Origin: Arbacia lixula
Taxonomy: Eukaryota > Echinodermata > Echinoidea > Arbacioida > Arbaciidae
Direction of reading: 5' to 3'
DNA: 64,000 bases
Assembly: GCA_963669155.1 (NCBI GenBank)
Contig: OZ022581.1
Coordinates: 2,016,247-2,080,246, forward strand
This document shows positions 1 to 64,000 of the stretch, piece by piece (positions within the stretch are counted from its first letter, which is position 1; every line of letters begins with the position of its first letter). Under the pieces are notes generated by a model that saw only the letters and a list, made by a program, of their open reading frames with translations, ran no database searches and was not told the DNA's origin. The translations under genes and the position numbers were made by a program.

Positions 1-293
1 AGTGGGTAGGGGAAACATGTACATTTAATCGAAGAGAAAATACGGGATATAAGAAATTACAAGATTACAGAGGCAGAAATATAATAGAAAAGAAACAGGA
101 AAGTAAGTGATCGAAGCCTACATGACAAAATATTTGTTTTTGTTGAGAGTAAGTAGTTTTCATTGTTTGAAACATTACGGTACTTAAGCAAATCTTTGAA
201 TATGACGTTTGTCCAAAGGTGGCATGAAAACCAGAGAGAGAGATGGATTAAAGAGAGAGGCAGAGAGTGGATTAGAAAAGGAAGCAAATAAAC

Positions 294-295
<2 letters not shown>

Positions 296-349
<54 letters not shown>
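296..349. repeat. (AG)n microsatellite
   Basis: Nearly perfect AG dinucleotide run of about 50 bp. Confidence 0.95.
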
Positions 350-3300
350 ATATAAAATTCAGTCATTAAGATTATAACAGCGTAAAACACAATACAGAGA
401 ACTTGGAAGACAGACATTTGCTAAGTAGGACTGGATCATATTTATTTGGAAATCTCAATCGTAATGACTATGTAGTATACACATGAAACCAAGGAAGAGA
501 AGCATAACAATGGACCACACTGCAATGTCTCGTGTCATGATCTGCAAAGAAAAATATAAAATTCATGACAGCAAGCTTATTTGCCAGCTACATGTGCAAC
601 AAATAGAACCTATGGGCCCCTCTCCATGCACTGGGCTCTGTAATATTATGATCTGCAGGCTACTTTCTGTTGGAGACGCATAATTATGGATGGTCTAGTA
701 CCACTTATGTATCAAAAGAAATGTATAAAGAGTTATTCTACTTTATTTCTTTTTTTTTTCATAATCATTAAAAAATTATACACAATATTTCTTGGACTGG
801 TAATCTTGTTTCTACCACACATGGGTAGTTCAACCTTTTAAAGACATGGTTTGCCATGCTTAAGGTAATGGGGATTTTGCAGGTAGAATACACTCAATTT
901 CTTCTGACATACATTGTATTAAACTCAACTATTATATGATAAAAGCTGAAAATATATCTGCATAAAACTGAATGATTTCATCATGATCCAAGTAGATAAA
1001 ATGTTTTGATGGAAGGATGTACACAGTAAGTTACATAGTTAGATGTATTTGAAGCATGCAGATATGGAATACCAACTGTTTCAAAGGGTCAAGAGTATTG
1101 AAACCCGGTATGTAGTCTCTTCTCCCTTTGAGGAGTTTCAAGGAACATAATGCTAATTAGGAACATGCAGTATGTAAGAGGCATGGATGGTGAACAACAA
1201 CACAGGTATTTAGTGACTTTTAGTTGATGTATTCACACATGAATCAATAGCCCCATCCCTGGTGCCCCAGTCCTGTCTTCCTACCAAATGTACCAGTCAC
1301 GAAATTCAGTCAGGCATTCAAAGTCAGCAAATGACTTGCCGAGCCAGTATTGAATGATAAATCGTATGAAAGACTAGCCCGTTCTTAACTTGGTGCAAAC
1401 ACAAAATACATTTGTGTGTGTGTGTGGAATCCAATACTTCTCAAAGAGTATCTCTTTCCCCCCACCATCCCTATGCTTATGATTGCAATAACACAATGAA
1501 AAGGGTCTTCTGTTACGCCCACAAAATCTGAAAAGGATCCTTTGAAATTGGGTCTGCAACAAAAGACCACGTTCAAAGTGTAAGAAGTTCATAAAGGTAA
1601 TGCACTTCAGGTATGTTGTTGCTTCAATATCTTAGCATGCTAATCACACTTTTTGTCGGCAAGCAGTTTTACGAAATCTGAAATTCTGCAGTTTACATGC
1701 ATGTCAATTTTACAAGCATAACATCATAATTTAAAATACAAGTATTTAAAGGGATAATACATCATCATACACAAATGAAAAATCAAGAAAATCAATACTT
1801 TCACATATCCAAACAAATGATGTACATGTATGGTAGGTTGTGTGCAGCCCGAGTGGCCAAAAATCACAATAATTTCATGTGGTAAAATACAAGGAATACA
1901 TTATAAAAATGAACTAGCAAATACATGTACATTTTAATGCATTGCTGTTTACTTTTTTTTTCCGGAGATATATGAGTTAATGTTGTCATAGTCCAAAGAA
2001 TGACAGGATACATGTGGTTTATTCACACAGTCATACTACTTTCATTGTATGTATCTGGCATTCAGCCAAGCTCTATTTACAACTCAAAAATACTGGTGTA
2101 ACATGTACTGCTAACATAATGGCAAATTGAACATTTAAATGGATACACACATACAAATCATTGAAGCCTCAAAAACTAGTTTAACTTGTAATGAATTACA
2201 TGTCACTCACTTCATTTTTTATACTTATTATTACTTTGTACATGATTATTATCCTTACTTTTATTACTATTGTATTCATCATCAATATCATCATCAATGT
2301 CATAATACTACAATCACAGCAACTAATTCATGGCAAACAAGTTATGTAACAATAATCATTGAATGTATTGAAATGGAAGATCTCATTGCTTATCTTTCTA
2401 CTGTATAGTGCGGTATATAATGATGTACAGTATGACAAATTCATTGAAGGTGTTGCTATCAACCACTATTCAAAAGGGATTATAAGAAAAAATATATTTA
2501 CAAGCATATACAAAGCTTTCTCTAAGTCATTTTCTATCTTCATCGTAAATGATTTGACAACTGGATAAAATGTAAAATACATGCGATACAATATTTGGAT
2601 ATTTTATACTTGTTTTGAGGAAAATGCAACATAAAAGATGACTAGCATTACATCAGATATATTGGATAAACAACTCAGTGGACAATAAAAATGAAAATTA
2701 GACCAATAATAACAACAGAATGCAAGTCTTTGCCCCAAAACTTATTCTGCTTGTCCACTTGTGATTTCATGAATGCAGGGCCTTGTTCATGTAGATATGA
2801 AGAAAAAGTAAATACGGTATGAAGAAAAGACTGCAAATATGTGCGGTAGCATGCAGCCTATTAAAATGGATTCTAGAATATAGCCCGAGTTGGACAACTG
2901 GTGCTATGAGCTTCTTATACGTAAACAAGCAACTTGTCAACCAATCTGCTTCTTTCTGTGTTTCTACACACAATTTTCTATAGATGGATTTTATACCTCC
3001 ATGTAGCATCTTCATACCTAACTTCTCACATGCAGTCAATGTGCATTCTTATAGGTTTATGTATCACTAATCTGAAAAGAAACTGCATGTTTGAACATGC
3101 ATGAATAAAGGGACGGGGCGGGGAACTCGTACTACAGGATAGCAAGAGAAGACATAAACAAAGGCAAGAGTAAATATTTGTCGGAACATAATCATACATA
3201 GCAAACATACTGCTTACAATTCAGCTATAAATTGATTTTTCATAGCAGGACAAATCATTTCAGGATGTATTGAGATATTACCTAATAATACAATGTGCTA

Positions 3301-3579
3301 TAAGATCAAAAGGAAAAGCAAAAACACATAATTGAACTCGGGAAACTTAAACAAAGTTGACTCATTTGTCCCGGCCCTCCTGCACAAATACTGAAAAATC
3401 ACCATAATCCCTCATATTTAACATTTCCTTGCCCATACCTTACTAAATACTGGTAGACATTCAGTCATAAAGAATAAAATGTGGAAATTAAACTTTTGAT
3501 CCATCTGTGCTGATATCTTATCGTAATACCCAGTTTCATTAACTTCTGTCATTTAAATATATTAGTGCATAAAAAAGTA

Positions 3580-3990
3580 AAATTACTGGATTTGACCTTG
3601 ACTGTTGACCAGTATGACCCTAAAACCAAACCTAATCAATCCTTCTGTCCTATTACATTTCCCTATGTTTGTACTGGCTAGTTTTCATGAAAGTGTGTCA
3701 AATATGTGTCGAGCTTGGACACAAACAGCAACATTTTAGGCTATGGACGTAACCCTTTGTGTATGCAAACCAAAACCTAAATAAAGTTGTCAAATATTTC
3801 TTGAGTTACTAGGTTAAAAGTGCCATTTCAGGATTTCATCTGAACCTCAGTTTGACCTATACAACTTCAAAATCGAACCGATCAATTGGCCCATCATTTC
3901 ATATGATTGAAGCAAGTTTGATGAGTATCTGTCCAATATTTCTGGATTTATCGCATAAACATGTCAACCTAAATGCCTCTAATCACTAAG
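3580..3990. repeat. Degenerate dispersed repeat with two similar halves
   Basis: TTGACCTTGACTGTTGACC, a CATGAAAGTGTGTCAAATAT segment and a CTTGAGTTACTAGG segment are followed by a second stretch with TTTGACCTAT, a GATGAGTATCTGTCCAATAT segment and GGATTTATCGC. The arrangement resembles the TGACCTTGACC-type repeats common in marine invertebrate genomes. The family is not identified. Confidence 0.35.
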
Positions 3991-4194
3991 GGGCGTGGAC
4001 ATTATTATATTAACCTAAAGTAATTAACTAGTTGTAGGAGACTAGCACGTTACAAGTATATAGTTCATACATGGATATCTATTTGAATAGGAATTTATGA
4101 TGTTTTGTTCATGAATCAACAGTATATATTCTTCTCTCACAGCACACTCTGATCTTCAGGGCTAGAGAATATAACCCTCCTTTCCTTCCATGTG

Positions 4195-4200
4195 TTTATT
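4195..4200 (-). terminator. Candidate ZF1 polyadenylation signal
   Basis: AATAAA on the minus strand, about 105 nt past the ZF1 stop. Chosen because it is the first canonical hexamer downstream; the true 3' end could lie further left. Confidence 0.35.
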
Positions 4201-4305
4201 TTCTGCCAGTAATGCACAGAAATCCCATTGAGCAGCACAGAAAGAGTTAAGTAATCTTAAGATTGCCAGGAAGGGTGAGGACGAAGTGAAGAGAACTGTA
4301 TGGTA

Positions 4306-4544
4306 CTACCATCGAGGCATCATGGCAGCGACGAGATGGTGCACGGCGTGGTCGTTGTCTCGGACGATCTGCTCCACCACCGGGGTGGGGACGTTGCTCT
4401 GGGGCGGCGGGCCAGGGTGCATGGCTACTGCATGGATCTCCAGGGGGATGGGGTGCAGGGGGGGCTTGGGCTGCTGGCCTGGGTGGGCCGTCACCAGGGT
4501 GGTGTGGGTCTGCTGGGGCGGTGGGGGTGGGTGCACATGCTCAG

Positions 4545-4581
<37 letters not shown>

Positions 4582-4851
4582 TTGCTGCTGTTGCTGCTGA
4601 TGTTGCTGCTGTTGTTGTTGGTGTTGCTGCTGCTGCTGTTGTTGTTGCTGTTGTTGCTGCTGCTGCTGGTGATGGTGGTGGTGGTAGTGCTGCTCTGAGA
4701 TGACCTGGGCCATGTCGGTGCCAGCCGCTATGATCTGCTGGGTGACAGAGACGGGAGGCACGCTGTACTCCATGATGGGGTGATGACGGATCTGGTTGTC
4801 GGCACTGACCTTCACCTGGTGGTGAACCTCATGAGGCTCCACATTCACCAT
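4306..4851 (-). CDS. ZF1 terminal exon, polyQ
   Basis: Acceptor tgtaaccag at 4852. Encodes M-V-N-V-E-P, then the conserved E-Y-S-V-P-P-V-S-V-T-Q-Q-I-I motif, five histidines, a tract of about 40 glutamines broken by two histidines and written with mixed CAG and CAA codons, and a proline run. It ends in P-R-W and a TAG stop at 4308-4306. The antisense strand is open through the tract (polyleucine, polycysteine), which is an artefact of the triplet repeat. Confidence 0.82.
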
Positions 4852-7800
4852 CTGGTTACAACAGGTGGGATAAAAAATGAAATAAGAAATTGCATTGCAT
4901 GACGTCATAACGAGTGATGTAACCTGTGTTTGAAGGAAAATTATAATTCAATCATCTTTACTCATTCATTATACATGACTGAATTTCCCAAAGCAATACA
5001 GGAACTTGAGGTTTCCATACAGTTGGGTTCCATTTTGTAACATGTCTTTCATGAAGAACATTGTCCTTGACGCAGTTTTCATAGTCTTCCCTTTATTTAT
5101 ATCTTCGTAAATACAGCAGGTCTAAAGAATACCTATTGTATATGAAAGTATTTTTATGAATACCACTCATCATGGCTAATGTTATGCTCTGTCCAGGTAA
5201 CATGTGCATGGTACACAAAAGCATGTTGTTCACCCATTGGAAGTTTAAATGCAACTGTTAATATGTACGAATAATGTGAAGAAAATCAAATACGGCATAT
5301 AGACATAATTTCTATTTGCTTGTAATGCGGGAACAATGACGTGGCAGATTTACTAAGCCAGATTTGTATGAGAGGTTGAGGTTGTCTTAGAGCTGTACAG
5401 TTAGCTACCCACCTGGATGACCATTCCCTCTGTGTTGATGATGGATGCGATGGGCTGAGGCTGTGGCTGTGGAGGAGGTGGAGGGGGTGCTTGCTGCTGC
5501 TGCTGCTGCTGATGTTGGGGCTGGGCCTGGGGCTGGGGGTGATGCTCCTCATGTAGAGACACAGCCACACTGACAGGCACAGCTACCGGCCCCTCCTGCA
5601 CCATCGACCGGCTGGCCAGGATCACCCCGCTGGGTGGGTCCACATACTTGGGGCGGCTCCGTCTCGCCTTGGGCTTGGCCGTCGGGGAGGAGGGCGACCC
5701 AGGGGACTTGCCCATGCCGCGTTTCTTGCCGGACGGGGCACGCAAGGCCGTGGGCATGTTGAGGTCATCGATCCCGGACAGCACGCTGACGGGGTACTCG
5801 GGCATCTGGTCTCCCAGGGCCTTTTGGTGGCCCTCAACGTGCTTCCACATGTTACCGTTGTAGGCGGCTGTCCATCCACAGATGTTGCAGCGGTACGGGC
5901 GCACCTTGGCGTGCTTGCTCATTATGTGCTCAGACACAATCTTGTTGGTTGCTCCTAAAGATGAGGAATGAGGATTTCTTATTAATGTTACAATGTTACA
6001 GGGAGTACATATATTCTAGTAAAGTTGTTTTAAAGAAGCCTGTATGTGAAATGTTTCACAAACATAATTAAATATCAGCATTTGTCAATGGGCATATACA
6101 CGCATACTAGCAAATAGTCTACGATGAAATGCTTGGTTACCTCTGAAGATGGAGAATGACCAATCCTTGTAACTGACGTAACAGAGAGTAAATATCTTAG
6201 TAAAGCTGATTTCAAAAGGCGTACTTGTTAAAATGTTTCACAAAACAACAAGTCAATGTATACATGCACACTAGAAAATAATGCACAATTAATTGTTAGG
6301 TTACCTCTGAAGTCACAGTGAGGGCACTTGTTTGGCTGCAAGCCTTCATGGGTGCGAACGTGGAGCACTAAATTGTTCTTGGTCTTGCTGGCGTATGGGC
6401 AGAGATGGCACTTGAACTGGCGGTTCTCTTTGTGGATGCGCATGTGGTACTCCAGGCTCTTCTCCTTACGACCCACATACTCGCACATAGGACAAGCAAA
6501 GGTGGGCGTTGGCTTGGGTCTACCAAAGCTATCCTTGTTGAGTAGCAGACCATGCTTGTGCTTAATATGCTCCTATGAAAGAAAATAAAATTGAAATTAA
6601 CAAAGCATTATTACACAATAAACATGAATACCATGAAGTATTATTTCAATCCTCTAATTAATGAGGAAAATTTGATAAAATGAACAAAGTGGAATAGGAC
6701 ACAATTGCAGTAATATACAATGGTCACGTGAGATTTTACCTGCGAATTATATAAATGTACAGTAATTGATTTTTTCCAAAGTTTTAATATGTACAACAAT
6801 AAGTGTGTCATATTTTCAGATTTGCTTCCTATCCACATAAGAACAAGAGTTTAAATGGAATATAGCCCTGTCAAAAGTGAACAAATCTTCACGCAGTGCT
6901 ACTTAGAGCAGATTGAGCACAGTATGAGCGAGAACACACCTTGAGGATGCCCTTGTCTGCACATTTGTAGTCACAAGACATGCAGCAGTGATTCTTCTCC
7001 TCATCAGTGGCATGGATACGCCTGTAGTGTATGCGCAGATTGAAGGGTGTGGTGGTGCGCCGCCCGCACAGCTCACACATGTAATTCTTAGCTCCAGTGT
7101 GGGTGACTAGATGCTTCCTCAGGTCATGGTAGTGATTGGTGGAAAACTTGTTGCAGATCTCACACCTATGCAGATGAAGCATTCTCTTGTGCTGGTCGGC
7201 GAGATGATCGCGCATGGCAACTTCATCGGTGGTGCTGAAATCCGGGCACTCGGTGCAGTGGATTGTTTCCTTGTCGTCATCTTTGAAATGTGCAGCTTTA
7301 TGTGCCAGCATCTCTTCATGCTCCCTGAAACGAGCTAAGCAGTGGTCACAGACATGGACCTTGTAGCGCTGAAATTTCCTTCGCTTTGCAGGCTTTTCCT
7401 TGCGTTCCTTTTTCTTCTCTGGTTGCTCTCCTTGGTCTCCTTCCTCCTCTTCTTCACTCTCTGCGCTACGTTTCAGACCCCTCTTCTTCCTCATCGACTC
7501 CCGGTCAACCTCGTTTTCTGGCTCTTGCATAAATCTTTCATACTTAGATGGATTAAAATTTGGACTCTTGATCTCTTCTAACAGTTGAGGCTTGAAGTGC
7601 GTTTTCAGAGCATGACTCTGCAAGATCTTTGTACCAATGCACGGAAATATCTTGTCACAGCCGTCAAAGTCACACATAGCAGCATTGAGTTTGGGATTGT
7701 GCTCGGTGCGGAAGTGAACCCTCATTTTGGCCCAATGCAGGCTTTGAAACCCACACTCAAAGCAGCAGAATCCATCATGGTTGGGTACATGGCATTTCTC

Positions 7801-8562
7801 GTGGACTTCCATCTCCTCGTGGCTCATGACGTTGGCACATCGATCATTTATACACCGGACTACCTCAATGTTGTCTCGTTTTGCCTTATAAAACTTGAAC
7901 CATGTCAAGACTTGGTCATCCAGAATTCGGTTGATGACATAGTGTGGAAGCGGCAGTGGCTTCTGGCGGGTTTCCTCCTTCATCTTAGGAGGTGGCTTAC
8001 TGGGAGAAGTAGGAGGAACAATCTGCTGCCCTCTGGTCTTCTTCACAACGGGAGCAAGCTGACGCGGACGCCTCCCACGCTTCTTGTACCGGTTACGCCC
8101 CTTACTGATAATTGATGGTGCCTTTACATAGATCGTCTTGGTCGGTTCAGGATCTTTCTTTGGTACCCACTCCTCTTCATCATCATCATCCATGGAATAC
8201 TTGATTGGGGTACTCCCTTTCCTCCTTCTCATCCCTCTTCCAAATGCAGGACCAGAATCTTTCTCCAACTTTTGCTTCATGATTTCATCTAGTGTCTTAC
8301 TCTTTTTGCCTTCCTCTTTTGATGGCTCCTCAATTTCGGTAACGTCCGCTGCATCTTCTTCAGATACACTTGCTTCTTTTTTATCATCCTTCTCCTTTTC
8401 TTCAGGCTCCCCTTTAGATGACTTGGAAGGGGTAGCTTTACTGAGAGACACATACTGTTCAATGTGCTCAGTGAGAAAATGTTCTGCAATTTCCGTCTTA
8501 CTTATCCCCACAAAGTTGCAGAGACGGCAGTTGAACTGCGTATCATCTGTGGCTGCACTCAT
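4306..8562 (-). CDS. ZF1: multi-C2H2 zinc-finger protein with polyQ tail (4 coding exons)
   Basis: Predicted nuclear DNA-binding regulator of 992 residues. Coding exons run 8562-6940, 6572-6305, 5954-5413 and 4851-4306; the junction phases are 0, 1 and 0 and all introns are GT-AG. Thirteen C2H2-type fingers are visible: one at residues 12-33, three at about 237-322, and nine from about 405 to the start of exon 3. An FGRGMRRRK motif lies near 107 and an RGRRPR AT-hook-like patch near 162. The tail is rich in Q, H and P, with about 40 glutamines, and keeps the V-T-Q-Q-I-I motif. The start chosen is the ATG at 8562, because the frame upstream to the acceptor at 8586 has no other ATG. Compared with ZF2 and ZF3 it lacks the A-E-G-x-S-x-E segment and ends about 25 residues earlier. 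I do not recognise a named orthologue. Sequence-specific DNA binding is inferred from the fingers. Confidence 0.85.
5413..5954 (-). CDS. ZF1 exon with last finger and first Q/P-rich tract
   Basis: 542 bp, entered in phase 1 and left in phase 0. It completes finger 12 (A-T-N-K-I-V-S-E-H-x4-H) and encodes finger 13 with the unusual C-N-I-C-G-W start and an N-M-W-K-H-V-E-G-H end. A conserved L-R-A-P-S-G-K-K-R motif follows, then a basic stretch and a Q7-A-P6 run. The counterparts in ZF2 and ZF3 are 386 and 404 bp, so the Q/P expansion accounts for the extra length here. Confidence 0.85.
6135..6312. repeat. 164-bp tandem duplication across a ZF1 splice donor
   Basis: The 14-mer GGTTACCTCTGAAG occurs at 6135-6148 and again at 6299-6312, where it is the real exon/intron junction. 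Flanking motifs (AAATGTTTCACAAA, TAGTAAAG, GCACACTAG-like) repeat with the same offset through the intron. The left copy is a decoy donor inside the intron. Confidence 0.7.
6305..6572 (-). CDS. ZF1 exon with two whole and two half fingers
   Basis: This exon is 268 bp, exactly the length of its counterparts in ZF2 and ZF3. Acceptor ttctttcatag, donor GAG then GTAACC. It encodes the H-x4-H half of finger 9 (E-H-I-K-H-K-H), two complete fingers with the linkers R-I-H-K-E-N-R and R-T-H-E-G-L-Q, and the C-P-H-C half of finger 12. The phase-1 donor falls inside the D-F-R-G motif of that finger. Confidence 0.88.
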
Positions 8563-8585
8563 GGCTGCCTCCAAGATGACTGAAT
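6940..8585 (-). CDS. ZF1 first coding exon (fingers 1-8 and most of 9)
   Basis: The exon opens after a ttttcag acceptor at 8586, has a short leader, and starts at the ATG at 8562. It ends ATCCTCAAG then GTGTGT, in phase 0. It carries the N-terminal finger (C-R-L-C ... H-x4-H), acidic and basic linkers, a three-finger block in which two members have C-x4-C spacing, and then finger pairs ending in the C-x2-C half of a finger. The H-x4-H half of that finger is in the next exon. The leading bases 8563-8585 are probably 5' UTR. Confidence 0.85.
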
Positions 8586-8673
8586 CTGAAAAGAGAAAAT
8601 AAAAAAATATAACCGGAATATTAATGCTTCAACATATGGACAAACTATTTTATGTGACTGTAATAATAGCAAC

Positions 8674-8732
8674 AAATGAATGAATGAATGAATGAATGAA
8701 TGAATGAATGAATGAATGAATGAATGAATGAA
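8674..8732. repeat. (GAAT)n microsatellite
   Basis: About 14 tandem copies of a GAAT tetranucleotide. Confidence 0.95.
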
Positions 8733-8918
8733 TAAAACAATATTGCATACTTTGTATTGCTCCATGGGTTTTCATAGTAAAATTATAATCAAACATTTCG
8801 AGCAAACTCAAGACAATGGAAGTTATGAAACATGTGAAATTGTGATCAAGGATGTGAGATGGCCTTATATTTTGTAAAGAAACTTATCATAAAACTTCTG
8901 ATTTCTTAAAAATACATA

Positions 8919-9075
8919 CACTACAGCTCAAAGAAATTGGCATAGGGAAAGGGAAAGGGAAGGAAGGGAATGAGCCGCAGTTTTAAACTGCGCTATATTT
9001 CGTCCAGTTCAGCATTAAACATGACGCTTTTTAGGCTAAAGCATCAAGTTTCATGCTGCACTGGACAAAATATAC
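8919..9075. mobile_element. Palindromic MITE family P1, copy 1 (right end missing)
   Basis: Begins TA then CACTACAGCTCAAAGAAATT and continues GGCATAGGGAAAGGG. It contains the GTCCAGTTCAGCAT ... ATGCTGCACTGGAC inverted core shared with the copies at 17312 and 22358. The outer right arm is absent. Confidence 0.7.
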
Positions 9076-9936
9076 ATCATATTTTTTTTTCAAAATATTG
9101 ATTATTATTCAAGCTGTTCTCTGAGAATATAGGAAAGAACCCCAACATACAATTACAAATATTAGGAATAGCAGGTAAAAATGGTTCTAAAAAATGAGGG
9201 TGGAAGTAGAAAATGGCATGAAACTGCTGGAAAGTTCATTATAACAACTCCACCAACACGTTAGCATGTTTCTTACTTCTCTTATGAAGTAGTATCAAAT
9301 TGGAAAAAGTTTTTTTAAGGAAAACATCAATAAACACTCTTTATGTTCAATGTTTATATTAATTTTACATCATGTATAGAGAATAGTCATCTTATCGTTT
9401 TACCAGTTTTGTGCTTATGTTTTTTCACATTCAACCCATTTTCTTGAGCTCTGATTGTACTGCACCATTAAAGCATCCACACAAATACTTTTTTTTTTTC
9501 ATGCAATTTCTTTAAGCTCCATGTTTTTTTTTAATAGAATAAATGCCAGCTTCTCATACTAGAAGTGAGCTTGGCAGGCTTTGCCAAAACCTTATGATTT
9601 TGCTTTTTGTTACATTTTTTTGTCATAGGGAGCATGCATAATGTGTTGCCTATAGAAGAAACAAAAATAAAAAATCAAAGTAGTCTTGTTGATATAAAAA
9701 TATTATTTTTCATTGGTGAATGGTATAACTATTGGCTTCTTTTGGCCTTTAATTTCTCAATAGCCCCCTCCCCCATTTTTCTTTCTCTCCATCCCTCACT
9801 TCCTTGCCCCCTCCCCCCCCCCCCCTGTTAAATCAAAGTTACCCAATTAAGCTCTCTTTATCTTTTATCTCCTCTTTCACTTTCAATCCATCCGCCACTG
9901 CGCCGCCTCTCTTTTTCCTCGCTCCTCAGAACTTAA

Positions 9937-10200
9937 AGGGCATATACTGTACTGGGAAGGCAAAAAAGCCTTCATATGTAATTGTTAGCAATCTTCTTGC
10001 CAATGGTCTTAAATTAATGTATTGTCTATTTTAGAAGCTTGCTGAACGTTATTTGCCCTCAAATGATCTACATTTGGAGTAATGAGTGATTAAATCACAA
10101 ATCCTCAAAATGTTCGGCCCGAACTTTTTGAGGATTTTATCATTAATCATTAATTACATTTTGGAGGCCTTTTTTGCCTTCCCAGTACAGTATATTCCCT
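9937..10200. mobile_element. TTAA-flanked non-autonomous element (264 bp)
   Basis: TTAA at 9933-9936 and 10201-10204 flank inverted ends reading AGGGCATATACTGTACTGGG / AGGGAATATACTGTACTGGG, which continue through AAGGCAAAAAAGGC. TTAA duplication is the piggyBac signature, but the ends start AGGG rather than CCC, so the superfamily is uncertain. Non-coding. Confidence 0.7.
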
Positions 10201-10683
10201 TTAAAGCTGCCAAAAACCCTTCTTGGCACGCATTCTCCCATCTTTCACTTTCTATCCACTCTTCAAATCAATCTTCACATGCACTCCTTCCCCTCCTTTA
10301 TCATGTCCTCCTTCCCCCTTCATGCATTCTCTCTTGGTCGTCTCAATCACTCAAGTCAAGTGAAGGTACTTGGGATGTTTGACGTGCTGCTAGACACTGA
10401 CAAGGAACGTTTTTTTTTATTCTTGGCATTTGGGACGGGGTATATTTTGGGAACACAAATAATACAAGGTAGACAGGAATAACCGTCTCATTCGGGGCAT
10501 TCTTTAATCGAAATGACATTATTGGACATACCCCCCGAATAGAGCGTTAAGAGGAGCCAGATGCAATCTCAGCGAATCTAACGTCCTATACTATAGTAGT
10601 AATAGTACAGACTGATTTTTCGGTCTAAATACAGGGTGCCTTTACATGAAATCTAGGTCCCAAGGCCAAGCAGGGCAGAGGCA

Positions 10684-10703
10684 ACCCCCCCCCCCCCCCC
10701 ACA

Positions 10704-10738
<35 letters not shown>
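10684..10738. repeat. Poly-C run followed by (AC)n
   Basis: A C-run of about 16 followed by about 17 AC dinucleotides. Confidence 0.9.
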
Positions 10739-10742
<4 letters not shown>

Positions 10743-11194
10743 GGCAGGTCAGGAGGAGCATCCTCGGCCCTAAATTGTCAACTCCTACTAGTACTGCATC
10801 AGGTCAACCATGCCACGACATGGGACCCTCGCTCGGCCTTGTGCTCTCTGTACACATTCCACGAACGCCGACACAGTACTAGAGTACATGTCTAGTCTAC
10901 ACACTGGACCGCGACATGCAGCGTGCCGATCGCGAATTGTCATACACACAGCTCTCACGCGGGCCAATATCTCAGACACACAGTAATCGAGCACCCTGTA
11001 ACTGTACCACACGGCATGAATAGAATGCTACGATGGGTTCGCACAATACACTGTAGTGTACTATCTAGCCGAATACTTGAGGATCAGCGACAAAAGCACA
11101 GGGTATGACATGTGAAAAACCGATAAAAATCGCCATAATCAAATTGGTTGAGCAACGAAATGCAGTTTAATAAGTACTATAAATGTATATGTAG

Positions 11195-11400
11195 CTTACC
11201 GTAATATTATTCAGGACAACTTGGCCTGCTTGAAGGAAACTGGATGAGTAACTTTCGTCAGTCTGTCACAGTTTTTAGACTACGACGCCATTTGCTAGAC
11301 TCAATCTGAGACCACACTACTACACAAACCTGTCTAGCGAGCTCTTGTGAAAAAGCGCAACCTGACTCGTACGCATGCGCGGAACCACCCTTGCGTGCGG
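11195..11400 (-). promoter_or_regulatory. Candidate ZF1 first exon and promoter
   Basis: On the minus strand a donor reads TTACG then GTAAGC at 11200. Upstream are AATGGCG (11285-11297 region, YY1-like) and GCATGCGC (11373-11380, NRF1-like) in a locally CpG-richer stretch. The assignment rests on position and motifs only. Confidence 0.4.
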
Positions 11401-13060
11401 CGTGCAAAAGAATGTTTTCAATGGAGACTAGTATGAGCTGTGACTCCAAATGACAGTCTTATATGTCTGTGTATAATTTCATTTGCCCTAGTTAGTTGAT
11501 ATACATTCTATTTTGGGAAACTCCAGTCATGTTCAGAATTTTTTTTTTTTTTCAGAGCAATAATTAGGGTCTAAAGATTACATTTTTAGACGAAAACTCA
11601 ATGCGAAATGTAATGGTCAATAACCTGTAAACCAAATAAAAGTTTCTTTTAAAATTCCAATATTTTGAGGAAAGGTCTTAAACTTTACTTTGCCTGATAG
11701 ATTTTCCACACAAGTTCATAGGCCTATGCCAGGAAAAGTATTGAACGACGCGCATGAAATTTGCATACATAACGAAACATGGTCTATTGTATCAAGCTAT
11801 TTTCAGGAATCCCCAAAACAACATCAATAGTGTCTAGGTCTACGTTGTGAAATATGAAACTTGAAAGTAACATAAGATTCACAAACTGCACTAGGAACAC
11901 GTGCAGTAGTTTGCATGTCAGCTGATTGTTATTTCTTCAATTTGCCTGCATAATTCAAATGTTCGAAATGACTCAGTACAGCTGATCTGCAGGAACTAGA
12001 CAAGTTGAGCAAGTCGGAAAGAAATCAATTTAAACAATTCAATATAACGGGAGACTGTCGTTCAATGTACATTCAGAGTTTCATTTCGATGACTCTGTTT
12101 AGAAGTATACCCAGATGTATTCTTCTAAAGGTGTTAAAAGCACACACGTTTAACACTTTGGAAAATGAAGATAAAAAAAGTTACAACACGAATTTAACTT
12201 AAATTGAAACATTATAGGCCTTTCGTCAGAGGGTGTCAATTTTTGTCAGCAGGTCTCATTACTTTTCATCATTCAATATTCTTGTAATAATCTTTTGAAT
12301 ATTCAATATTTTAATTTGTTGACGAATCAAGAGCCACAAAATAATTGTGTGTTTCAGATGATTAATTCACATGTCAACCCACAAGGTTGTTCTTTCAGAA
12401 GCATTATATGAATTAGCAACGACACTACAACGGCAGTTACTATTTTGATTGACAGATTCATTGCACAATGGACATTGTTTTTTTCTGAATTCATTCTCTG
12501 ATGTAGAAAAGAGTTTCTTTCCTGTTTTTTTTTTGAAGTCTTATATCACAAGAATTTCAATTAATCAAGTGCCACGAAACCTGCTTCCCCCAAAAAATAA
12601 CCAAATATGACATCCTTCCACTGTATGACGTATTAATTTCATTGTGATCTGTAATGTTTTGAAAATGACTTAGTTGTAAGTATTTTTTAAATGTCAAATG
12701 TTTTTGTATTATCAGCTAGTACAAACTAGCATGGACTTGGATATTTTCAGGGGTATATTTACGTTTGGAGGGCCTTGCGTCGCCACAGAGCCCGAGGGGG
12801 TGGGGGAAGCTTCTCCCTACTATTGTGTTTTTGAAGGGATTTTTGCTAGCCAACAGGCAAATCTTCGTGGGCACAACTGAATTATTACTGAATTCCAAAA
12901 GAGAAGTGAAATTCTAAATGTATTTCTAGTTGTGTGACAAGTCATCAGTCGGATATTTCACTGAATTGATGGACAAAAAACAATATAAGCAGACTACATG
13001 CTTAAAGGTCGCTTATTGATATGAAAATATATGTTTACTTTTGTTGATGAAAAGTAATAT

Positions 13061-13634
13061 GTATATAACAAAATTACTCACTGTTCAATTAAAATCTATG
13101 TCCTATATTAAAAAAAGAATCTATATTTTTTCTCAGCACTGATAACCCCCGCCTTCAAAATATCCTCCAACTCAAGATTCCCCTTGTGACATCATCAAAA
13201 GTAGAAATTAGCACAATAGTAGACAGAATTTATGCACAAACTAAACATTGCAATGACTACCTGCAAGTGATTATAATAGCATCACATGTTTATACAATGC
13301 AAATTATTTTTTTCCTTGGCATAGCTAGCACATTTCTGACACAAGGAAACGGTTATTTCCACATGAAAAGTTGTTAGATGGTATTCATGATATTGTGTGA
13401 AGACATGAGATGCTCTTATGGGCAGGTGGAGGAAGTCATTGTAATATTTAGTTTGTGCATAAATTCTGTCTATTGTCATGCTCAGTTCTACATTTGATAA
13501 TGTTACAGGGGGAATCTTTGAGTTGGAGGATATTTTGGAGGCGGGGCTTATCAGAGCTGAGAAAAAAATATAGCAAAATTATTTTAAAATAGGACACTTA
13601 TTTCCATTGAACAATTAGTGACTTTGTTATATAC
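13061..13634. mobile_element. Foldback element with about 200-bp inverted arms
   Basis: GTATATAACAAA begins the left arm and its complement TTTGTTATATAC ends the right arm. Both arms contain AAAATATCCTCCAACTCAA (right arm inverted) and AGACAGAATTTATGCACAAA. About 170 bp of non-repeated sequence lies between the arms. No coding capacity. Confidence 0.75.
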
Positions 13635-13761
13635 ATAATTTATCATGTCGCACCAAATTAAGTCAACATACATTTTCATGTCAGAGTACAAGGGGATGGC
13701 AAGGTTTGGGCGGGAAGAGTCACATTCACATCCATGACACACGTTCTCACACGCGCATGCA

Positions 13762-13781
13762 CAGACACAGACAGACAGACA

Positions 13782-13815
<34 letters not shown>
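13762..13815. repeat. (CAGA)n then (AC)n microsatellite
   Basis: A few CAGA tetranucleotides grading into about 20 AC dinucleotides. Confidence 0.9.
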
Positions 13816-13819
<4 letters not shown>

Positions 13820-16119
13820 TATCATAATCATTCACAAACACAATCTCGCATACCAACGCACAATTTGTACAAATCATCAAATAACAAATGAATTGGTAAG
13901 AGGGAAAAGATGAGGGGAAAGAAAAGAAGAAAGGAGATACAAGAGGAATTCCAATTGTATGCTCTCACCGTCCTGCACATGTTGTCCTTTTGACTATAAA
14001 TGTTGCTCAACCTCTTATCTTAAAGATGGTTACACTGAAGAAAAGTTTGCTATAAATTGCTTTACTAAAATCAGTACATGTATATGCATAATGAGGGTAT
14101 ATGACAGAAAAACATGTAGAATGGACATCCAGAGAGCATAATGCTAATGGCTTCTTGTGTAGGAGCCATTAGAACGAGGAGGAAGAACAAGATCAAAAGA
14201 AAGAAGAAGAAGATGAGGCAGTATACAAAATTAAAAAGTAAAATGATACATTTACACAATCATCCATCTCAGACTCAAAATGCATTTGGAACAATAAACC
14301 AGGTAATTGCAAAAACACAAAGCATTTATTATATAAGTGGTGATACAGTACATTTAGCTTGAAGATAGAAAGATGACATGAAATCAAAATTGATCACTTG
14401 AGTATTTCATACACATACACATACACTTCTATTGACGCTGGTTGATACTCTCTAATGATGCACTGGGAGTTGGGTCTGAGTGGAATAATGTGTGTGTCGA
14501 CATGATTAAACGACATAGGTCAAACATGAATGGGTTATATCACTGTGTGATTAATAACGGTGTATAACAAATCATATTCCCTCTCCTTGGCTGGCATTGA
14601 GGCAGGCATGTGGACACGAATAATTAACATGTGTCAGTGGGGATTCACCGCAATGTTATCCCCTCACTTACAACAGGTTTGTGATGCATGTCTACATGCC
14701 TGTGCTGATCAGCCATCTGTACCACTGAAAGGGGTATACAGAATTTCAAATGAATAAATGGATCATCCCACCTAAACAAAACAAATCTAAACTAAAGTAA
14801 CCTACATATTTACATCTGTGATCTCTAACTTTGAATTTACGACCAATATCATAAGGAAGATGAACTGTCTCGGCTGTACAAATGGCTATGTCTAACCTGC
14901 ACTGAACGCTCATCACTTTAACTGTACACGTACATATAATATTGTACAATAGCACTTTCAGCTTCTGTTCATGAGTTGGACTGTGCAATCATTTTTTTTT
15001 ACCATGCATCAATCTCATTGATGTGCCTATTAATTAATCTTTAAAATATCTAAATTACAGTTTTAGGATACAACTGGTACATATCGGTAGAGAGAATTTT
15101 TAAAAAAAACTTTTAAAAGGCATTTTGAAACAGTGTAATATATAGTGGTATGCTTTATAATACTTAAATCTAGGAAGTAATGTAAATCATTGGTTTAAAA
15201 ACAACAACAGGTGATTATCATTTGACGCGGTTTCAATCATGCCAACTCCCTACTAGAGTTTTTGTAATACAAAAATCCATGCATGTAATTATAAGTGTGT
15301 TTTCTATGTTCTTCAAATGTCATTTAATTTGGAGTTGATTGTTATCACAACAAAGGAAATGGAACAAATTGCATGGTTAGACAGACGCATTAGAACTCAC
15401 TGCCGAACAGACAAAATTAATTCATGTAGCTATAATACTGCAAAAGTCATAATTCACTTGATATATTGTACACAAACTCATTAATCTATTTTACATCATT
15501 ATTGAAGTGTCAAAATATCTTTCTGCTTTTTCAGGCTCAAGAAATTCTGCACCAGTTGTTTCATTTGGCACGATATAATATTGTGAAATAAGGTATGATA
15601 CATGAGGGAGGAATATCAAAGCTTTACTAAGGAAAGCAAAAGTATATGAAGTATTTTTGAGATCTGTAAATGTGCCATTTAGAATATATATACAAATGTT
15701 CGATATGTCAAGAAGAAGAAGAAATAAAAGTTCCATCTCAGCATGCCTTCTACATTATTCTAATAAATTCATTGTAATAAATTCTAAACAAATGGTACTA
15801 AGCCTGTTCAATTAATTAGTGAAATCAAAATTATCAAAACATACTAAGCTACAGTGTATATACAATATCAGTTTATAAAATACTGGTTTTGCTTGTGACA
15901 TACATGTAGACACATTTGCAATGCTATATAGGTTATTGTAATTTCCCACGAACTTGTATTGTTTGGAACACGCATATCAGTCATCTTTACAATGTGCGGA
16001 AGATACAAGTTTTCAATGCCCAAATTCTTTGTACATGTGTTAAGTATAAATCAAGCAAAAAGAATCATCACACATATTATGCATGTGGCACTGCAATGAA
16101 AAACGATATTTATTCTTAA

Positions 16120-16244
16120 CTCTTAACCTGCCGCTGTCACATTTTTGAGACTAAGGGGTAATGTGCCGCTGTCGCAAATTTGCGACCAAACTGTAATAGA
16201 GAAAACCTCTAGCACAGAGGGGTTTTGCCCCGGCAAGTTAAGAG
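16120..16244. mobile_element. Short MITE-like element (125 bp)
   Basis: Ends CTCTTAACCTGCCG and CGGCAAGTTAAGAG are inverted with one mismatch in 14. The interior repeats TGCCGCTGTC. No clear target duplication. Confidence 0.5.
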
Positions 16245-16410
16245 CTAAACAAAAGTTTGTGATAGTATGAACCAATCAATGCAAAACGTTATATAAAAAT
16301 AATATACATGCAGACAGAGCTGTATAAGCATTATACATGTATTAGGGGGTGAAGGTTTTGTTGACCCTGTACCACCCTGCGGAAGCCCTAGATCTTCCTC
16401 TCCACCTGTA

Positions 16411-16555
16411 TTTGAGCCCTGTCTTATAAAGAGTTACAACTGATTGCAACTTGACATGCAATTGATATCAAGCACAAGTTATGTACACTACAGATAGGGG
16501 ATTTGACTTGCGATTGATTGATCAATCACAATTCTTTTATAAGACTGGGCCCTGG
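16411..16555. mobile_element. Palindromic MITE family P2, copy 1
   Basis: GCCCTGTCTTATAAAGAGTT faces AATTCTTTTATAAGACTGGGC. The arms contain TGCAACTTGACATGCAATTG and GACTTGCGATTGATTGATCA. A second copy lies inside a ZF3 intron at 29575-29718. Confidence 0.6.
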
Positions 16556-17311
16556 ACAAAGAGTAGACATGTGATTATCATAAACTTGGGAGCCTCCTAC
16601 TGACTTGACACAGCGAAAGATACCAAGTGGTGTGTCCCTTTTACATGCCTTTATATATAGATTTCTGTATCATAATTTCAAATTGTACACACTGGACCTA
16701 TATGTGGTAATTGTGGTTCATGCAATACTTCCTAGAATTCGAATTCATCTCCAAAAGGGATACACTAGCTGTACAACCCTACAACGATATATTCTAGTAC
16801 ACATGGCACCAATAATTGATGGAAGTACATTATATCAAACATGTTGGAGCCAGCTCATTTACTTTGCTGAGTTTGTTGCATCACAATTTGGTTACATGAG
16901 GGTTGCAAAATGCTGAAATATACAAGGATGTTTCTATTTCGGGACCTGAACAATCACAAGATAGTTTGTATAGGCTCCTTATATCATATATCCATAGCAT
17001 TATCTGACAATTTACTTATATTTTGAACAAACACTGAACTGTACCTTGTACAAAAACATTTTGTCTGCAAGTATGCATACTTTCACTAATATTTCTACAG
17101 TATCCTATGGTTATATCAGCAATAACTCCTACCGGCTATGCAACATAAATGGGCTTATATGTACGCAAATTATTGGTCAATCAGATGATATAACTGCTGG
17201 AGATGGTCTTTGGATTTGGAAGCAAATACATCATGGAAACTCTGCGAGGTCCACCTCCCCATCCCTCCCTTCGGGGCTGGTATTCTGAAAGCAGATTTAA
17301 GTCACAACCTA

Positions 17312-17532
17312 CACTCCAGCTCAAAGGAATTGGCATAGGGAAAGGTAAAGGGAAGGAGCCACAGTTTTAAACCACAGTATATTTTGTCAAGTTCAGCATG
17401 AAACATGATGTTTTTAGGCTAAAGCATTGTGTTTCATGCTGAACTGGACAAAATATACCACGGTTCAAAACTGCAGCTCCTTTTCTTTGTTCCCTTTCCC
17501 TTTCCCTATGCCAATTCCTTTGAGCTGTAATG
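17312..17532. mobile_element. Palindromic MITE family P1, copy 2 (intact, 221 bp)
   Basis: Flanked by TA on both sides. Ends CACTCCAGCTCAAAGGAATT / CATTACAGCTCAAAGGAATT run on through GGCATAGGGAAAGG. The core pairs GTTCAGCATGAAACA with TGTTTCATGCTGAAC. The TA target and terminal CACT suggest a Tc1/mariner-derived MITE; no transposase is present. Confidence 0.75.
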
Positions 17533-17682
17533 TAAGTCCTCTACAATCCATAGCTGTGATTGGTCACTGGGGTAGTTTTGACTTGAGTCAATTTTTAGAA
17601 TACTAACCGACAGTTTTGGACCAAAGTTTTTTTTCAGAATACCACCCCCACATCCTATCATATGTTGCAAGTTGTTGTCAGG

Positions 17683-18315
17683 TTACTGCGACTGTGCGAT
17701 ACTGGCCTGATGAGCCTGCATCATGCTCATGACCAGCTCGGCCTCATGTGGCAGGGTCATAGGGATGAGCTGGTGCACTACTGTCTGGTCTCTGCCCCCG
17801 TCCCCTCCTCGGTGGTCTGGGTGGTGGTCCTGGTGGTGGTCTTGATGGTGCTGCTGCTGCTGCTGCTGCGGCATGGCATGCACCACCTGCTCGGTGACCG
17901 CCCGCGGAACGCCATTCTCTTGGGAGGTGACCACCTGCACCGTCTGGATGGAACCCTCGCCGTAGTGGTGCTCCACATCGCGGTCCTGGTCGTGCTGCTG
18001 ATGGTGCTGCTGCTGGTGATCGTGGTGGTGGTGCTGGGGCGGCTGGGGCTGGTAGTGCTGCTCGTTGATCACATGCCCCATGTCCCCACCAGCGATGATC
18101 TGCTGGGTGACGGCGACTGGTGGGACGTTGTAGGTGATCATCTCATGGTGCTGTTGCTGCTGGTTATCACTAGGGTGTAGGAAGTGCACCTCTCGTACGG
18201 TGATCTCTGCACCCTGGGCCAAGCGACTCAGCGCCGAGGCTCCCATGGCAGCCTCCTCGCTTATACCCTCTGCCAGTGTGATGGTCTGTGAGTCCAGGAC
18301 AGATGAAACAGGAAG
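17683..18315 (-). CDS. ZF2 terminal exon
   Basis: Acceptor tctttttccgcag. It begins L-P-V-S-S-V, then A-E-G-I-S-E-E-A-A-M-G-A-S-A-L-S-R-L, the V-T-Q-Q-I-I motif, and Q/H/D-rich stretches, ending at a TAA at 17685-17683. In ZF3 the same stretch is two exons separated by a 511-bp intron. Confidence 0.86.
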   Translation of the reverse strand, partial: LPVSSVLDSQTITLAEGISEEAAMGASALSRLAQGAEITVREVHFLHPSDNQQQQHHEMITYNVPPVAVTQQIIAGGDMGHVINEQHYQPQPPQHHHHDHQQQHHQQHDQDRDVEHHYGEGSIQTVQVVTSQENGVPRAVTEQVVHAMPQQQQQQHHQDHHQDHHPDHRGGDGGRDQTVVHQLIPMTLPHEAELVMSMMQAHQASIAQSQ

Positions 18316-21300
18316 CTGCGGAAAAAGAAAATTATTCAGATTAAGTCTACTCATTTATCCCAAAACATTAATGGTCAGAAGAACATTTGCTGCTAATGTT
18401 CCATCTTTCAATACATCATATAATGTTTCTACTGCCATATCATTTTCACTTGTATTACCGATACATCACTTGTGCTACAGTCCTGTTCAAATGCTATTCT
18501 TCTCCTAAGACTGCTATGACTATACCACCAATACAGGAAACGTTTCTATTTCTTTTAAGCACAACTTATGCTGTTCTCCACCTCTATATCTTCCTCCGCA
18601 CATAACATTTTAAATTACACCCATGAGCAACCCCCTCCCCCACAAAAAAGGAGAAAGTTTTAAAGTAACCCCTCACCTGAATAACTACCGATTCCTTCAT
18701 GCTATCATCCTGCACGTTCTGTCCATCCACAGCCATCTGGACGTTGGTCATCTCCTCGTAGCGTGACCGGTTCCTCTTCCCCCTCATTTTGGGGGTCCTG
18801 CCAGATCCCCCTGGGGAGCCCGTGCTGCCGCGCTTCTTCAGCGTTGGGGCCTTGAGCGGCGCCGCAATCATGTGGTCCTCGCTGGCAATGACGCTGACGG
18901 GATCATCTGGCATGGCGTCACCGAGGTCGCGACGGTGATTCTCCACATGCTTCCACATGTTGCCGTGATAAGACGAGGTCCACCCGCAGATCTTACAGGT
19001 GTATGGTCGAATGCGGGCATGTTTGCACATCACATGCTCTGAAATAATCTTGTTAGTCGCACCTGTCATGAATTAGCATGGGGAAGAAGAGAGAAAAAAA
19101 AAGTTAGTTTGGTTACTAGGGCCTACATGTTATGTTGATGAACTTGTAGAATAGTTGGAAAAGATCAGACTATTTTCCAACTCATTGTATCTTTTAAATT
19201 CATGATAACTGCAAGTCATCAATAATACAATTCTCTGCTCCCCCCCCCCCCCCCCCCCCGTTCAAAAAACATTCTCAAATGTTTCGCATAGTCTTACATG
19301 TCCATGCGCCTGATTAAAAAGCAGGACAACAACAAACTCTCCTATTTTTGTTGTTTCCTTCAGAATCAATTAATGGACACAAGGCTCTCCAAACACCATT
19401 CAAAGGAAAGGATAAGGAAAGAGACTTACCTCGGAAGTCACATTCTGGACATTTCAAAGGTTGCAGCCCTTCATGAGTGCGGATATGAAGCAGAAGATTG
19501 TTCTTGGTCTTGCTGGCGTATGGGCAGATATGGCACTTGAACTGGCGGTTCTCTGTGTGGATGCGCATGTGGTAGGACAGACTGGACTTCTTACGACCCA
19601 CATAGTTACAGTGTGGGCAAGAGTAGGTGGGCAATGGACGCGCATTGTTGTAGTCCTTTCCGTAGACCATCAAACCGTGCTTTGATCGGATGTGTTCCTA
19701 TATCAATACAATAAAAAAAATGAGGTCAGCTATTTTATACAAAAACTATGCAAATGCAAGTTCTGTAAATTTATGAACTTTGTCTCAATACTATCAAATT
19801 CTTACAGTAACCAATTCAACAATAGTGACTACATTTACACACTGGTACAAGATTAATTGCTGTGTGGGCAAATTAACATCAAAATGTTTGTTGTATAATG
19901 ATTTATGCAACAGTTTAATTTCTGCATTTTTCAAAAGTTACAATTTGTTAAATGCACATGTACCTGGAGGCCTTTCCAGTTCCTGAGAGCTATCTTCAGT
20001 ATCAGTATAATTTCTTCTTTTTTTTTTTCATGGATGTCACTCAAAATGCTCCGCCCCCAAAAAAAGAAAAGGAAAGAAAACAAATCCTTATTGTGGTGAT
20101 TTTATTAATACAATGAATTTGAACAAGTTTGATTCACTTACTTTCAAAATCCCATTGTCAGCACACCTGTAGTCGCAGGCAAAGCAACTGATTCTCTTCT
20201 CCTCCTCTCCGGCGTGATAGCGCCTCCAGTGGACCCGAAGGTTGTAGGCCGTAGTGGTGCAGGTCCCGCACTTGTCACACATGTAGTCCTTGCTGCCTGA
20301 GTGGACCAGAAGATGTTTCTTGAGGTCATGGTAGCGGTTGGTTGAGAAGCTGCAGTTGTCACAGCGGTGCAGGTGTAGCAGGCTCTTGTGGAAGGTGGCA
20401 ACGTGATCTCGGATGTCATCCGGCTCGTCGGAGCTGAAGTCCTGGCATTCGGTGCAGTGAACCACGTTCAGGTTGTCTCCTCGGTAATGCTGTGCCTTGT
20501 GCTGGAGGATCACCTCCTCAGACTTGTACTTGCCACCGCAGACATCGCAGAAGAAGGCCACATGGTTCAGAGCCCTTGTGAATGCCCTCTTGCCCTTTCC
20601 TTTCTTGTCTTTCTTCCCTGGCTTCTCAACGATTTCCCCTGCAGCAATGCGGGCAAGTTTGGCTGCTTTGGTAGATCCTCGAGGGCGGCCTCGCTTCTTG
20701 GCGACCGGTGCATCCTCGTCCACGTCACCCATCATCTCCTTACTGGCCACAATGCCGGCTGGGTAGGACTTTTCCCGTGGTTCCTGTTCCATAGCCGAAT
20801 GGTCATCCCCTCCCATTCCTTCCATCTTTACGTCTTTTGAAGCATCTGCAGCGCTGGCTTCCTCCCTTGCTGCAGCTGTGATGTATTTCTCATATGCAGT
20901 CTCAGCAAAATCTGGTCTCGATAATTCCTCATGCAGAGTTGGTCGGAGATGCTTTCTCGTGACATGAATCAGAATAGACTTCCGATCAATCCGAGGGAAC
21001 ACCATCGAGCAACCTCTCTCATTGCAAACCAACTTATGGAACAAAGTGTTGTGTTCCTTGCGATAATGAACTCGCATGTTGGACCAATGTGGGCAGAGGA
21101 AGTCACATCCTGAGATAGGACAACGGAATCCTACAAGATTGGCTGCATGGCACTGGAGATGGACTTCCAGTTCTGCATTCGTGATGGTCAGGGTGCATGG
21201 ATCAAACGGGCAGGGAATCTGGGTCACATTCTTGTCTTGGAATTGTTTGTACCATTGTTCTGCTCGATCGTTGAGAATCATGTCAACTACCCTTTCACTA

Positions 21301-21980
21301 AGAGGCAACTTGGAGACGGATACCCTCTTCATACCTCTTGGTACTCTTGATGGTCCATCGTCTCCAAGGCCCCCATCGTCCAGACGTGGGCGTCCACGCT
21401 TCCTGCCTCTACCACTTGATTTATCCTTCCGTGCCTGTGGCATTATTGGAGGAAACTTTTTCTTTGGTAGAGCCCTCTTCTTCTCTTTCTCAGCAAACTC
21501 CTCGTCATCGATTTCATCATCATCGATTTCGTACCGAAGGATATGCCTTGGTATTGCCCTCTTTCGTCTTCTCATTCCCCTCCCAAATTGTTGAGGTTCG
21601 GTCTCTTCAGTTTCTCCTGGCTCATCAACCTCCTCAATATAGTAGTAGGGCTGCTTCTTTATCGGTCTTTGTGTCTGCTTCTTGGGAGGACGTCCTCTCT
21701 GTCTTGGCACATCCTTCGGAACTTCACTTTCTTCATTATCACCTGCACCTTCTATGTTAACTCCCTTTGCAACCATATCTGAGGTATCTGGATGCTCTAC
21801 TGACTCTACCTCTTTAGCTGCAGCATCATCTTTCATGTTCTCCTCTTTCACCGGAGAAACATAAGCATCCATGTGATCTGTCAAGAAGTGATTTCCAATC
21901 TCTGGCTTTGATGTTGCTGTGTAATCACACAGCATACACCTAAATTGTGTATCATCTTCTTTCATTACTTCCGCACTCAT
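17683..21980 (-). CDS. ZF2: multi-C2H2 zinc-finger protein with AT-hooks (4 coding exons)
   Basis: Second member of the tandem family, 1,041 residues. Coding exons run 21980-20142, 19697-19430, 19062-18677 and 18315-17683, with phases 0, 1 and 0 as in ZF1. Finger 1 is at residues 15-36, three fingers at about 257-345, and nine more from about 478. Three clear AT-hooks, with cores RGRPPK, RGRPRL and RGRPRG, lie near 94, 194 and 429, so minor-groove AT-DNA binding is likely in addition to finger contacts. FGRGMRRRK is at 132. The tail has Q/H-rich stretches, the V-T-Q-Q-I-I motif and a P-H-E-A-E-L-V-M-S-M-M-Q end shared with ZF3. Start chosen: the ATG at 21980, ten codons inside the exon, because upstream codons to the acceptor contain no ATG. 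Function as a nuclear regulator is inferred. Confidence 0.87.
18677..19062 (-). CDS. ZF2 exon with final finger
   Basis: 386 bp, phase 1 in and phase 0 out (CAG then GTGAGG). Completes finger 12 and encodes finger 13 with C-K-I-C-G-W and N-M-W-K-H-V-E-N-H. The conserved L-K-A-P-T-L-K-K-R-G patch follows. It has no Q/P tract, unlike ZF1. Confidence 0.88.
19241..19260. repeat. Poly-C run in a ZF2 intron
   Basis: Homopolymer of about 19 C. Confidence 0.9.
19430..19697 (-). CDS. ZF2 268-bp finger exon
   Basis: Acceptor caatatag-like (tgatatag), donor GAG then GTAAGT. Encodes E-H-I-R-S-K-H closing finger 9, two whole fingers, and the C-P-E-C half of finger 12, ending in phase 1 inside D-F-R-G. 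Confidence 0.9.
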
Positions 21981-22007
21981 TTTCACTGCCTGATGATTGG
22001 AGTACAC
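20142..22007 (-). CDS. ZF2 first coding exon
   Basis: The acceptor at 22008 is tccctcttag, and its pyrimidine tract is the (CT)n face of a GA microsatellite. The ATG is at 21980; bases 21981-22007 are probably UTR. The donor reads TTGAAA then GTAAGT (phase 0). It encodes 613 residues including three AT-hooks and fingers 1-8 plus the cysteine half of finger 9. Confidence 0.87.
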
Positions 22008-22010
22008 CTA

Positions 22011-22011
22011 A

Positions 22012-22045
<34 letters not shown>
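22011..22045. repeat. (GA)n microsatellite serving as a splice acceptor tract
   Basis: GA dinucleotide run directly next to the ZF2 acceptor. On the gene strand it reads CTCTCT ... ttag, so it supplies the pyrimidine tract. Confidence 0.85.
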
Positions 22046-22047
<2 letters not shown>

Positions 22048-22357
22048 AAGAGACAACAAATGTTTTATGTGGTCACAGGAAAAGTGTATTCATAATATTG
22101 CAAAGTCAAATAGGAGTAGCAGTGGCATCAGCTACATCTTCTTACATCAACCAAGCACACTTTCAGGTGTTCTTAAAGTAACATTGGGATTGTTAATGAA
22201 ACTTTTTCATAATCTCTGCTTTTTCAACTTGTATTGAAGTGCATTTTTTTCTTTATCAGGTTTCATTCTATAATAGTAACCATAGCTAAATAAGCAGGGT
22301 TATTTTGGTTTTGGCCAATTAACTCACAGCCGGAGTAGGTCTGGTCCCAGCACCGCA

Positions 22358-22558
22358 CACTCCAGGAATTGGCATAGGGAAAAGAAAAGGGAAGAAAGGG
22401 AAGGAGCCACATTAGTCCGTGGTATATTTTGTCCAGTTCAGCATGAAACACGATGCTTTAGCCTAATGTTTCATGCTGAACTGGACAAAATATACCACGG
22501 TTTAATGCGGCTCCCTCCCTCTTCCATTTCCCTATGCCAATTCCTTGGAGCTGTAGTG
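22358..22558. mobile_element. Palindromic MITE family P1, copy 3
   Basis: Same ends and core as the copy at 17312. The left tip lacks the CTCAAA step and the flanking TA; the right tip keeps CTGTAGTG then TA. Inverted core ATTTTGTCCAGTTCAGCATG / CATGCTGAACTGGACAAAAT. Confidence 0.75.
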
Positions 22559-23021
22559 TACAAGTACAACAATAATTGGCATACAAATGCATGGAAGATA
22601 TAACTACAAATTTGCTCACAAAAATTACTTAGTATTTTAGAATGATGGATATGTAATATTGGTAAATCGCGAGTTTTTCCATTTTTTCTTCATATTCTAA
22701 AATGTATAGGCTTATATCTATTAATGTATATGCAGCTCAAATTCTTTTATACTCCCATTGTTTTGCAACTTGTCTTTTTTCTTGACCTACAGAAGTCCAT
22801 TTGTCATTAATCTAATGTTTAAGTTTGCAGAAAAAATTCTGTAGTCGTCTGCATATCCACCATACTTGCTTTTTCGTAAAATTCACTGCACCATATAAAT
22901 AATCATTTCAACCGTTGTAACTAGTGTTTGATCCATACAAATCCAGCAAATTGAGAAATCAATCTCAATTGAATATGTTAATTAGTCCATGGATATTTTT
23001 CATTTTGGGGCATCTGGCCGA

Positions 23022-23055
23022 GGGGGGGGGGGGGGGGGGGGAGGGGGGGGGGGGG
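23022..23055. repeat. Poly-G run
   Basis: About 33 bases, nearly all G. Confidence 0.9.
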
Positions 23056-23610
23056 TGTTCCAAGGTCACTGGCCACTGCCAGGCAGCACCACTGGCACTA
23101 CTGCACTAGACTCTAGTGGAAGTAACTAGGCATGCTAGAGGTCCATGATAGCACTAGCAGTCAAGTCATTGATTTGATTTGCCAGGCTTGCATTCATTGA
23201 CATTGGCCTGCATTTGATTTAGATCTACCCCTTGCCCGAGGCCTGTCTACTGACTTGCTAAACTCCTCCGGACTATGCACTGTTTCCTTATCTACACTCT
23301 TTTCACATCCACAACATTCTACCTGCGTGCATTACTTTATACATACACTGCACGCGAGTCTCGTCTGCGCTGCATACATGCTCTGTCGTATTGTCTGCAT
23401 GTATACCGTATCATGCAAGTACAGTAGTAAGCGCATTGTACAATGAACACACACAACCACTATAGACTCTAATCAAGCCGCCATTTTGGAAGCGTAACAA
23501 ATTTGCGATTTTTTAGCCGAGATCTTTTAAGAATTTATGCAAACATAAGGCTCTACTTTTCTAACTAAATATTAAAGAAACAATCTATGAATGCTTTAAA
23601 GTAACTCACC

Positions 23611-23830
23611 AGAATTATGTTGGCCTCAAAATTGCCAAATCGGATGAATTTGTTGACAGACACCCAGTTCTCTCAGGTACAATATAGACTACGTAAACAA
23701 ATTTTAGCCTCAATCAAAGACACGCGCAAAATATGCGATCGTTACATTCTCGCGATCGCGTGCTCGTATGCTAGTACAGTCTGCGTATAGAACGTACGTA
23801 CGCACATGCATGCTACTGCTACGCACACGG
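23611..23830 (-). promoter_or_regulatory. Candidate ZF2 first exon and promoter
   Basis: The donor CTG then GTGAGT on the minus strand ends an exon at 23610. Upstream is a CpG-rich patch with GCGATCGCG and CGTACGTACG. A YY1-like GCCGCCATTTTG lies about 120 bp inside the intron, the same spacing as in ZF3. No transcript evidence. Confidence 0.4.
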
Positions 23831-25283
23831 CATAGCTTCATGCGAATTTACACCTCTGGCCCTGGGCATGGGCCCTACACTCATACACACTAAACGTACC
23901 ACACACAAGTTATGTACAGCAATTGCTGATATTTTTTTAATGTGAGAAATGACATGAATGTTACATAATCGTTTTCACGGCAAGTTCCATGCTTGCACAC
24001 ATAATACCCAGACGTACAGTCCAAACTTTTTTTTTTCTTGTTTTTTTCAATTGTCTATTTTTGGCTGAGGCGATCCCCGTGACCCATATTGGCGGCAATC
24101 CCCATAGGGCCTAATGTATGCACGCTGGGCTCGCCAAATACCTACCGGTGTGTATTTGAGGGGGAATCTTTCTTCTCATCTATCCCATAGCGTTTATGAG
24201 CTAGGGGAAGGGAGAGTGAGGGATTATATCTCGCATGAAAATCTTGCATATTTGTTTTTGACTGGTTTTGAAAATTTTGGCGGCACTTCATGCATGCTGA
24301 ATTTCAATTCTGCATCCAAAGCGCAGATTTATTGTGCGTGCATATAGCTGGCCTCAGAGAGGACAACATTTCTACCATCCTGACAAAATCACTCAAATGC
24401 CACCAATTATATTAATGCTTTCCGTTACTATTCGTCAATGTGTTGAAAGGAGAAGGAGAGATATGGATGAGCAAAATTGTACTAATTAAGCCGGCCTTTC
24501 TGTGTCAGACAAATATATACCATTTTCGTTTTGATGCAAACTTTATTCACGCCGTCGTTCAAACAATACGTTAATGAACCCCAAAACTTGTGCGAGGTTT
24601 TTCCGAGTACCAACAACTAAAAGATTAAAATTGCGTTCCATCCATTGAATCTAAATGACTAGATGCAGGTGAATGCAATAGCTACGCAGTTCGGGGGAAA
24701 GTTGTGAATACATTACGAAACAAGGTCTATTGCTGCCCTATGGGATTCGTGTATATTACTTGTGCAAAACTGAATTAATGACACATAAAGAGTTAACCTT
24801 ACTGAGCAATATCAATAAGAGCTGATCAAGTGGCAAACATTGCCCATGGAAAACATGTACATGTTTGTAGGTATAACTCCTAATCATATAGTTGGCCCTG
24901 GGGTGAATATATGTTATGTTGACATGCTAGCTGTGTTAAATAAGATTAACATAACGAAGTTATCCTCCCTATCCAAAAACAATGAATTATGGCAGGATAT
25001 CCTTAGGCCGATAGGTCTATCAAGTGATGAAAGTTATTAAAAGATCTCCTTCCATTGCATGTTTCAAAATATAAACATCTCTTACTCGAATACAGGAAAA
25101 AAAAACATTCCTTCCCCTCTCTTATCGGACAGGAAAAAGTGCTTCAGCAACTCTCATTCTGGAAATTCCATCATTAAAATGGCGAAAGTTACTAGTCTAG
25201 CGCCCTCCCGTGATTTCTGTAGGAACAAATATTTCCTTCCAGGTCGAAATCCTGGGGAAAATAATTTCTCCCCCATTACTGGA

Positions 25284-25376
<93 letters not shown>

Positions 25377-25380
25377 TGTG
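25284..25380. repeat. (TG)n microsatellite
   Basis: About 90 bp of unbroken TG dinucleotide, the longest such run in the window. Confidence 0.97.
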
Positions 25381-25480
25381 CGTGATTGTGTGTGCGCGCA
25401 ATTTTTCTTCATAATCATTTACATTTTTGATGCATAAGCCTGTAACATGTACTAAGGGAAAGGGTGTGAGAGCGATAAAG

Positions 25481-25483
<3 letters not shown>

Positions 25484-25555
<72 letters not shown>

Positions 25556-25590
25556 GAGAAAGAGAGAAAGAGAAATAGAGAAAGAAAAGG
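25484..25590. repeat. (GA)n microsatellite
   Basis: GA run of about 60 bp grading into GAAA-interrupted repeats. Confidence 0.95.
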
Positions 25591-27592
25591 GCGGGGGTAC
25601 GGAAAAACTGATGATATCTAAGAACATCATAATTTTGACAAGATCATTCGAGCCGCGGCTTTGATGAAATGGAGAAGTATTAGTGGGAGGGTTGCGGCAA
25701 TGGAGAACCCGTGGCTCACGAAAATAAATAACAAAATCACTGCAAAAACGTAAAAACACACATGCACGCATAATAAACTGGCCAACAACATACAAGCAAC
25801 AACAAAGTATGTAGCAGCAAATAAAACAGCTTATTTATTTTGCTTTTTATTTACATGTATTAACAGGTAATATGTATCGCGTGTGTATATCTTAAACGTA
25901 TCTTTCTTCAAATAACTTTTTAAAGGCATTTTTGGTTTTGGTAATTGATTAACACACATTGATAAATAAACTTACATATATTTTCAGTGGATCAAATGAA
26001 GGGGAACTTTAAATCAACTTGATATATGAAATCTCAATTCATCGTGGTAATTTTAATTTTACACCACTTTGTTGCTTCAAAACAATTTAATTGGAAGATA
26101 ATATATTACATGTTTGTTTGGAAAACCAGATAACATGAGCGGTTCATTTACACCACTAAAAAATATCCCCCGTGACAATGTGCGCAGTGTCGGGAACTTA
26201 AGCCCCTAGTTAAGTTAAATGATGACATTCTGAAAATCTTTTGTTGTACATGTAACTTCCTGAGATACTAGTAATATATCGAGAGCTAAGATCGTTGTGA
26301 GTTGGAACTCCGACAACTGTTGGAGCAGTTTTTACTTTATAATTTCTGTAAGGGCCGCGTCTTTATTATGTTTCACATACCCACTTTGATGGATCAAAAC
26401 CATCAACATTGATTTGTTGAGAGGAGGAAGGAACGCAACACTTAGATGAAGGAATCTTAAGGATGCGTGACGTCACTTTAATTGTTTGATAGATTTTGAT
26501 TCTTCTTGGACCCTAGTTATTGTGGCGAAATAAACCACCGGAGATTAGCGAATAAAACCAAAGCAACTAGGTACATATAGGTACTTAATATATAAAATGC
26601 GATCTATAAACATAATACTTCGTGAGAATATGTCCTGTTGATAACACATCCGCAATTGGATCTTGGTATTTATTTTGTGTCTACTAATGGACACTAATTG
26701 TATTGTTATGGTCTTGGATCCTGGCTATTGTTGAAACCGAGCGACGTCAACAAAAGCAAGTCACAAACCTTATCTTCATCGAGCTCTATACCAAAATGTT
26801 CTGAACAAACTTGGCGCTTCGTAACCTTTTGTTGTTTCAGTGGCTTAGTACAAAATGGCTTAAAACACCCTACTAGTCTCCTACGTCCAATAGCGGCAAA
26901 AACCATCCCCCCGCTTTGCACGTCATCAATATAGAGCATACATTACGCCTCTCACCCGCCATAGTAGGTGTATGCATAGATGCATGTTTATCATATTATG
27001 ACATCATGATATTCACCAAAAACGTTCAGAAAGACATTTATAATGGACTAGACTAAGATTCTCCCAAATCGATCAGTTAGAAGACAAGGTAGACCTTGAT
27101 CATGAAACTAGGCATGGATCAACAGTAGACCGTAAAAATAATATGTATACATTTTATGCGTGATCTGATTAAGGTCTTTTTGGCAGTCTGTTTAATCTCA
27201 AACTTAATTTTGTTTTATAGTATTCTGCACCTGTACACTATATACTTCATAAGTAATATCTGTTTCTTTGGTAACGATACGAGAAGGAATCTACTCGTGC
27301 AATAAATACTATTCAGAAAACAGTACAACATTTGTTTTCACTCTCTTTTCTTTGTACTTTTTGGTGACTAGTAACTTTGCAATCACAAACCTCTTCTTCT
27401 ATCTCAACGGGATTTCGTTTTTTCTTTTCTTCACAAATCCTAACCGAATGATAAAACAGTCTCGTGGAAGTGTTATACACGTAAGATAAAATGTATTCCT
27501 TTCCTCTTTCTTCACTCCTTTGTAAATCAATCATCAGAACAGAATACAGCCACAATGGTGCTAATGGAAGGTTGACTATGTTCTCAATAATG

Positions 27593-27598
27593 TTTATT
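27593..27598 (-). terminator. Candidate ZF3 polyadenylation signal
   Basis: AATAAA on the minus strand about 440 nt after the ZF3 stop. Confidence 0.35.
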
Positions 27599-28038
27599 GA
27601 TACATGCCAACAATAGACACGACAAAGTACAAAGAATCATAGCAATAACACCTCATTTTAGTACACAATACATTTACCTGCTTTGTGTCGAACATAATAC
27701 AGGTGTAGTTCTCTATAAGATGTGTGTACATAACTAATGATAAAATACCCACATTTCACAAAAAGAGTAATGGTCCTCACACATGTATCATCATAACTCA
27801 ATGTGGTCCTGTCACGTCTCTAGGCACTGGATATCTATCTATGAGGGCATTGTATTGCCGGAGGACATACATAGGTGGCCATGTGAACATGTCATTCCAT
27901 AGGCGAGCATGTCATCGTACGGCGCGTGATCAAGAGAAGTTCAGATATTCACCGCTAATTATGCTAATACTGGGTTTGGCCGCATCATCTTTGGAGGTGC
28001 GTTCTCACTGGAACAAATTGAGTTTTGGAGGTGTGGTC

Positions 28039-28318
28039 TCACTGGGACACATTGGGCTGCTGCACGTGGTGAACCTGGTGGACTTGCGGGATCTGCATCA
28101 TGCTCATGACGAGCTCCGCATCGTGCGGGATCATGGACGCCACGAGGTTTTGCACCACTGTTTGATCCTCGTGGTGGTTGGGCGTGTCTGCATGCACAAT
28201 CTGCTCCACGACGGCAGTGGGTACAGGCTCCCCGCCCGCCGTCTGGATGCCTGTGTGGATGGCGGCCTGCTGTATGCTGCCGTTATCACCGTGCTGCTGT
28301 TGCTGTTGGTGGTGAAGT

Positions 28319-28350
<32 letters not shown>

Positions 28351-28557
28351 TTGTTGCTGTTGGTGATGGTGGAGTTGTTGCTGGTGGTCGGCGGGGTTGT
28401 GGGCGGCGTGGTAGTGGTGGTCAGCGGTGATGACTTGCGTGATCTCCCCTGCGCTGCTGATGATCTGTTGAGTAACTGCAGGCATGGTATACTCGATGAT
28501 CTCTCCCTGGTGTTCACTGGTTGCTATCTGAATGGATGTGGGTATTGCCTCATCAAG
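28039..28557 (-). CDS. ZF3 terminal exon, polyQ/H
   Basis: The acceptor tttttcctcgacag at 28558 is preferred. A second in-frame acceptor (gattgcag) would start the exon at 28578 and add seven residues. Encodes I-E-Y-T-M-P-A-V-T-Q-Q-I-I, a run of about 16 Q flanked by H/Q-rich sequence, and the A-E-L-V-M-S-M-M-Q end. TGA at 28041-28039. Confidence 0.85.
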
Positions 28558-31500
28558 CTGTCGAGGAAAAACAGAAACCTGCAATCATACGTTCAGCTCA
28601 TTTCATTATATCAACCATTAGTTGGCAACTTTCAACGATCTAGTAATGCAAAATCTACGACTGACTATTTGATCTTTTAACATAAACAAATAATGCCAGC
28701 CTTTTATTGTTGTTTAAAACGGGAATCCCACGAAGCCACCAAAAATGGAACAGCTCTGTGTGCAGATATTAAAAACCTATCAGGATATTGGAGGTGATCC
28801 ACAATCTAAATCTGCAAACTTCACTTGGTCTCGAGGGGTTCAGTAGCCAAGAGGCCGGGCATTAAAAGATCAACAGCAATGCTCCCCGGGATAAGTAAAA
28901 AAAAAAAAAGTTCACGCCATCATTTCATTTATGAAATACGTGTATAAATAAGTAATGATTTAATTCACACAAACTTGAATGATCCCCCCCCCCAAAAAAA
29001 AAAGGGGGGAAAATGCAGCCGCGCTCTTAACATCTGCGTGTCTCAACCTCTACCCGTTTTTTTCTCACCTGCGTCGCTCTCTCGGAAATGATATGGACTT
29101 CCTGAGCCGACGCGACGGCGGCGGCCAGCCTGCTGAGTGCCGTCGACCCGATGGCTTCTTCCTGGCTTAATCCTTCAGCTACCATCACCTGGCCGTCGGG
29201 ACCAACTACGGTGGCTACGGGAACCTGCAGAAGGACATACCAGAAACCCCGATGTCAATGCTGTATTAGCAGTCGGAGTATTTGTTCTGGGGATATTGTC
29301 CAGGGTAATTTTCAAGGGGCGGTACTGTCCTAGACTTCTCAGAGCAATATATACATACACGTTTTCAAGTGGTTCCATTTGATTTCCATTAGTTTTAATC
29401 CTCAATCGTTTCATATGTTTCTAAGTATGCCTAGAAACGTGAACATTTCGAGAAAATAACTTAGCAGTGAGACTATGATATGAATATTTCATAGTTGTTG
29501 TCATTATCACAATCCCTTTACAGGCCTTTTGATCGATCAACATTCCGAAAATGGCTGCTCAGATATTAATAATTAGACCTGGGTCCTGTCTCATACAGAC
29601 TTACGATTGATCACAACTTTACTTGCGATTGAAATCAATCATATCTCTGTACATTGGAGATAAGGGATTTTACTTGCGATTGATTCTGATCAATCCTAAC
29701 TCTTTGTAAGATGGGCACTGTTTTTGACATCCGCTTGATATCCACGAACGCCCAGATCAGCTTAGGTACCTGCATAACGACTTGTCCTTCCTGCGCGCTG
29801 GTGGTCTGGAGCTGTATGGCTTGCATGTTATTCCGCTCGGTGAGGATCGACATGGTGTTCGGCGGCCCGACCACCTTCAGATGCCCCCGACGGTTCTTCC
29901 CAGTCTTCATCAGTTTCAGCTTGAAATTGCCGCCCTTGCTTCGCTTCTTGCCCGTCGGCGCCCTGAGCGGCGTGGGGACGGAGACACCATCGGCCGAGGT
30001 CACATTGACCGGGAACTCCGGCATCTTGTCTCCCAGTTCTTTCTGGTGTGCGTCCACGTGCTTCCACATGTTGCCGCTGTAAGCTGTGCTCCAGCCGCAG
30101 ATGTTGCAGTGGTACGGACGGATCTTGGCGTGTTTGCACATCACGTGCTCCGAAATGATCTTGTTGGTTGCGCCTATACAGTTTTAAAAATAGAACATAT
30201 CCGAGCAGTTAAAATATTTATTTACATAGATTAGTGTTCGGAGAAATGGAGTGGAGAAACAAATATCGAAGGGAGTAATTGAAGGAAAAAGCGGAAAAGG
30301 CCATCAACCTGTTTCTTGGACCGATATCGAAAGTACAGGTGCATGGCAAATTACATGTATACTAAAATGGGCAAAGATACATGTAGGTGCCATAAAGTAT
30401 TCCTTTCGTTTTACTCGAGCGCTTAATGAATGCAACTACATATACATGTAGTTTGATTCCACAGCGCTGTGAGAATAGTGTGTATTACCAGAGCAAAAAA
30501 TGCCTCAATGGCGCATAAAGAGTTAACTATAGGTGTCAATGTATGTTCCTTGAATAAGAAGTGAATGAGGGGGGCCCTCCAATGATATGAAATTGAAACG
30601 GGAAAGACCACTATGAATTGACACATACCTCTAAAATCACAGTGAGGACACTTGACCGGCCGCATGCCCTCATGAGTGCGGAGATGTAGCACCAGGTTGT
30701 TCTTGGTCTTGCTGGCGTAGGGGCAGAGGTGGCAGCGGAACTGTCGGTTCTCGTTGTGGATGCGCATGTGGTAGTCGAGACTGGACTGCTTCCGGCCTAC
30801 GTAGTCGCACTGCGGACAGGAGAAGAGCATCATGGAGCGCGGGTTGGTGTACTCGTCGCCGTTGATCAGCAGGCCATGCTGCTGCCGGATGTGATCCTAG
30901 AGAGAGAGAGAGAGAGAGAGATGGACGCACACATATGTATACAGAGAAAGAGCCATACACATACAAACACATATAGAGACAGAGAGATAGAGAGATAGCG
31001 ATAGAGAAAGAGTGATGGGGGGGGGGGGGGGTACACACATATTTATTTAGTCATTGATACAGAACGAGTGGGAGAGTCATATGCATTATAGCCACAGTGA
31101 TAGAGAGAGATACAAAATAGAATGAAGGAGATAAAGAGACAGATAGACAGCGAGAGAGAGGGAGAGAAAGATGAAAATATTGAAAAACAATAAAGCGAGG
31201 GGACAGAAAGACGCAGAGAAAGAGAGATACAATGGGAGGGAGACAGATATCTAAACAGAAAGAATGAGATGTAATGACTAATACTTGAACTTAGCGTTTT
31301 TTTTAAATCATATCATTGATACATCAACAATTGTGATGTAGGCATTAACACTCATGGAAAATGTTTACTTTAATCACTGTTGCAATACTTATGCAAAACT
31401 GTTTAATTGGTTCTCGAACGGCATGTGCATATCCTGAAAACATGAAGAATAGGTATATACAGTATGAATTAGAAATAGATAGAGAGTGAGGGGTAGAGAG

Positions 31501-33396
31501 AGAGGGAGAGAGAGAGAGAGAGAGGGTGGGGGGGGGGGGGGTGCAGCTCACCTTGAGGACGGCTTTGTCTGCGCATCTGTAATCGCATGAAATACACCTG
31601 ATGTTCTTCTCCTCGTCCGTGGCGTGCATGCGTCTGTAGTGGACCTTCAGGTTGTAGGGCGTGGTCGTGCACTTGCCGCACTTGTCACACATGAAGTTCT
31701 TGGCTCCCGTGTGCACAATGGCGTGTTTCTTCAGATCGTGGAACCGATTGGACGAGAAGCTGCACTTGTCACACCGGTGCAGCTGCAGCAGGCCCTTATG
31801 TGCGACGACCATGTGGAGCCGAACGGACGCATCGTCGCCTGGGTCGAACGCATCGCATTCCGTGCAGTGGACGTCGTTGCTGCCTTCGCGGTAGTGCTTG
31901 TATTTGTGTTCGACCATGCTTTCCTCCGTGTTGAACTTGGCGTTGCACACGTCGCAAACAAACGCCACGAGTCGACTTTGGAGCTTCTCCCTGTCCTCGC
32001 CTTGAAGCCGCGGCGCGTAGTACGGCCTCTTTCGAGCAGGCTCCCCATTTTTCGGTGGGCGTCCGACAGGCCTCTTGCCTTTCGGAGGTCTACCTCGTCC
32101 TCTCTTCTTGGGTTTGTCGTCATCGTCCTCCTCAATAGTCTCCTCCTCCTCTCCTTCGATGTCCTCGTCAATCTTCTGATCGGACGGCATTTCTTGTGCA
32201 AGATCTGTCGATTTATTTCCGGCATTTGGCTCGCTAGTCGAAATACTTTTCTTCTTTTTCTTTATGTAGGAAGAGAACTCAGAGATATCAGAGTCCTTGT
32301 CAGTAAGCTTTTCGATAATTGGTGGTCTAATATGCATGATCATGGTATGGCTTCTGAGAGCTCCAACCTTCGGGAATTCCTTCTCGCAACCTTCAAACTC
32401 ACAGGTGACCTTACTCATCATCTGGTCGTGTACCTTGCGGTAGTGATGTCTCATGTTACGCCAGTGCAGGCACATGAACTGGCAGATGAAGCACCGGAAG
32501 CCCTCCATGTTCGCCACGTGACACTTGACGTGAACGTCATACTCTGCCTCGGGCATGCCAGTTCCGCGGCATCGCTCCACCTCGCAGTAGTACATGTCCA
32601 TGGCGTGCTTGTCATCGTATGTCTTCTGCCATTCCTTGACGCGGTCTCGGATGATCTTGCCGAACACCTTAAATGGGACTCGCAGATTCAGTCGCGTCTT
32701 ATTGTCGCCTCTCGCGGAGATGCTGTCACTACCGCGCCAGTTCCGGTCATCTTTCTCTTCGCGATCCTTCTCGGTCTTCCGCGGGCGACCACGTTTACGA
32801 CCAGAAGGGTTTTTTGTCTTGAGTGGGATGATCTCGAGCCCCATCAAGTGCCTCTTATCGTCTTTCTGTTCATTCAATGTGTAGTCTTCTGTCTCTCCTT
32901 CTTTCTCCTCTTCTCTCTCACCCACATCCCCATCACTTGCAGCATCTTGCTCATCTTGAAGTAAATCACTATTATCATCATCATCATCATCACTCGCGTC
33001 GCCGAATGACATCTTTTTCTTCTTCCTTTTCCTCATGCCGCGCCCAAATGTCTCCGTTTCTACTTGGGAGGGAGTCGGCGGAGCTGCAGGCGCTGCTCCC
33101 TGGGTGCTCGGTGTCTTGGTCTTCTTCCTCCTATCCTTTGGGCGGCCTCGTTTGTGTTTAGTCCTAGAGGAAGGTGTCTCCGGAGATTCCTTTGTCTCCT
33201 TGCTTTGTTCTCCCGCTTTCCCAAGCCCACCCCCCGTGGGCTGTTTCTCCTTAGGAGAGGATTTCTTCCGTGGCGAAACATACTCCACTTCGATGTGCTC
33301 ACTCAGAAAATGTTCTGCTATTTCGGACTTGTCTGTTCCGGTGAAATTGCAGAGCTTACACCGAAACTGTACATCTCCCTCCTCATCAGAGTTCAT
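28039..33396 (-). CDS. ZF3: multi-C2H2 zinc-finger protein with AT-hooks (5 coding exons)
   Basis: Third family member, 1,063 residues. Coding exons run 33396-31552, 30896-30629, 30173-29770, 29224-29069 and 28557-28039, with phases 0, 1, 0 and 0. Finger 1 is at residues 13-34, three fingers at about 271-355, nine more from about 481. AT-hooks with cores RGRPKD (84), RGRPRK (203), RGRGRPPKG (433) and VGRPPK (444) make it the most AT-hook-rich of the three. FGRGMRKRK is near 118, between acidic runs. The tail has a Q/H tract, V-T-Q-Q-I-I, and a C-terminus (A-E-L-V-M-S-M-M-Q) like that of ZF2. The ATG at 33396 is 17 nt after the acceptor and is followed at once by finger 1, so the start is well supported. 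Function as a chromatin or DNA-binding regulator is inferred. Confidence 0.87.
29069..29224 (-). CDS. ZF3 52-codon exon (A-E-G-L-S-Q-E-E-A-I-G motif)
   Basis: Acceptor ccttctgcag, donor ACGCAG then GTGAGA. 156 bp with symmetric phase 0, so it can be skipped without a frame change. It aligns with the first part of the ZF2 terminal exon (S-T-A-L-S-R-L against A-S-A-L-S-R-L). It has no visible counterpart in ZF1. Confidence 0.8.
29575..29718. mobile_element. Palindromic MITE family P2, copy 2, in a ZF3 intron
   Basis: GGGTCCTGTCTCATACAGAC faces TCTTTGTAAGATGGGCAC. It shares ACTTGCGATTGA and GATCAATC arms with 16411-16555. It sits within about 50 bp of the ZF3 exon ending at 29770. Confidence 0.6.
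29770..30173 (-). CDS. ZF3 exon with final finger
   Basis: 404 bp, phase 1 in, phase 0 out (GCAG then GTACCT). Completes finger 12, encodes finger 13 (C-N-I-C-G-W, N-M-W-K-H-V-D-A-H) and the L-R-A-P-T-G-K-K-R-S motif. Confidence 0.88.
30629..30896 (-). CDS. ZF3 268-bp finger exon
   Basis: The acceptor is a pure (CT)n tract ending ctag; the donor is AGAG then GTATGT. Encodes D-H-I-R-Q-Q-H, two complete fingers and the C-P-H-C half of finger 12. Length and phase match ZF1 and ZF2 exactly. Confidence 0.9.
30898..31265. repeat. GA-rich low-complexity intron segment
   Basis: A (GA)n run next to the acceptor, then interrupted GA/GATA sequence and a G-run near 31018-31031. Confidence 0.85.
31491..31541. 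repeat. (GA)n plus poly-G by a ZF3 donor
   Basis: A GA run and a G-run ending about 10 bp from the donor of the first coding exon. Confidence 0.85.
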
Positions 33397-33413
33397 CTTC
33401 TTTTAACTTTCTT
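31552..33413 (-). CDS. ZF3 first coding exon
   Basis: Acceptor ttgttctacag at 33414, a 17-nt leader, then the ATG at 33396. Donor CTCAAG then GTGAGC (phase 0). Encodes 615 residues with AT-hooks, a D/E-rich segment and fingers 1-8 plus half of 9. A long open frame on the opposite strand is a shadow of this exon. Confidence 0.88.
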
Positions 33414-33820
33414 CTGTAGAACAAAAATAATATACAGTATATTTAGTAAGAAGTGAACTTTGGAGGCATGGATAAGATCTACTATATTGAATACAATTTA
33501 CAATATTACATAGAAGTGTTAATAATTGAATTAATAACGATACTTGCAAGAGTTACTGAATAGTTTAATCAGTTATTCATGTTGAAATATTTATAAATCG
33601 CTCTCTAAATTGTTTACCCGATTAAGCGGATTATGCCTACGAAAAAACGTCTGGCCAATTTCTCTAAAATAATGTGTGTATCCTATGCAGTTTCAATATT
33701 TCTCCTCGAAAATTATTTGAACCACTTGGCATTAATCAAGAAGTAACCGTGATAACAACAAGGGCAACCACCAATATTAAAATCACAATTTATTAATCGT
33801 GTTCATAACCATACAATAGT

Positions 33821-34010
33821 ATACAAATATTTCATGACCATGAGTGATCTTGGGGAATCTATTTGCACCGAGGTTAAGTGGAGGGGGTGCGGTACTATTT
33901 TCCCGAGACCGCGCAGGTCGAGGGAAGATGGTACTGCACGCCCTCCACTTTACCGAGGGGACCAATAGATTCCACAAAGTTCCCGAATAAAGATCATTAA
34001 ATATTTGTTT
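33821..34010. mobile_element. Foldback element, about 190 bp
   Basis: GGAATCTATTTGCACCGAGG and AAGTGGAGGGGGTGCGGTAC are complemented by GTACTGCACGCCCTCCACTT and CCGAGGGGACCAATAGATTCC. The centre reads GACCGCGCAGGTC. Non-coding palindrome with imperfect arms. Confidence 0.7.
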
Positions 34011-34380
34011 TATATCCTTCATTAATATATTCTTTGTCCATTAATTTAATCCTTACGATGGACCTTGTAATACAGTGCCCATACTCTAAGCTCCGAACGC
34101 AGGAGCCCGATTCAGATGTATTGTTATTTCCTGCGGCTTGAGCAAAAACCAACGGAAATTCAAGTTGCACCTCGGCCGCATAAGCCGCCGCAACACCGCG
34201 GGAGTTCCGGCAGCGCGCCCAATGATTTTCTGCTAAAACGCCAAAAACCAGCTGGAAAGAAACGTATCGCGTTGATTTTGCGTGTTGCGCATATACCTGG
34301 GATGAATTATGAAAATTGTATCGATCACCGATAGCCCGGATATCGATAGTCCAGGGGGGAAAAAAAGACTATTTTCGACA

Positions 34381-34418
34381 TGACGTCACGAAATAGTACT
34401 TTTTTCCCTCTGACGTCA
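34381..34418. promoter_or_regulatory. Duplicated CRE-like sites
   Basis: TGACGTCA at 34381-34388 and 34411-34418, within a 30-bp tandem repeat that also carries GAAATAGTACTTTT. The full CREB/ATF palindrome is intact in both. Confidence 0.45.
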
Positions 34419-36583
34419 TGAAATAGTACTTTTCTTCCCTCTGAGCTCTCTTCCTTCAAATAGTTCATCTATTTGTGGTCATGTGACACCCTTTCAACCA
34501 ATCAACGAACTGGAATATATTAATGAGGGATATAATAATACATATATGTCTTTACTGCTATACATTTGTGAAGGGGGTTTGTATCTGTTGTACAAGTAAA
34601 ATATAATCATATTTTTTAGTAAACCGTCTAAAATATTTAATGGAGGTTCTTGATCGGGAACTGACGGACAGAAAGAAGAGTGTTCACGATCATCATTCAA
34701 CAAGTAACTCTTCATACTTTGCAGCCCACTCCCAATCCACCCCCCCCCCCCCACCCCTCCCCCCGATATCGCAGTCCCGCATAGTCCCTTCTGTTGCATG
34801 GTTATTATGAGTAGGCCTATCTGTGCCACTGCTTGTATAAGTCTTACAAATTCTTTTCACCTCTCCCTGGATTGTGAATTCTCTCTGCGAATCACCCACC
34901 CTACCATGAATCTTCCAGTTCTTTACGTACACGTACATCATTGAAAACATGACGCGCAATTTGCAAACCTCTCCTTTTATGTGTTCTACATGTGTAATTT
35001 ATTTATTCTGTCCATTTTCCCCCTCCCCCACTTAATAATATTACGAAATCTGTCCCCTGCTGCATATACCTACGTGTTTGTTAATATATACAATGTTACA
35101 CGAGCATGAGTCACAGCTTTCTGCTTGGAGTTAGCATGGTAAGGAACTGTATTTGCCCTTTAATGTGTGGCCGATTAGATGTATCTACCCTTATACTGTA
35201 ATAGTATGTTTCACACGCCATGAAGATAACATTACATGTTGCTATTGTTGTTTTTACAGAAAAAGGTGAACTTTTAAAAGTTATAAATAAACACCATTGT
35301 AGGCCTATATATGTATAATTTTCTAGTACCTAATTAAAACATTTATGGAGCTCTCCGTTGATAAACTGCTCTCATAATTATTCCTAGCTATTGCTGTACA
35401 ATGACTAAACCTGGTACTACAATTATTTACAACCAGGATTTGCCTTACTATGCCACGTATAGTGAATTAATGGCTGACTATATACATATGTAGTATCAAC
35501 CTTTATTGTAACATATTTCATTGTAATATAGAGCAGAACATTTTATAACCTAATATTCAATTAGAAGTTTTTAGCCACACACATTTCAGGTCCAAGTTTT
35601 ATTTACTTAATCTACTCACTGGATCGTAAAAAAGAAATTATAGAAATACAACAAATGCACATACATGTATATGAATGAATGAGGTGAGTGAGAAGCAGCC
35701 AGGAAGGACGCCGCCTTATAAATAGCTGACCCTTATAAAGCATGAAATTTAAAAAAATATACACAAAAGTTAATGCAATCCTGAACAACCAATAGTACAG
35801 AAAACAATGGGGAAAGGAAAACAAAAACCCTGAATAAGCCTCCTGATAAAATGAACTAAAAAGAGTACTCGTATTCATCAATAATTAAGCACCTTTTTAG
35901 ATATATTTTAAAAATCATTTCATTTTACGTGAGGGATATATTATTCCAGACCTTTTGGCCCTTGGAATGATATCGTCCGGGGATATCGTCTTTTAAAAAT
36001 TGAAAAGTACTTTATAAACGTACTTCTTCCATACAGCAAAGAATCAACATAAGTATGAGAATGACAAAAGTCACCAAACTTTGTTGAGTGACCCCCCCTC
36101 CCTCCAGGGGTGGGGGAATTCATAAAAATCGTACGGAGCATATTTTTACTTTTGAACTCACCGGAGAATTCGAGAAACAGTAATCTTCCCTAATTGTGCT
36201 CATGGTATTAGAGAATGCTGGACTTATCTTAAGGCCTATAGGGCATTATTTTTTCATAATCTCTCATAGATTAATAAGGTTTCAATCGATCATATCCATG
36301 TCATGCAAGTTAGACTCTTCACTTCAGCAAACGTTATCTTATGTGATTGCGCGGTAGATCCAAGTATGCACAAAAAGACTGACCCCCTATCCTAGCTGGT
36401 AGATGCAATGTTTAAGATTTACACACAATAGGGAATTAACGCTCAACTTCCACATATCTGCATGATCACATCAAAAAATTGTTTCACAGCTAGCCTCCAC
36501 CCATTGGTAGGTACCGATGCTTCTATCGCACCCTGCCTGTCGCTCTGTCACTACGAAATGTCAACCCCCATCCTTACTGCGAC

Positions 36584-36634
36584 CAGCCCGCTCACGCAGT
36601 GAGCGGGCTGCGTTGCACCGAGCATTGGTGCAAG
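36584..36634. other. Two consecutive perfect hairpins
   Basis: CAGCCCGCTCAC-GCA-GTGAGCGGGCTG (12-bp stem, 3-nt loop), then TTGCACC ... GGTGCAA (7-bp stem). Confidence 0.7.
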
Positions 36635-37210
36635 GTAGTCGAGATAAGCAGTGATAAGTTGGTAAAATATCATCAATTATATTGCGCAGAACTTAAAGCT
36701 ATTGGACACACTTACGGAGAATACTTACATGAATACTTCCGTAGTTGCTTTGAAGATGAATTTAGTCCATGATGGGTTTTTTTTCTTGAAAACATCCCAT
36801 CGTACGGCGGTCAGAATTAATGCAGCTGGGAAACATGTATCTGAAGATTGCCGACTTTTTGAAGTTTACGCGCATGCGCCAGTTCTCTATACGATTCGTG
36901 TGTGTTACGTTTTCAACAACAATCCAAACAACAATCACTCTTTTCACATCGTTTTTTTTTCTTTTTTCATTATTATTGGAACAGATTTTATATTCCAATT
37001 TTTATTTCATTCTATTTAAAATTTTATTTTGGAGCATTTATTATACTTTGCATATTTATGTTTGTCCGTAATTTTTTGTTTTGTTTTGTTTTTAAGAGCC
37101 ACTTTTTTCAACCCAATAACGCCATCCCGCTAAGCTAGATTTCAGTGATGGTGCAGTGGTGCACGGTATTAGGAAAGTTGGAAGATTCGGAACTATTTCT
37201 CTTACAAAAT

Positions 37211-37226
37211 CCTTGATCCGCCACTG
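37211..37226. mobile_element. Isolated hAT-like terminal motif
   Basis: CCTTGATCCGCCACTG closely matches the end motif at 39007-39022. The opposite end was not identified, so this is a fragment at best. Confidence 0.3.
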
Positions 37227-37878
37227 AAGTTTATAACATAGAAATTAATCATATTTTGGTCACTTTAAATGACACAATTAATGAAAATCAGGTTGATAAT
37301 TTGCACAATCAAAACAATAAAAAAATCACTTTTCTCATGCATATTCATCAATAGCGCTAAATACGGTCATCAGACCGAAAGCGTCATCATCATGAATATT
37401 ACTTTGCGCATGCCTACGAAGTTATTAAACAGCCAAGATGGCAGTCTGGAAGGGACTTCGTTTTGTTAGACCATGATTAGACAGACACATGAAGGGGAAA
37501 TTGGTAACGTTACTCAGTATTTTCCATCATTTTCTTACTTCAGACATATGGAAGTTACATTCAACCATTCATATACTGTGATAAATATACTTGAAATGAG
37601 TAATTCATCCATGTGCACGGGTCGATTATTCATTAATCTCACCCGACATGCCGGGAAATCGGGGGCGAGCCCTCAGGACGCTCCCGCTGCGCGGGAGCAG
37701 TCCCGGGGCTACCCCCATCCCTGCCCTAACTCCCCCATACACATACACACACACACACATGGTTAACACAATAGAGTCGCAGCATAGTACATACCGTACG
37801 CTATACGATACACGCACACAAGACACACAGAAATCAAACGCAGAGGCTAACGTATTGTATTGGATAGGCTCTGCACGA

Positions 37879-37890
37879 GCCGCCATCTTG
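37879..37890 (-). promoter_or_regulatory. YY1-like motif near the ZF3 first exon
   Basis: The minus strand reads CAAGATGGCGGC, a close match to the YY1 consensus in sense orientation, about 120 bp inside intron 1. ZF2 has a similar motif at 23477-23488 at the same spacing. Confidence 0.45.
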
Positions 37891-38008
37891 AAACACACGA
37901 TTACGACCGAGCAAATTCTCATTTATAACTGAACGTTACACATCAATAGGGATGTAACATGCAAACTAAATGATATCAACATATTCTACAAAATATTATC
38001 GTACTCAC

Positions 38009-38165
38009 CCAATGTATCATTCAATGAGAATTAGCGGAAGTTCTGCAGATCTGGAATGAAATTCGTGTGGTTTAGCAAGGTGCACCAGTCTACGCTCGTA
38101 TGGGTTAGACTTGTCCTAGTCGTGTGTACAGTAATAATGATATTGTTTGCATGCGCATGCGTTGT
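38009..38165 (-). promoter_or_regulatory. Candidate ZF3 first exon and promoter
   Basis: Donor TGG then GTGAGT ends an exon at 38009. GCATGCGCATGCG at 38149-38161 contains the NRF1 core, as expected of a CpG-type promoter without TATA. Confidence 0.45.
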
Positions 38166-38959
38166 AGGCCGCTCGAGTATCGAGCATACCTCAATTTGTG
38201 ATGTTCCGTTCACTCTGCCTCTTTTGAATCCCTGGTTCCGGTTCGTGCACGGTGTTCATCCAGGATCTCTCTCTAATAATCTTCACTCCTTCTCCATTTC
38301 TTCCTTCCCTGCCCAATTTCTCTATATCCTCATTATCCCCATCTTAACCAGTGAGCCCCCCCCCCCCCCCCCCCTACCCGCCCCTTCTCTCTATCTCTCC
38401 GATTTGCGTTCATGTTGTTGGGTTTTTCTTTACCGGTATGTCGTTTTCGTTCAACATTTTTACACCAGAATATTATAAAACTCAAACTGAAGTGCTCTTT
38501 TTGTTGGTGTTCCAATCACCCAATATACGTGTTCCACTTACTCGACATGATATGCGTGGATACAGGTACGCATTATGGGCCTGCACGAGTGGTTATTTGT
38601 CACGTCTGTATACACACAGGCCATTATTGAAACAAAAAGAGTATTTCAAGAACTTCAACTCTGTTTCTATTCAAAAATATAGTTTTCTCTGGAGGAGAAA
38701 AAGGAGATGGGGAACGCTACCCGGACCCTCTACGTTAATAATGTGCCATCATTATACATGTAATAATTATCGTCTTTTAACTTCCCATCATTGTTTATGT
38801 TTGATATGCTTTGAAATGAATTTTTACTTTTCTGGCACTAACCGAGAGGAACAGCCCTCCCCCATTTGTGGACTCAATTTACTGTACCGTCATGGATAAA
38901 TTTTATCTGATATCATTGGAAGCCCAAAATCAATATAACTCACACTCGTAACAAAGGAA

Positions 38960-39022
38960 GGGGGGGGGGGGGGGGGCACGGATCATATGTGCCCCCCCCC
39001 CCCCCCCCTGGATCCGCCACTG
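38960..39022. repeat. G17/C17 palindrome followed by a hAT-like end
   Basis: G17-CAC, nine bases, then GTG-C17 forms a perfect 20-bp stem. It is followed by CCTGGATCCGCCACTG, the complement of CAGTGGCGGATCCAGG. I recall that sequence as a terminal inverted repeat of hAT-type elements. Confidence 0.5.
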
Positions 39023-39390
39023 GTTATAAGGATCCTCTCTCAGGAACAATAGGCAAACACCGCAAAAGAGAACACCCGGACCCTTTCTTTATTTAACATG
39101 GGGTTTTTCTTGTCAGATTATCTGCTTCTCGATCTTCTTCAAGGAAAATTGTATTTTCTCAATCGTAACGCAAATCTTGTATTATCTCTCCTCTTGCACC
39201 CCTCTCTTTTATGGAAATAACAGCGGAATAGTATGCTAATACAACACACAAACACTAATAACAATATTATATTATAAACAGTTTTGTATAAACCTTTGTT
39301 CTGCATTCACTGAAAGAGACATTATTAGTTTATATATTATCCCGCAGAGGTCGGGTCGTGGATTTGATGATTATAATGCTGAATAAGTGT

Positions 39391-39580
39391 TAAGGGGAGA
39401 GTTCACCCTGAAATTAAGTTGGTTTCAATAAAAAAAGAAACATGAAAGAAACCTCATTTTTATTTTTAGTGAAAGTTTGACGAAAATCCGTCCAAGGTTA
39501 AAAGAGTTGATCGCTCTTTTGAAATTTCAGTTTTGTGACGTCACGTGCGAGGTGCATGCTCTCCCAAAATGTGAGGTTAT
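39391..39580. mobile_element. Single arm of the P3 foldback family
   Basis: TAAGGGGAGAGTTCACCCTGAAATTAAG ... GTTTGACGAAAATC ... GTGACGTCACGTGC matches one arm of the element at 54626-55130. Quoted segments are partial; the opposite arm is absent. Confidence 0.5.
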
Positions 39581-41340
39581 TGTTCTTTTGATTGCTCTTA
39601 AGTTCTATTCAGTTTGGTATTTATTTCAGTTATGTTTTGAATTCAGTTCAGTTTGTATTCAGTTCAATAGATTCATATGCTCTTATTTATCTCGTCAGTC
39701 ACTATCCTCCTTATCTGATCACCATAATTCATTTTCTATTCAGATAAACTTATTCATTCCATCCTCACATCTGGGCTCTTTTGTTGAACATTCTTTATTT
39801 CATAATCACCCAGATCATTTACCCATCTTCATCCTTGTTGCTTTCATTGGTTGATTTGGTGAATATTGTTCTTACATTTTAGTTGGCCTGCTCCATTCGT
39901 TTTATTTCTGTTGGTTCTTCTTCAGTTTATTTGAATACGTAAATGTACTTTATGTTCATCATGTTCATGCTGTGTGTTTGTTTGTGTATACTCGTGATGG
40001 ATGGGTACAAGGATATTATGAAGCGACATCTGAAATGTTATCGAGTTGCGGCACAATTCTTTTTTACTCATAGTAATGAACACCATTATGAACGACGGTG
40101 TCAACTCTTCTCTTTCGTTTACATTGCCGCCTTTCGCTTTTCCTAATTTCTTTCATCTCCCTTGCAAACTTCCCTATTCCCCATTCACTCACTCTGTCTT
40201 TCCTCCTCTACTCTCCACTTCTCACAGTCGAAAGCCTAGTTATGCTCTTAACCCTGAAGAATGAGCCGGATAAGAAATGGAAAAAAAAACTTCATATTTC
40301 CGCTAGACCCGTTTGAAAATCCGGAAAGTACTTCTGATCGTGGAGTTTTTATCATAGAAATGCCGAGCAGCCTTTAAATCAGACTTCTCCATCTATTATA
40401 GATGATTGAATGATAACGCAGAAAGTACCACATCATTCCTTTCAAAGTCAATCTTGCAATGATAATGCTTTGTTAGATAAAACACAAACAAATTGGATCG
40501 GTGAATCAATAAAGTTTGCTCCTGTATCATCTTTATTTGTTGCATGATGCAGTCCAAGTATTTTCACTGCCATCTCAATGTTGTTATAAGCATAGCCTGT
40601 ACCTCTTAATAATTTATGTGAGCGTATGTTCTATTTGGATCAAAATGCTTCCTTCGTCCGTTTAATCCGATTCGCTATAAGTATAGCAGTGAAAGTGCCG
40701 AAGGAAGGTCAACATTGATTGTCGAGGGTTGTATATGATATCATATGGATACCTTAGTGAGATAATATACAGGAGAAGATAATGCTCAAGAAAGCGAGTT
40801 GAATTAATTCCCCTGGTTTTTTTTTAAGTACAAGTAAAACATTAGACATTAGGTTACGGCAACTCATGAATGAATTTCTCAACTTAAGTACCTTAGCAGT
40901 ACCAGTTCAGTTTACTTTATTTTCCCACGGCGTGATTTATTTCTTGCACCCTACCCGTACCATCATTTTATTAGCAGTCTAAATGAACCCATGTCAGTCC
41001 CGCAATGGGTCCGAACTTCAGAATATTTCCCACTCTGTTTCTACATGCGCTCTATTGACAGGATTTACACTGAACTGGTCAGTCGAGTTTGTAGTCTGAT
41101 CATAGTTACAGACGCATGCTTTGAGACAGTGTCACGATTGAATCTATGTCTGCAGATTACCCTTACACTACTGCCATGCGTCTGGAATTACGAATTTCAA
41201 AGTGAGGTCGAGGAATAATATTTCGGCAATGGATTCTTGCTTTGTTGAGGATTCCAAAGTATCTTCCTTTATTGTAGAAGCAGCATCTAATCATGATGAG
41301 TATGGAAAGAGTGACGGTCGTGGATTGAGATCGATATGTC

Positions 41341-41598
41341 AGGGAGAGAGAGATGGGGAGAGGGATGGTGGAAGGGAGAGAACGGGAGAGAAAGGGGGAG
41401 AGAAATAGAGAGGGGAAAAGGGAGAGAGAGAAAGAGATAGAGGGCGGGCGAAAGAAAGGAAAAAAGAGGGTGAAAGAGAGAGAGAGAGAGAGGGGGGGAG
41501 GGAGGGAGGGAGAGAGAGGGAGGGAGGGAAGGAGAGAGATAAAGAGAGAGAGAGAGAGACAGAGAGGGCGAGAGAGAGAGAGAGGTGGAGGAAGGGAA

Positions 41599-41630
<32 letters not shown>

Positions 41631-41631
41631 G

Positions 41632-41662
<31 letters not shown>

Positions 41663-41665
41663 CAA
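41341..41665. repeat. Long GA-rich simple-sequence tract
   Basis: About 320 bp of interrupted GA/GGGA repeats. Open frames through it are repeat artefacts. Confidence 0.93.
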
Positions 41666-42002
41666 ACAATACGTTAGAGAGTCGCCCGAAAGCTGCTGAA
41701 TAATTCAATATCGATGATTTACACAAACAGTTCTTTTGATTAAAGATTGTGTTTTATCGTACATCATTTGGTGAGAAATGTATACAAGATTACTAATAGG
41801 ATTTAACTGCGGTTTCACGTGATTTGATTCAAATGGGAAGAAACGATGATTTGAAACAAACAAGTTGATTTGAACAAAAAGAGGAGAAATGTCTGAGAAG
41901 CATATCGGCAATGACCTAAAATTTCTTTTGTTACAAATGTGTATAAGTTATACATTATATAGCCATACATGTAGCTCTTGAATTAGCTGCACTCTGGGTG
42001 CT

Positions 42003-42844
42003 TGTGACATTCCTCACTGGTGAAATAAACATTTAGCAATGTGTACTGCCCAGAAGAGTCTAGAATGTTATTTACATGAAAGAATGTTGCAGCTAGCTGA
42101 GACTCATTAGCATAATAAAGGAGCTCAGATGGGCTAGTGATGACTCATCAGTGTAATCTAGGTCAGGTCAATATTGTTTGTCATGTTTACAAGCATAGGT
42201 CCAGTATATGTACAATATAGAGCTTACTGGATATATTGAGAAATTTCTGGAAGTAGAGTTAATGGAACCTTCTAGAATGTATAGATTGTAGTATATATAT
42301 GAGTTGTTCGAGATAGGAGCTCAGTTTCATATCATCTTGCTCCAGTCACCTGTGATAAGAGTAACCTGCATCTAAGATATTGTTGTGACCCTGGCTCAAT
42401 ACCTACCTGTGGATTTATACGAGGACTTTCTCTACGTGGATAAATACCTGCCTGTTAAATAGCGCTTATGAGATCTTGCCTGTGAAAGCGTGAAAGCTCT
42501 GTGGATTAACATTTGACCATCTTGGATCATCCATTTGGACTTGACTATCTGGAATACCTGCTCTTCAGCGTACAACATTGGGATCAACATTGCGATCATA
42601 ATTTGGGAATACTGCATCGGATTATCAACTGGACCATCAACGAGAGCCGTGGATTCATTCGACTACAGTATCCTGCAGTATTGTAAGCTTAAACATATTT
42701 TAAATGTTTATGTAGAGTCATTGTATAAAGTTGTGAAAGATTGTCTTGATTTTAAAGGGGAAATACCCTATATAATAAAGAACACATAAACTAAATATTG
42801 GTATCATTTTGTGCGATCCTTTCTGGCGTGAATTGATCGTAACA
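42003..42844 (+). mobile_element. Probable solo LTR (Ty3/Gypsy-like)
   Basis: 842-bp fossil. It begins TGTGAC and ends GTAACA, with a TATATATA stretch near 42293 and an AATAAA near 42774, in the order expected of U3-R-U5. No internal region, second LTR or clear target duplication was found, so the call rests on the ends and signal order. Age cannot be judged from one copy. Confidence 0.4.
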
Positions 42845-43077
42845 CTTTTCAGCTAGATCAGCTAGATCGACAATACAAATAATTATTGTTTGTTAGCGGA
42901 GTATTTGAACTGTTCGATATCACGGATTAAACATTCCATTGCCAATTTGTGCAAATGCTCGAGCTACAGTTAATGCGTCATGAAACATATTTTTAGTAGC
43001 TCGTCAATAACAAAGTAAATATTTACCACTATTGCAGCTGAGTTGACTTAAAGCAGTAAGTATATCATGGCGAAGAA

Positions 43078-43273
43078 CCGAGTTTCGGACCCATGTAGCC
43101 CCCAGCACCGGCCCCATGTAGCTCTCAGTACCGGCCCCACGTAGTCCCCAGTTCCTACGTGGTCCCCAGCACCGGCCCCATGTAGCTCTTATTGCCGGTC
43201 TCATGTAGACCCCAGCACCGGCCCTCTGTACGCCCCAGCACCGGCCCCATGTAGCCCCCAGCACGGGCCCCAC
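43078..43273. repeat. Minisatellite of 23-bp units, small block
   Basis: Eight or so units of the GGCCCCATGTAGCCCCCAGC type, same orientation as the main array 1.2 kb away. Sharp edges against AT-rich flanks. Confidence 0.9.
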
Positions 43274-44463
43274 GTGGCCACCAAAATCATAAGACTTTTG
43301 TCGCGTTTCTTTTCTTCGGAGACCCATCCGATTCAGTCCACGTAGTAAGCTATGAGCTGTAGACGATCAGCGCATAATGTTCCTGGCAACAGAATAACAA
43401 AAGTGTACATTAAGAACACAAATTTTCACGACATGTTTTGCACTTATATTGACATTGGAAGGAGAGAGAGAGAGAGAGGGGGGGGGGGGGGGGGGATGGG
43501 AGAGTGAGAGGCGGAGATAACATTTTTGAAAATATTTTTGTTGCAATTTGTGGAATCTCTATTTTGTTTGTATTATTACAAGATCAATGCATCTGATATT
43601 CTTGAAAAACAATCGGAAAACGCTTCGTGCATGTTATCGTTGACTTTAATTTCTTTTATATCTTTATAGGTCATTAAGCGTGCCATACATCATTATAAGA
43701 AAGACCAACAAAATAGTTCATATTTATGTACTATTAATTATCATTTATTACAAAAGCATATCTGCATGATTGTGAGAGGAATTGATATACTGTATAGCCC
43801 GTGATTAATGAGCAAATATTTACCGAAAAGGCATCCTTTACTACTAGAAAATCATGCTGCCGCTGTTTTGTTTCCGTCAGTTCTTACTGCTCCATCGTCA
43901 CTGACTGTCATGCTGCAGTACCAACAATGCATCGCTGATTCATCTTGAAAACTAGATGAGCAAAAAAAAAAAAAAAAACCACACACACAACATGCCCGTT
44001 TATTTTATAAACGTAATTACATCTAATTTATTATTCCTTATCATAGTCATAATTTGATAATACCATGAAAACGGCAGTTAACTTTACTGCTTGGCTAAGC
44101 AAATACGGTGAGTAAAATACCAAAGACAATCTGCCCCGAATATACCAATTAAGAAACAGTCACACACATAAATCACGGTTGGAATAATTACCCACAAATT
44201 AACTGCAGGCATAACACCCTTATGCGTACATTTATGTATTACATGTAATTAGTTTGAACAAAACATCATGTATGTTTTCTAATCTTTTCTTTTAATGGTA
44301 GAGGGTAGAAAATTTGAAGTTGTAATTGAAATGCAGCATCTTACCTACCCTCGTTTTATTTTCTCCATGTGATTCTCTCATTCCCTTCCTCATTTCCATA
44401 TTTTCTTCTTCCTGATCTCACAGCATCTTTGCGTGCATGCAACTCCTAGTGGTTCCTTGCCCC
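43274..44463. other. AT-rich spacer between minisatellite blocks
   Basis: No gene seen. Contains GA and G runs at 43462-43495 and an A-run near 43960. Confidence 0.5.
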
Positions 44464-46641
44464 TGAGCCACACCCCCAGTACCGGCCCCATGTAGCCCTT
44501 AGCACCTGCCCCATGTAGTCCCCAGTACCTGGTCCCCAGTACCGGCCCCATGTAGCCACCAGCACTGACCCCACGTAGTCCCCAGTATCTACGTGGTCCC
44601 CAGCACCGGCCCCATGTAGCTATCAGTATACCGGCCCCATGTAGCCCCCAGCACCGGCCCCATGTAGCCCCCAGCACTGGCCCCACGTAGTCCCCAGTAC
44701 CTACGTGGTACCCAGCACTGGCCCCATGTAGCTCTCAGAACCGGTCCCATGTAGCCCCCAGCACCGGCCCCATGTAGCTCTCAGTACCGGTCCCATGTAG
44801 CCCCCAGCACCGGCCCCATGTAGCCACCAGCACTGACCCCACGTAGTCCCCAGTATCTACGTGGTCCCCAGCACCGGCCCCATGTAGCTATCAGTATACC
44901 GGCCCCATGTAGCCCCCAGCACCGGCCCCATGTAGCCCCCAGCACTGGCCCCACGTAGTCCCCAGTACCTACGTGGTACCCAGCACTGGCCCCATGTAGC
45001 TCTCAGAACCGGTCCCATGTAGCCCCCAGCACCGGCCCCATGTAGCTCTCAGTACCGGTCCCATGTAGCCCCCAGCACCGGCCCCATGTAGCCCCCAGCA
45101 CTGGCCCCACGTAGTCCCCAGTACCTACGTGGTCCCGGCCAGCACCGGCCCCATGTAGCTCTCAGAACCGGCCCCAAGTAGCTCTCAGTACCGGCCCCAT
45201 GCAGCCCCCAGCACATAGCCCCATGTAGCCCCCAGCACCGGCCCCATGTAGCCCCCAGCACTGGCCCATGTAGCTCACAGCACTGACCCATGTAGCTCAC
45301 AGCCCTGGCCCCACGTAGTCCCCAGTACGTGGTTCCCAGTACCGGCCCCATGTAGCTCTCAGTACCGGCCCCATGCAGCCCCCAGCACATAGCCCCATGT
45401 AGCCCCCAGCACCGGCCCCATGTAGCCCCCAGCACTGGCCCATGTAGCTCACAGCACTGACCCATGTAGCTCACAGCCCTGGCCCCACGTAGTCCCCAGT
45501 ACGTGGTTCCCAGTACCGGCCCCATGTAGCTCACAGTACCGGTCCCATGTAACCCCCAGCACCGGCCCCGTGTAGCCCCCAGCACATAGCCCCATGCAGC
45601 CCCCAGCACATAGCCCCATGTAGCCCCCAGCACCGGCCCCATGTAGCCCCCAGCACCGGCCCCATGCAGCCCCCAGCACATAGCCCCATGCAGCCCCCAG
45701 CACATAGCCCCATGTAGCCCCCAGCACCGGCCCCATGTAGCCCCCAGCACTGGCCCATGTAGCTCACAGCACTGACCCATGTAGCTCACAGCCCTGGCCC
45801 CACGTAGTCCCCAGTACGTGGTTCCCAGTACCGGCCCCATGTAGCTCTCAGTACCGGCCCCACGTAGTCCCCAGTACCTACGTGGCCCCCAGCACCGGCC
45901 CCATGTAGCTCCCAGTACCGGCCCCATGTGGCCCCCAGCAAGGGCCCCATGTAGCTCCCAGCACTGGCCCATATAGCTCACAGCACTGGCCCCACCTAGC
46001 CCCCGGTACCTACGTGGTCCCCAGCACCGGCCCCATGTAGCTCAAAGCACTCCCCCCACGTAGTCCCCAGCTCTGGCCCATGTAGCTCTCAGTACCGGCC
46101 CCATGTAGCCTCCAGCACTGGCCCCATGTAGTCCCCAGTAGCTACGTGGTCCCCAGTACCGGCCCCATGTAGCTCTCAGCACCGGCCCCATGTAGCTCAC
46201 AGCACTGCCCCCACGTAGTCCCCAGTACCTACGTGGTTCCCAGTACCGGCCCCATGTAGCCCCCAGTACCGGCCCCATGTAGCCCCCAGCACTGGTACAT
46301 GTAGCTCACAGCACTGGCCCCATGTAGCTCTCAATACCGGCCCCATGTAGCCCCCAGCACCGGCCCATGTAGCTCACAGCACTGCCCCCACGTAGTCCCC
46401 AGTACCTACGTGGTTCCCAGTACCGGCCCCATGTAGCCCCGGGCCAGTACCGGCCCCATGTAGCCCCCAGCACTGGTACATGTAGCTCACAGCACTGGCC
46501 CCACGTAGTCCCCAGTACCTACGTGGTCCCCAGTACCGGCCCCGTGTAGCCCCCCGCCCTGGCCACATGTAGCCCCCAGCCCTGGCCACATGCAGCCCCC
46601 AACACCGGCCCCATGAAGCCCCGGGCTCTTCATGGGGCCGG
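44464..46641. repeat. Main GC-rich minisatellite array, 23-bp unit
   Basis: About 2.2 kb of units such as CCCCATGTAGCCCCCAGCACC, with variants in which CACGTAG and CTACGTG pair as a small stem. Larger periods are visible, for example one block starting at 44551 recurs at 44819. Because 23 is not a multiple of three and the unit lacks minus-strand stops in some frames, long open frames (up to about 310 codons) arise; they are not considered genes. Confidence 0.93.
46605..46641. other. Inverted unit forming a 14-bp hairpin at the array edge
   Basis: CCGGCCCCATGAAG, nine bases, CTTCATGGGGCCGG. The array ends in a partial unit of opposite orientation. Confidence 0.85.
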
Positions 46642-47087
46642 CGCCGATCACCAGACATCGTCATTGCTCTTTACATTCGTGATTAGCTCTGTAAGGAAAT
46701 TGCAATATTTTCACGCTCATCATGAGCTCTATTCCCGGCTTTTGATTGATCATGTTTATGATGTGAAGAACGGAACGATAGACTTCTCTGCGCTTCCTAT
46801 TATGATTATTTAGTGTCGGTTAATTTTGTGCTTCTGGTGTAGCCAGTCTAAATAGGAACAATGTTCTTTCAGCATCAATCGCAAATCTTCAACTTAGAAT
46901 CTTTAGACAGATTTGTTCAGACGTTTCGAAAGACAGTATGACATAATTTTAACACTTTGACGAAATCCTATGCACGAATTATCTTTTTTTTGAAAATCAA
47001 TATTAAATGCACAAATCAACAGTGAAGATTTTCTGTTTAGACGTTATGAAGATGGTATGGTGAATGGAAAGTTACGACAGCACTTAC
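46642..47087. other. Spacer between the minisatellite and the MYR cassettes
   Basis: AT-rich, no gene or repeat recognised. Confidence 0.5.
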
Positions 47088-47122
47088 TCTTCCCACGGAA
47101 GTCGTAAGTGTCGTGCAGGTTC
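47088..47122 (-). pseudogene. Remnant of a fourth A exon
   Basis: The 35-bp stretch between catag and GTAAGTG matches the 3' third of A2/A3 (N-L-H-D against N-L-D-D-H), with the 5' two thirds missing. Its length breaks the symmetric phase, so it is probably a relic. Confidence 0.5.
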
Positions 47123-47278
47123 CTATGATATGATGATTACAGTTTAATGAATTGCCTACTTATCCATTTTTTTAAAATTGGATTTTATAGGTTGCTTTTG
47201 TACCTTTATGTATCACTTTTAAGTACATTATTTTTTAACATATACCTTTAAAGCCAAATGGTAATAATTTGTTAACGT

Positions 47279-47697
47279 TTACTTACCTGCAGGGCTCGTG
47301 GGAGTTAAATCTTCGCCGCCATCCTCGGCATTAAGCTTCTCAGTCTCCTGAGTAACTTCCCCGCTGCCCGATACGCAGACATCTGTTCCCTCATTGGTCA
47401 GAAAGTTTGCTGACGTCGCCTCGCCCCTGACGTGATTGGCCGTAGCGCGCAGCCCGGCATTGAGTGCGCGCACTGTGTAATCCCACACGAAGCAGAGGAC
47501 TGCGCAGATGGCCATGTTCTGGGTGGACCACAGGATGAAGAGGAGAGATGGCCACAGATCGATGTGGATCTCATCCGGGTCTGCTTGCATGGCTGGTGAC
47601 GTCACCTCTACGTCAGTTGGAGTGTCGTTAATCAGACTCGGTATGTACTCACCAGATGTGTTGGTGGTGGTCTGAGCATGCTCAGTTGGCTGGTCAA
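47279..47697 (-). CDS. MYR cassette 3, exon C3 (helix, longer tail)
   Basis: Homologous to C1 and C2 through the helix, then diverges after L-R-A-T-A into a 50-residue tail with G-S-G-E-V-T-Q-E-T-E-K. A donor (GCAG then GTAAGT) lies at 47287 in phase 1; if unspliced, the frame stops two codons later (TAA, 47281-47279). It can therefore be a last or an internal exon. Confidence 0.62.
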
Positions 47698-48049
47698 CTT
47701 GACATGGTAAAGAAAGTGAAACAGTTGAGGTAAAAATAAGACAACTAATTACTGCGTGTCACTATCAACAAGGTTCATGATTTATACTGCGCTTGTATAT
47801 ATCATTTAATCATGATCGAATGTTGAAACGACAAATCTCATTAACATTGGCATTAAGGCGTGTAGTAAGTCAACGGATTTGTTCAAGACTTGACATGTAA
47901 AGGTTATATAGATCACTTTGCTTTTTCATTTTGTTCATGAGGAGGATGGATTGTTGGCTGAGTCATGAACGATGTTAGTATTTGATCGTATTGATGTTTA
48001 AAACTTTTAGACCTGAAACTAAATAATCCATGTGCAAACTTTTTCATAC

Positions 48050-48235
48050 CTGTCTGCTCAGTAGCACTGATTTCCTGCATCTGCGCATCGCCGATGCGGA
48101 TGGGCGTGTTCTTTCGCCCTTCGGCCACATAGCGTGCGTACTCCTCAAACGACACCACCTCAGATGACGCATCCTCCTCATCGCCATCGTCGGAGCCGGA
48201 GTCGAAATCATCGCTGTCATCATCCGGGGGTGGAT
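48050..48235 (-). CDS. MYR cassette 3, exon B3
   Basis: 186 bp, phase 1-1, acceptor ggcag, donor ACAG then GTATGA. A few residue changes from B2 (for example S-G-S-D-D-G-D), frame intact, suggesting purifying constraint or recent copying. Confidence 0.68.
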
Positions 48236-49024
48236 CTGCCGTAAAAGGGATATGAAGGTTTTCATTATGTTATAATTTATCCAGTGCAAAACTTTATAAA
48301 ATATAAAGTATGATACAAAATGTAAATCTTATCATAAAATTGAGCACACCCTTAATTCTAAGCACGATACGTTCATTAACATTTTAGCCCACCGTTACAC
48401 AAATTACTGCTCTGCAGAGCTATCTACCATGTCTACGTTACTGATTCATCAACCATGTCATATAGACCTATTCATGCTTATTCAAGACTCAAGATTCAAT
48501 CTTATTTTCCCACAAAAAAGACAACAAACAAAATACATACATAAGGTTCAGATTCAATCAATGTAAATAACAAACAAAAAATAAACACAATTCATTCATA
48601 GAAACACCATTTTTTGAGGAGGGGTCCAAAAAGAAGCAGGGCTTGTGTTCATTCGCTCCCGACTGAAAGTATATAGAGATTATGTAATATATGATACATT
48701 CTAAGTAAATATATAAGTGAAAATCTAAAACCTTTCGCTTGACAATGTTTCTCTTTAACAAAAAGAACAACAGCAACAAAACAACACATTTTCTTATCGT
48801 GATGCGACATGATTAGATTAATTCTTTCATTTAGCATAACTTAATAGAAATTGGATACTATGGAGAAAACACAAACAAATTTTTCCCCTTCGAATTAACA
48901 GCTAAACCATAGAAAATGAATTGTGTTACGCTAATGATTATTTTCATAAACCTTTCTTTAAAAGTAAATACATAACATCGTAAATCAAACGTCATGATGA
49001 ATGGAAAGTTCTGACAATACTTAC

Positions 49025-49123
49025 TCCATACGATGCAGTGGTCGTCGAGGTTCCTGGGGTATGACGTAGATGGTGTGTCTGGGTCCATCTCCACGTAGTG
49101 ACAGCGGCATCTCCCCGGGCAGC
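49025..49123 (-). CDS. MYR cassette 3, exon A3
   Basis: 99 bp, phase 1-1, acceptor ctttgtag, donor GGA then GTAAGT. Encoded peptide appears identical to A2. Confidence 0.65.
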
Positions 49124-49615
49124 CTACAAAGGACGAGGGGAAGGGTTGGTTGGGGGCATTTTAGAATAATGAATAATTTTAGAATAATAAATTGAACTAA
49201 ACACTATCCGTAATTTGTATGCACTAAATATTGATTTAACACATTTGACTTATCTGACGCGAACTACATTCAAAAGATTGACAAATCCAACATTTCAATG
49301 TGGTTTGACTTACGGTCATTTGTATACGTTATGAGAGGACATCTTATCTTTTGTGTTTCAAAATTAGATTTTTACATCAAATACAATTTAAGCACAAGGC
49401 GTGCATATTATGTTCAAATTAAAGCACAACTACTTGCATTTTTCTCATCTAACATATTAAAAGAATATTGGGAGACTATAGTGTGTCACTCTTTTTGTAT
49501 CCGCTAATAATTGACTTTATCTTATTGGTGCAAAGAACAAACCAATAAAACTCATTTATATATCCTAAGGATATATCAACTTCATGTAATGATATTCGGA
49601 GGTATGTAGGTCTTT

Positions 49616-49911
49616 CTAACCGGCCAGTCCGATCCCGTCTCCAGCGAGCTTCGCCGTAGCGCGCAGCCTGGTGTTGAGGGTGCGCACTGTGTAATCCCAC
49701 ACTAAGCAGAGGACTGCGCAGATGGCCACGTTCTGGGTGGACCACAGGATGAAGAGGAGAGATGGCCACAGATCGATGTGGATCTCATCCAGGTCTGCTT
49801 GGCTGGTTGTTGACGTCACCTCTAGATCACTCGGAGTGTCGTTAATCAGACTCGGTATGTACTCATCAGATGTGTTGGTGGTGGTCTGAGCATGCTCAGT
49901 TGGCTGGTCAA
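49616..49911 (-). CDS. MYR cassette 2, exon C2 (helix and stop)
   Basis: 296 bp, acceptor gtgaag, TAG at the same place as C1. The hydrophobic helix reads W-P-S-L-L-F-I-L-W-S-T-Q-N-V-A-I-C. Would serve as an alternative last exon. Confidence 0.68.
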
Positions 49912-50247
49912 CTTCACGTGGTAAAGTAAGTGAAACAGTTGAGGTAAAAACAAGACAACTAATTACTGCGTATCACTATCAACAAGGTTCATGATTCATA
50001 CTACGCTTGCATCATGATCGAATGTGGAAACGGCCAATCTCATTAACATTGGCATTAAGGCGTGTAGTAAGTCGACGGATTTGTTCAAGACTTGACATGT
50101 AAAGGTTAGATCATTTTGCTATTTCATTTTGTTCATGAGGAGAATGGATTGTTGGCTGAGTCATGAACGATGTTAATATTTGATCGCATCGATGTTTAAA
50201 ACTTTCAGACCTGAAACTAAATAATCCGTCTGCAAACTACTTAGTAC

Positions 50248-50433
50248 CTGTCTGCTCAGTAGCGCTGATTTCCTGCATCTGCGCATCGCCGATGAGGGTG
50301 GGCGTGTTCTTTCGCCCTTCGGCCACATAGCGTGCGTACTCCTCAAACGACACCACCTCAGATGACGCATCCTCCTCATCGTCATCGTCGGAGTCAGAGT
50401 CGAAATCATCGCTGTAATCATCCGGGGGTGGAT
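50248..50433 (-). CDS. MYR cassette 2, exon B2 (acidic, 62 codons)
   Basis: 186 bp, phase 1-1, acceptor cacgacag, donor ACAG then GTACTA. Encodes P-P-P-D-D-Y-S-D-D-F-D-S-D-S and S-F-E-E-Y-A-R-Y-V-A-E-G-R-K-N-T-P. Same length as B3. Confidence 0.68.
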
Positions 50434-51075
50434 CTGTCGTGAAAAGGGGGATGGAAGGTTGTCAGTATGTTATAAACTCTCCAGTGCAAAGCCCTGAGTA
50501 CTCTAAGATGCATTGTGAAATATATAGTATAATTAAAACATGAAAATATTATCATGAAATTGAGCACACCCTTTATTCTAAGCATGATACGTTCATTAAA
50601 ATTTTTAACCCACCGCTACACAAAATACTACTGCTTTGCAGGGCTATGTACGTTACTGATTCATCAACCATGTCATATAGACATGTTCGTGCTTATTCAA
50701 CATTCAAGACGGGTGAAGGTATATAGAGATTATATAATATATAATACATTCTAAGTAAACATATATATGAAAAACTAAAATCATACGCTCGACAATGTTT
50801 CTCTTTAACAACAAAAACAACAACAAAACAACACACTTTTTTATCGTGATACGACATGATTAGATTAATTCTTTCTTCTAGCATAACTTAATGGAAATTG
50901 GATACCATGGAGGAAACACAAATAAACAATTTTTTCCCTTCGAATTAATAGCTAAACCATATAAAATGAATTGTGCTACATTGATGATTATTTTCATAAA
51001 AATTTCTTTGAAAGTGTTGCACAAAACATGGTAAATAAAATATCATAATGAATGGAGAGTTCCGACAATACTCAC

Positions 51076-51174
51076 TCCATACGATGCAGTGGTCGTCGAG
51101 GTTCCTGGGGTATGACGTAGATGGTGTGTCTGGGTCCATCTCCACGTAGTGACAGCGGCATCTCCCCGGGCAGC
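51076..51174 (-). CDS. MYR cassette 2, exon A2 (Cys-rich, 33 codons)
   Basis: 99 bp, phase 1-1, acceptor tgtacag, donor GGA then GTGAGT. Encodes G-C-P-G-R-C-R-C-H-Y-V-E-M-D-P-D and a D-D-H-C-I-V-W end. Nearly identical to A3, frame intact. Confidence 0.65.
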
Positions 51175-51273
51175 CTGTACAGGACAAGGGAAAGGATTGG
51201 GGTGCAGGGGTGTGCGTGGGGGCATTTCAAAACAACCGTAATTAGAATTGAACCAAACAATATTCGTAATTTT

Positions 51274-51526
51274 CATGGTCTTTTTTGGTCTCATCACAGC
51301 ATAATTTGACATGTTTTATGGGGAAGCACTCGTTATTCCGAAGGCTCGTTATAATTCCGAACGTTACAATTGCTCGGATTAACGAACCCTTTTTCGTTTT
51401 CGGACTAACGAGCATCGAGCCTAAAGGCAATTTACGCGTTACGGAATTACGAACCTTCGGAATTAACGAACCTTCGGAATATCGAACTGTAACCGTTTTA
51501 TGTATCACGTTCAGAGGGCAGCATCA
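51274..51526. mobile_element. Insertion rich in TTCGGAAT/CGAAC motifs
   Basis: Present in the intron before A2 but absent from the otherwise matching intron before A3, where CGTAATTT joins TAAATATTGATTTAA within a few bases. The insert repeats CGAACCTTCGGAATTA-type words in both orientations. Class unknown. Confidence 0.6.
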
Positions 51527-51921
51527 TAAATATTGATTTAAGATAACCTGTCCGACCTGAATTACATTCAAACGAATGATAAATCCAACATTTCAGTGTA
51601 ATTTGACATAAGTCCATTTGTACTCGTTATGTGAGCGAATGTTTTGTGTTTCAAAACTAAACGTTTAGATCAAGTACAATTAAACTATGATATGTGCACA
51701 TTCACATTCAAATGAAAGTACACCTGGTTGCATTTTCCCAAAGCATTTTCCTAAAGCATCAAGAGCATATTGTTAGTATGGTGTGCCACTTTCTTTCGAA
51801 CTGCTATCAAATTACGAGTTGTGTAATGAGCAAATTAATTAAACATATTTTATCAGTTTGGAGGATTTTTTTTTTACTTCATGTTACACTTTTCGGAATA
51901 AAAATGTTCATGAAGGTCTTT

Positions 51922-52217
51922 CTAACCGCCCAGTTCGATCCCGTCTCCAGCGAGCTTCGCCGTAGCGCGCAGCCTGGTGTTGAGTGCGCGCACTGTGTGA
52001 TCCCACACTGCGCAGAGGACTGCGCAGATGGCCATGTTCTGGGTGGACCACAGGATGAAGAGGAGAGATGGCCACAGATCGATGTGGATCTCATCCAGGT
52101 CTACTTGGATGGCAGATGACGTCACCTCTGCGTCAGTTGGAGTGTGGTTCACCAGACTGAGGCTGTCCTCACCATTGGTGTTGATGGTGGTCTCAGCATT
52201 CTCCGTTGCCTGGTCTA
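51922..52217 (-). CDS. MYR exon C1: hydrophobic helix and stop
   Basis: Acceptor AAG before 52217, conserved in C2 and C3; an alternative CAG acceptor six bases upstream would start it at 52223. Encodes V-D-Q-A-T-E-N, D-E-I-H-I-D-L-W-P-S-L-L-F, the helix, and a tail ending L-G-G-stop. 296 bp, the same length as C2. Confidence 0.72.
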
Positions 52218-55200
52218 CTTCACCTGATGAAACATTATGTGGCAGTAAAAGGGGTATAGAATAAAGCAAAATCATTTTGTTGTACAGTAAACAAAAATGG
52301 GTCTTGTTTAAAAATAACTAGTATATATTTTATTTAATTGAGCAATGCAAGTCCTTTATAGGGAAAACAGAAAAGAAAAATATTATTTTTTAAAAGTGAT
52401 GTTAAGTCCAACTTACAGTCGCGGTCAGCAAAGACGTCGTTGTCCACGGGGCCATTTGACTCGACATCGGCTGAGTAGTCATCGTCATCGATATCACTGT
52501 CAGATTGGTCTAGGGTAAAAGGGCATTATGAATAGTAATCATTCATAGTGTTATAAACAACAGCTACCACCGACCGTATTAACCTTACAGGCATTACATG
52601 CCGATATGTTTCTTTGACAATTGAAAAAAATCGACACTATTGGCATGATTGGGGGAACTTAATCAAAGAAATAGTGACGTTGTGTTCATTATCATTTTTT
52701 TTATATTCCAGAAGATGAGGGAGATCAAGAAATATTGATCTTACGTGATGGTGGCTTTTAAGTCATTTCTCTCGGCCAATTCTCATTTTGTTTGTTTTTA
52801 ACAGGGTGCAAGTGGAGAGAAAGCCTTTAATCCATGGCTTATTGTACTTCTCCTCTATTAAAGATATCAACAAATCTGTCGAAATTCAACTCACTTCACT
52901 CCTTATATTATTGTACAGTATAGCTTACCTTTTTTCGAATTCATAGTACAAAACATGATATGAAATATATACCACGAGAGCATATAGTCTACGTTGTGTT
53001 ATTAATATTGTGATTTGAATTTCAGTGACTTTTAAATTTTAAGTAATGGATCATAATAACCATCTAGTAATGGCAGTAGGAGTTTCGCTGCTTTTTCACG
53101 GAAGTAGATAACAAAAGCGGTAAAATGAACTGTGCGTTTTGACTGATTACCTTCCACATGGACAAGTATGTTGCTCATGGTGACTGGGCTCCGGCCGGTG
53201 CCTTCAGTCTGAGCTGTCAGGTTGATGTCAGTATGTGCACCATCCTGGCTCTGCTGGTCGGACTCCTCCTCGCCCATAGTCAGTGGGCTGGACTGACTAG
53301 GTGGCTCGAGCTCCATAGCAGAGGCGGTATCATGTGCACCATCTCCACACCCATCCGTTAGCTGTGAGGTAGGGTAGTGGCATGGCTTGGGGAATTCCGG
53401 GCAGGACTGGGTGTCTTCCCATTCCTCGGTGAGGGAGATTGATGAGTGACATGCCCGGTGGAGCTCTGGGCATGACTTAACATCATGTGCACTATCTCCG
53501 TCAAGGTCGGATGCCTGGCTCTGCTGGTCGGACTCCTCCTCCCCCACAGTCAGTGGGCTGGGCTGACTGCGCGGCTCGAGCTCCATACCAGAGGCGGTAT
53601 AATGTGCACCATCTCCCTCATCCTTAGTCGCCTTGGATGGACGACGTGTTTATGTTACAAATAATACTACCGTCTTGCATTTTAAATTGTTTTAATATCA
53701 ATTTATCTGCATATATATATGTTAGAGAAGAAATTCCGACAAATTTTATTTACCTAAGGTAAGAAAATCTTTATCACACAAATCCCTTCTTTTCGAAGGT
53801 CCTTTATTATGGAACTCTCTACAGGATGACATTCGTGAATCAAAATATGTAAATATTTTTAAAACGAGGTATAAATAATATACTCATAACGTATACTTGC
53901 GATTAACTAAATTCAACCCATAGACATAGTATTTAGTAGTTTGTATATTTATGTTTTGGAATTTATGTACAATCTTTTGTTTTAAATCCATGAGTCGACA
54001 ACACGATAAGGTCTTGATACCTTTTGGTTTCCTACCATCATAAATTTATACTTTTAACTTGTACATGCAGTTTTGATTATAAATGAATTATACTTTTATA
54101 TTGTTATCGATTTGTATGTATTTTATATTGCTGTTTTTTGTATTGAGAAAAATAAACTGAACTGAACTAAACTTACCTGGCAAAACGCTGGCTCTGGGTG
54201 GATCAAAGCATGAACCAGTACAGAGCTGTAGAGATCTTCATCTTCAGAGTCCTGGTCTTGGTCCTGGTCCGATTCCTCAGATTCGCCAAACTGCCAGAGT
54301 GGTTTGGAGAATTGGCGTTGTAGCTGCCTTCCACCGTCAGTTGGCATGGTTGGAACGTAAGGTGTACTATCAGCATCATCTTCATCCTGAAGACTGATGT
54401 GTGGTACCGCCTATGGAAGTCGAGAGTAATGAGTTTAAAAATATGATCTACTGTGGAATTCAGATCACAAACGTTTTCAACAGAAATATGATATATAAAT
54501 CTGTGTGAGAGTTATTTTTTTTTATCATGATTGATCCAGAAGTTTGGAATTCCTTAGGGGTTAGTATAGGTTTTTGGTTAAATATATTTGCCCCATCGTG
54601 CCATGTTTCGTTGCTTTATGAAGTTAAGGGAAATCCCCCGAAATTAAGTGTGGATTGCTAAAAGCAGTGACATAAAACAACGTATTATTGAGGGTTTGAT
54701 GAAAATCTCTCGAAGGATAAGAAATGTATCATTGTTTTAATATTTAATTTTTGACGTCATTATGTACGTTGTTCTTTCATAAAATTATGTTGTGCACTAA
54801 TTTGTTTGAAAATGCCCACATTTTTAAAAGTATATACGTATATACTACTTTACAAGTGCATTTGATTTATCATTCGTCACATCTTTTTACACACATGCCT
54901 AATTAAAAAATGCATTCCTTCATAAAAACATCAATAACAGGGAATAGGCCTAAGTAATTAACACAACATAGTGGGAGAGCAACTTGCAAGTGACGTCACA
55001 ACCTTGAAACTTTGAAAAGACATAACTTCCTTATCCTTTGCCGGCTTTTCGTCAAATCTTCACCAATATGTTCCTTTAAGTTTTTTGCTATAATCAAAAT
55101 CAATTCAACTTCGGGGTGGACTTTCCCTTGAAACGCATTTGAACTCAACATACTAATTCGTAGACCTGTTGAAAAGTCGTAGGTAAGTTTAAAACCAAAC

Positions 55201-57761
55201 ACAGGTTTATGTAAGAAGATGTGCCCAGGCGGCGATTGACATTGATTTAATAAAATAAAAGAATGTCAACTTTAAAATATAATATGATTGATTCTACGTC
55301 TAGAAAATGTTGTTTTTTAATCATTATTTGGCATTCTTGGCGTTCTTCCACTGAATGTCTATCGTCCCTACTAATCTCTTGAATTGCCGATTGGGAAGGG
55401 GGAGGGGGGGGGGGGGTGGAGTGACGTACTTCGTTTGTACCGATCAACATTTCCCCCACACACTATCAATATCGTTAATAAGAAACTAAAAACATCAGCA
55501 CCTAGATACAATCCCGCAAGCTTCTCCTTTTTTATAGGCCCCCAACTACACACACACACACACACACTTTTTAATATTTTTTCCTTTAACACAAATGTAC
55601 ACGTAGTTTGTAATTTATATGAGCTATATGCATTACACATATCGTGATTATTACTGTCTATATTCACATATGTGTGCAAGCCCATTCTCATCTCCATAAT
55701 CTTGCATATTTTATGCAAAACATGAGGAAACAATAACATGAATAAATTCAATAGACCGGTTTACTAATGTAGTCAAATTTATGGATGTTTCTTCCCTCTG
55801 AACCTAGTAATGAGTTATTCCATTAACCTGTACCTAACAATGGTATTTCAGTACTTGGAATCCACTTTGCATACATTAGTTGTTGTTATTTTGGGCAAAA
55901 CTCGGGCAAGCTGTCCGGTTTTCAGGAGCAATCTTTGTTAAACTGGTATGCATAAAAATTGAATATGTTTGTAAACCGGTCTATTCAATTCAATTTTCCA
56001 CTGAAAGTCCCTTGTCCTTCTTGGGTTGTCGATTGGGGGCGGAGTGACGCGCTTTTCTTCTTGCCCGTATCAGAGAGGTGTAAGGAATGGAGTCAGCACG
56101 AAGTGTAATTTATTCCTCCAGCAGTCGCGAGCATTGATATCACAATTGAATATTTTACGCGTTTGGCTCTTTGATCGTGGGAGATCTGCCGCGAAATATG
56201 CAAGACAAATTTTGTATGCATTTAGAGGAATATATATTCTGTATGCGCAAAAGATTTTAAAACCATTTCATTTACTGAAGCGCATGTGCAGTGGTAGAGC
56301 ATCGTATAATGATAGGATTCTGTGAAATTCAGATTATATTGTTGCTTTTTTTTATATATATAGATCGAGAATACAGTCGAAAACATGTCAGAGAAATGCC
56401 TCCATATCGCACATTGGCCAATCATATTTCATTACAAATATCTTGTAAATCGTGTATTGGGTGTTTCACCTTCGACGGAAACAACCTCGATTAATGTGCG
56501 GAGATGTCCGAAAAAGTTACGGACCAAAATTCTTTCTACAATTTTATCAGTCCATCCGAGCGCAGTCCATCCATGATAGGTCCATGCCCGTATCAAGGAC
56601 TTTATCTTAATGTCACCAAGCCGTTTCCATCAATACTATTACAAGGGGTGTGGTAATGACTTCCACACCCCTAGTAATGGCAATCATTCATTAGCATAAA
56701 CATGACCAGCTGCACGGAATTTGTATAATTTATCAATTCATAAATCGGGCAAACATTTCGTAAATGTTGTGGTTACCAAATGATTGACAACTTTGGGGCA
56801 AAAGTATTTGTATGTCACTTAACGGTTCTTCTAAAATAATTGGTTTTACCATGGACCTATCATGGATGGACTGCGCTCGGATAGACTTCCTTTGATCTAT
56901 GATGACCACCGCCTCATAAAAATTCAAGACATTCAGGTGTTTTAAACAATACGCTGTATTTCTAATGAGGCAGTGCCTTCCTCTGAATAACAAAAGAAAA
57001 TCTGTTTTGAGAAATATGTCAACCGTTCAGCCTTCGCTGGGAGTTCATAGCTGATCTTATTACACACACTGGGAATTAGTTTGGAGGTGAGCGAAGGGAA
57101 ATTTTGATAAAATTGTAGAAAAGGTCCGTAACGTTTTCGGACATCTCCGGACACGAAATCGACGTTGTTTCCATGGAAGGTGAAACACTCAATAAACGAT
57201 TTACAAGATATTTGTAAGAAAATATGATTGCCCAATGTGCGATATTGAGGCATTTTTCTGACATGTTTTCTACCGTATTCTTGATTTATCACAAAAACGA
57301 CGCAACAATATAATCTGAAATTCACAGATTCGTATCATTATAAGATGTACTACTACTGCACATGTACTTCAGTACATGAAGTGGTTCTGAAATCTTCTGC
57401 GCATGCAGATTGTATATTCCTCTAAATGCATCCAAAATTTGTCTTGCATATTTGGCGGCGGTCATCACTGGATCAAAGAACCAAACGCGTAAAATATTCT
57501 ATTGTGGTATCAATGATCGCGACTGGTGTATGAATAAATTACTCTTCGTTCCGACTCCAGTTCTAACACCTTCCTGGTTTTACGAAGCACACCTCTCTTT
57601 TTAAAAAATGTCATCACATAATCAGGTATTTCACCGTCCTCTTACACCCCTCCCCCCCCCCCCCCCCGCGTACACTGCAAAATAAGACATACAGTTTATT
57701 CATACCTTATTGGTTACTCACGGCTTGATACAGTACGCATAAGTAAAGAATAGGCCCCTGG

Positions 57762-57798
<37 letters not shown>

Positions 57799-58159
57799 TT
57801 CCGCTTTCTTCTATCTGTTTCTTCTCTTGCAAATATATATATATTTTATCGTTCATCTTCATCCTCCCCTCACCTGGTAATTACAGGACAACGTACGTGC
57901 ACCCCCCTCAACGTACAATCACAAGCCTATATCTTCCAACATCAACATTTACTTTGAGAAAGTCGAGTAAGATGGTAATGCATACATACAAACAACGCAC
58001 ATGACGTCACGCTTCGATCCTTACCTTGCTCCTCCTGCCGAACACGGTCCGTTTTCCTCCCTTAAAAGTCGCCTTTCTGCTCCCAGATCGACGACGAGGC
58101 GGCTTCTCTTCCGCCTCCTGTGTCGACAAACACGCAACTTTCGATTGTATACAACCCAT
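51922..58159 (-). CDS. MYR: predicted N-myristoylated, acidic, single-helix membrane protein (main form, 5 exons)
   Basis: Exons 58159-58025, 54410-54177, 53631-53151, 52509-52417 and 52217-51922 splice in frame (phases 0, 0, 1, 1) into 412 residues; a TAG ends the last exon. The protein starts MGCIQSK, with Gly2 for myristoylation and Cys3 for palmitoylation as in Src-family kinases. A basic patch (P-P-R-R-R-S-G-S-R-K) follows, then long D/E/S/Q-rich regions and, about 45 residues from the end, one hydrophobic helix (W-P-S-L-L-F-I-L-W ... A-V-L-C-A-V-W). It is expected on the cytoplasmic face of a membrane, held at both ends. No enzyme domain is seen and I recognise no family. An upstream in-frame TGA and the ACAATGG context support the start. 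Two downstream exon cassettes could replace its C-terminus. Confidence 0.7.
52417..52509 (-). CDS. MYR exon 4: short acidic exon (diverged B type)
   Basis: 93 bp, symmetric phase 1. Encodes Q-S-D-S-D-I-D-D-D-D-Y-S, similar in composition and place to the B exons of the downstream cassettes. Acceptor ttaccctag, donor GACT then GTAAGT. Confidence 0.7.
53151..53631 (-). CDS. MYR exon 3: internally repeated acidic segment
   Basis: 481 bp, phase 0 in and 1 out. The block D-G-A-H-x-T-A-S-x-M-E-L-E-P and G-E-E-E-S-D-Q-Q-S-Q occurs twice, separated by a C-P-E-L/C-P-E-F segment, showing an internal duplication. The acceptor (tccatccaag) has a weak pyrimidine tract. Confidence 0.7.
53725..54170 (+). 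mobile_element. 5'-truncated LINE fragment (3' end of ORF2 and tail)
   Basis: The frame reads R-N-S-D-K-F-Y-L-P-K-V-R-K-S-L, then G-P-L-L-W-N-S-L-Q-D-D-I-R-E-S and F-K-T-R-Y-K-stop. This is the terminal motif G-P-x-x-W-N-S-L-P-x-x-I-R ... F-K-x-x-L-K of CR1/Rex/RTE-like reverse transcriptase proteins. About 290 bp of 3' UTR follows, ending in AATAAACTGAACTGAAC. It lies antisense to MYR inside intron 2. Confidence 0.75.
54177..54410 (-). CDS. MYR exon 2: acidic D/Q/E segment
   Basis: 234 bp, phase 0-0. Encodes A-V-P-H-I-S-L-Q-D-E-D-D and an E-S-D-Q-D-Q-D-Q-D-S-E-D-E-D run, ending P-A-F-C-Q then GTAAGT. The donor sits a few bases from the 3' end of an inserted LINE fragment. Confidence 0.75.
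54626..55130. mobile_element. P3 foldback element (about 505 bp)
   Basis: AAGGGAAATCCCCCGAAATT at the left faces AACTTCGGGGTGGACTTTCC at the right. Both arms contain TTTGA(T/C)GAAAA, AAGGATAAG and TGACGTCA-like words in mirrored order. Long imperfect arms of about 150 bp. Confidence 0.65.
55383..55416. repeat. G-rich run with duplicated surroundings
   Basis: A G-rich tract in a segment (CTTCCACTGAATGTC ... GCCGATTGGGAAGG) that resembles 55995-56050 (TTTCCACTGAAAGTC ... GTCGATTGGGGGCGG). Confidence 0.5.
55752..55983. mobile_element. Non-autonomous element with TTCAA target duplication
   Basis: TTCAA at 55747-55751 and 55984-55988 flank inverted ends TAGACCGGTTTAC / GTAAACCGGTCTA. 232 bp, non-coding. 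Confidence 0.65.
56075..56587 (+). repeat. R1 dispersed repeat, copy A (internally shortened)
   Basis: Shares GGAGTC(A/G)GCACGAAG, GACAAATTTTG, CATCGTATAATGATA and CATGTCAGAGAAAT with copies B and C, and ends ATCCATGATAGGTCCATG. About 200 bp of the interior is missing. Confidence 0.7.
56849..57571 (-). repeat. R1 dispersed repeat, copy B (uninterrupted)
   Basis: 723 bp from AGGTGTTAGAACTGGAGTCG to CCATGATAGGTCCATGG on the minus strand. No terminal inverted repeats or coding frame. It provides the empty site for the N1 insertion in copy C. Confidence 0.75.
57762..57795. repeat. (CT)n microsatellite
   Basis: About 17 CT dinucleotides. Confidence 0.95.
58025..58159 (-). CDS. MYR exon 1: lipidation signal and basic patch
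   Basis: 45 codons beginning MGCIQSKVACLSTQ and ending F-G-R-R-S-K, donor AAG then GTAAGG, phase 0. Strong Kozak (A at -3, G at +4) with an in-frame TGA just upstream. Confidence 0.8.
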
Positions 58160-58390
58160 TGTTGCGCGTGTGAAGAATAATCAGGAAATAATCCAGAAAA
58201 ATCCAAGAAAAATTTCGAGATCGTAAGTGATGATATGAGTTAAACACAAGTCATAATCTATACATCAATGTTGATGGTTACCCAGACAGAGCGCATGCGC
58301 TTTTACACAATGCCCGCATGCCTGTTATTTATGACGTATGGGCGTGGACGCGAACGTCACTATGTAGGCCTATATGACGTCACAATCAAA
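58160..58390 (-). promoter_or_regulatory. MYR 5' UTR and promoter region
   Basis: GCGCATGCGC (58291-58300, NRF1 core) lies about 130 bp upstream of the ATG and TGACGTCA (58376-58383, CRE) about 80 bp further. Consistent with a CpG-type promoter; the transcription start is not known. Confidence 0.5.
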
Positions 58391-58639
58391 TGCGCGCAAT
58401 ATCAAAACATGGGAAAAAAGCGTGCACGTAGGATTTTTTTCTCTAGTTAACCTAATAATACTTCAGTGAGCAAGCCCATATTACATCGTTTAGGGTCATG
58501 TGAGTTTTTGTCGAAAGAATATGCGAATATTGCTAACTAACAAATAGGCCATTTAGTTAAACTAGCTAGGGCGCGCGGGCAACACTCAAGCAGGGGTGTC
58601 CTAGAATTTTTTTTTAAAGGGGTAGCGTTTGTATTACAG

Positions 58640-58847
58640 GAAAAAAAAGTAGAGAGACAGGGAAAGAACGAGGCAGAGAGAGCTAGCGGTAAAAAACAGA
58701 GAGATGCCCCCCTCCCCCCCCCCAAAAAAAAAAAAAACACGAGAGAAGGGGGTGAGGAGATAAGAAAGGAGAGAGATAAAGAGATGTCATCTAGGCCTGA
58801 AGAGAGAGGCAGGGAGAGGGAGGGGAAGGAAAGAGAACGAAAACGAA

Positions 58848-58894
<47 letters not shown>

Positions 58895-59544
58895 GTGCGA
58901 GTTCTATTAGGTCTCTGTCTTGGAGATTTGGGTCTAAAATCTAGTTTTCACCACTGGTTTTTGGTCTCATGCCACACGCTTACTTCACAATAGGACTCAT
59001 AAAGCTTCCTCTTTACGGATCGTCCGAAACCATGGCGGAGCAAGGGGGATACCGAATGAACCGCGGCTCCCCCCCCCTTCCCTTTTGAAGCCAGACGGGA
59101 CCAATTCGGCCGCCTCCCCCGCCCCCTTTTTCAGATTGTCCAGAAGGGGGGGGGGGCGAATAGGCTGCGGCTGCCCACCCCCCCCCCCTCCGCTTATCTG
59201 CTCTTGAGCGGTTGGTTGGGACTCCTCACACGAGTACAGATTGACGCCCAGAAACCAAGGCCACGTTTCTCAACAGGAAGGGAAGCTCCCGCCCCCCCTT
59301 TCACAAAGCCTGGATCCGCTCCTGATGTTTAAATAAATGAAAGGGTCTGAATACAATCACGCACTCACGTTATATTATAACAGACGCTCGTTAGAAAACA
59401 GGGAGATGCCCCCCCCCCTCCAAAAAAAAAAAACAGGAGAGAAGGGGGTGAGGAGAGAAGAAAGGAGAGAGATAAAGGGAGATGTCATCTAGGCCTGTAG
59501 AGAGAGGGAGGGAGAAGGAGGGGAGAGAAAGAGAACAAAAAGAA

Positions 59545-59599
<55 letters not shown>

Positions 59600-59745
59600 G
59601 TGAGAGTTCTATTAGGTCTCACCACTGGTTTTTGGTCTCATGCTGGACTCATAAAGCTTCCCCTTTACCATGTTTACGGGTCGCCCCAAACCAGGGGAGG
59701 AGCAATCAGGCACTCATGTTATACTACAGGAGACGCTAGTTAGAA
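58640..59745. repeat. Tandem duplication, one copy carrying an insertion
   Basis: 58640-59030 plus 59365-59396 match 59398-59745: AAGAAAGGAGAGAGATAAAG, ATGTCATCTAGGCCTG, the GA run, TTCTATTAGGTCTC and ACTGGTTTTTGGTCTCATGC. The first copy holds about 330 extra bases whose ends resemble hAT termini (GGCGGAGCAAGGGGG and CCTGGATCCGCTCCTG). Confidence 0.65.
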
Positions 59746-59847
59746 AGAATGACGAATGACAGTACGTAATATCAAAATCATTTTCCGGTCCCGCAAAGTC
59801 CGATTTTTATTACAGTATGTTTTTACAACCATCTCATTTTGCCAAGG

Positions 59848-59867
59848 TGGGGGGGGGGGGGGGGGGG
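59848..59867. repeat. Poly-G run
   Basis: Homopolymer of about 19 G. Confidence 0.93.
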
Positions 59868-60148
59868 GTAGTGGTTGAACAATAATTTAGAGAATGAATA
59901 TTTCTTTTTGACAATGGTAGCAACTGCAGAATAGAATTTAATATAAAATCATTTGTAACAATAACAGGTAGCTATGAATTGAAACACTTACAATAATATA
60001 ATGACCCCAGCATTTTTATAGCAATCTCACATTGCCTTAACGTTGGACCAGTATTGTCAAATTGATTTCGTAAACTTTAGGAGCAACATCATTGTTTTCA
60101 CGCCCTGACAACATTGCTAGTACAGCACTGACTTGACGTTGGTACTAC

Positions 60149-60873
60149 CAGGGATGTGTTAGGAAAGGATATGAAACAACATTCTTTCTTTGAGCCCATG
60201 CGTGGCACCGCCGAAAAATTGCGTGGTCTCAGCATGTGCTTTTCACGTGTTTTAACAATAACGAACACGATTGCCTAGCAACGGTTTCTCAGAGAGAACA
60301 AAAGAAATGTAGAGTCTTATTTCGCTTGTCCACTTCTGTTGGATTGCATCAATACTTTTGTGAGGAAAAGAGATATCAGCGAACAAAAATAAACAGTTTT
60401 TTAAAGTAAAATATCTCATTTGCACGCAAATTCACGCAAACTCTGTTAATGAAAGTAAGCAGCTTAATATATGATTTTGATAATGATTGAATCCGACATT
60501 TCCGGAAATCTCCGGAAAGTGAAGAAATTTGTTGATTATGTAAGTAAGAATATTATCTTATATCTCCGTTTGTGCATCATTCAACAATTATTTAGAAGAA
60601 AAACGAATACAGGATCTTTAGAGGTGTTGCCCCTTAACTTTCTTGAAAATTACAAAAAAATGTGATAAGAAACACAGCTTCGAGAAACAAAACAGGCAAT
60701 TAAAGATACTGCTTTCCAAGTTGACGATAGCAAAATGACGGTGCCGCGCATGGGACTTCAAAGCATTGCAGTGATTGTGGAATGCTTTTGACATTCATTA
60801 GCACGCTTTAGTATCCATACAGATGTTTGAATATATTATGGTTGAGTTGTCCCTCCTTCCTAACACATCCCTG
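60149..60873 (+). mobile_element. N1 element, copy 1 (725 bp, 7-bp target duplication)
   Basis: Ends CAGGGATGTGTTAGGAA in inverted orientation, flanked by GTACTAC on both sides (60142-60148, 60874-60880). Non-coding. CAGGG ends recall hAT elements, although those normally duplicate 8 bp. Confidence 0.85.
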
Positions 60874-60988
60874 GTACTACATTGGATTCACATCGTCACC
60901 AAACTCATGCACTTTCTTTCTTTCTATCCACTCTCCATGTACGCCCAGACAATTTTGCTCCAAATTTGACTCATGACGTTAGTAATAC

Positions 60989-61654
60989 CAGGGATAAGTT
61001 ATGGAAGGATGTGAAACAACATTCTTTCTTTGAGCCCATGCGTGGCACCGCCGAAAAATTATGGGGTCTCAGCATGTGCTTTTCACGTGTTTTAACAATA
61101 ACGAACAGGATTGCCTAGCAACGGTTTCTCAGAGAGAACAAAAGAAATGTAGAGTCTTATTTCGCTTGTCCACTTCTGTTGGATTGCATTAATGCTTTTG
61201 TGAACAAAAGACATATCAGCGAACAAAAATAAACATTTTTTTCAGTAAAATATCTCAGCTGCACGCAATGATTGAATCCGACATTTCCGGAAATCTCCGG
61301 AAAGTGAAGAAATTTGTTAATCATGTAAGTAAGAATATTATCTTATATCTCCGTTTGTGCATCATTCAACAGTTATTTAGAAGAAAAATGAATGCAGGAT
61401 CTTTAGTGGTGTTGCCCTTAAATTCTTGAAAATTACAAAAAAAAAGTGATAAGAAACACAGCTTCGAGAAACAAAACAGGGAATTAAAGATATTGCTTTC
61501 CAAGTTCACGGCAGCAAAATAACGATGCCGCGCATGGGACTTCAAAGCATTGCAGTGATTGTGGAATGCTTTTGACATCCATTAGCACACTTTAGTATCC
61601 ATACTGTTTGAGTATATTACGCTTGAGTTGTCCCTCCTTCCTAACACGTCCCTG
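60989..61654 (+). mobile_element. N1 element, copy 2 (666 bp)
   Basis: Flanked by GTAATAC on both sides (60982-60988, 61655-61661). Ends CAGGGATAAGTTATGGAAGG and CCTTCCTAACACGTCCCTG. Shorter than copy 1 by interior loss. Confidence 0.85.
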
Positions 61655-62159
61655 GTAATACGTTGGATTCACATCATCTCAAGCAACCATTCCACATGCA
61701 CTCAACGTTGGATCAGCAACTCTCTTTCCACTCACCATCACCATGACAATGGTAGTAGTTGGTGTACATACTCATGACATTAAACAATTCTTTGTAACAA
61801 TGACAGGTAGATTTACGCATAACTGATGTACGACGTCTAAAACGATGAAGTGTCAGCATATCAGTAACAAAGGCATAATAATGTTTATGATTATTTTTAA
61901 TTAAATGTATTGATGGTTGACACTTGAATGAATTAGGTATTTAAGAGTACACTAGGAAGTAGTTTTTTTTTATCTTGGAATCGAGATACAAGATAAGATT
62001 ACAATGTAAGTAAAACCCATGTTGTGAAATTAACAAGAAATGTTATTATAAGAGCTAAAGATGTGTGGTAATAACATTACAAAAATGTCAGCATTTACAT
62101 TTTTAGCCATGGTAATTGATAAGGGAGTGAACATGCACCTGGTGTTTGTAGAAGAATGA

Positions 62160-63637
62160 AGGTGTTAGAACTGGAGTCGGCACGAAGAGTAATTTATTCC
62201 TACACCAGTTGCGTTCATTGGTAGCACAATGGCATATTTGACGCGTTTGGTTCTTTGATCCAGTGACAACCGCCGCCAAATATGCAAGACGAATTTTTGA
62301 TTCATTTAGAGGAATATATATTTTGTATGCGCAGAAGATTTCAGAACCACTTCATGTACTGAAGTGCATGTGCAGTAGTAGAACATCGTATAATGATACG
62401 ATTCTGTGAATTTCAGATTATATTTTTTCTTCGTTTTTGTGATAAGTCGAGAAAGCTGTCGAAAACATGTCAGAGAAATTCCTCCATATCACACATTGGG
62501 CAATCATATTTCCTAACAAATATCTTGTAAATCGTTTATTGAGTGTTTCACCTTCCACGGAAACAACCTCGATTTCATGTGCGGAGATGTCCGAAAAAGT
62601 TACGGACCAAAGTCTTTCTACAATTTTATCTAAATTTCCCTTCGCTCATTCCCCAATCTAATTTCCAGTGTGTGTGTAATAAGATCAGCTATGAGCTCCC
62701 AGCAAAGGCTGAACGATTGACATATTTCTCAACCCAGATTTTCTTTTTTTTTTTATTCAGACACCTGTCAGAGGAAGGCACTGCCTAATTAGAAATACAG
62801 CGTATTGATTGAAACACCTGAATGTCTCGATTTTTTATGAGGCGGCGGTCATCACAGATCAAGCAGGGATGTGTTAGGAAGGAGGGACAACTCAACCATA
62901 ATATATTCAAACATCTGTATGGATACTAAAGCGTGCTAATGAATGTCAAAAGCATTCCACAATCACTGCAATGCTTTGAAGTCCCATGCGCGGCACCGTC
63001 ATTTTGCTATCGTCAACTTGGAAAGCAGTATCTTTAATTGCCTGTTTTGTTTCTCGAAGCTGTGTTTCTTATCACATTTTTTTGTAATTTTCAAGAAAGT
63101 TAAGGGGCAACACCTCTAAAGATCCTGTATTCGTTTTTCTTCTAAATAATTGTTGAATGATGCACAAACGGAGATATAAGATAATATTCTTACTTGCATA
63201 ATTAACAAATTTCTTCACTTTCCGGAGATTTCCGGAAATGTCGGATTCAATCATTATCAAAATCATATATTAAGCTGCTTATTTTCATTAACAGAGTTTG
63301 CGTGAATTTGCGTGCAAATGAGATATTTTACTTTAAAAAACTGTTTATTTTTGTTCGCTGATATCGCTTTTCCTCACAAAAGTATTGATGCAATCCAACA
63401 GAAGTGGACAAGCGAAACAAGACTCTACATTTCTTTTGTTCTCTCTGAGAAACCGTTGCTACGCAATCGTGTTCGTTATTGTTAAAACACGTGAAAAGCA
63501 CATGCTGAGACCACGCAATTTTTCGGCGGTGCCACGCATGGGCTCAAAGAAAGAATGTTGTTTCATATCCTTCCATAACATATCCCTGGATCAAGGGAAG
63601 TCTATCCGAGCGCAGTCCATCCATGATATGTCCATGG
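62160..63637 (+). repeat. R1 dispersed repeat, copy C, interrupted by N1
   Basis: R1 sequence runs 62160-62863 and resumes at 63589-63637 (GTCTATCCGAGCGCAGTCC), with N1 copy 3 between. Same termini as copy B. Confidence 0.75.
62864..63588 (-). mobile_element. N1 element, copy 3 (725 bp, nested in R1)
   Basis: Inverted relative to copy 1 and of identical length. Flanked by GATCAAG at 62857-62863 and 63589-63595. Very similar to copy 1 along its length, so recently mobile. Confidence 0.88.
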
Positions 63638-63931
63638 TCAGATGGTAGAAGGCTTGCAAAGAGTATGGTTGTTTTGTCTCAATTTAATTCATTTTCGGAA
63701 GAGATCTTGAAAATAATGTACAAATCAATAGTGCTTCCTTTTTAAAACTTTGGTATCATTGCATGTATATATCAATGCCTCGCTTATTTAGTCAAACAAA
63801 TTATTGAAAACAAATAAATGAGTTCCGTTTGCTGAATGAGAGCTATATTATTCTAAAGTGTTTGCAAAACATGTTGGTACATCAACAGATGCTCCCCGCC
63901 GGCTCATTTAGTTAGAAATTGTTTGGCGAAG

Positions 63932-64000
63932 CAGGGATGTGTTATGGAAGGATATGAAGCAACTTTCTTTCTTTGAACCCATGTGGCAAGCCGCTGAAAA
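63932..64000 (+). mobile_element. N1 element, copy 4 (cut by the window end)
   Basis: Begins CAGGGATGTGTTATGGAAGG and follows the N1 left end to the edge of the window. Confidence 0.75.

Follow-up and report, generated by a model that had tools for sequence, protein, structure and literature searches.

Tandem helix-exon units behind a predicted acylated N-terminus in a multi-copy gene family of the sea urchin Arbacia lixula

The Src-family kinases Lyn and Yes carry the N-terminal sequence MGCIKSK. Among genes with tandem homologous exons, Drosophila pip and PGRP-LC are described as having clusters of alternative 3'-terminal exons, which provide mutually exclusive ends (PMC9013439), and alternative exon cassettes are described for Spn42Da and other serpins (PMC2770083). 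In sea urchins, accounts of SpTransformer (Sp185/333) report clustered multi-copy genes with coding repeats, tandem repeats around the genes and segmental duplication (PMC10887614, PMC5491942).

Here we describe a gene from a window of 64,000 nucleotides, the whole stretch of DNA analysed (assembly GCA_963669155.1, contig OZ022581.1, positions 2,016,247 to 2,080,246). The gene is one member of a multi-copy family of animal genes, for which we found no family name. Judging from the genomic sequence, we consider that its tandem exon units are probably spliced serially into one protein, with the inclusion of the helix exons C1 and C2 perhaps variable.

Exon anatomy, protein features and genomic copies

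The gene model comprises 12 exons, all on the minus strand, whose internal borders carry AG and GT (Table 1). A preliminary description of this DNA had placed MGCIQSK in exon 1, which we confirmed to the base, and had outlined two units, A2-B2-C2 and A3-B3-C3, with A exons of 99 nt and B exons of 186 nt in phase 1-1; both their coordinates and their borders proved correct. It was likewise borne out that all three C exons of this gene have the same hydrophobic helix in common. The A, B and E4 exons are divisible by three in length and in phase 1-1, and C1 and C2 are in phase 1-1 as well when read as 291-nt exons ending in G/GT (the slash marks the exon border). This form of C1 and C2 was absent from the preliminary description, as were exon D, the A-exon relic and the paralogues. 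Its proposal that the repeated A-B-C units are compatible in frame holds; the phases were confirmed and the joins tried keep the frame. The full join E1-E2-E3-E4-C1-A2-B2-C2-A3-B3-C3-D, made for this gene (the C6 locus) only, is an open frame of 849 aa. Thus the equal phase and the length divisible by three of tandemly duplicated internal exon units are found here, together with open read-through that ends in one common last exon.

Table 1. Positions of exons and other features in the window
Feature	Position	Strand	Remarks
E1, coding exon 1	58025..58159	minus	starts MGCIQSK, ends GRRSK
E2, acidic coding exon	54177..54410	minus	234 nt, phase 0-0
E3, coding exon	53151..53631	minus	481 nt, phase 0-1; duplicated internally (53244-53346 / 53514-53616)
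E4, short acidic exon	52417..52509	minus	93 nt, phase 1-1
C1, helix exon	51922..52217	minus	296 nt to TAG (51924-51922); alternative end at weak phase-1 donor GTTAGA, 291 nt, last exon base 51927
A2, Cys-rich exon with YVEM	51076..51174	minus	99 nt
B2, acidic exon	50248..50433	minus	186 nt
C2, helix exon	49616..49911	minus	296 nt to TAG; donor/stop overlap as in C1, exon end 49621
A3, Cys-rich exon	49025..49123	minus	99 nt; DNA identical to A2
B3, acidic exon	48050..48235	minus	186 nt
C3, last helix exon	47287..47697	minus	411 nt to donor CAG/GTAAGT; long tail ...TSPAG
A-exon relic	47088..47122	minus	intact counterpart after last C exon in C8a
23-bp G-rich minisatellite	44473..46622	minus	in C3-D intron
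D, final exon	43908..43951	minus	phase-1 acceptor; tail VFKMNQRCIVGTAA, then stop

At the DNA level, identity between C1 and C3 is 87.8% over 271 bases; C2 and C3 fall within a block of 87.8%, and C1 and C2 within one of 75.8%. Two further candidates for coding sequence were rejected. The minisatellite has one frame open for 330 aa, yet stops occur elsewhere in every frame listed, and the region at 43.1-40.0 kb, for which the first 80 tblastx rows were considered, was judged non-coding by eye.

In the 607-Mb genome, C-exon matches number 30 and lie at ten places, to which all 39 A/B matches also belong; the copies are spread over four large contigs. Nine of the ten C-exon places were read, the place at 21.13 Mb on C8 being left out, and these nine account for 9 of the 14 E1 matches in the genome, with one other (C8:21087526) lying 39 kb from the place at 21.13 Mb. 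On three other contigs, seven further loci repeat this order of exons, with between 2 and 4 C exons each, and an eighth (C8a) does so in a changed form. This recurrence is far beyond chance. Each read locus has one E1 and one D, which flank the units, and the minisatellite was seen at all ten places. The homologous block between copies takes in the 5' flank and introns, the pattern expected of segmental duplication.

Residues G2, C3 and S6 of E1 are kept in 9/9 read loci, and by the acylation rule we take the start MGCIQSK to be a predicted N-myristoyl/palmitoyl and basic membrane anchor; the N-terminus would then be dually acylated. The helix of the C exons may insert in the membrane. The joined 849-aa protein gave nothing above the Pfam cut-off, kinase and SH3-SH2 domains included (one match, E 0.096, fell under it), and no match above cut-off was obtained from NCBIfam with C3 and E3 or from PDB with E1+E2, the C exons and A+B+C. 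The string MGCIQSK did not occur in the literature searched. With the C3 exon as input and C1 and C2 in the alignment, AlphaFold2 returned a low-confidence model (mean pLDDT 54.1, pTM 0.26) with adjoining helices at 49-58 and 62-94, the remainder being without regular structure.

Donors, stops and the common last exon

Eight loci together have 18 non-last C exons, and every one of these keeps a G/GT in phase 1 where C1 and C2 have their 'stop'. In 14 of them it belongs to a weak donor, GTTAGA, that encloses the in-frame TAG; the other four have GTGAGA, which is a good donor and contains no stop, and on read-through these four give tails that are unlike one another. From -2 to +11 around this GT, the sole variable base in the 18 aligned rows is +3, and it decides between TAG and GTGAG. 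The exon end was located by a pattern permitting T or G at +3, which found it in 18/18, and the same rows were seen without the pattern. In the divergent locus C8a, neither of the two C exons contains a stop, and each has a strong phase-1 donor (GTGAGT and GTGGGT); these donors sit further downstream in the exon and may be homologous with the GT of C1 and C2. The preliminary description had envisaged a shared N-terminus with selectable ends. Its shared, probably lipid-anchored N-terminus stands; the selectable ends are supported only in part, C1 and C2 as alternative ends being less probable than their internal use, given the conservation of the phase-1 GT on which the stop lies and the loss of that stop in 4/18 exons and in C8a.

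On a human donor matrix, 3.8 and 4.8 bits are obtained for the donors of C1 and C2 in this gene, a level that 7-13% of the GTs across the window reach; on the same matrix the B2 donor scores 4.3 bits. Were GTTAGA left unspliced, C1 and C2 would be terminal or skipped. The ability of C3 to splice on, as had been proposed, was corroborated by its donor and by the presence of D downstream of the last C exon in 9/9 read loci; the C2, C6 and C11 loci keep a CAG/GTARGT donor at the last C exon in 8/8 cases. Reading from E1 through the last C exon meets no stop in any of these eight loci (641-896 aa). The splice sites beyond C1 are intact in all of them; in C11a, the AG/GC of one A acceptor sits six bases upstream, with a 6-base insertion.

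In 7/9 loci exon D comes with a poly(A) hexamer (AATAAA in six, ATTAAA in one), placed at +202 to +207, and in this gene AATAAA lies 202 bases past the D acceptor. In this gene neither C1 nor C2 is followed by AATAAA or ATTAAA, and over the 18 intervals downstream of non-last C exons such hexamers number 7, where 29.4 would be expected. This depletion makes the intervals resemble internal introns; the control counts were 8 against 22.5 expected in A-B introns, 13 against 11.7 in B-C introns and 77 against 66.1 in whole loci. In pairs of close paralogues, ATTAAA (+270/+282) and AATAAA (+437/+438) recur after C1/C2-type exons.

Constraint and the weighing of explanations

Between the C2 loci and the C6/C11 loci, dN/dS is 0.06 for the A exons and 0.20 for the hydrophobic stretch of 24 residues, so that the downstream units are probably used. 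In much of the coding sequence constraint is weak, at 0.83 for E1, 0.80 for the N-part of C and 1.67 for E4, and against C8a the values are higher, at 0.40 for A and 1.05 for the conserved part of B. In the C-exon tree, which like dN/dS leaves out the C8a_1 row, the eight loci have their first C exons in one cluster (100/100), which also takes in one last exon, and a multi-unit array would therefore predate the split of the C2, C6 and C11 loci; within the C2 loci, the middle and the last C exons cluster together instead of by position.

Based on these observations, we propose that an acylated N-terminus would be followed by mostly acidic sequence and then by the first helix exon, C1. After C1 there would come one to three further units (A-B-C or, in some loci, one B-C), of which each would contribute a hydrophobic membrane-type helix, with A adding a Cys-rich YVEM motif, before the gene terminates in the single small exon D. 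The ancestral plan would be serial splicing of all 12 exons, giving three helices in this copy. Because the weak GTTAGA donors enclose an in-frame TAG, C1 and C2 are probably included variably here, which would change the number of helices and leave the frame and the D tail as they are. Which joins occur in mRNA is, in this proposal, predicted from the genomic sequence.

The main competitor, which we regard as possible but unlikely, is a choice of C-terminal end among C1, C2 and C3(-D), in which E3 or E4 joins one cassette only and C1 or C2, as in Drosophila pip, supplies both the stop and the 3' UTR of the mRNA that it ends. The in-frame TAG of 14/18 non-last C exons and the retention of frame in all joins tried agree with this, as do an AGTAAA variant at +48 after C1, common to this gene and three C11 loci, and a within-locus dN/dS of 1.00 for the N-part of C against 0.53 for the helix part. 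However, the TAG is missing in precisely those exons where a good donor appears, C8a has no stop in either C exon, and poly(A) hexamers are depleted after non-last C exons and present after D. Moreover, the competing docking/selector pairing that such a choice might employ, a type of RNA structure reported for PGRP-LC, found no support in a crude duplex test, in which 15/19 and 3/19 shuffles were as low. A more novel reading, also unlikely, is that the stop inside the weak donor (G/GTTAGA) works as a switch, whereby splicing would remove the stop and add an A-B-helix unit, failure to splice would end the protein, and T or G at +3 would set 'may stop' or 'always splice'. If this were true, the gene would set the number of membrane helices that follow its shared acylated anchor at one, two or three, and the paralogues would differ in the setting of each unit.

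We believe it very improbable that C1 is the normal protein end (412 aa) and that all sequence downstream of it is decaying duplicate. Its weak donor with TAG and the A exon past C3, already a relic, fit such decay, but the A exons, found solely downstream of C1, are the most constrained part, and the splice sites there are intact. A-exon identity is 97% over 15 copies against 38-85% in flanking intron (20-base bins, profile made without C8), a step that falls at the exon edges. Least probable of all is that the locus holds three separate short genes or an exon-carrying mobile repeat rather than one gene: the four contigs with copies and the common minisatellite could be so explained, yet a single E1 and D flank the units in each read locus and the homology block extends over the 5' flank and introns. 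Silent or separate cassettes 2 and 3, an outcome that the preliminary description itself had named as fatal to it, are unlikely from the open frames, splice sites and dN/dS of eight loci. Serial splicing of the units into one protein is the explanation that we favour.

Significance and comparison with known systems

The most likely function would be that of a membrane-bound scaffold or adaptor presenting one YVEM tyrosine per A exon. The family would be new to Pfam, as the joined protein lacks a match above cut-off. Ten paralogous arrays in one genome provide a natural series varying in unit number, donor strength and stop codons, which could tell, through transcripts, how tandem exon units turn into serial repeats or into alternative ends.

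With the Src-family kinases the gene shares the start of the protein, in that MGCIQSK has the Gly2/Cys3/Ser6 acylation signal followed by basic residues, but the joined protein shows neither a kinase domain nor any other Pfam family above cut-off. As in pip and PGRP-LC, shared 5' exons precede tandem clusters of homologous 3' exons (PMC9013439); unlike there, the units of this gene lead to a shared last exon D that has a poly(A) signal, and most of the evidence favours their internal use. The serpins also combine a shared N-terminal part with tandem cassettes that alter a later part of the protein (PMC2770083). In contrast to them, no serpin domain exceeded the Pfam cut-off here, a unit can have as many as three exons, and conservation is highest in the parts common to the units. 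SpTransformer is likened by description only: both are clustered and multi-copy, with repeats in the coding sequence and around the genes and with segmental duplication, whereas SpTrf genes have two exons and the gene described here has 12 and begins with an acylation signal (PMC10887614, PMC5491942).

Exon structure of the window gene and its family

All exons listed in the preliminary description are present on the minus strand, with AG and GT in place at the internal borders; the claimed sizes and phase of the Cys-rich (A) and acidic (B) exons, the TAG of helix exons C1 and C2 and the donor of C3 were all recovered. Exons A2 and A3 are 100% identical in DNA, although identity is about 88% for the blocks enclosing them and 75.8% for the block holding C1/C2 and the next interval.

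Exons of the window gene (minus strand; window sequence re-read)
Exon	Position	Length and phase or end
E1	58159-58025	
E2	54410-54177	
E3	53631-53151	
E4	52509-52417	
C1	start 52217	296 nt to TAG
A2	51174-51076	99 nt, phase 1-1
B2	50433-50248	186 nt, phase 1-1
C2	start 49911	296 nt to TAG
A3	49123-49025	99 nt, phase 1-1
B3	48235-48050	186 nt, phase 1-1
C3	47697-47287	411 nt to CAG|GTAAGT

These exons belong to a gene family. Because the genome searches score best candidates only, match counts are lower bounds: in the 607-Mb genome there are at least 30 matches to the C-exon peptide, at ten places on contigs C2, C6, C8 and C11, at least 39 to the A+B peptide, all those listed lying at the same ten places, and at least 14 to exon 1 (nine at the loci compared here, one 39 kb away from the tenth C-exon place, on C8, and four elsewhere). 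Exon-1 copies with open frames where the C-exon search was empty, at C2:22110632, C8:20946550, C142:20778 and C14:12533415 (contig:position), could represent incomplete copies or members that have diverged further. We compared nine of the ten C-exon places, window gene included, leaving out one C8 place. Eight of the nine have E1 to E4 and C1, then one to three more A-B-C units, giving two C exons at C11b, three at C6 (the window gene), C11a, C11c and C2a, and four at the three C2b loci, in each of which one C exon lacks its A. C8a, the ninth, has diverged further: it carries two C exons, and its E4 runs into C1 without a break.

The E2-E3 intron (54176-53632, minus strand) is a 0.5-0.6 kb insert in the window gene and three C11 paralogues, the exon being uninterrupted there in C8a and the four C2 loci. 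This insert, a dispersed repeat with 46 matches in the genome, of which 41 lie outside the family on 16 contigs, is a probable intron gain; its donor and acceptor appear to derive from bases of the exon it interrupts. Intron 1 holds large inverted arms, about 85% identical, and another copy lies upstream of the gene (56076-57586 and 62145-62862); they are perhaps a fold-back type transposon. Elsewhere in the window, an array at 5401-33402 (minus strand) looks like a set of similar C2H2 zinc-finger genes; of four frames scanned, one (31345-33402) passes the zf-C2H2 Pfam cut-off, two fall below it and one has no match.

The ends of exons C1 and C2, and exon D

Exons C1 and C2 had been described as alternative C-terminal ends behind a common N-terminus. 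Their TAG is present, but it falls on a phase-1 G|GT found at this site in 18/18 non-last C exons (eight loci), and across the loci the favoured reading is serial splicing of tandem units that share one end, exon D, rather than separate ends. Fourteen of the 18 read GTTAGA, whose T-A-G forms the stop; the other four, each the first C exon of a C2 locus, read GTGAGA; from -2 to +11 about the GT, as aligned, variation is seen at +3 only. Transcripts may nevertheless terminate at C1 or C2, as AGTAAA at +48 after C1 is common to the window gene and three C11 loci, and close paralogue pairs have ATTAAA (+270/+282) or AATAAA (+437/+438) in common after such exons. Against termination, the four GTGAGA exons lack the stop, and their read-through tails are unlike one another and therefore resemble intron, while in C8a both C exons have a longer tail that ends at a strong phase-1 donor. 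Moreover, AATAAA/ATTAAA is absent from the intervals following C1 or C2 exons in the window gene and C2a, and over all 18 intervals it occurs seven times against 29.4 expected (first-order resampling). Controls gave 8 against 22.5 in A-B introns, 13 against 11.7 in B-C introns and 77 against 66.1 over whole loci; thus the intervals after non-last C exons resemble internal introns rather than 3' UTRs, although A-B introns show the shortage too.

With the C exons read as internal, E1 to the last C is open in 8/8 loci (641-896 aa), and the full join of the window gene including D gives 849 aa with three hydrophobic peaks (1.82-2.04). Scored with a human donor matrix, C1 and C2 of this gene reach just 3.8 and 4.8 bits; with donors this weak, skipping of C exons would be a natural outcome, and all five skips tried in the window gene are in frame. 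Exons C1 and C2 are perhaps optional.

Exon D (44 nt, 43951-43908) follows C3 and is kept in 9/9 loci; its phase-1 acceptor is ...gctcatctag and its tail VFKMNQRCIVGTAA*. The stop is kept in 8/9 loci, C8a running eight residues longer. In seven of nine loci AATAAA (six) or ATTAAA (one) lies 202-207 bases past the acceptor, against an AATAAA background of 0.5% per six-position stretch in the window, although these are not independent counts because the loci are related; C2a and C8a have no such hexamer within 700 bases. Downstream comparison with C8a gave no matches beyond D, a minisatellite, an A relic and a CT-rich stretch (41568-41199, 67% identity). The minisatellite, 23 bp and G-rich (window 44473-46622 and 43086-43283), follows the last C at all ten C-exon places. 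Among the 100 listed of its 148 genome matches (at most one mismatch) it is almost confined to family places (98, with two at C2:22.24 Mb); the reversed pattern has no genome match.

Age and constraint of the array

A tree was built from 27 C exons with the long tail of the last exons left out; only 4 of its 24 inner branches are starred. Position labels (first, middle, last, C8) can be placed on it with 5 changes, compared with 13.5 when shuffled, and 0/200 shuffles were as low. All eight loci have their first C exons in a single group (100/100), which also takes in one last exon, C11a_3, a pattern expected from gene conversion. The grouping is less clear for middle and last exons, those of the C2 loci clustering together (97/95); the long tail is common to 8/8 last C exons.

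Comparison of C2 with C6/C11 loci gives a Nei-Gojobori dN/dS of 0.06 for A and 0.20 for the hydrophobic 24 residues of C, 0.51 for B, 0.55 for E2, 0.63 for the C3 tail, 0.74 for the E3 part, 0.80 for the N-part of C, 0.83 for E1 and 1.67 for E4. Measured separately against C8a, it is 0.40 for A, 0.30 for the hydrophobic stretch and 1.05 for the conserved part of B. Across 15 copies the A exons share 97% identity, which changes in a step at their edges. By these comparisons the array is old and constrained, so that its second and third units are probably used, while much of the protein outside the conserved parts evolves fast. Third positions of the A exons are kept too, at 93% mean identity, and the intron 30-75 bases after A is 83-85% identical, higher than the adjoining intron.

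Protein features

No Pfam family reaches its cut-off in the joined 849-aa protein, and no match above cut-off was obtained with the C3 and E3 peptides in NCBIfam or with the E1+E2, C-exon and A+B+C peptides in PDB. The C-exon helix, acidic before and basic after, is predicted to be hydrophobic enough for a membrane span. Each A exon of the window gene carries YVEM (two in total), which fits YxxM, a motif that PI3-kinase p85 binds. Our guess at function is a membrane-bound scaffold or adaptor. The N-terminal MGCIQSK conforms to the N-myristoylation rule, Cys3 being the putative palmitoylation site, and resembles the start of Lyn and Yes.
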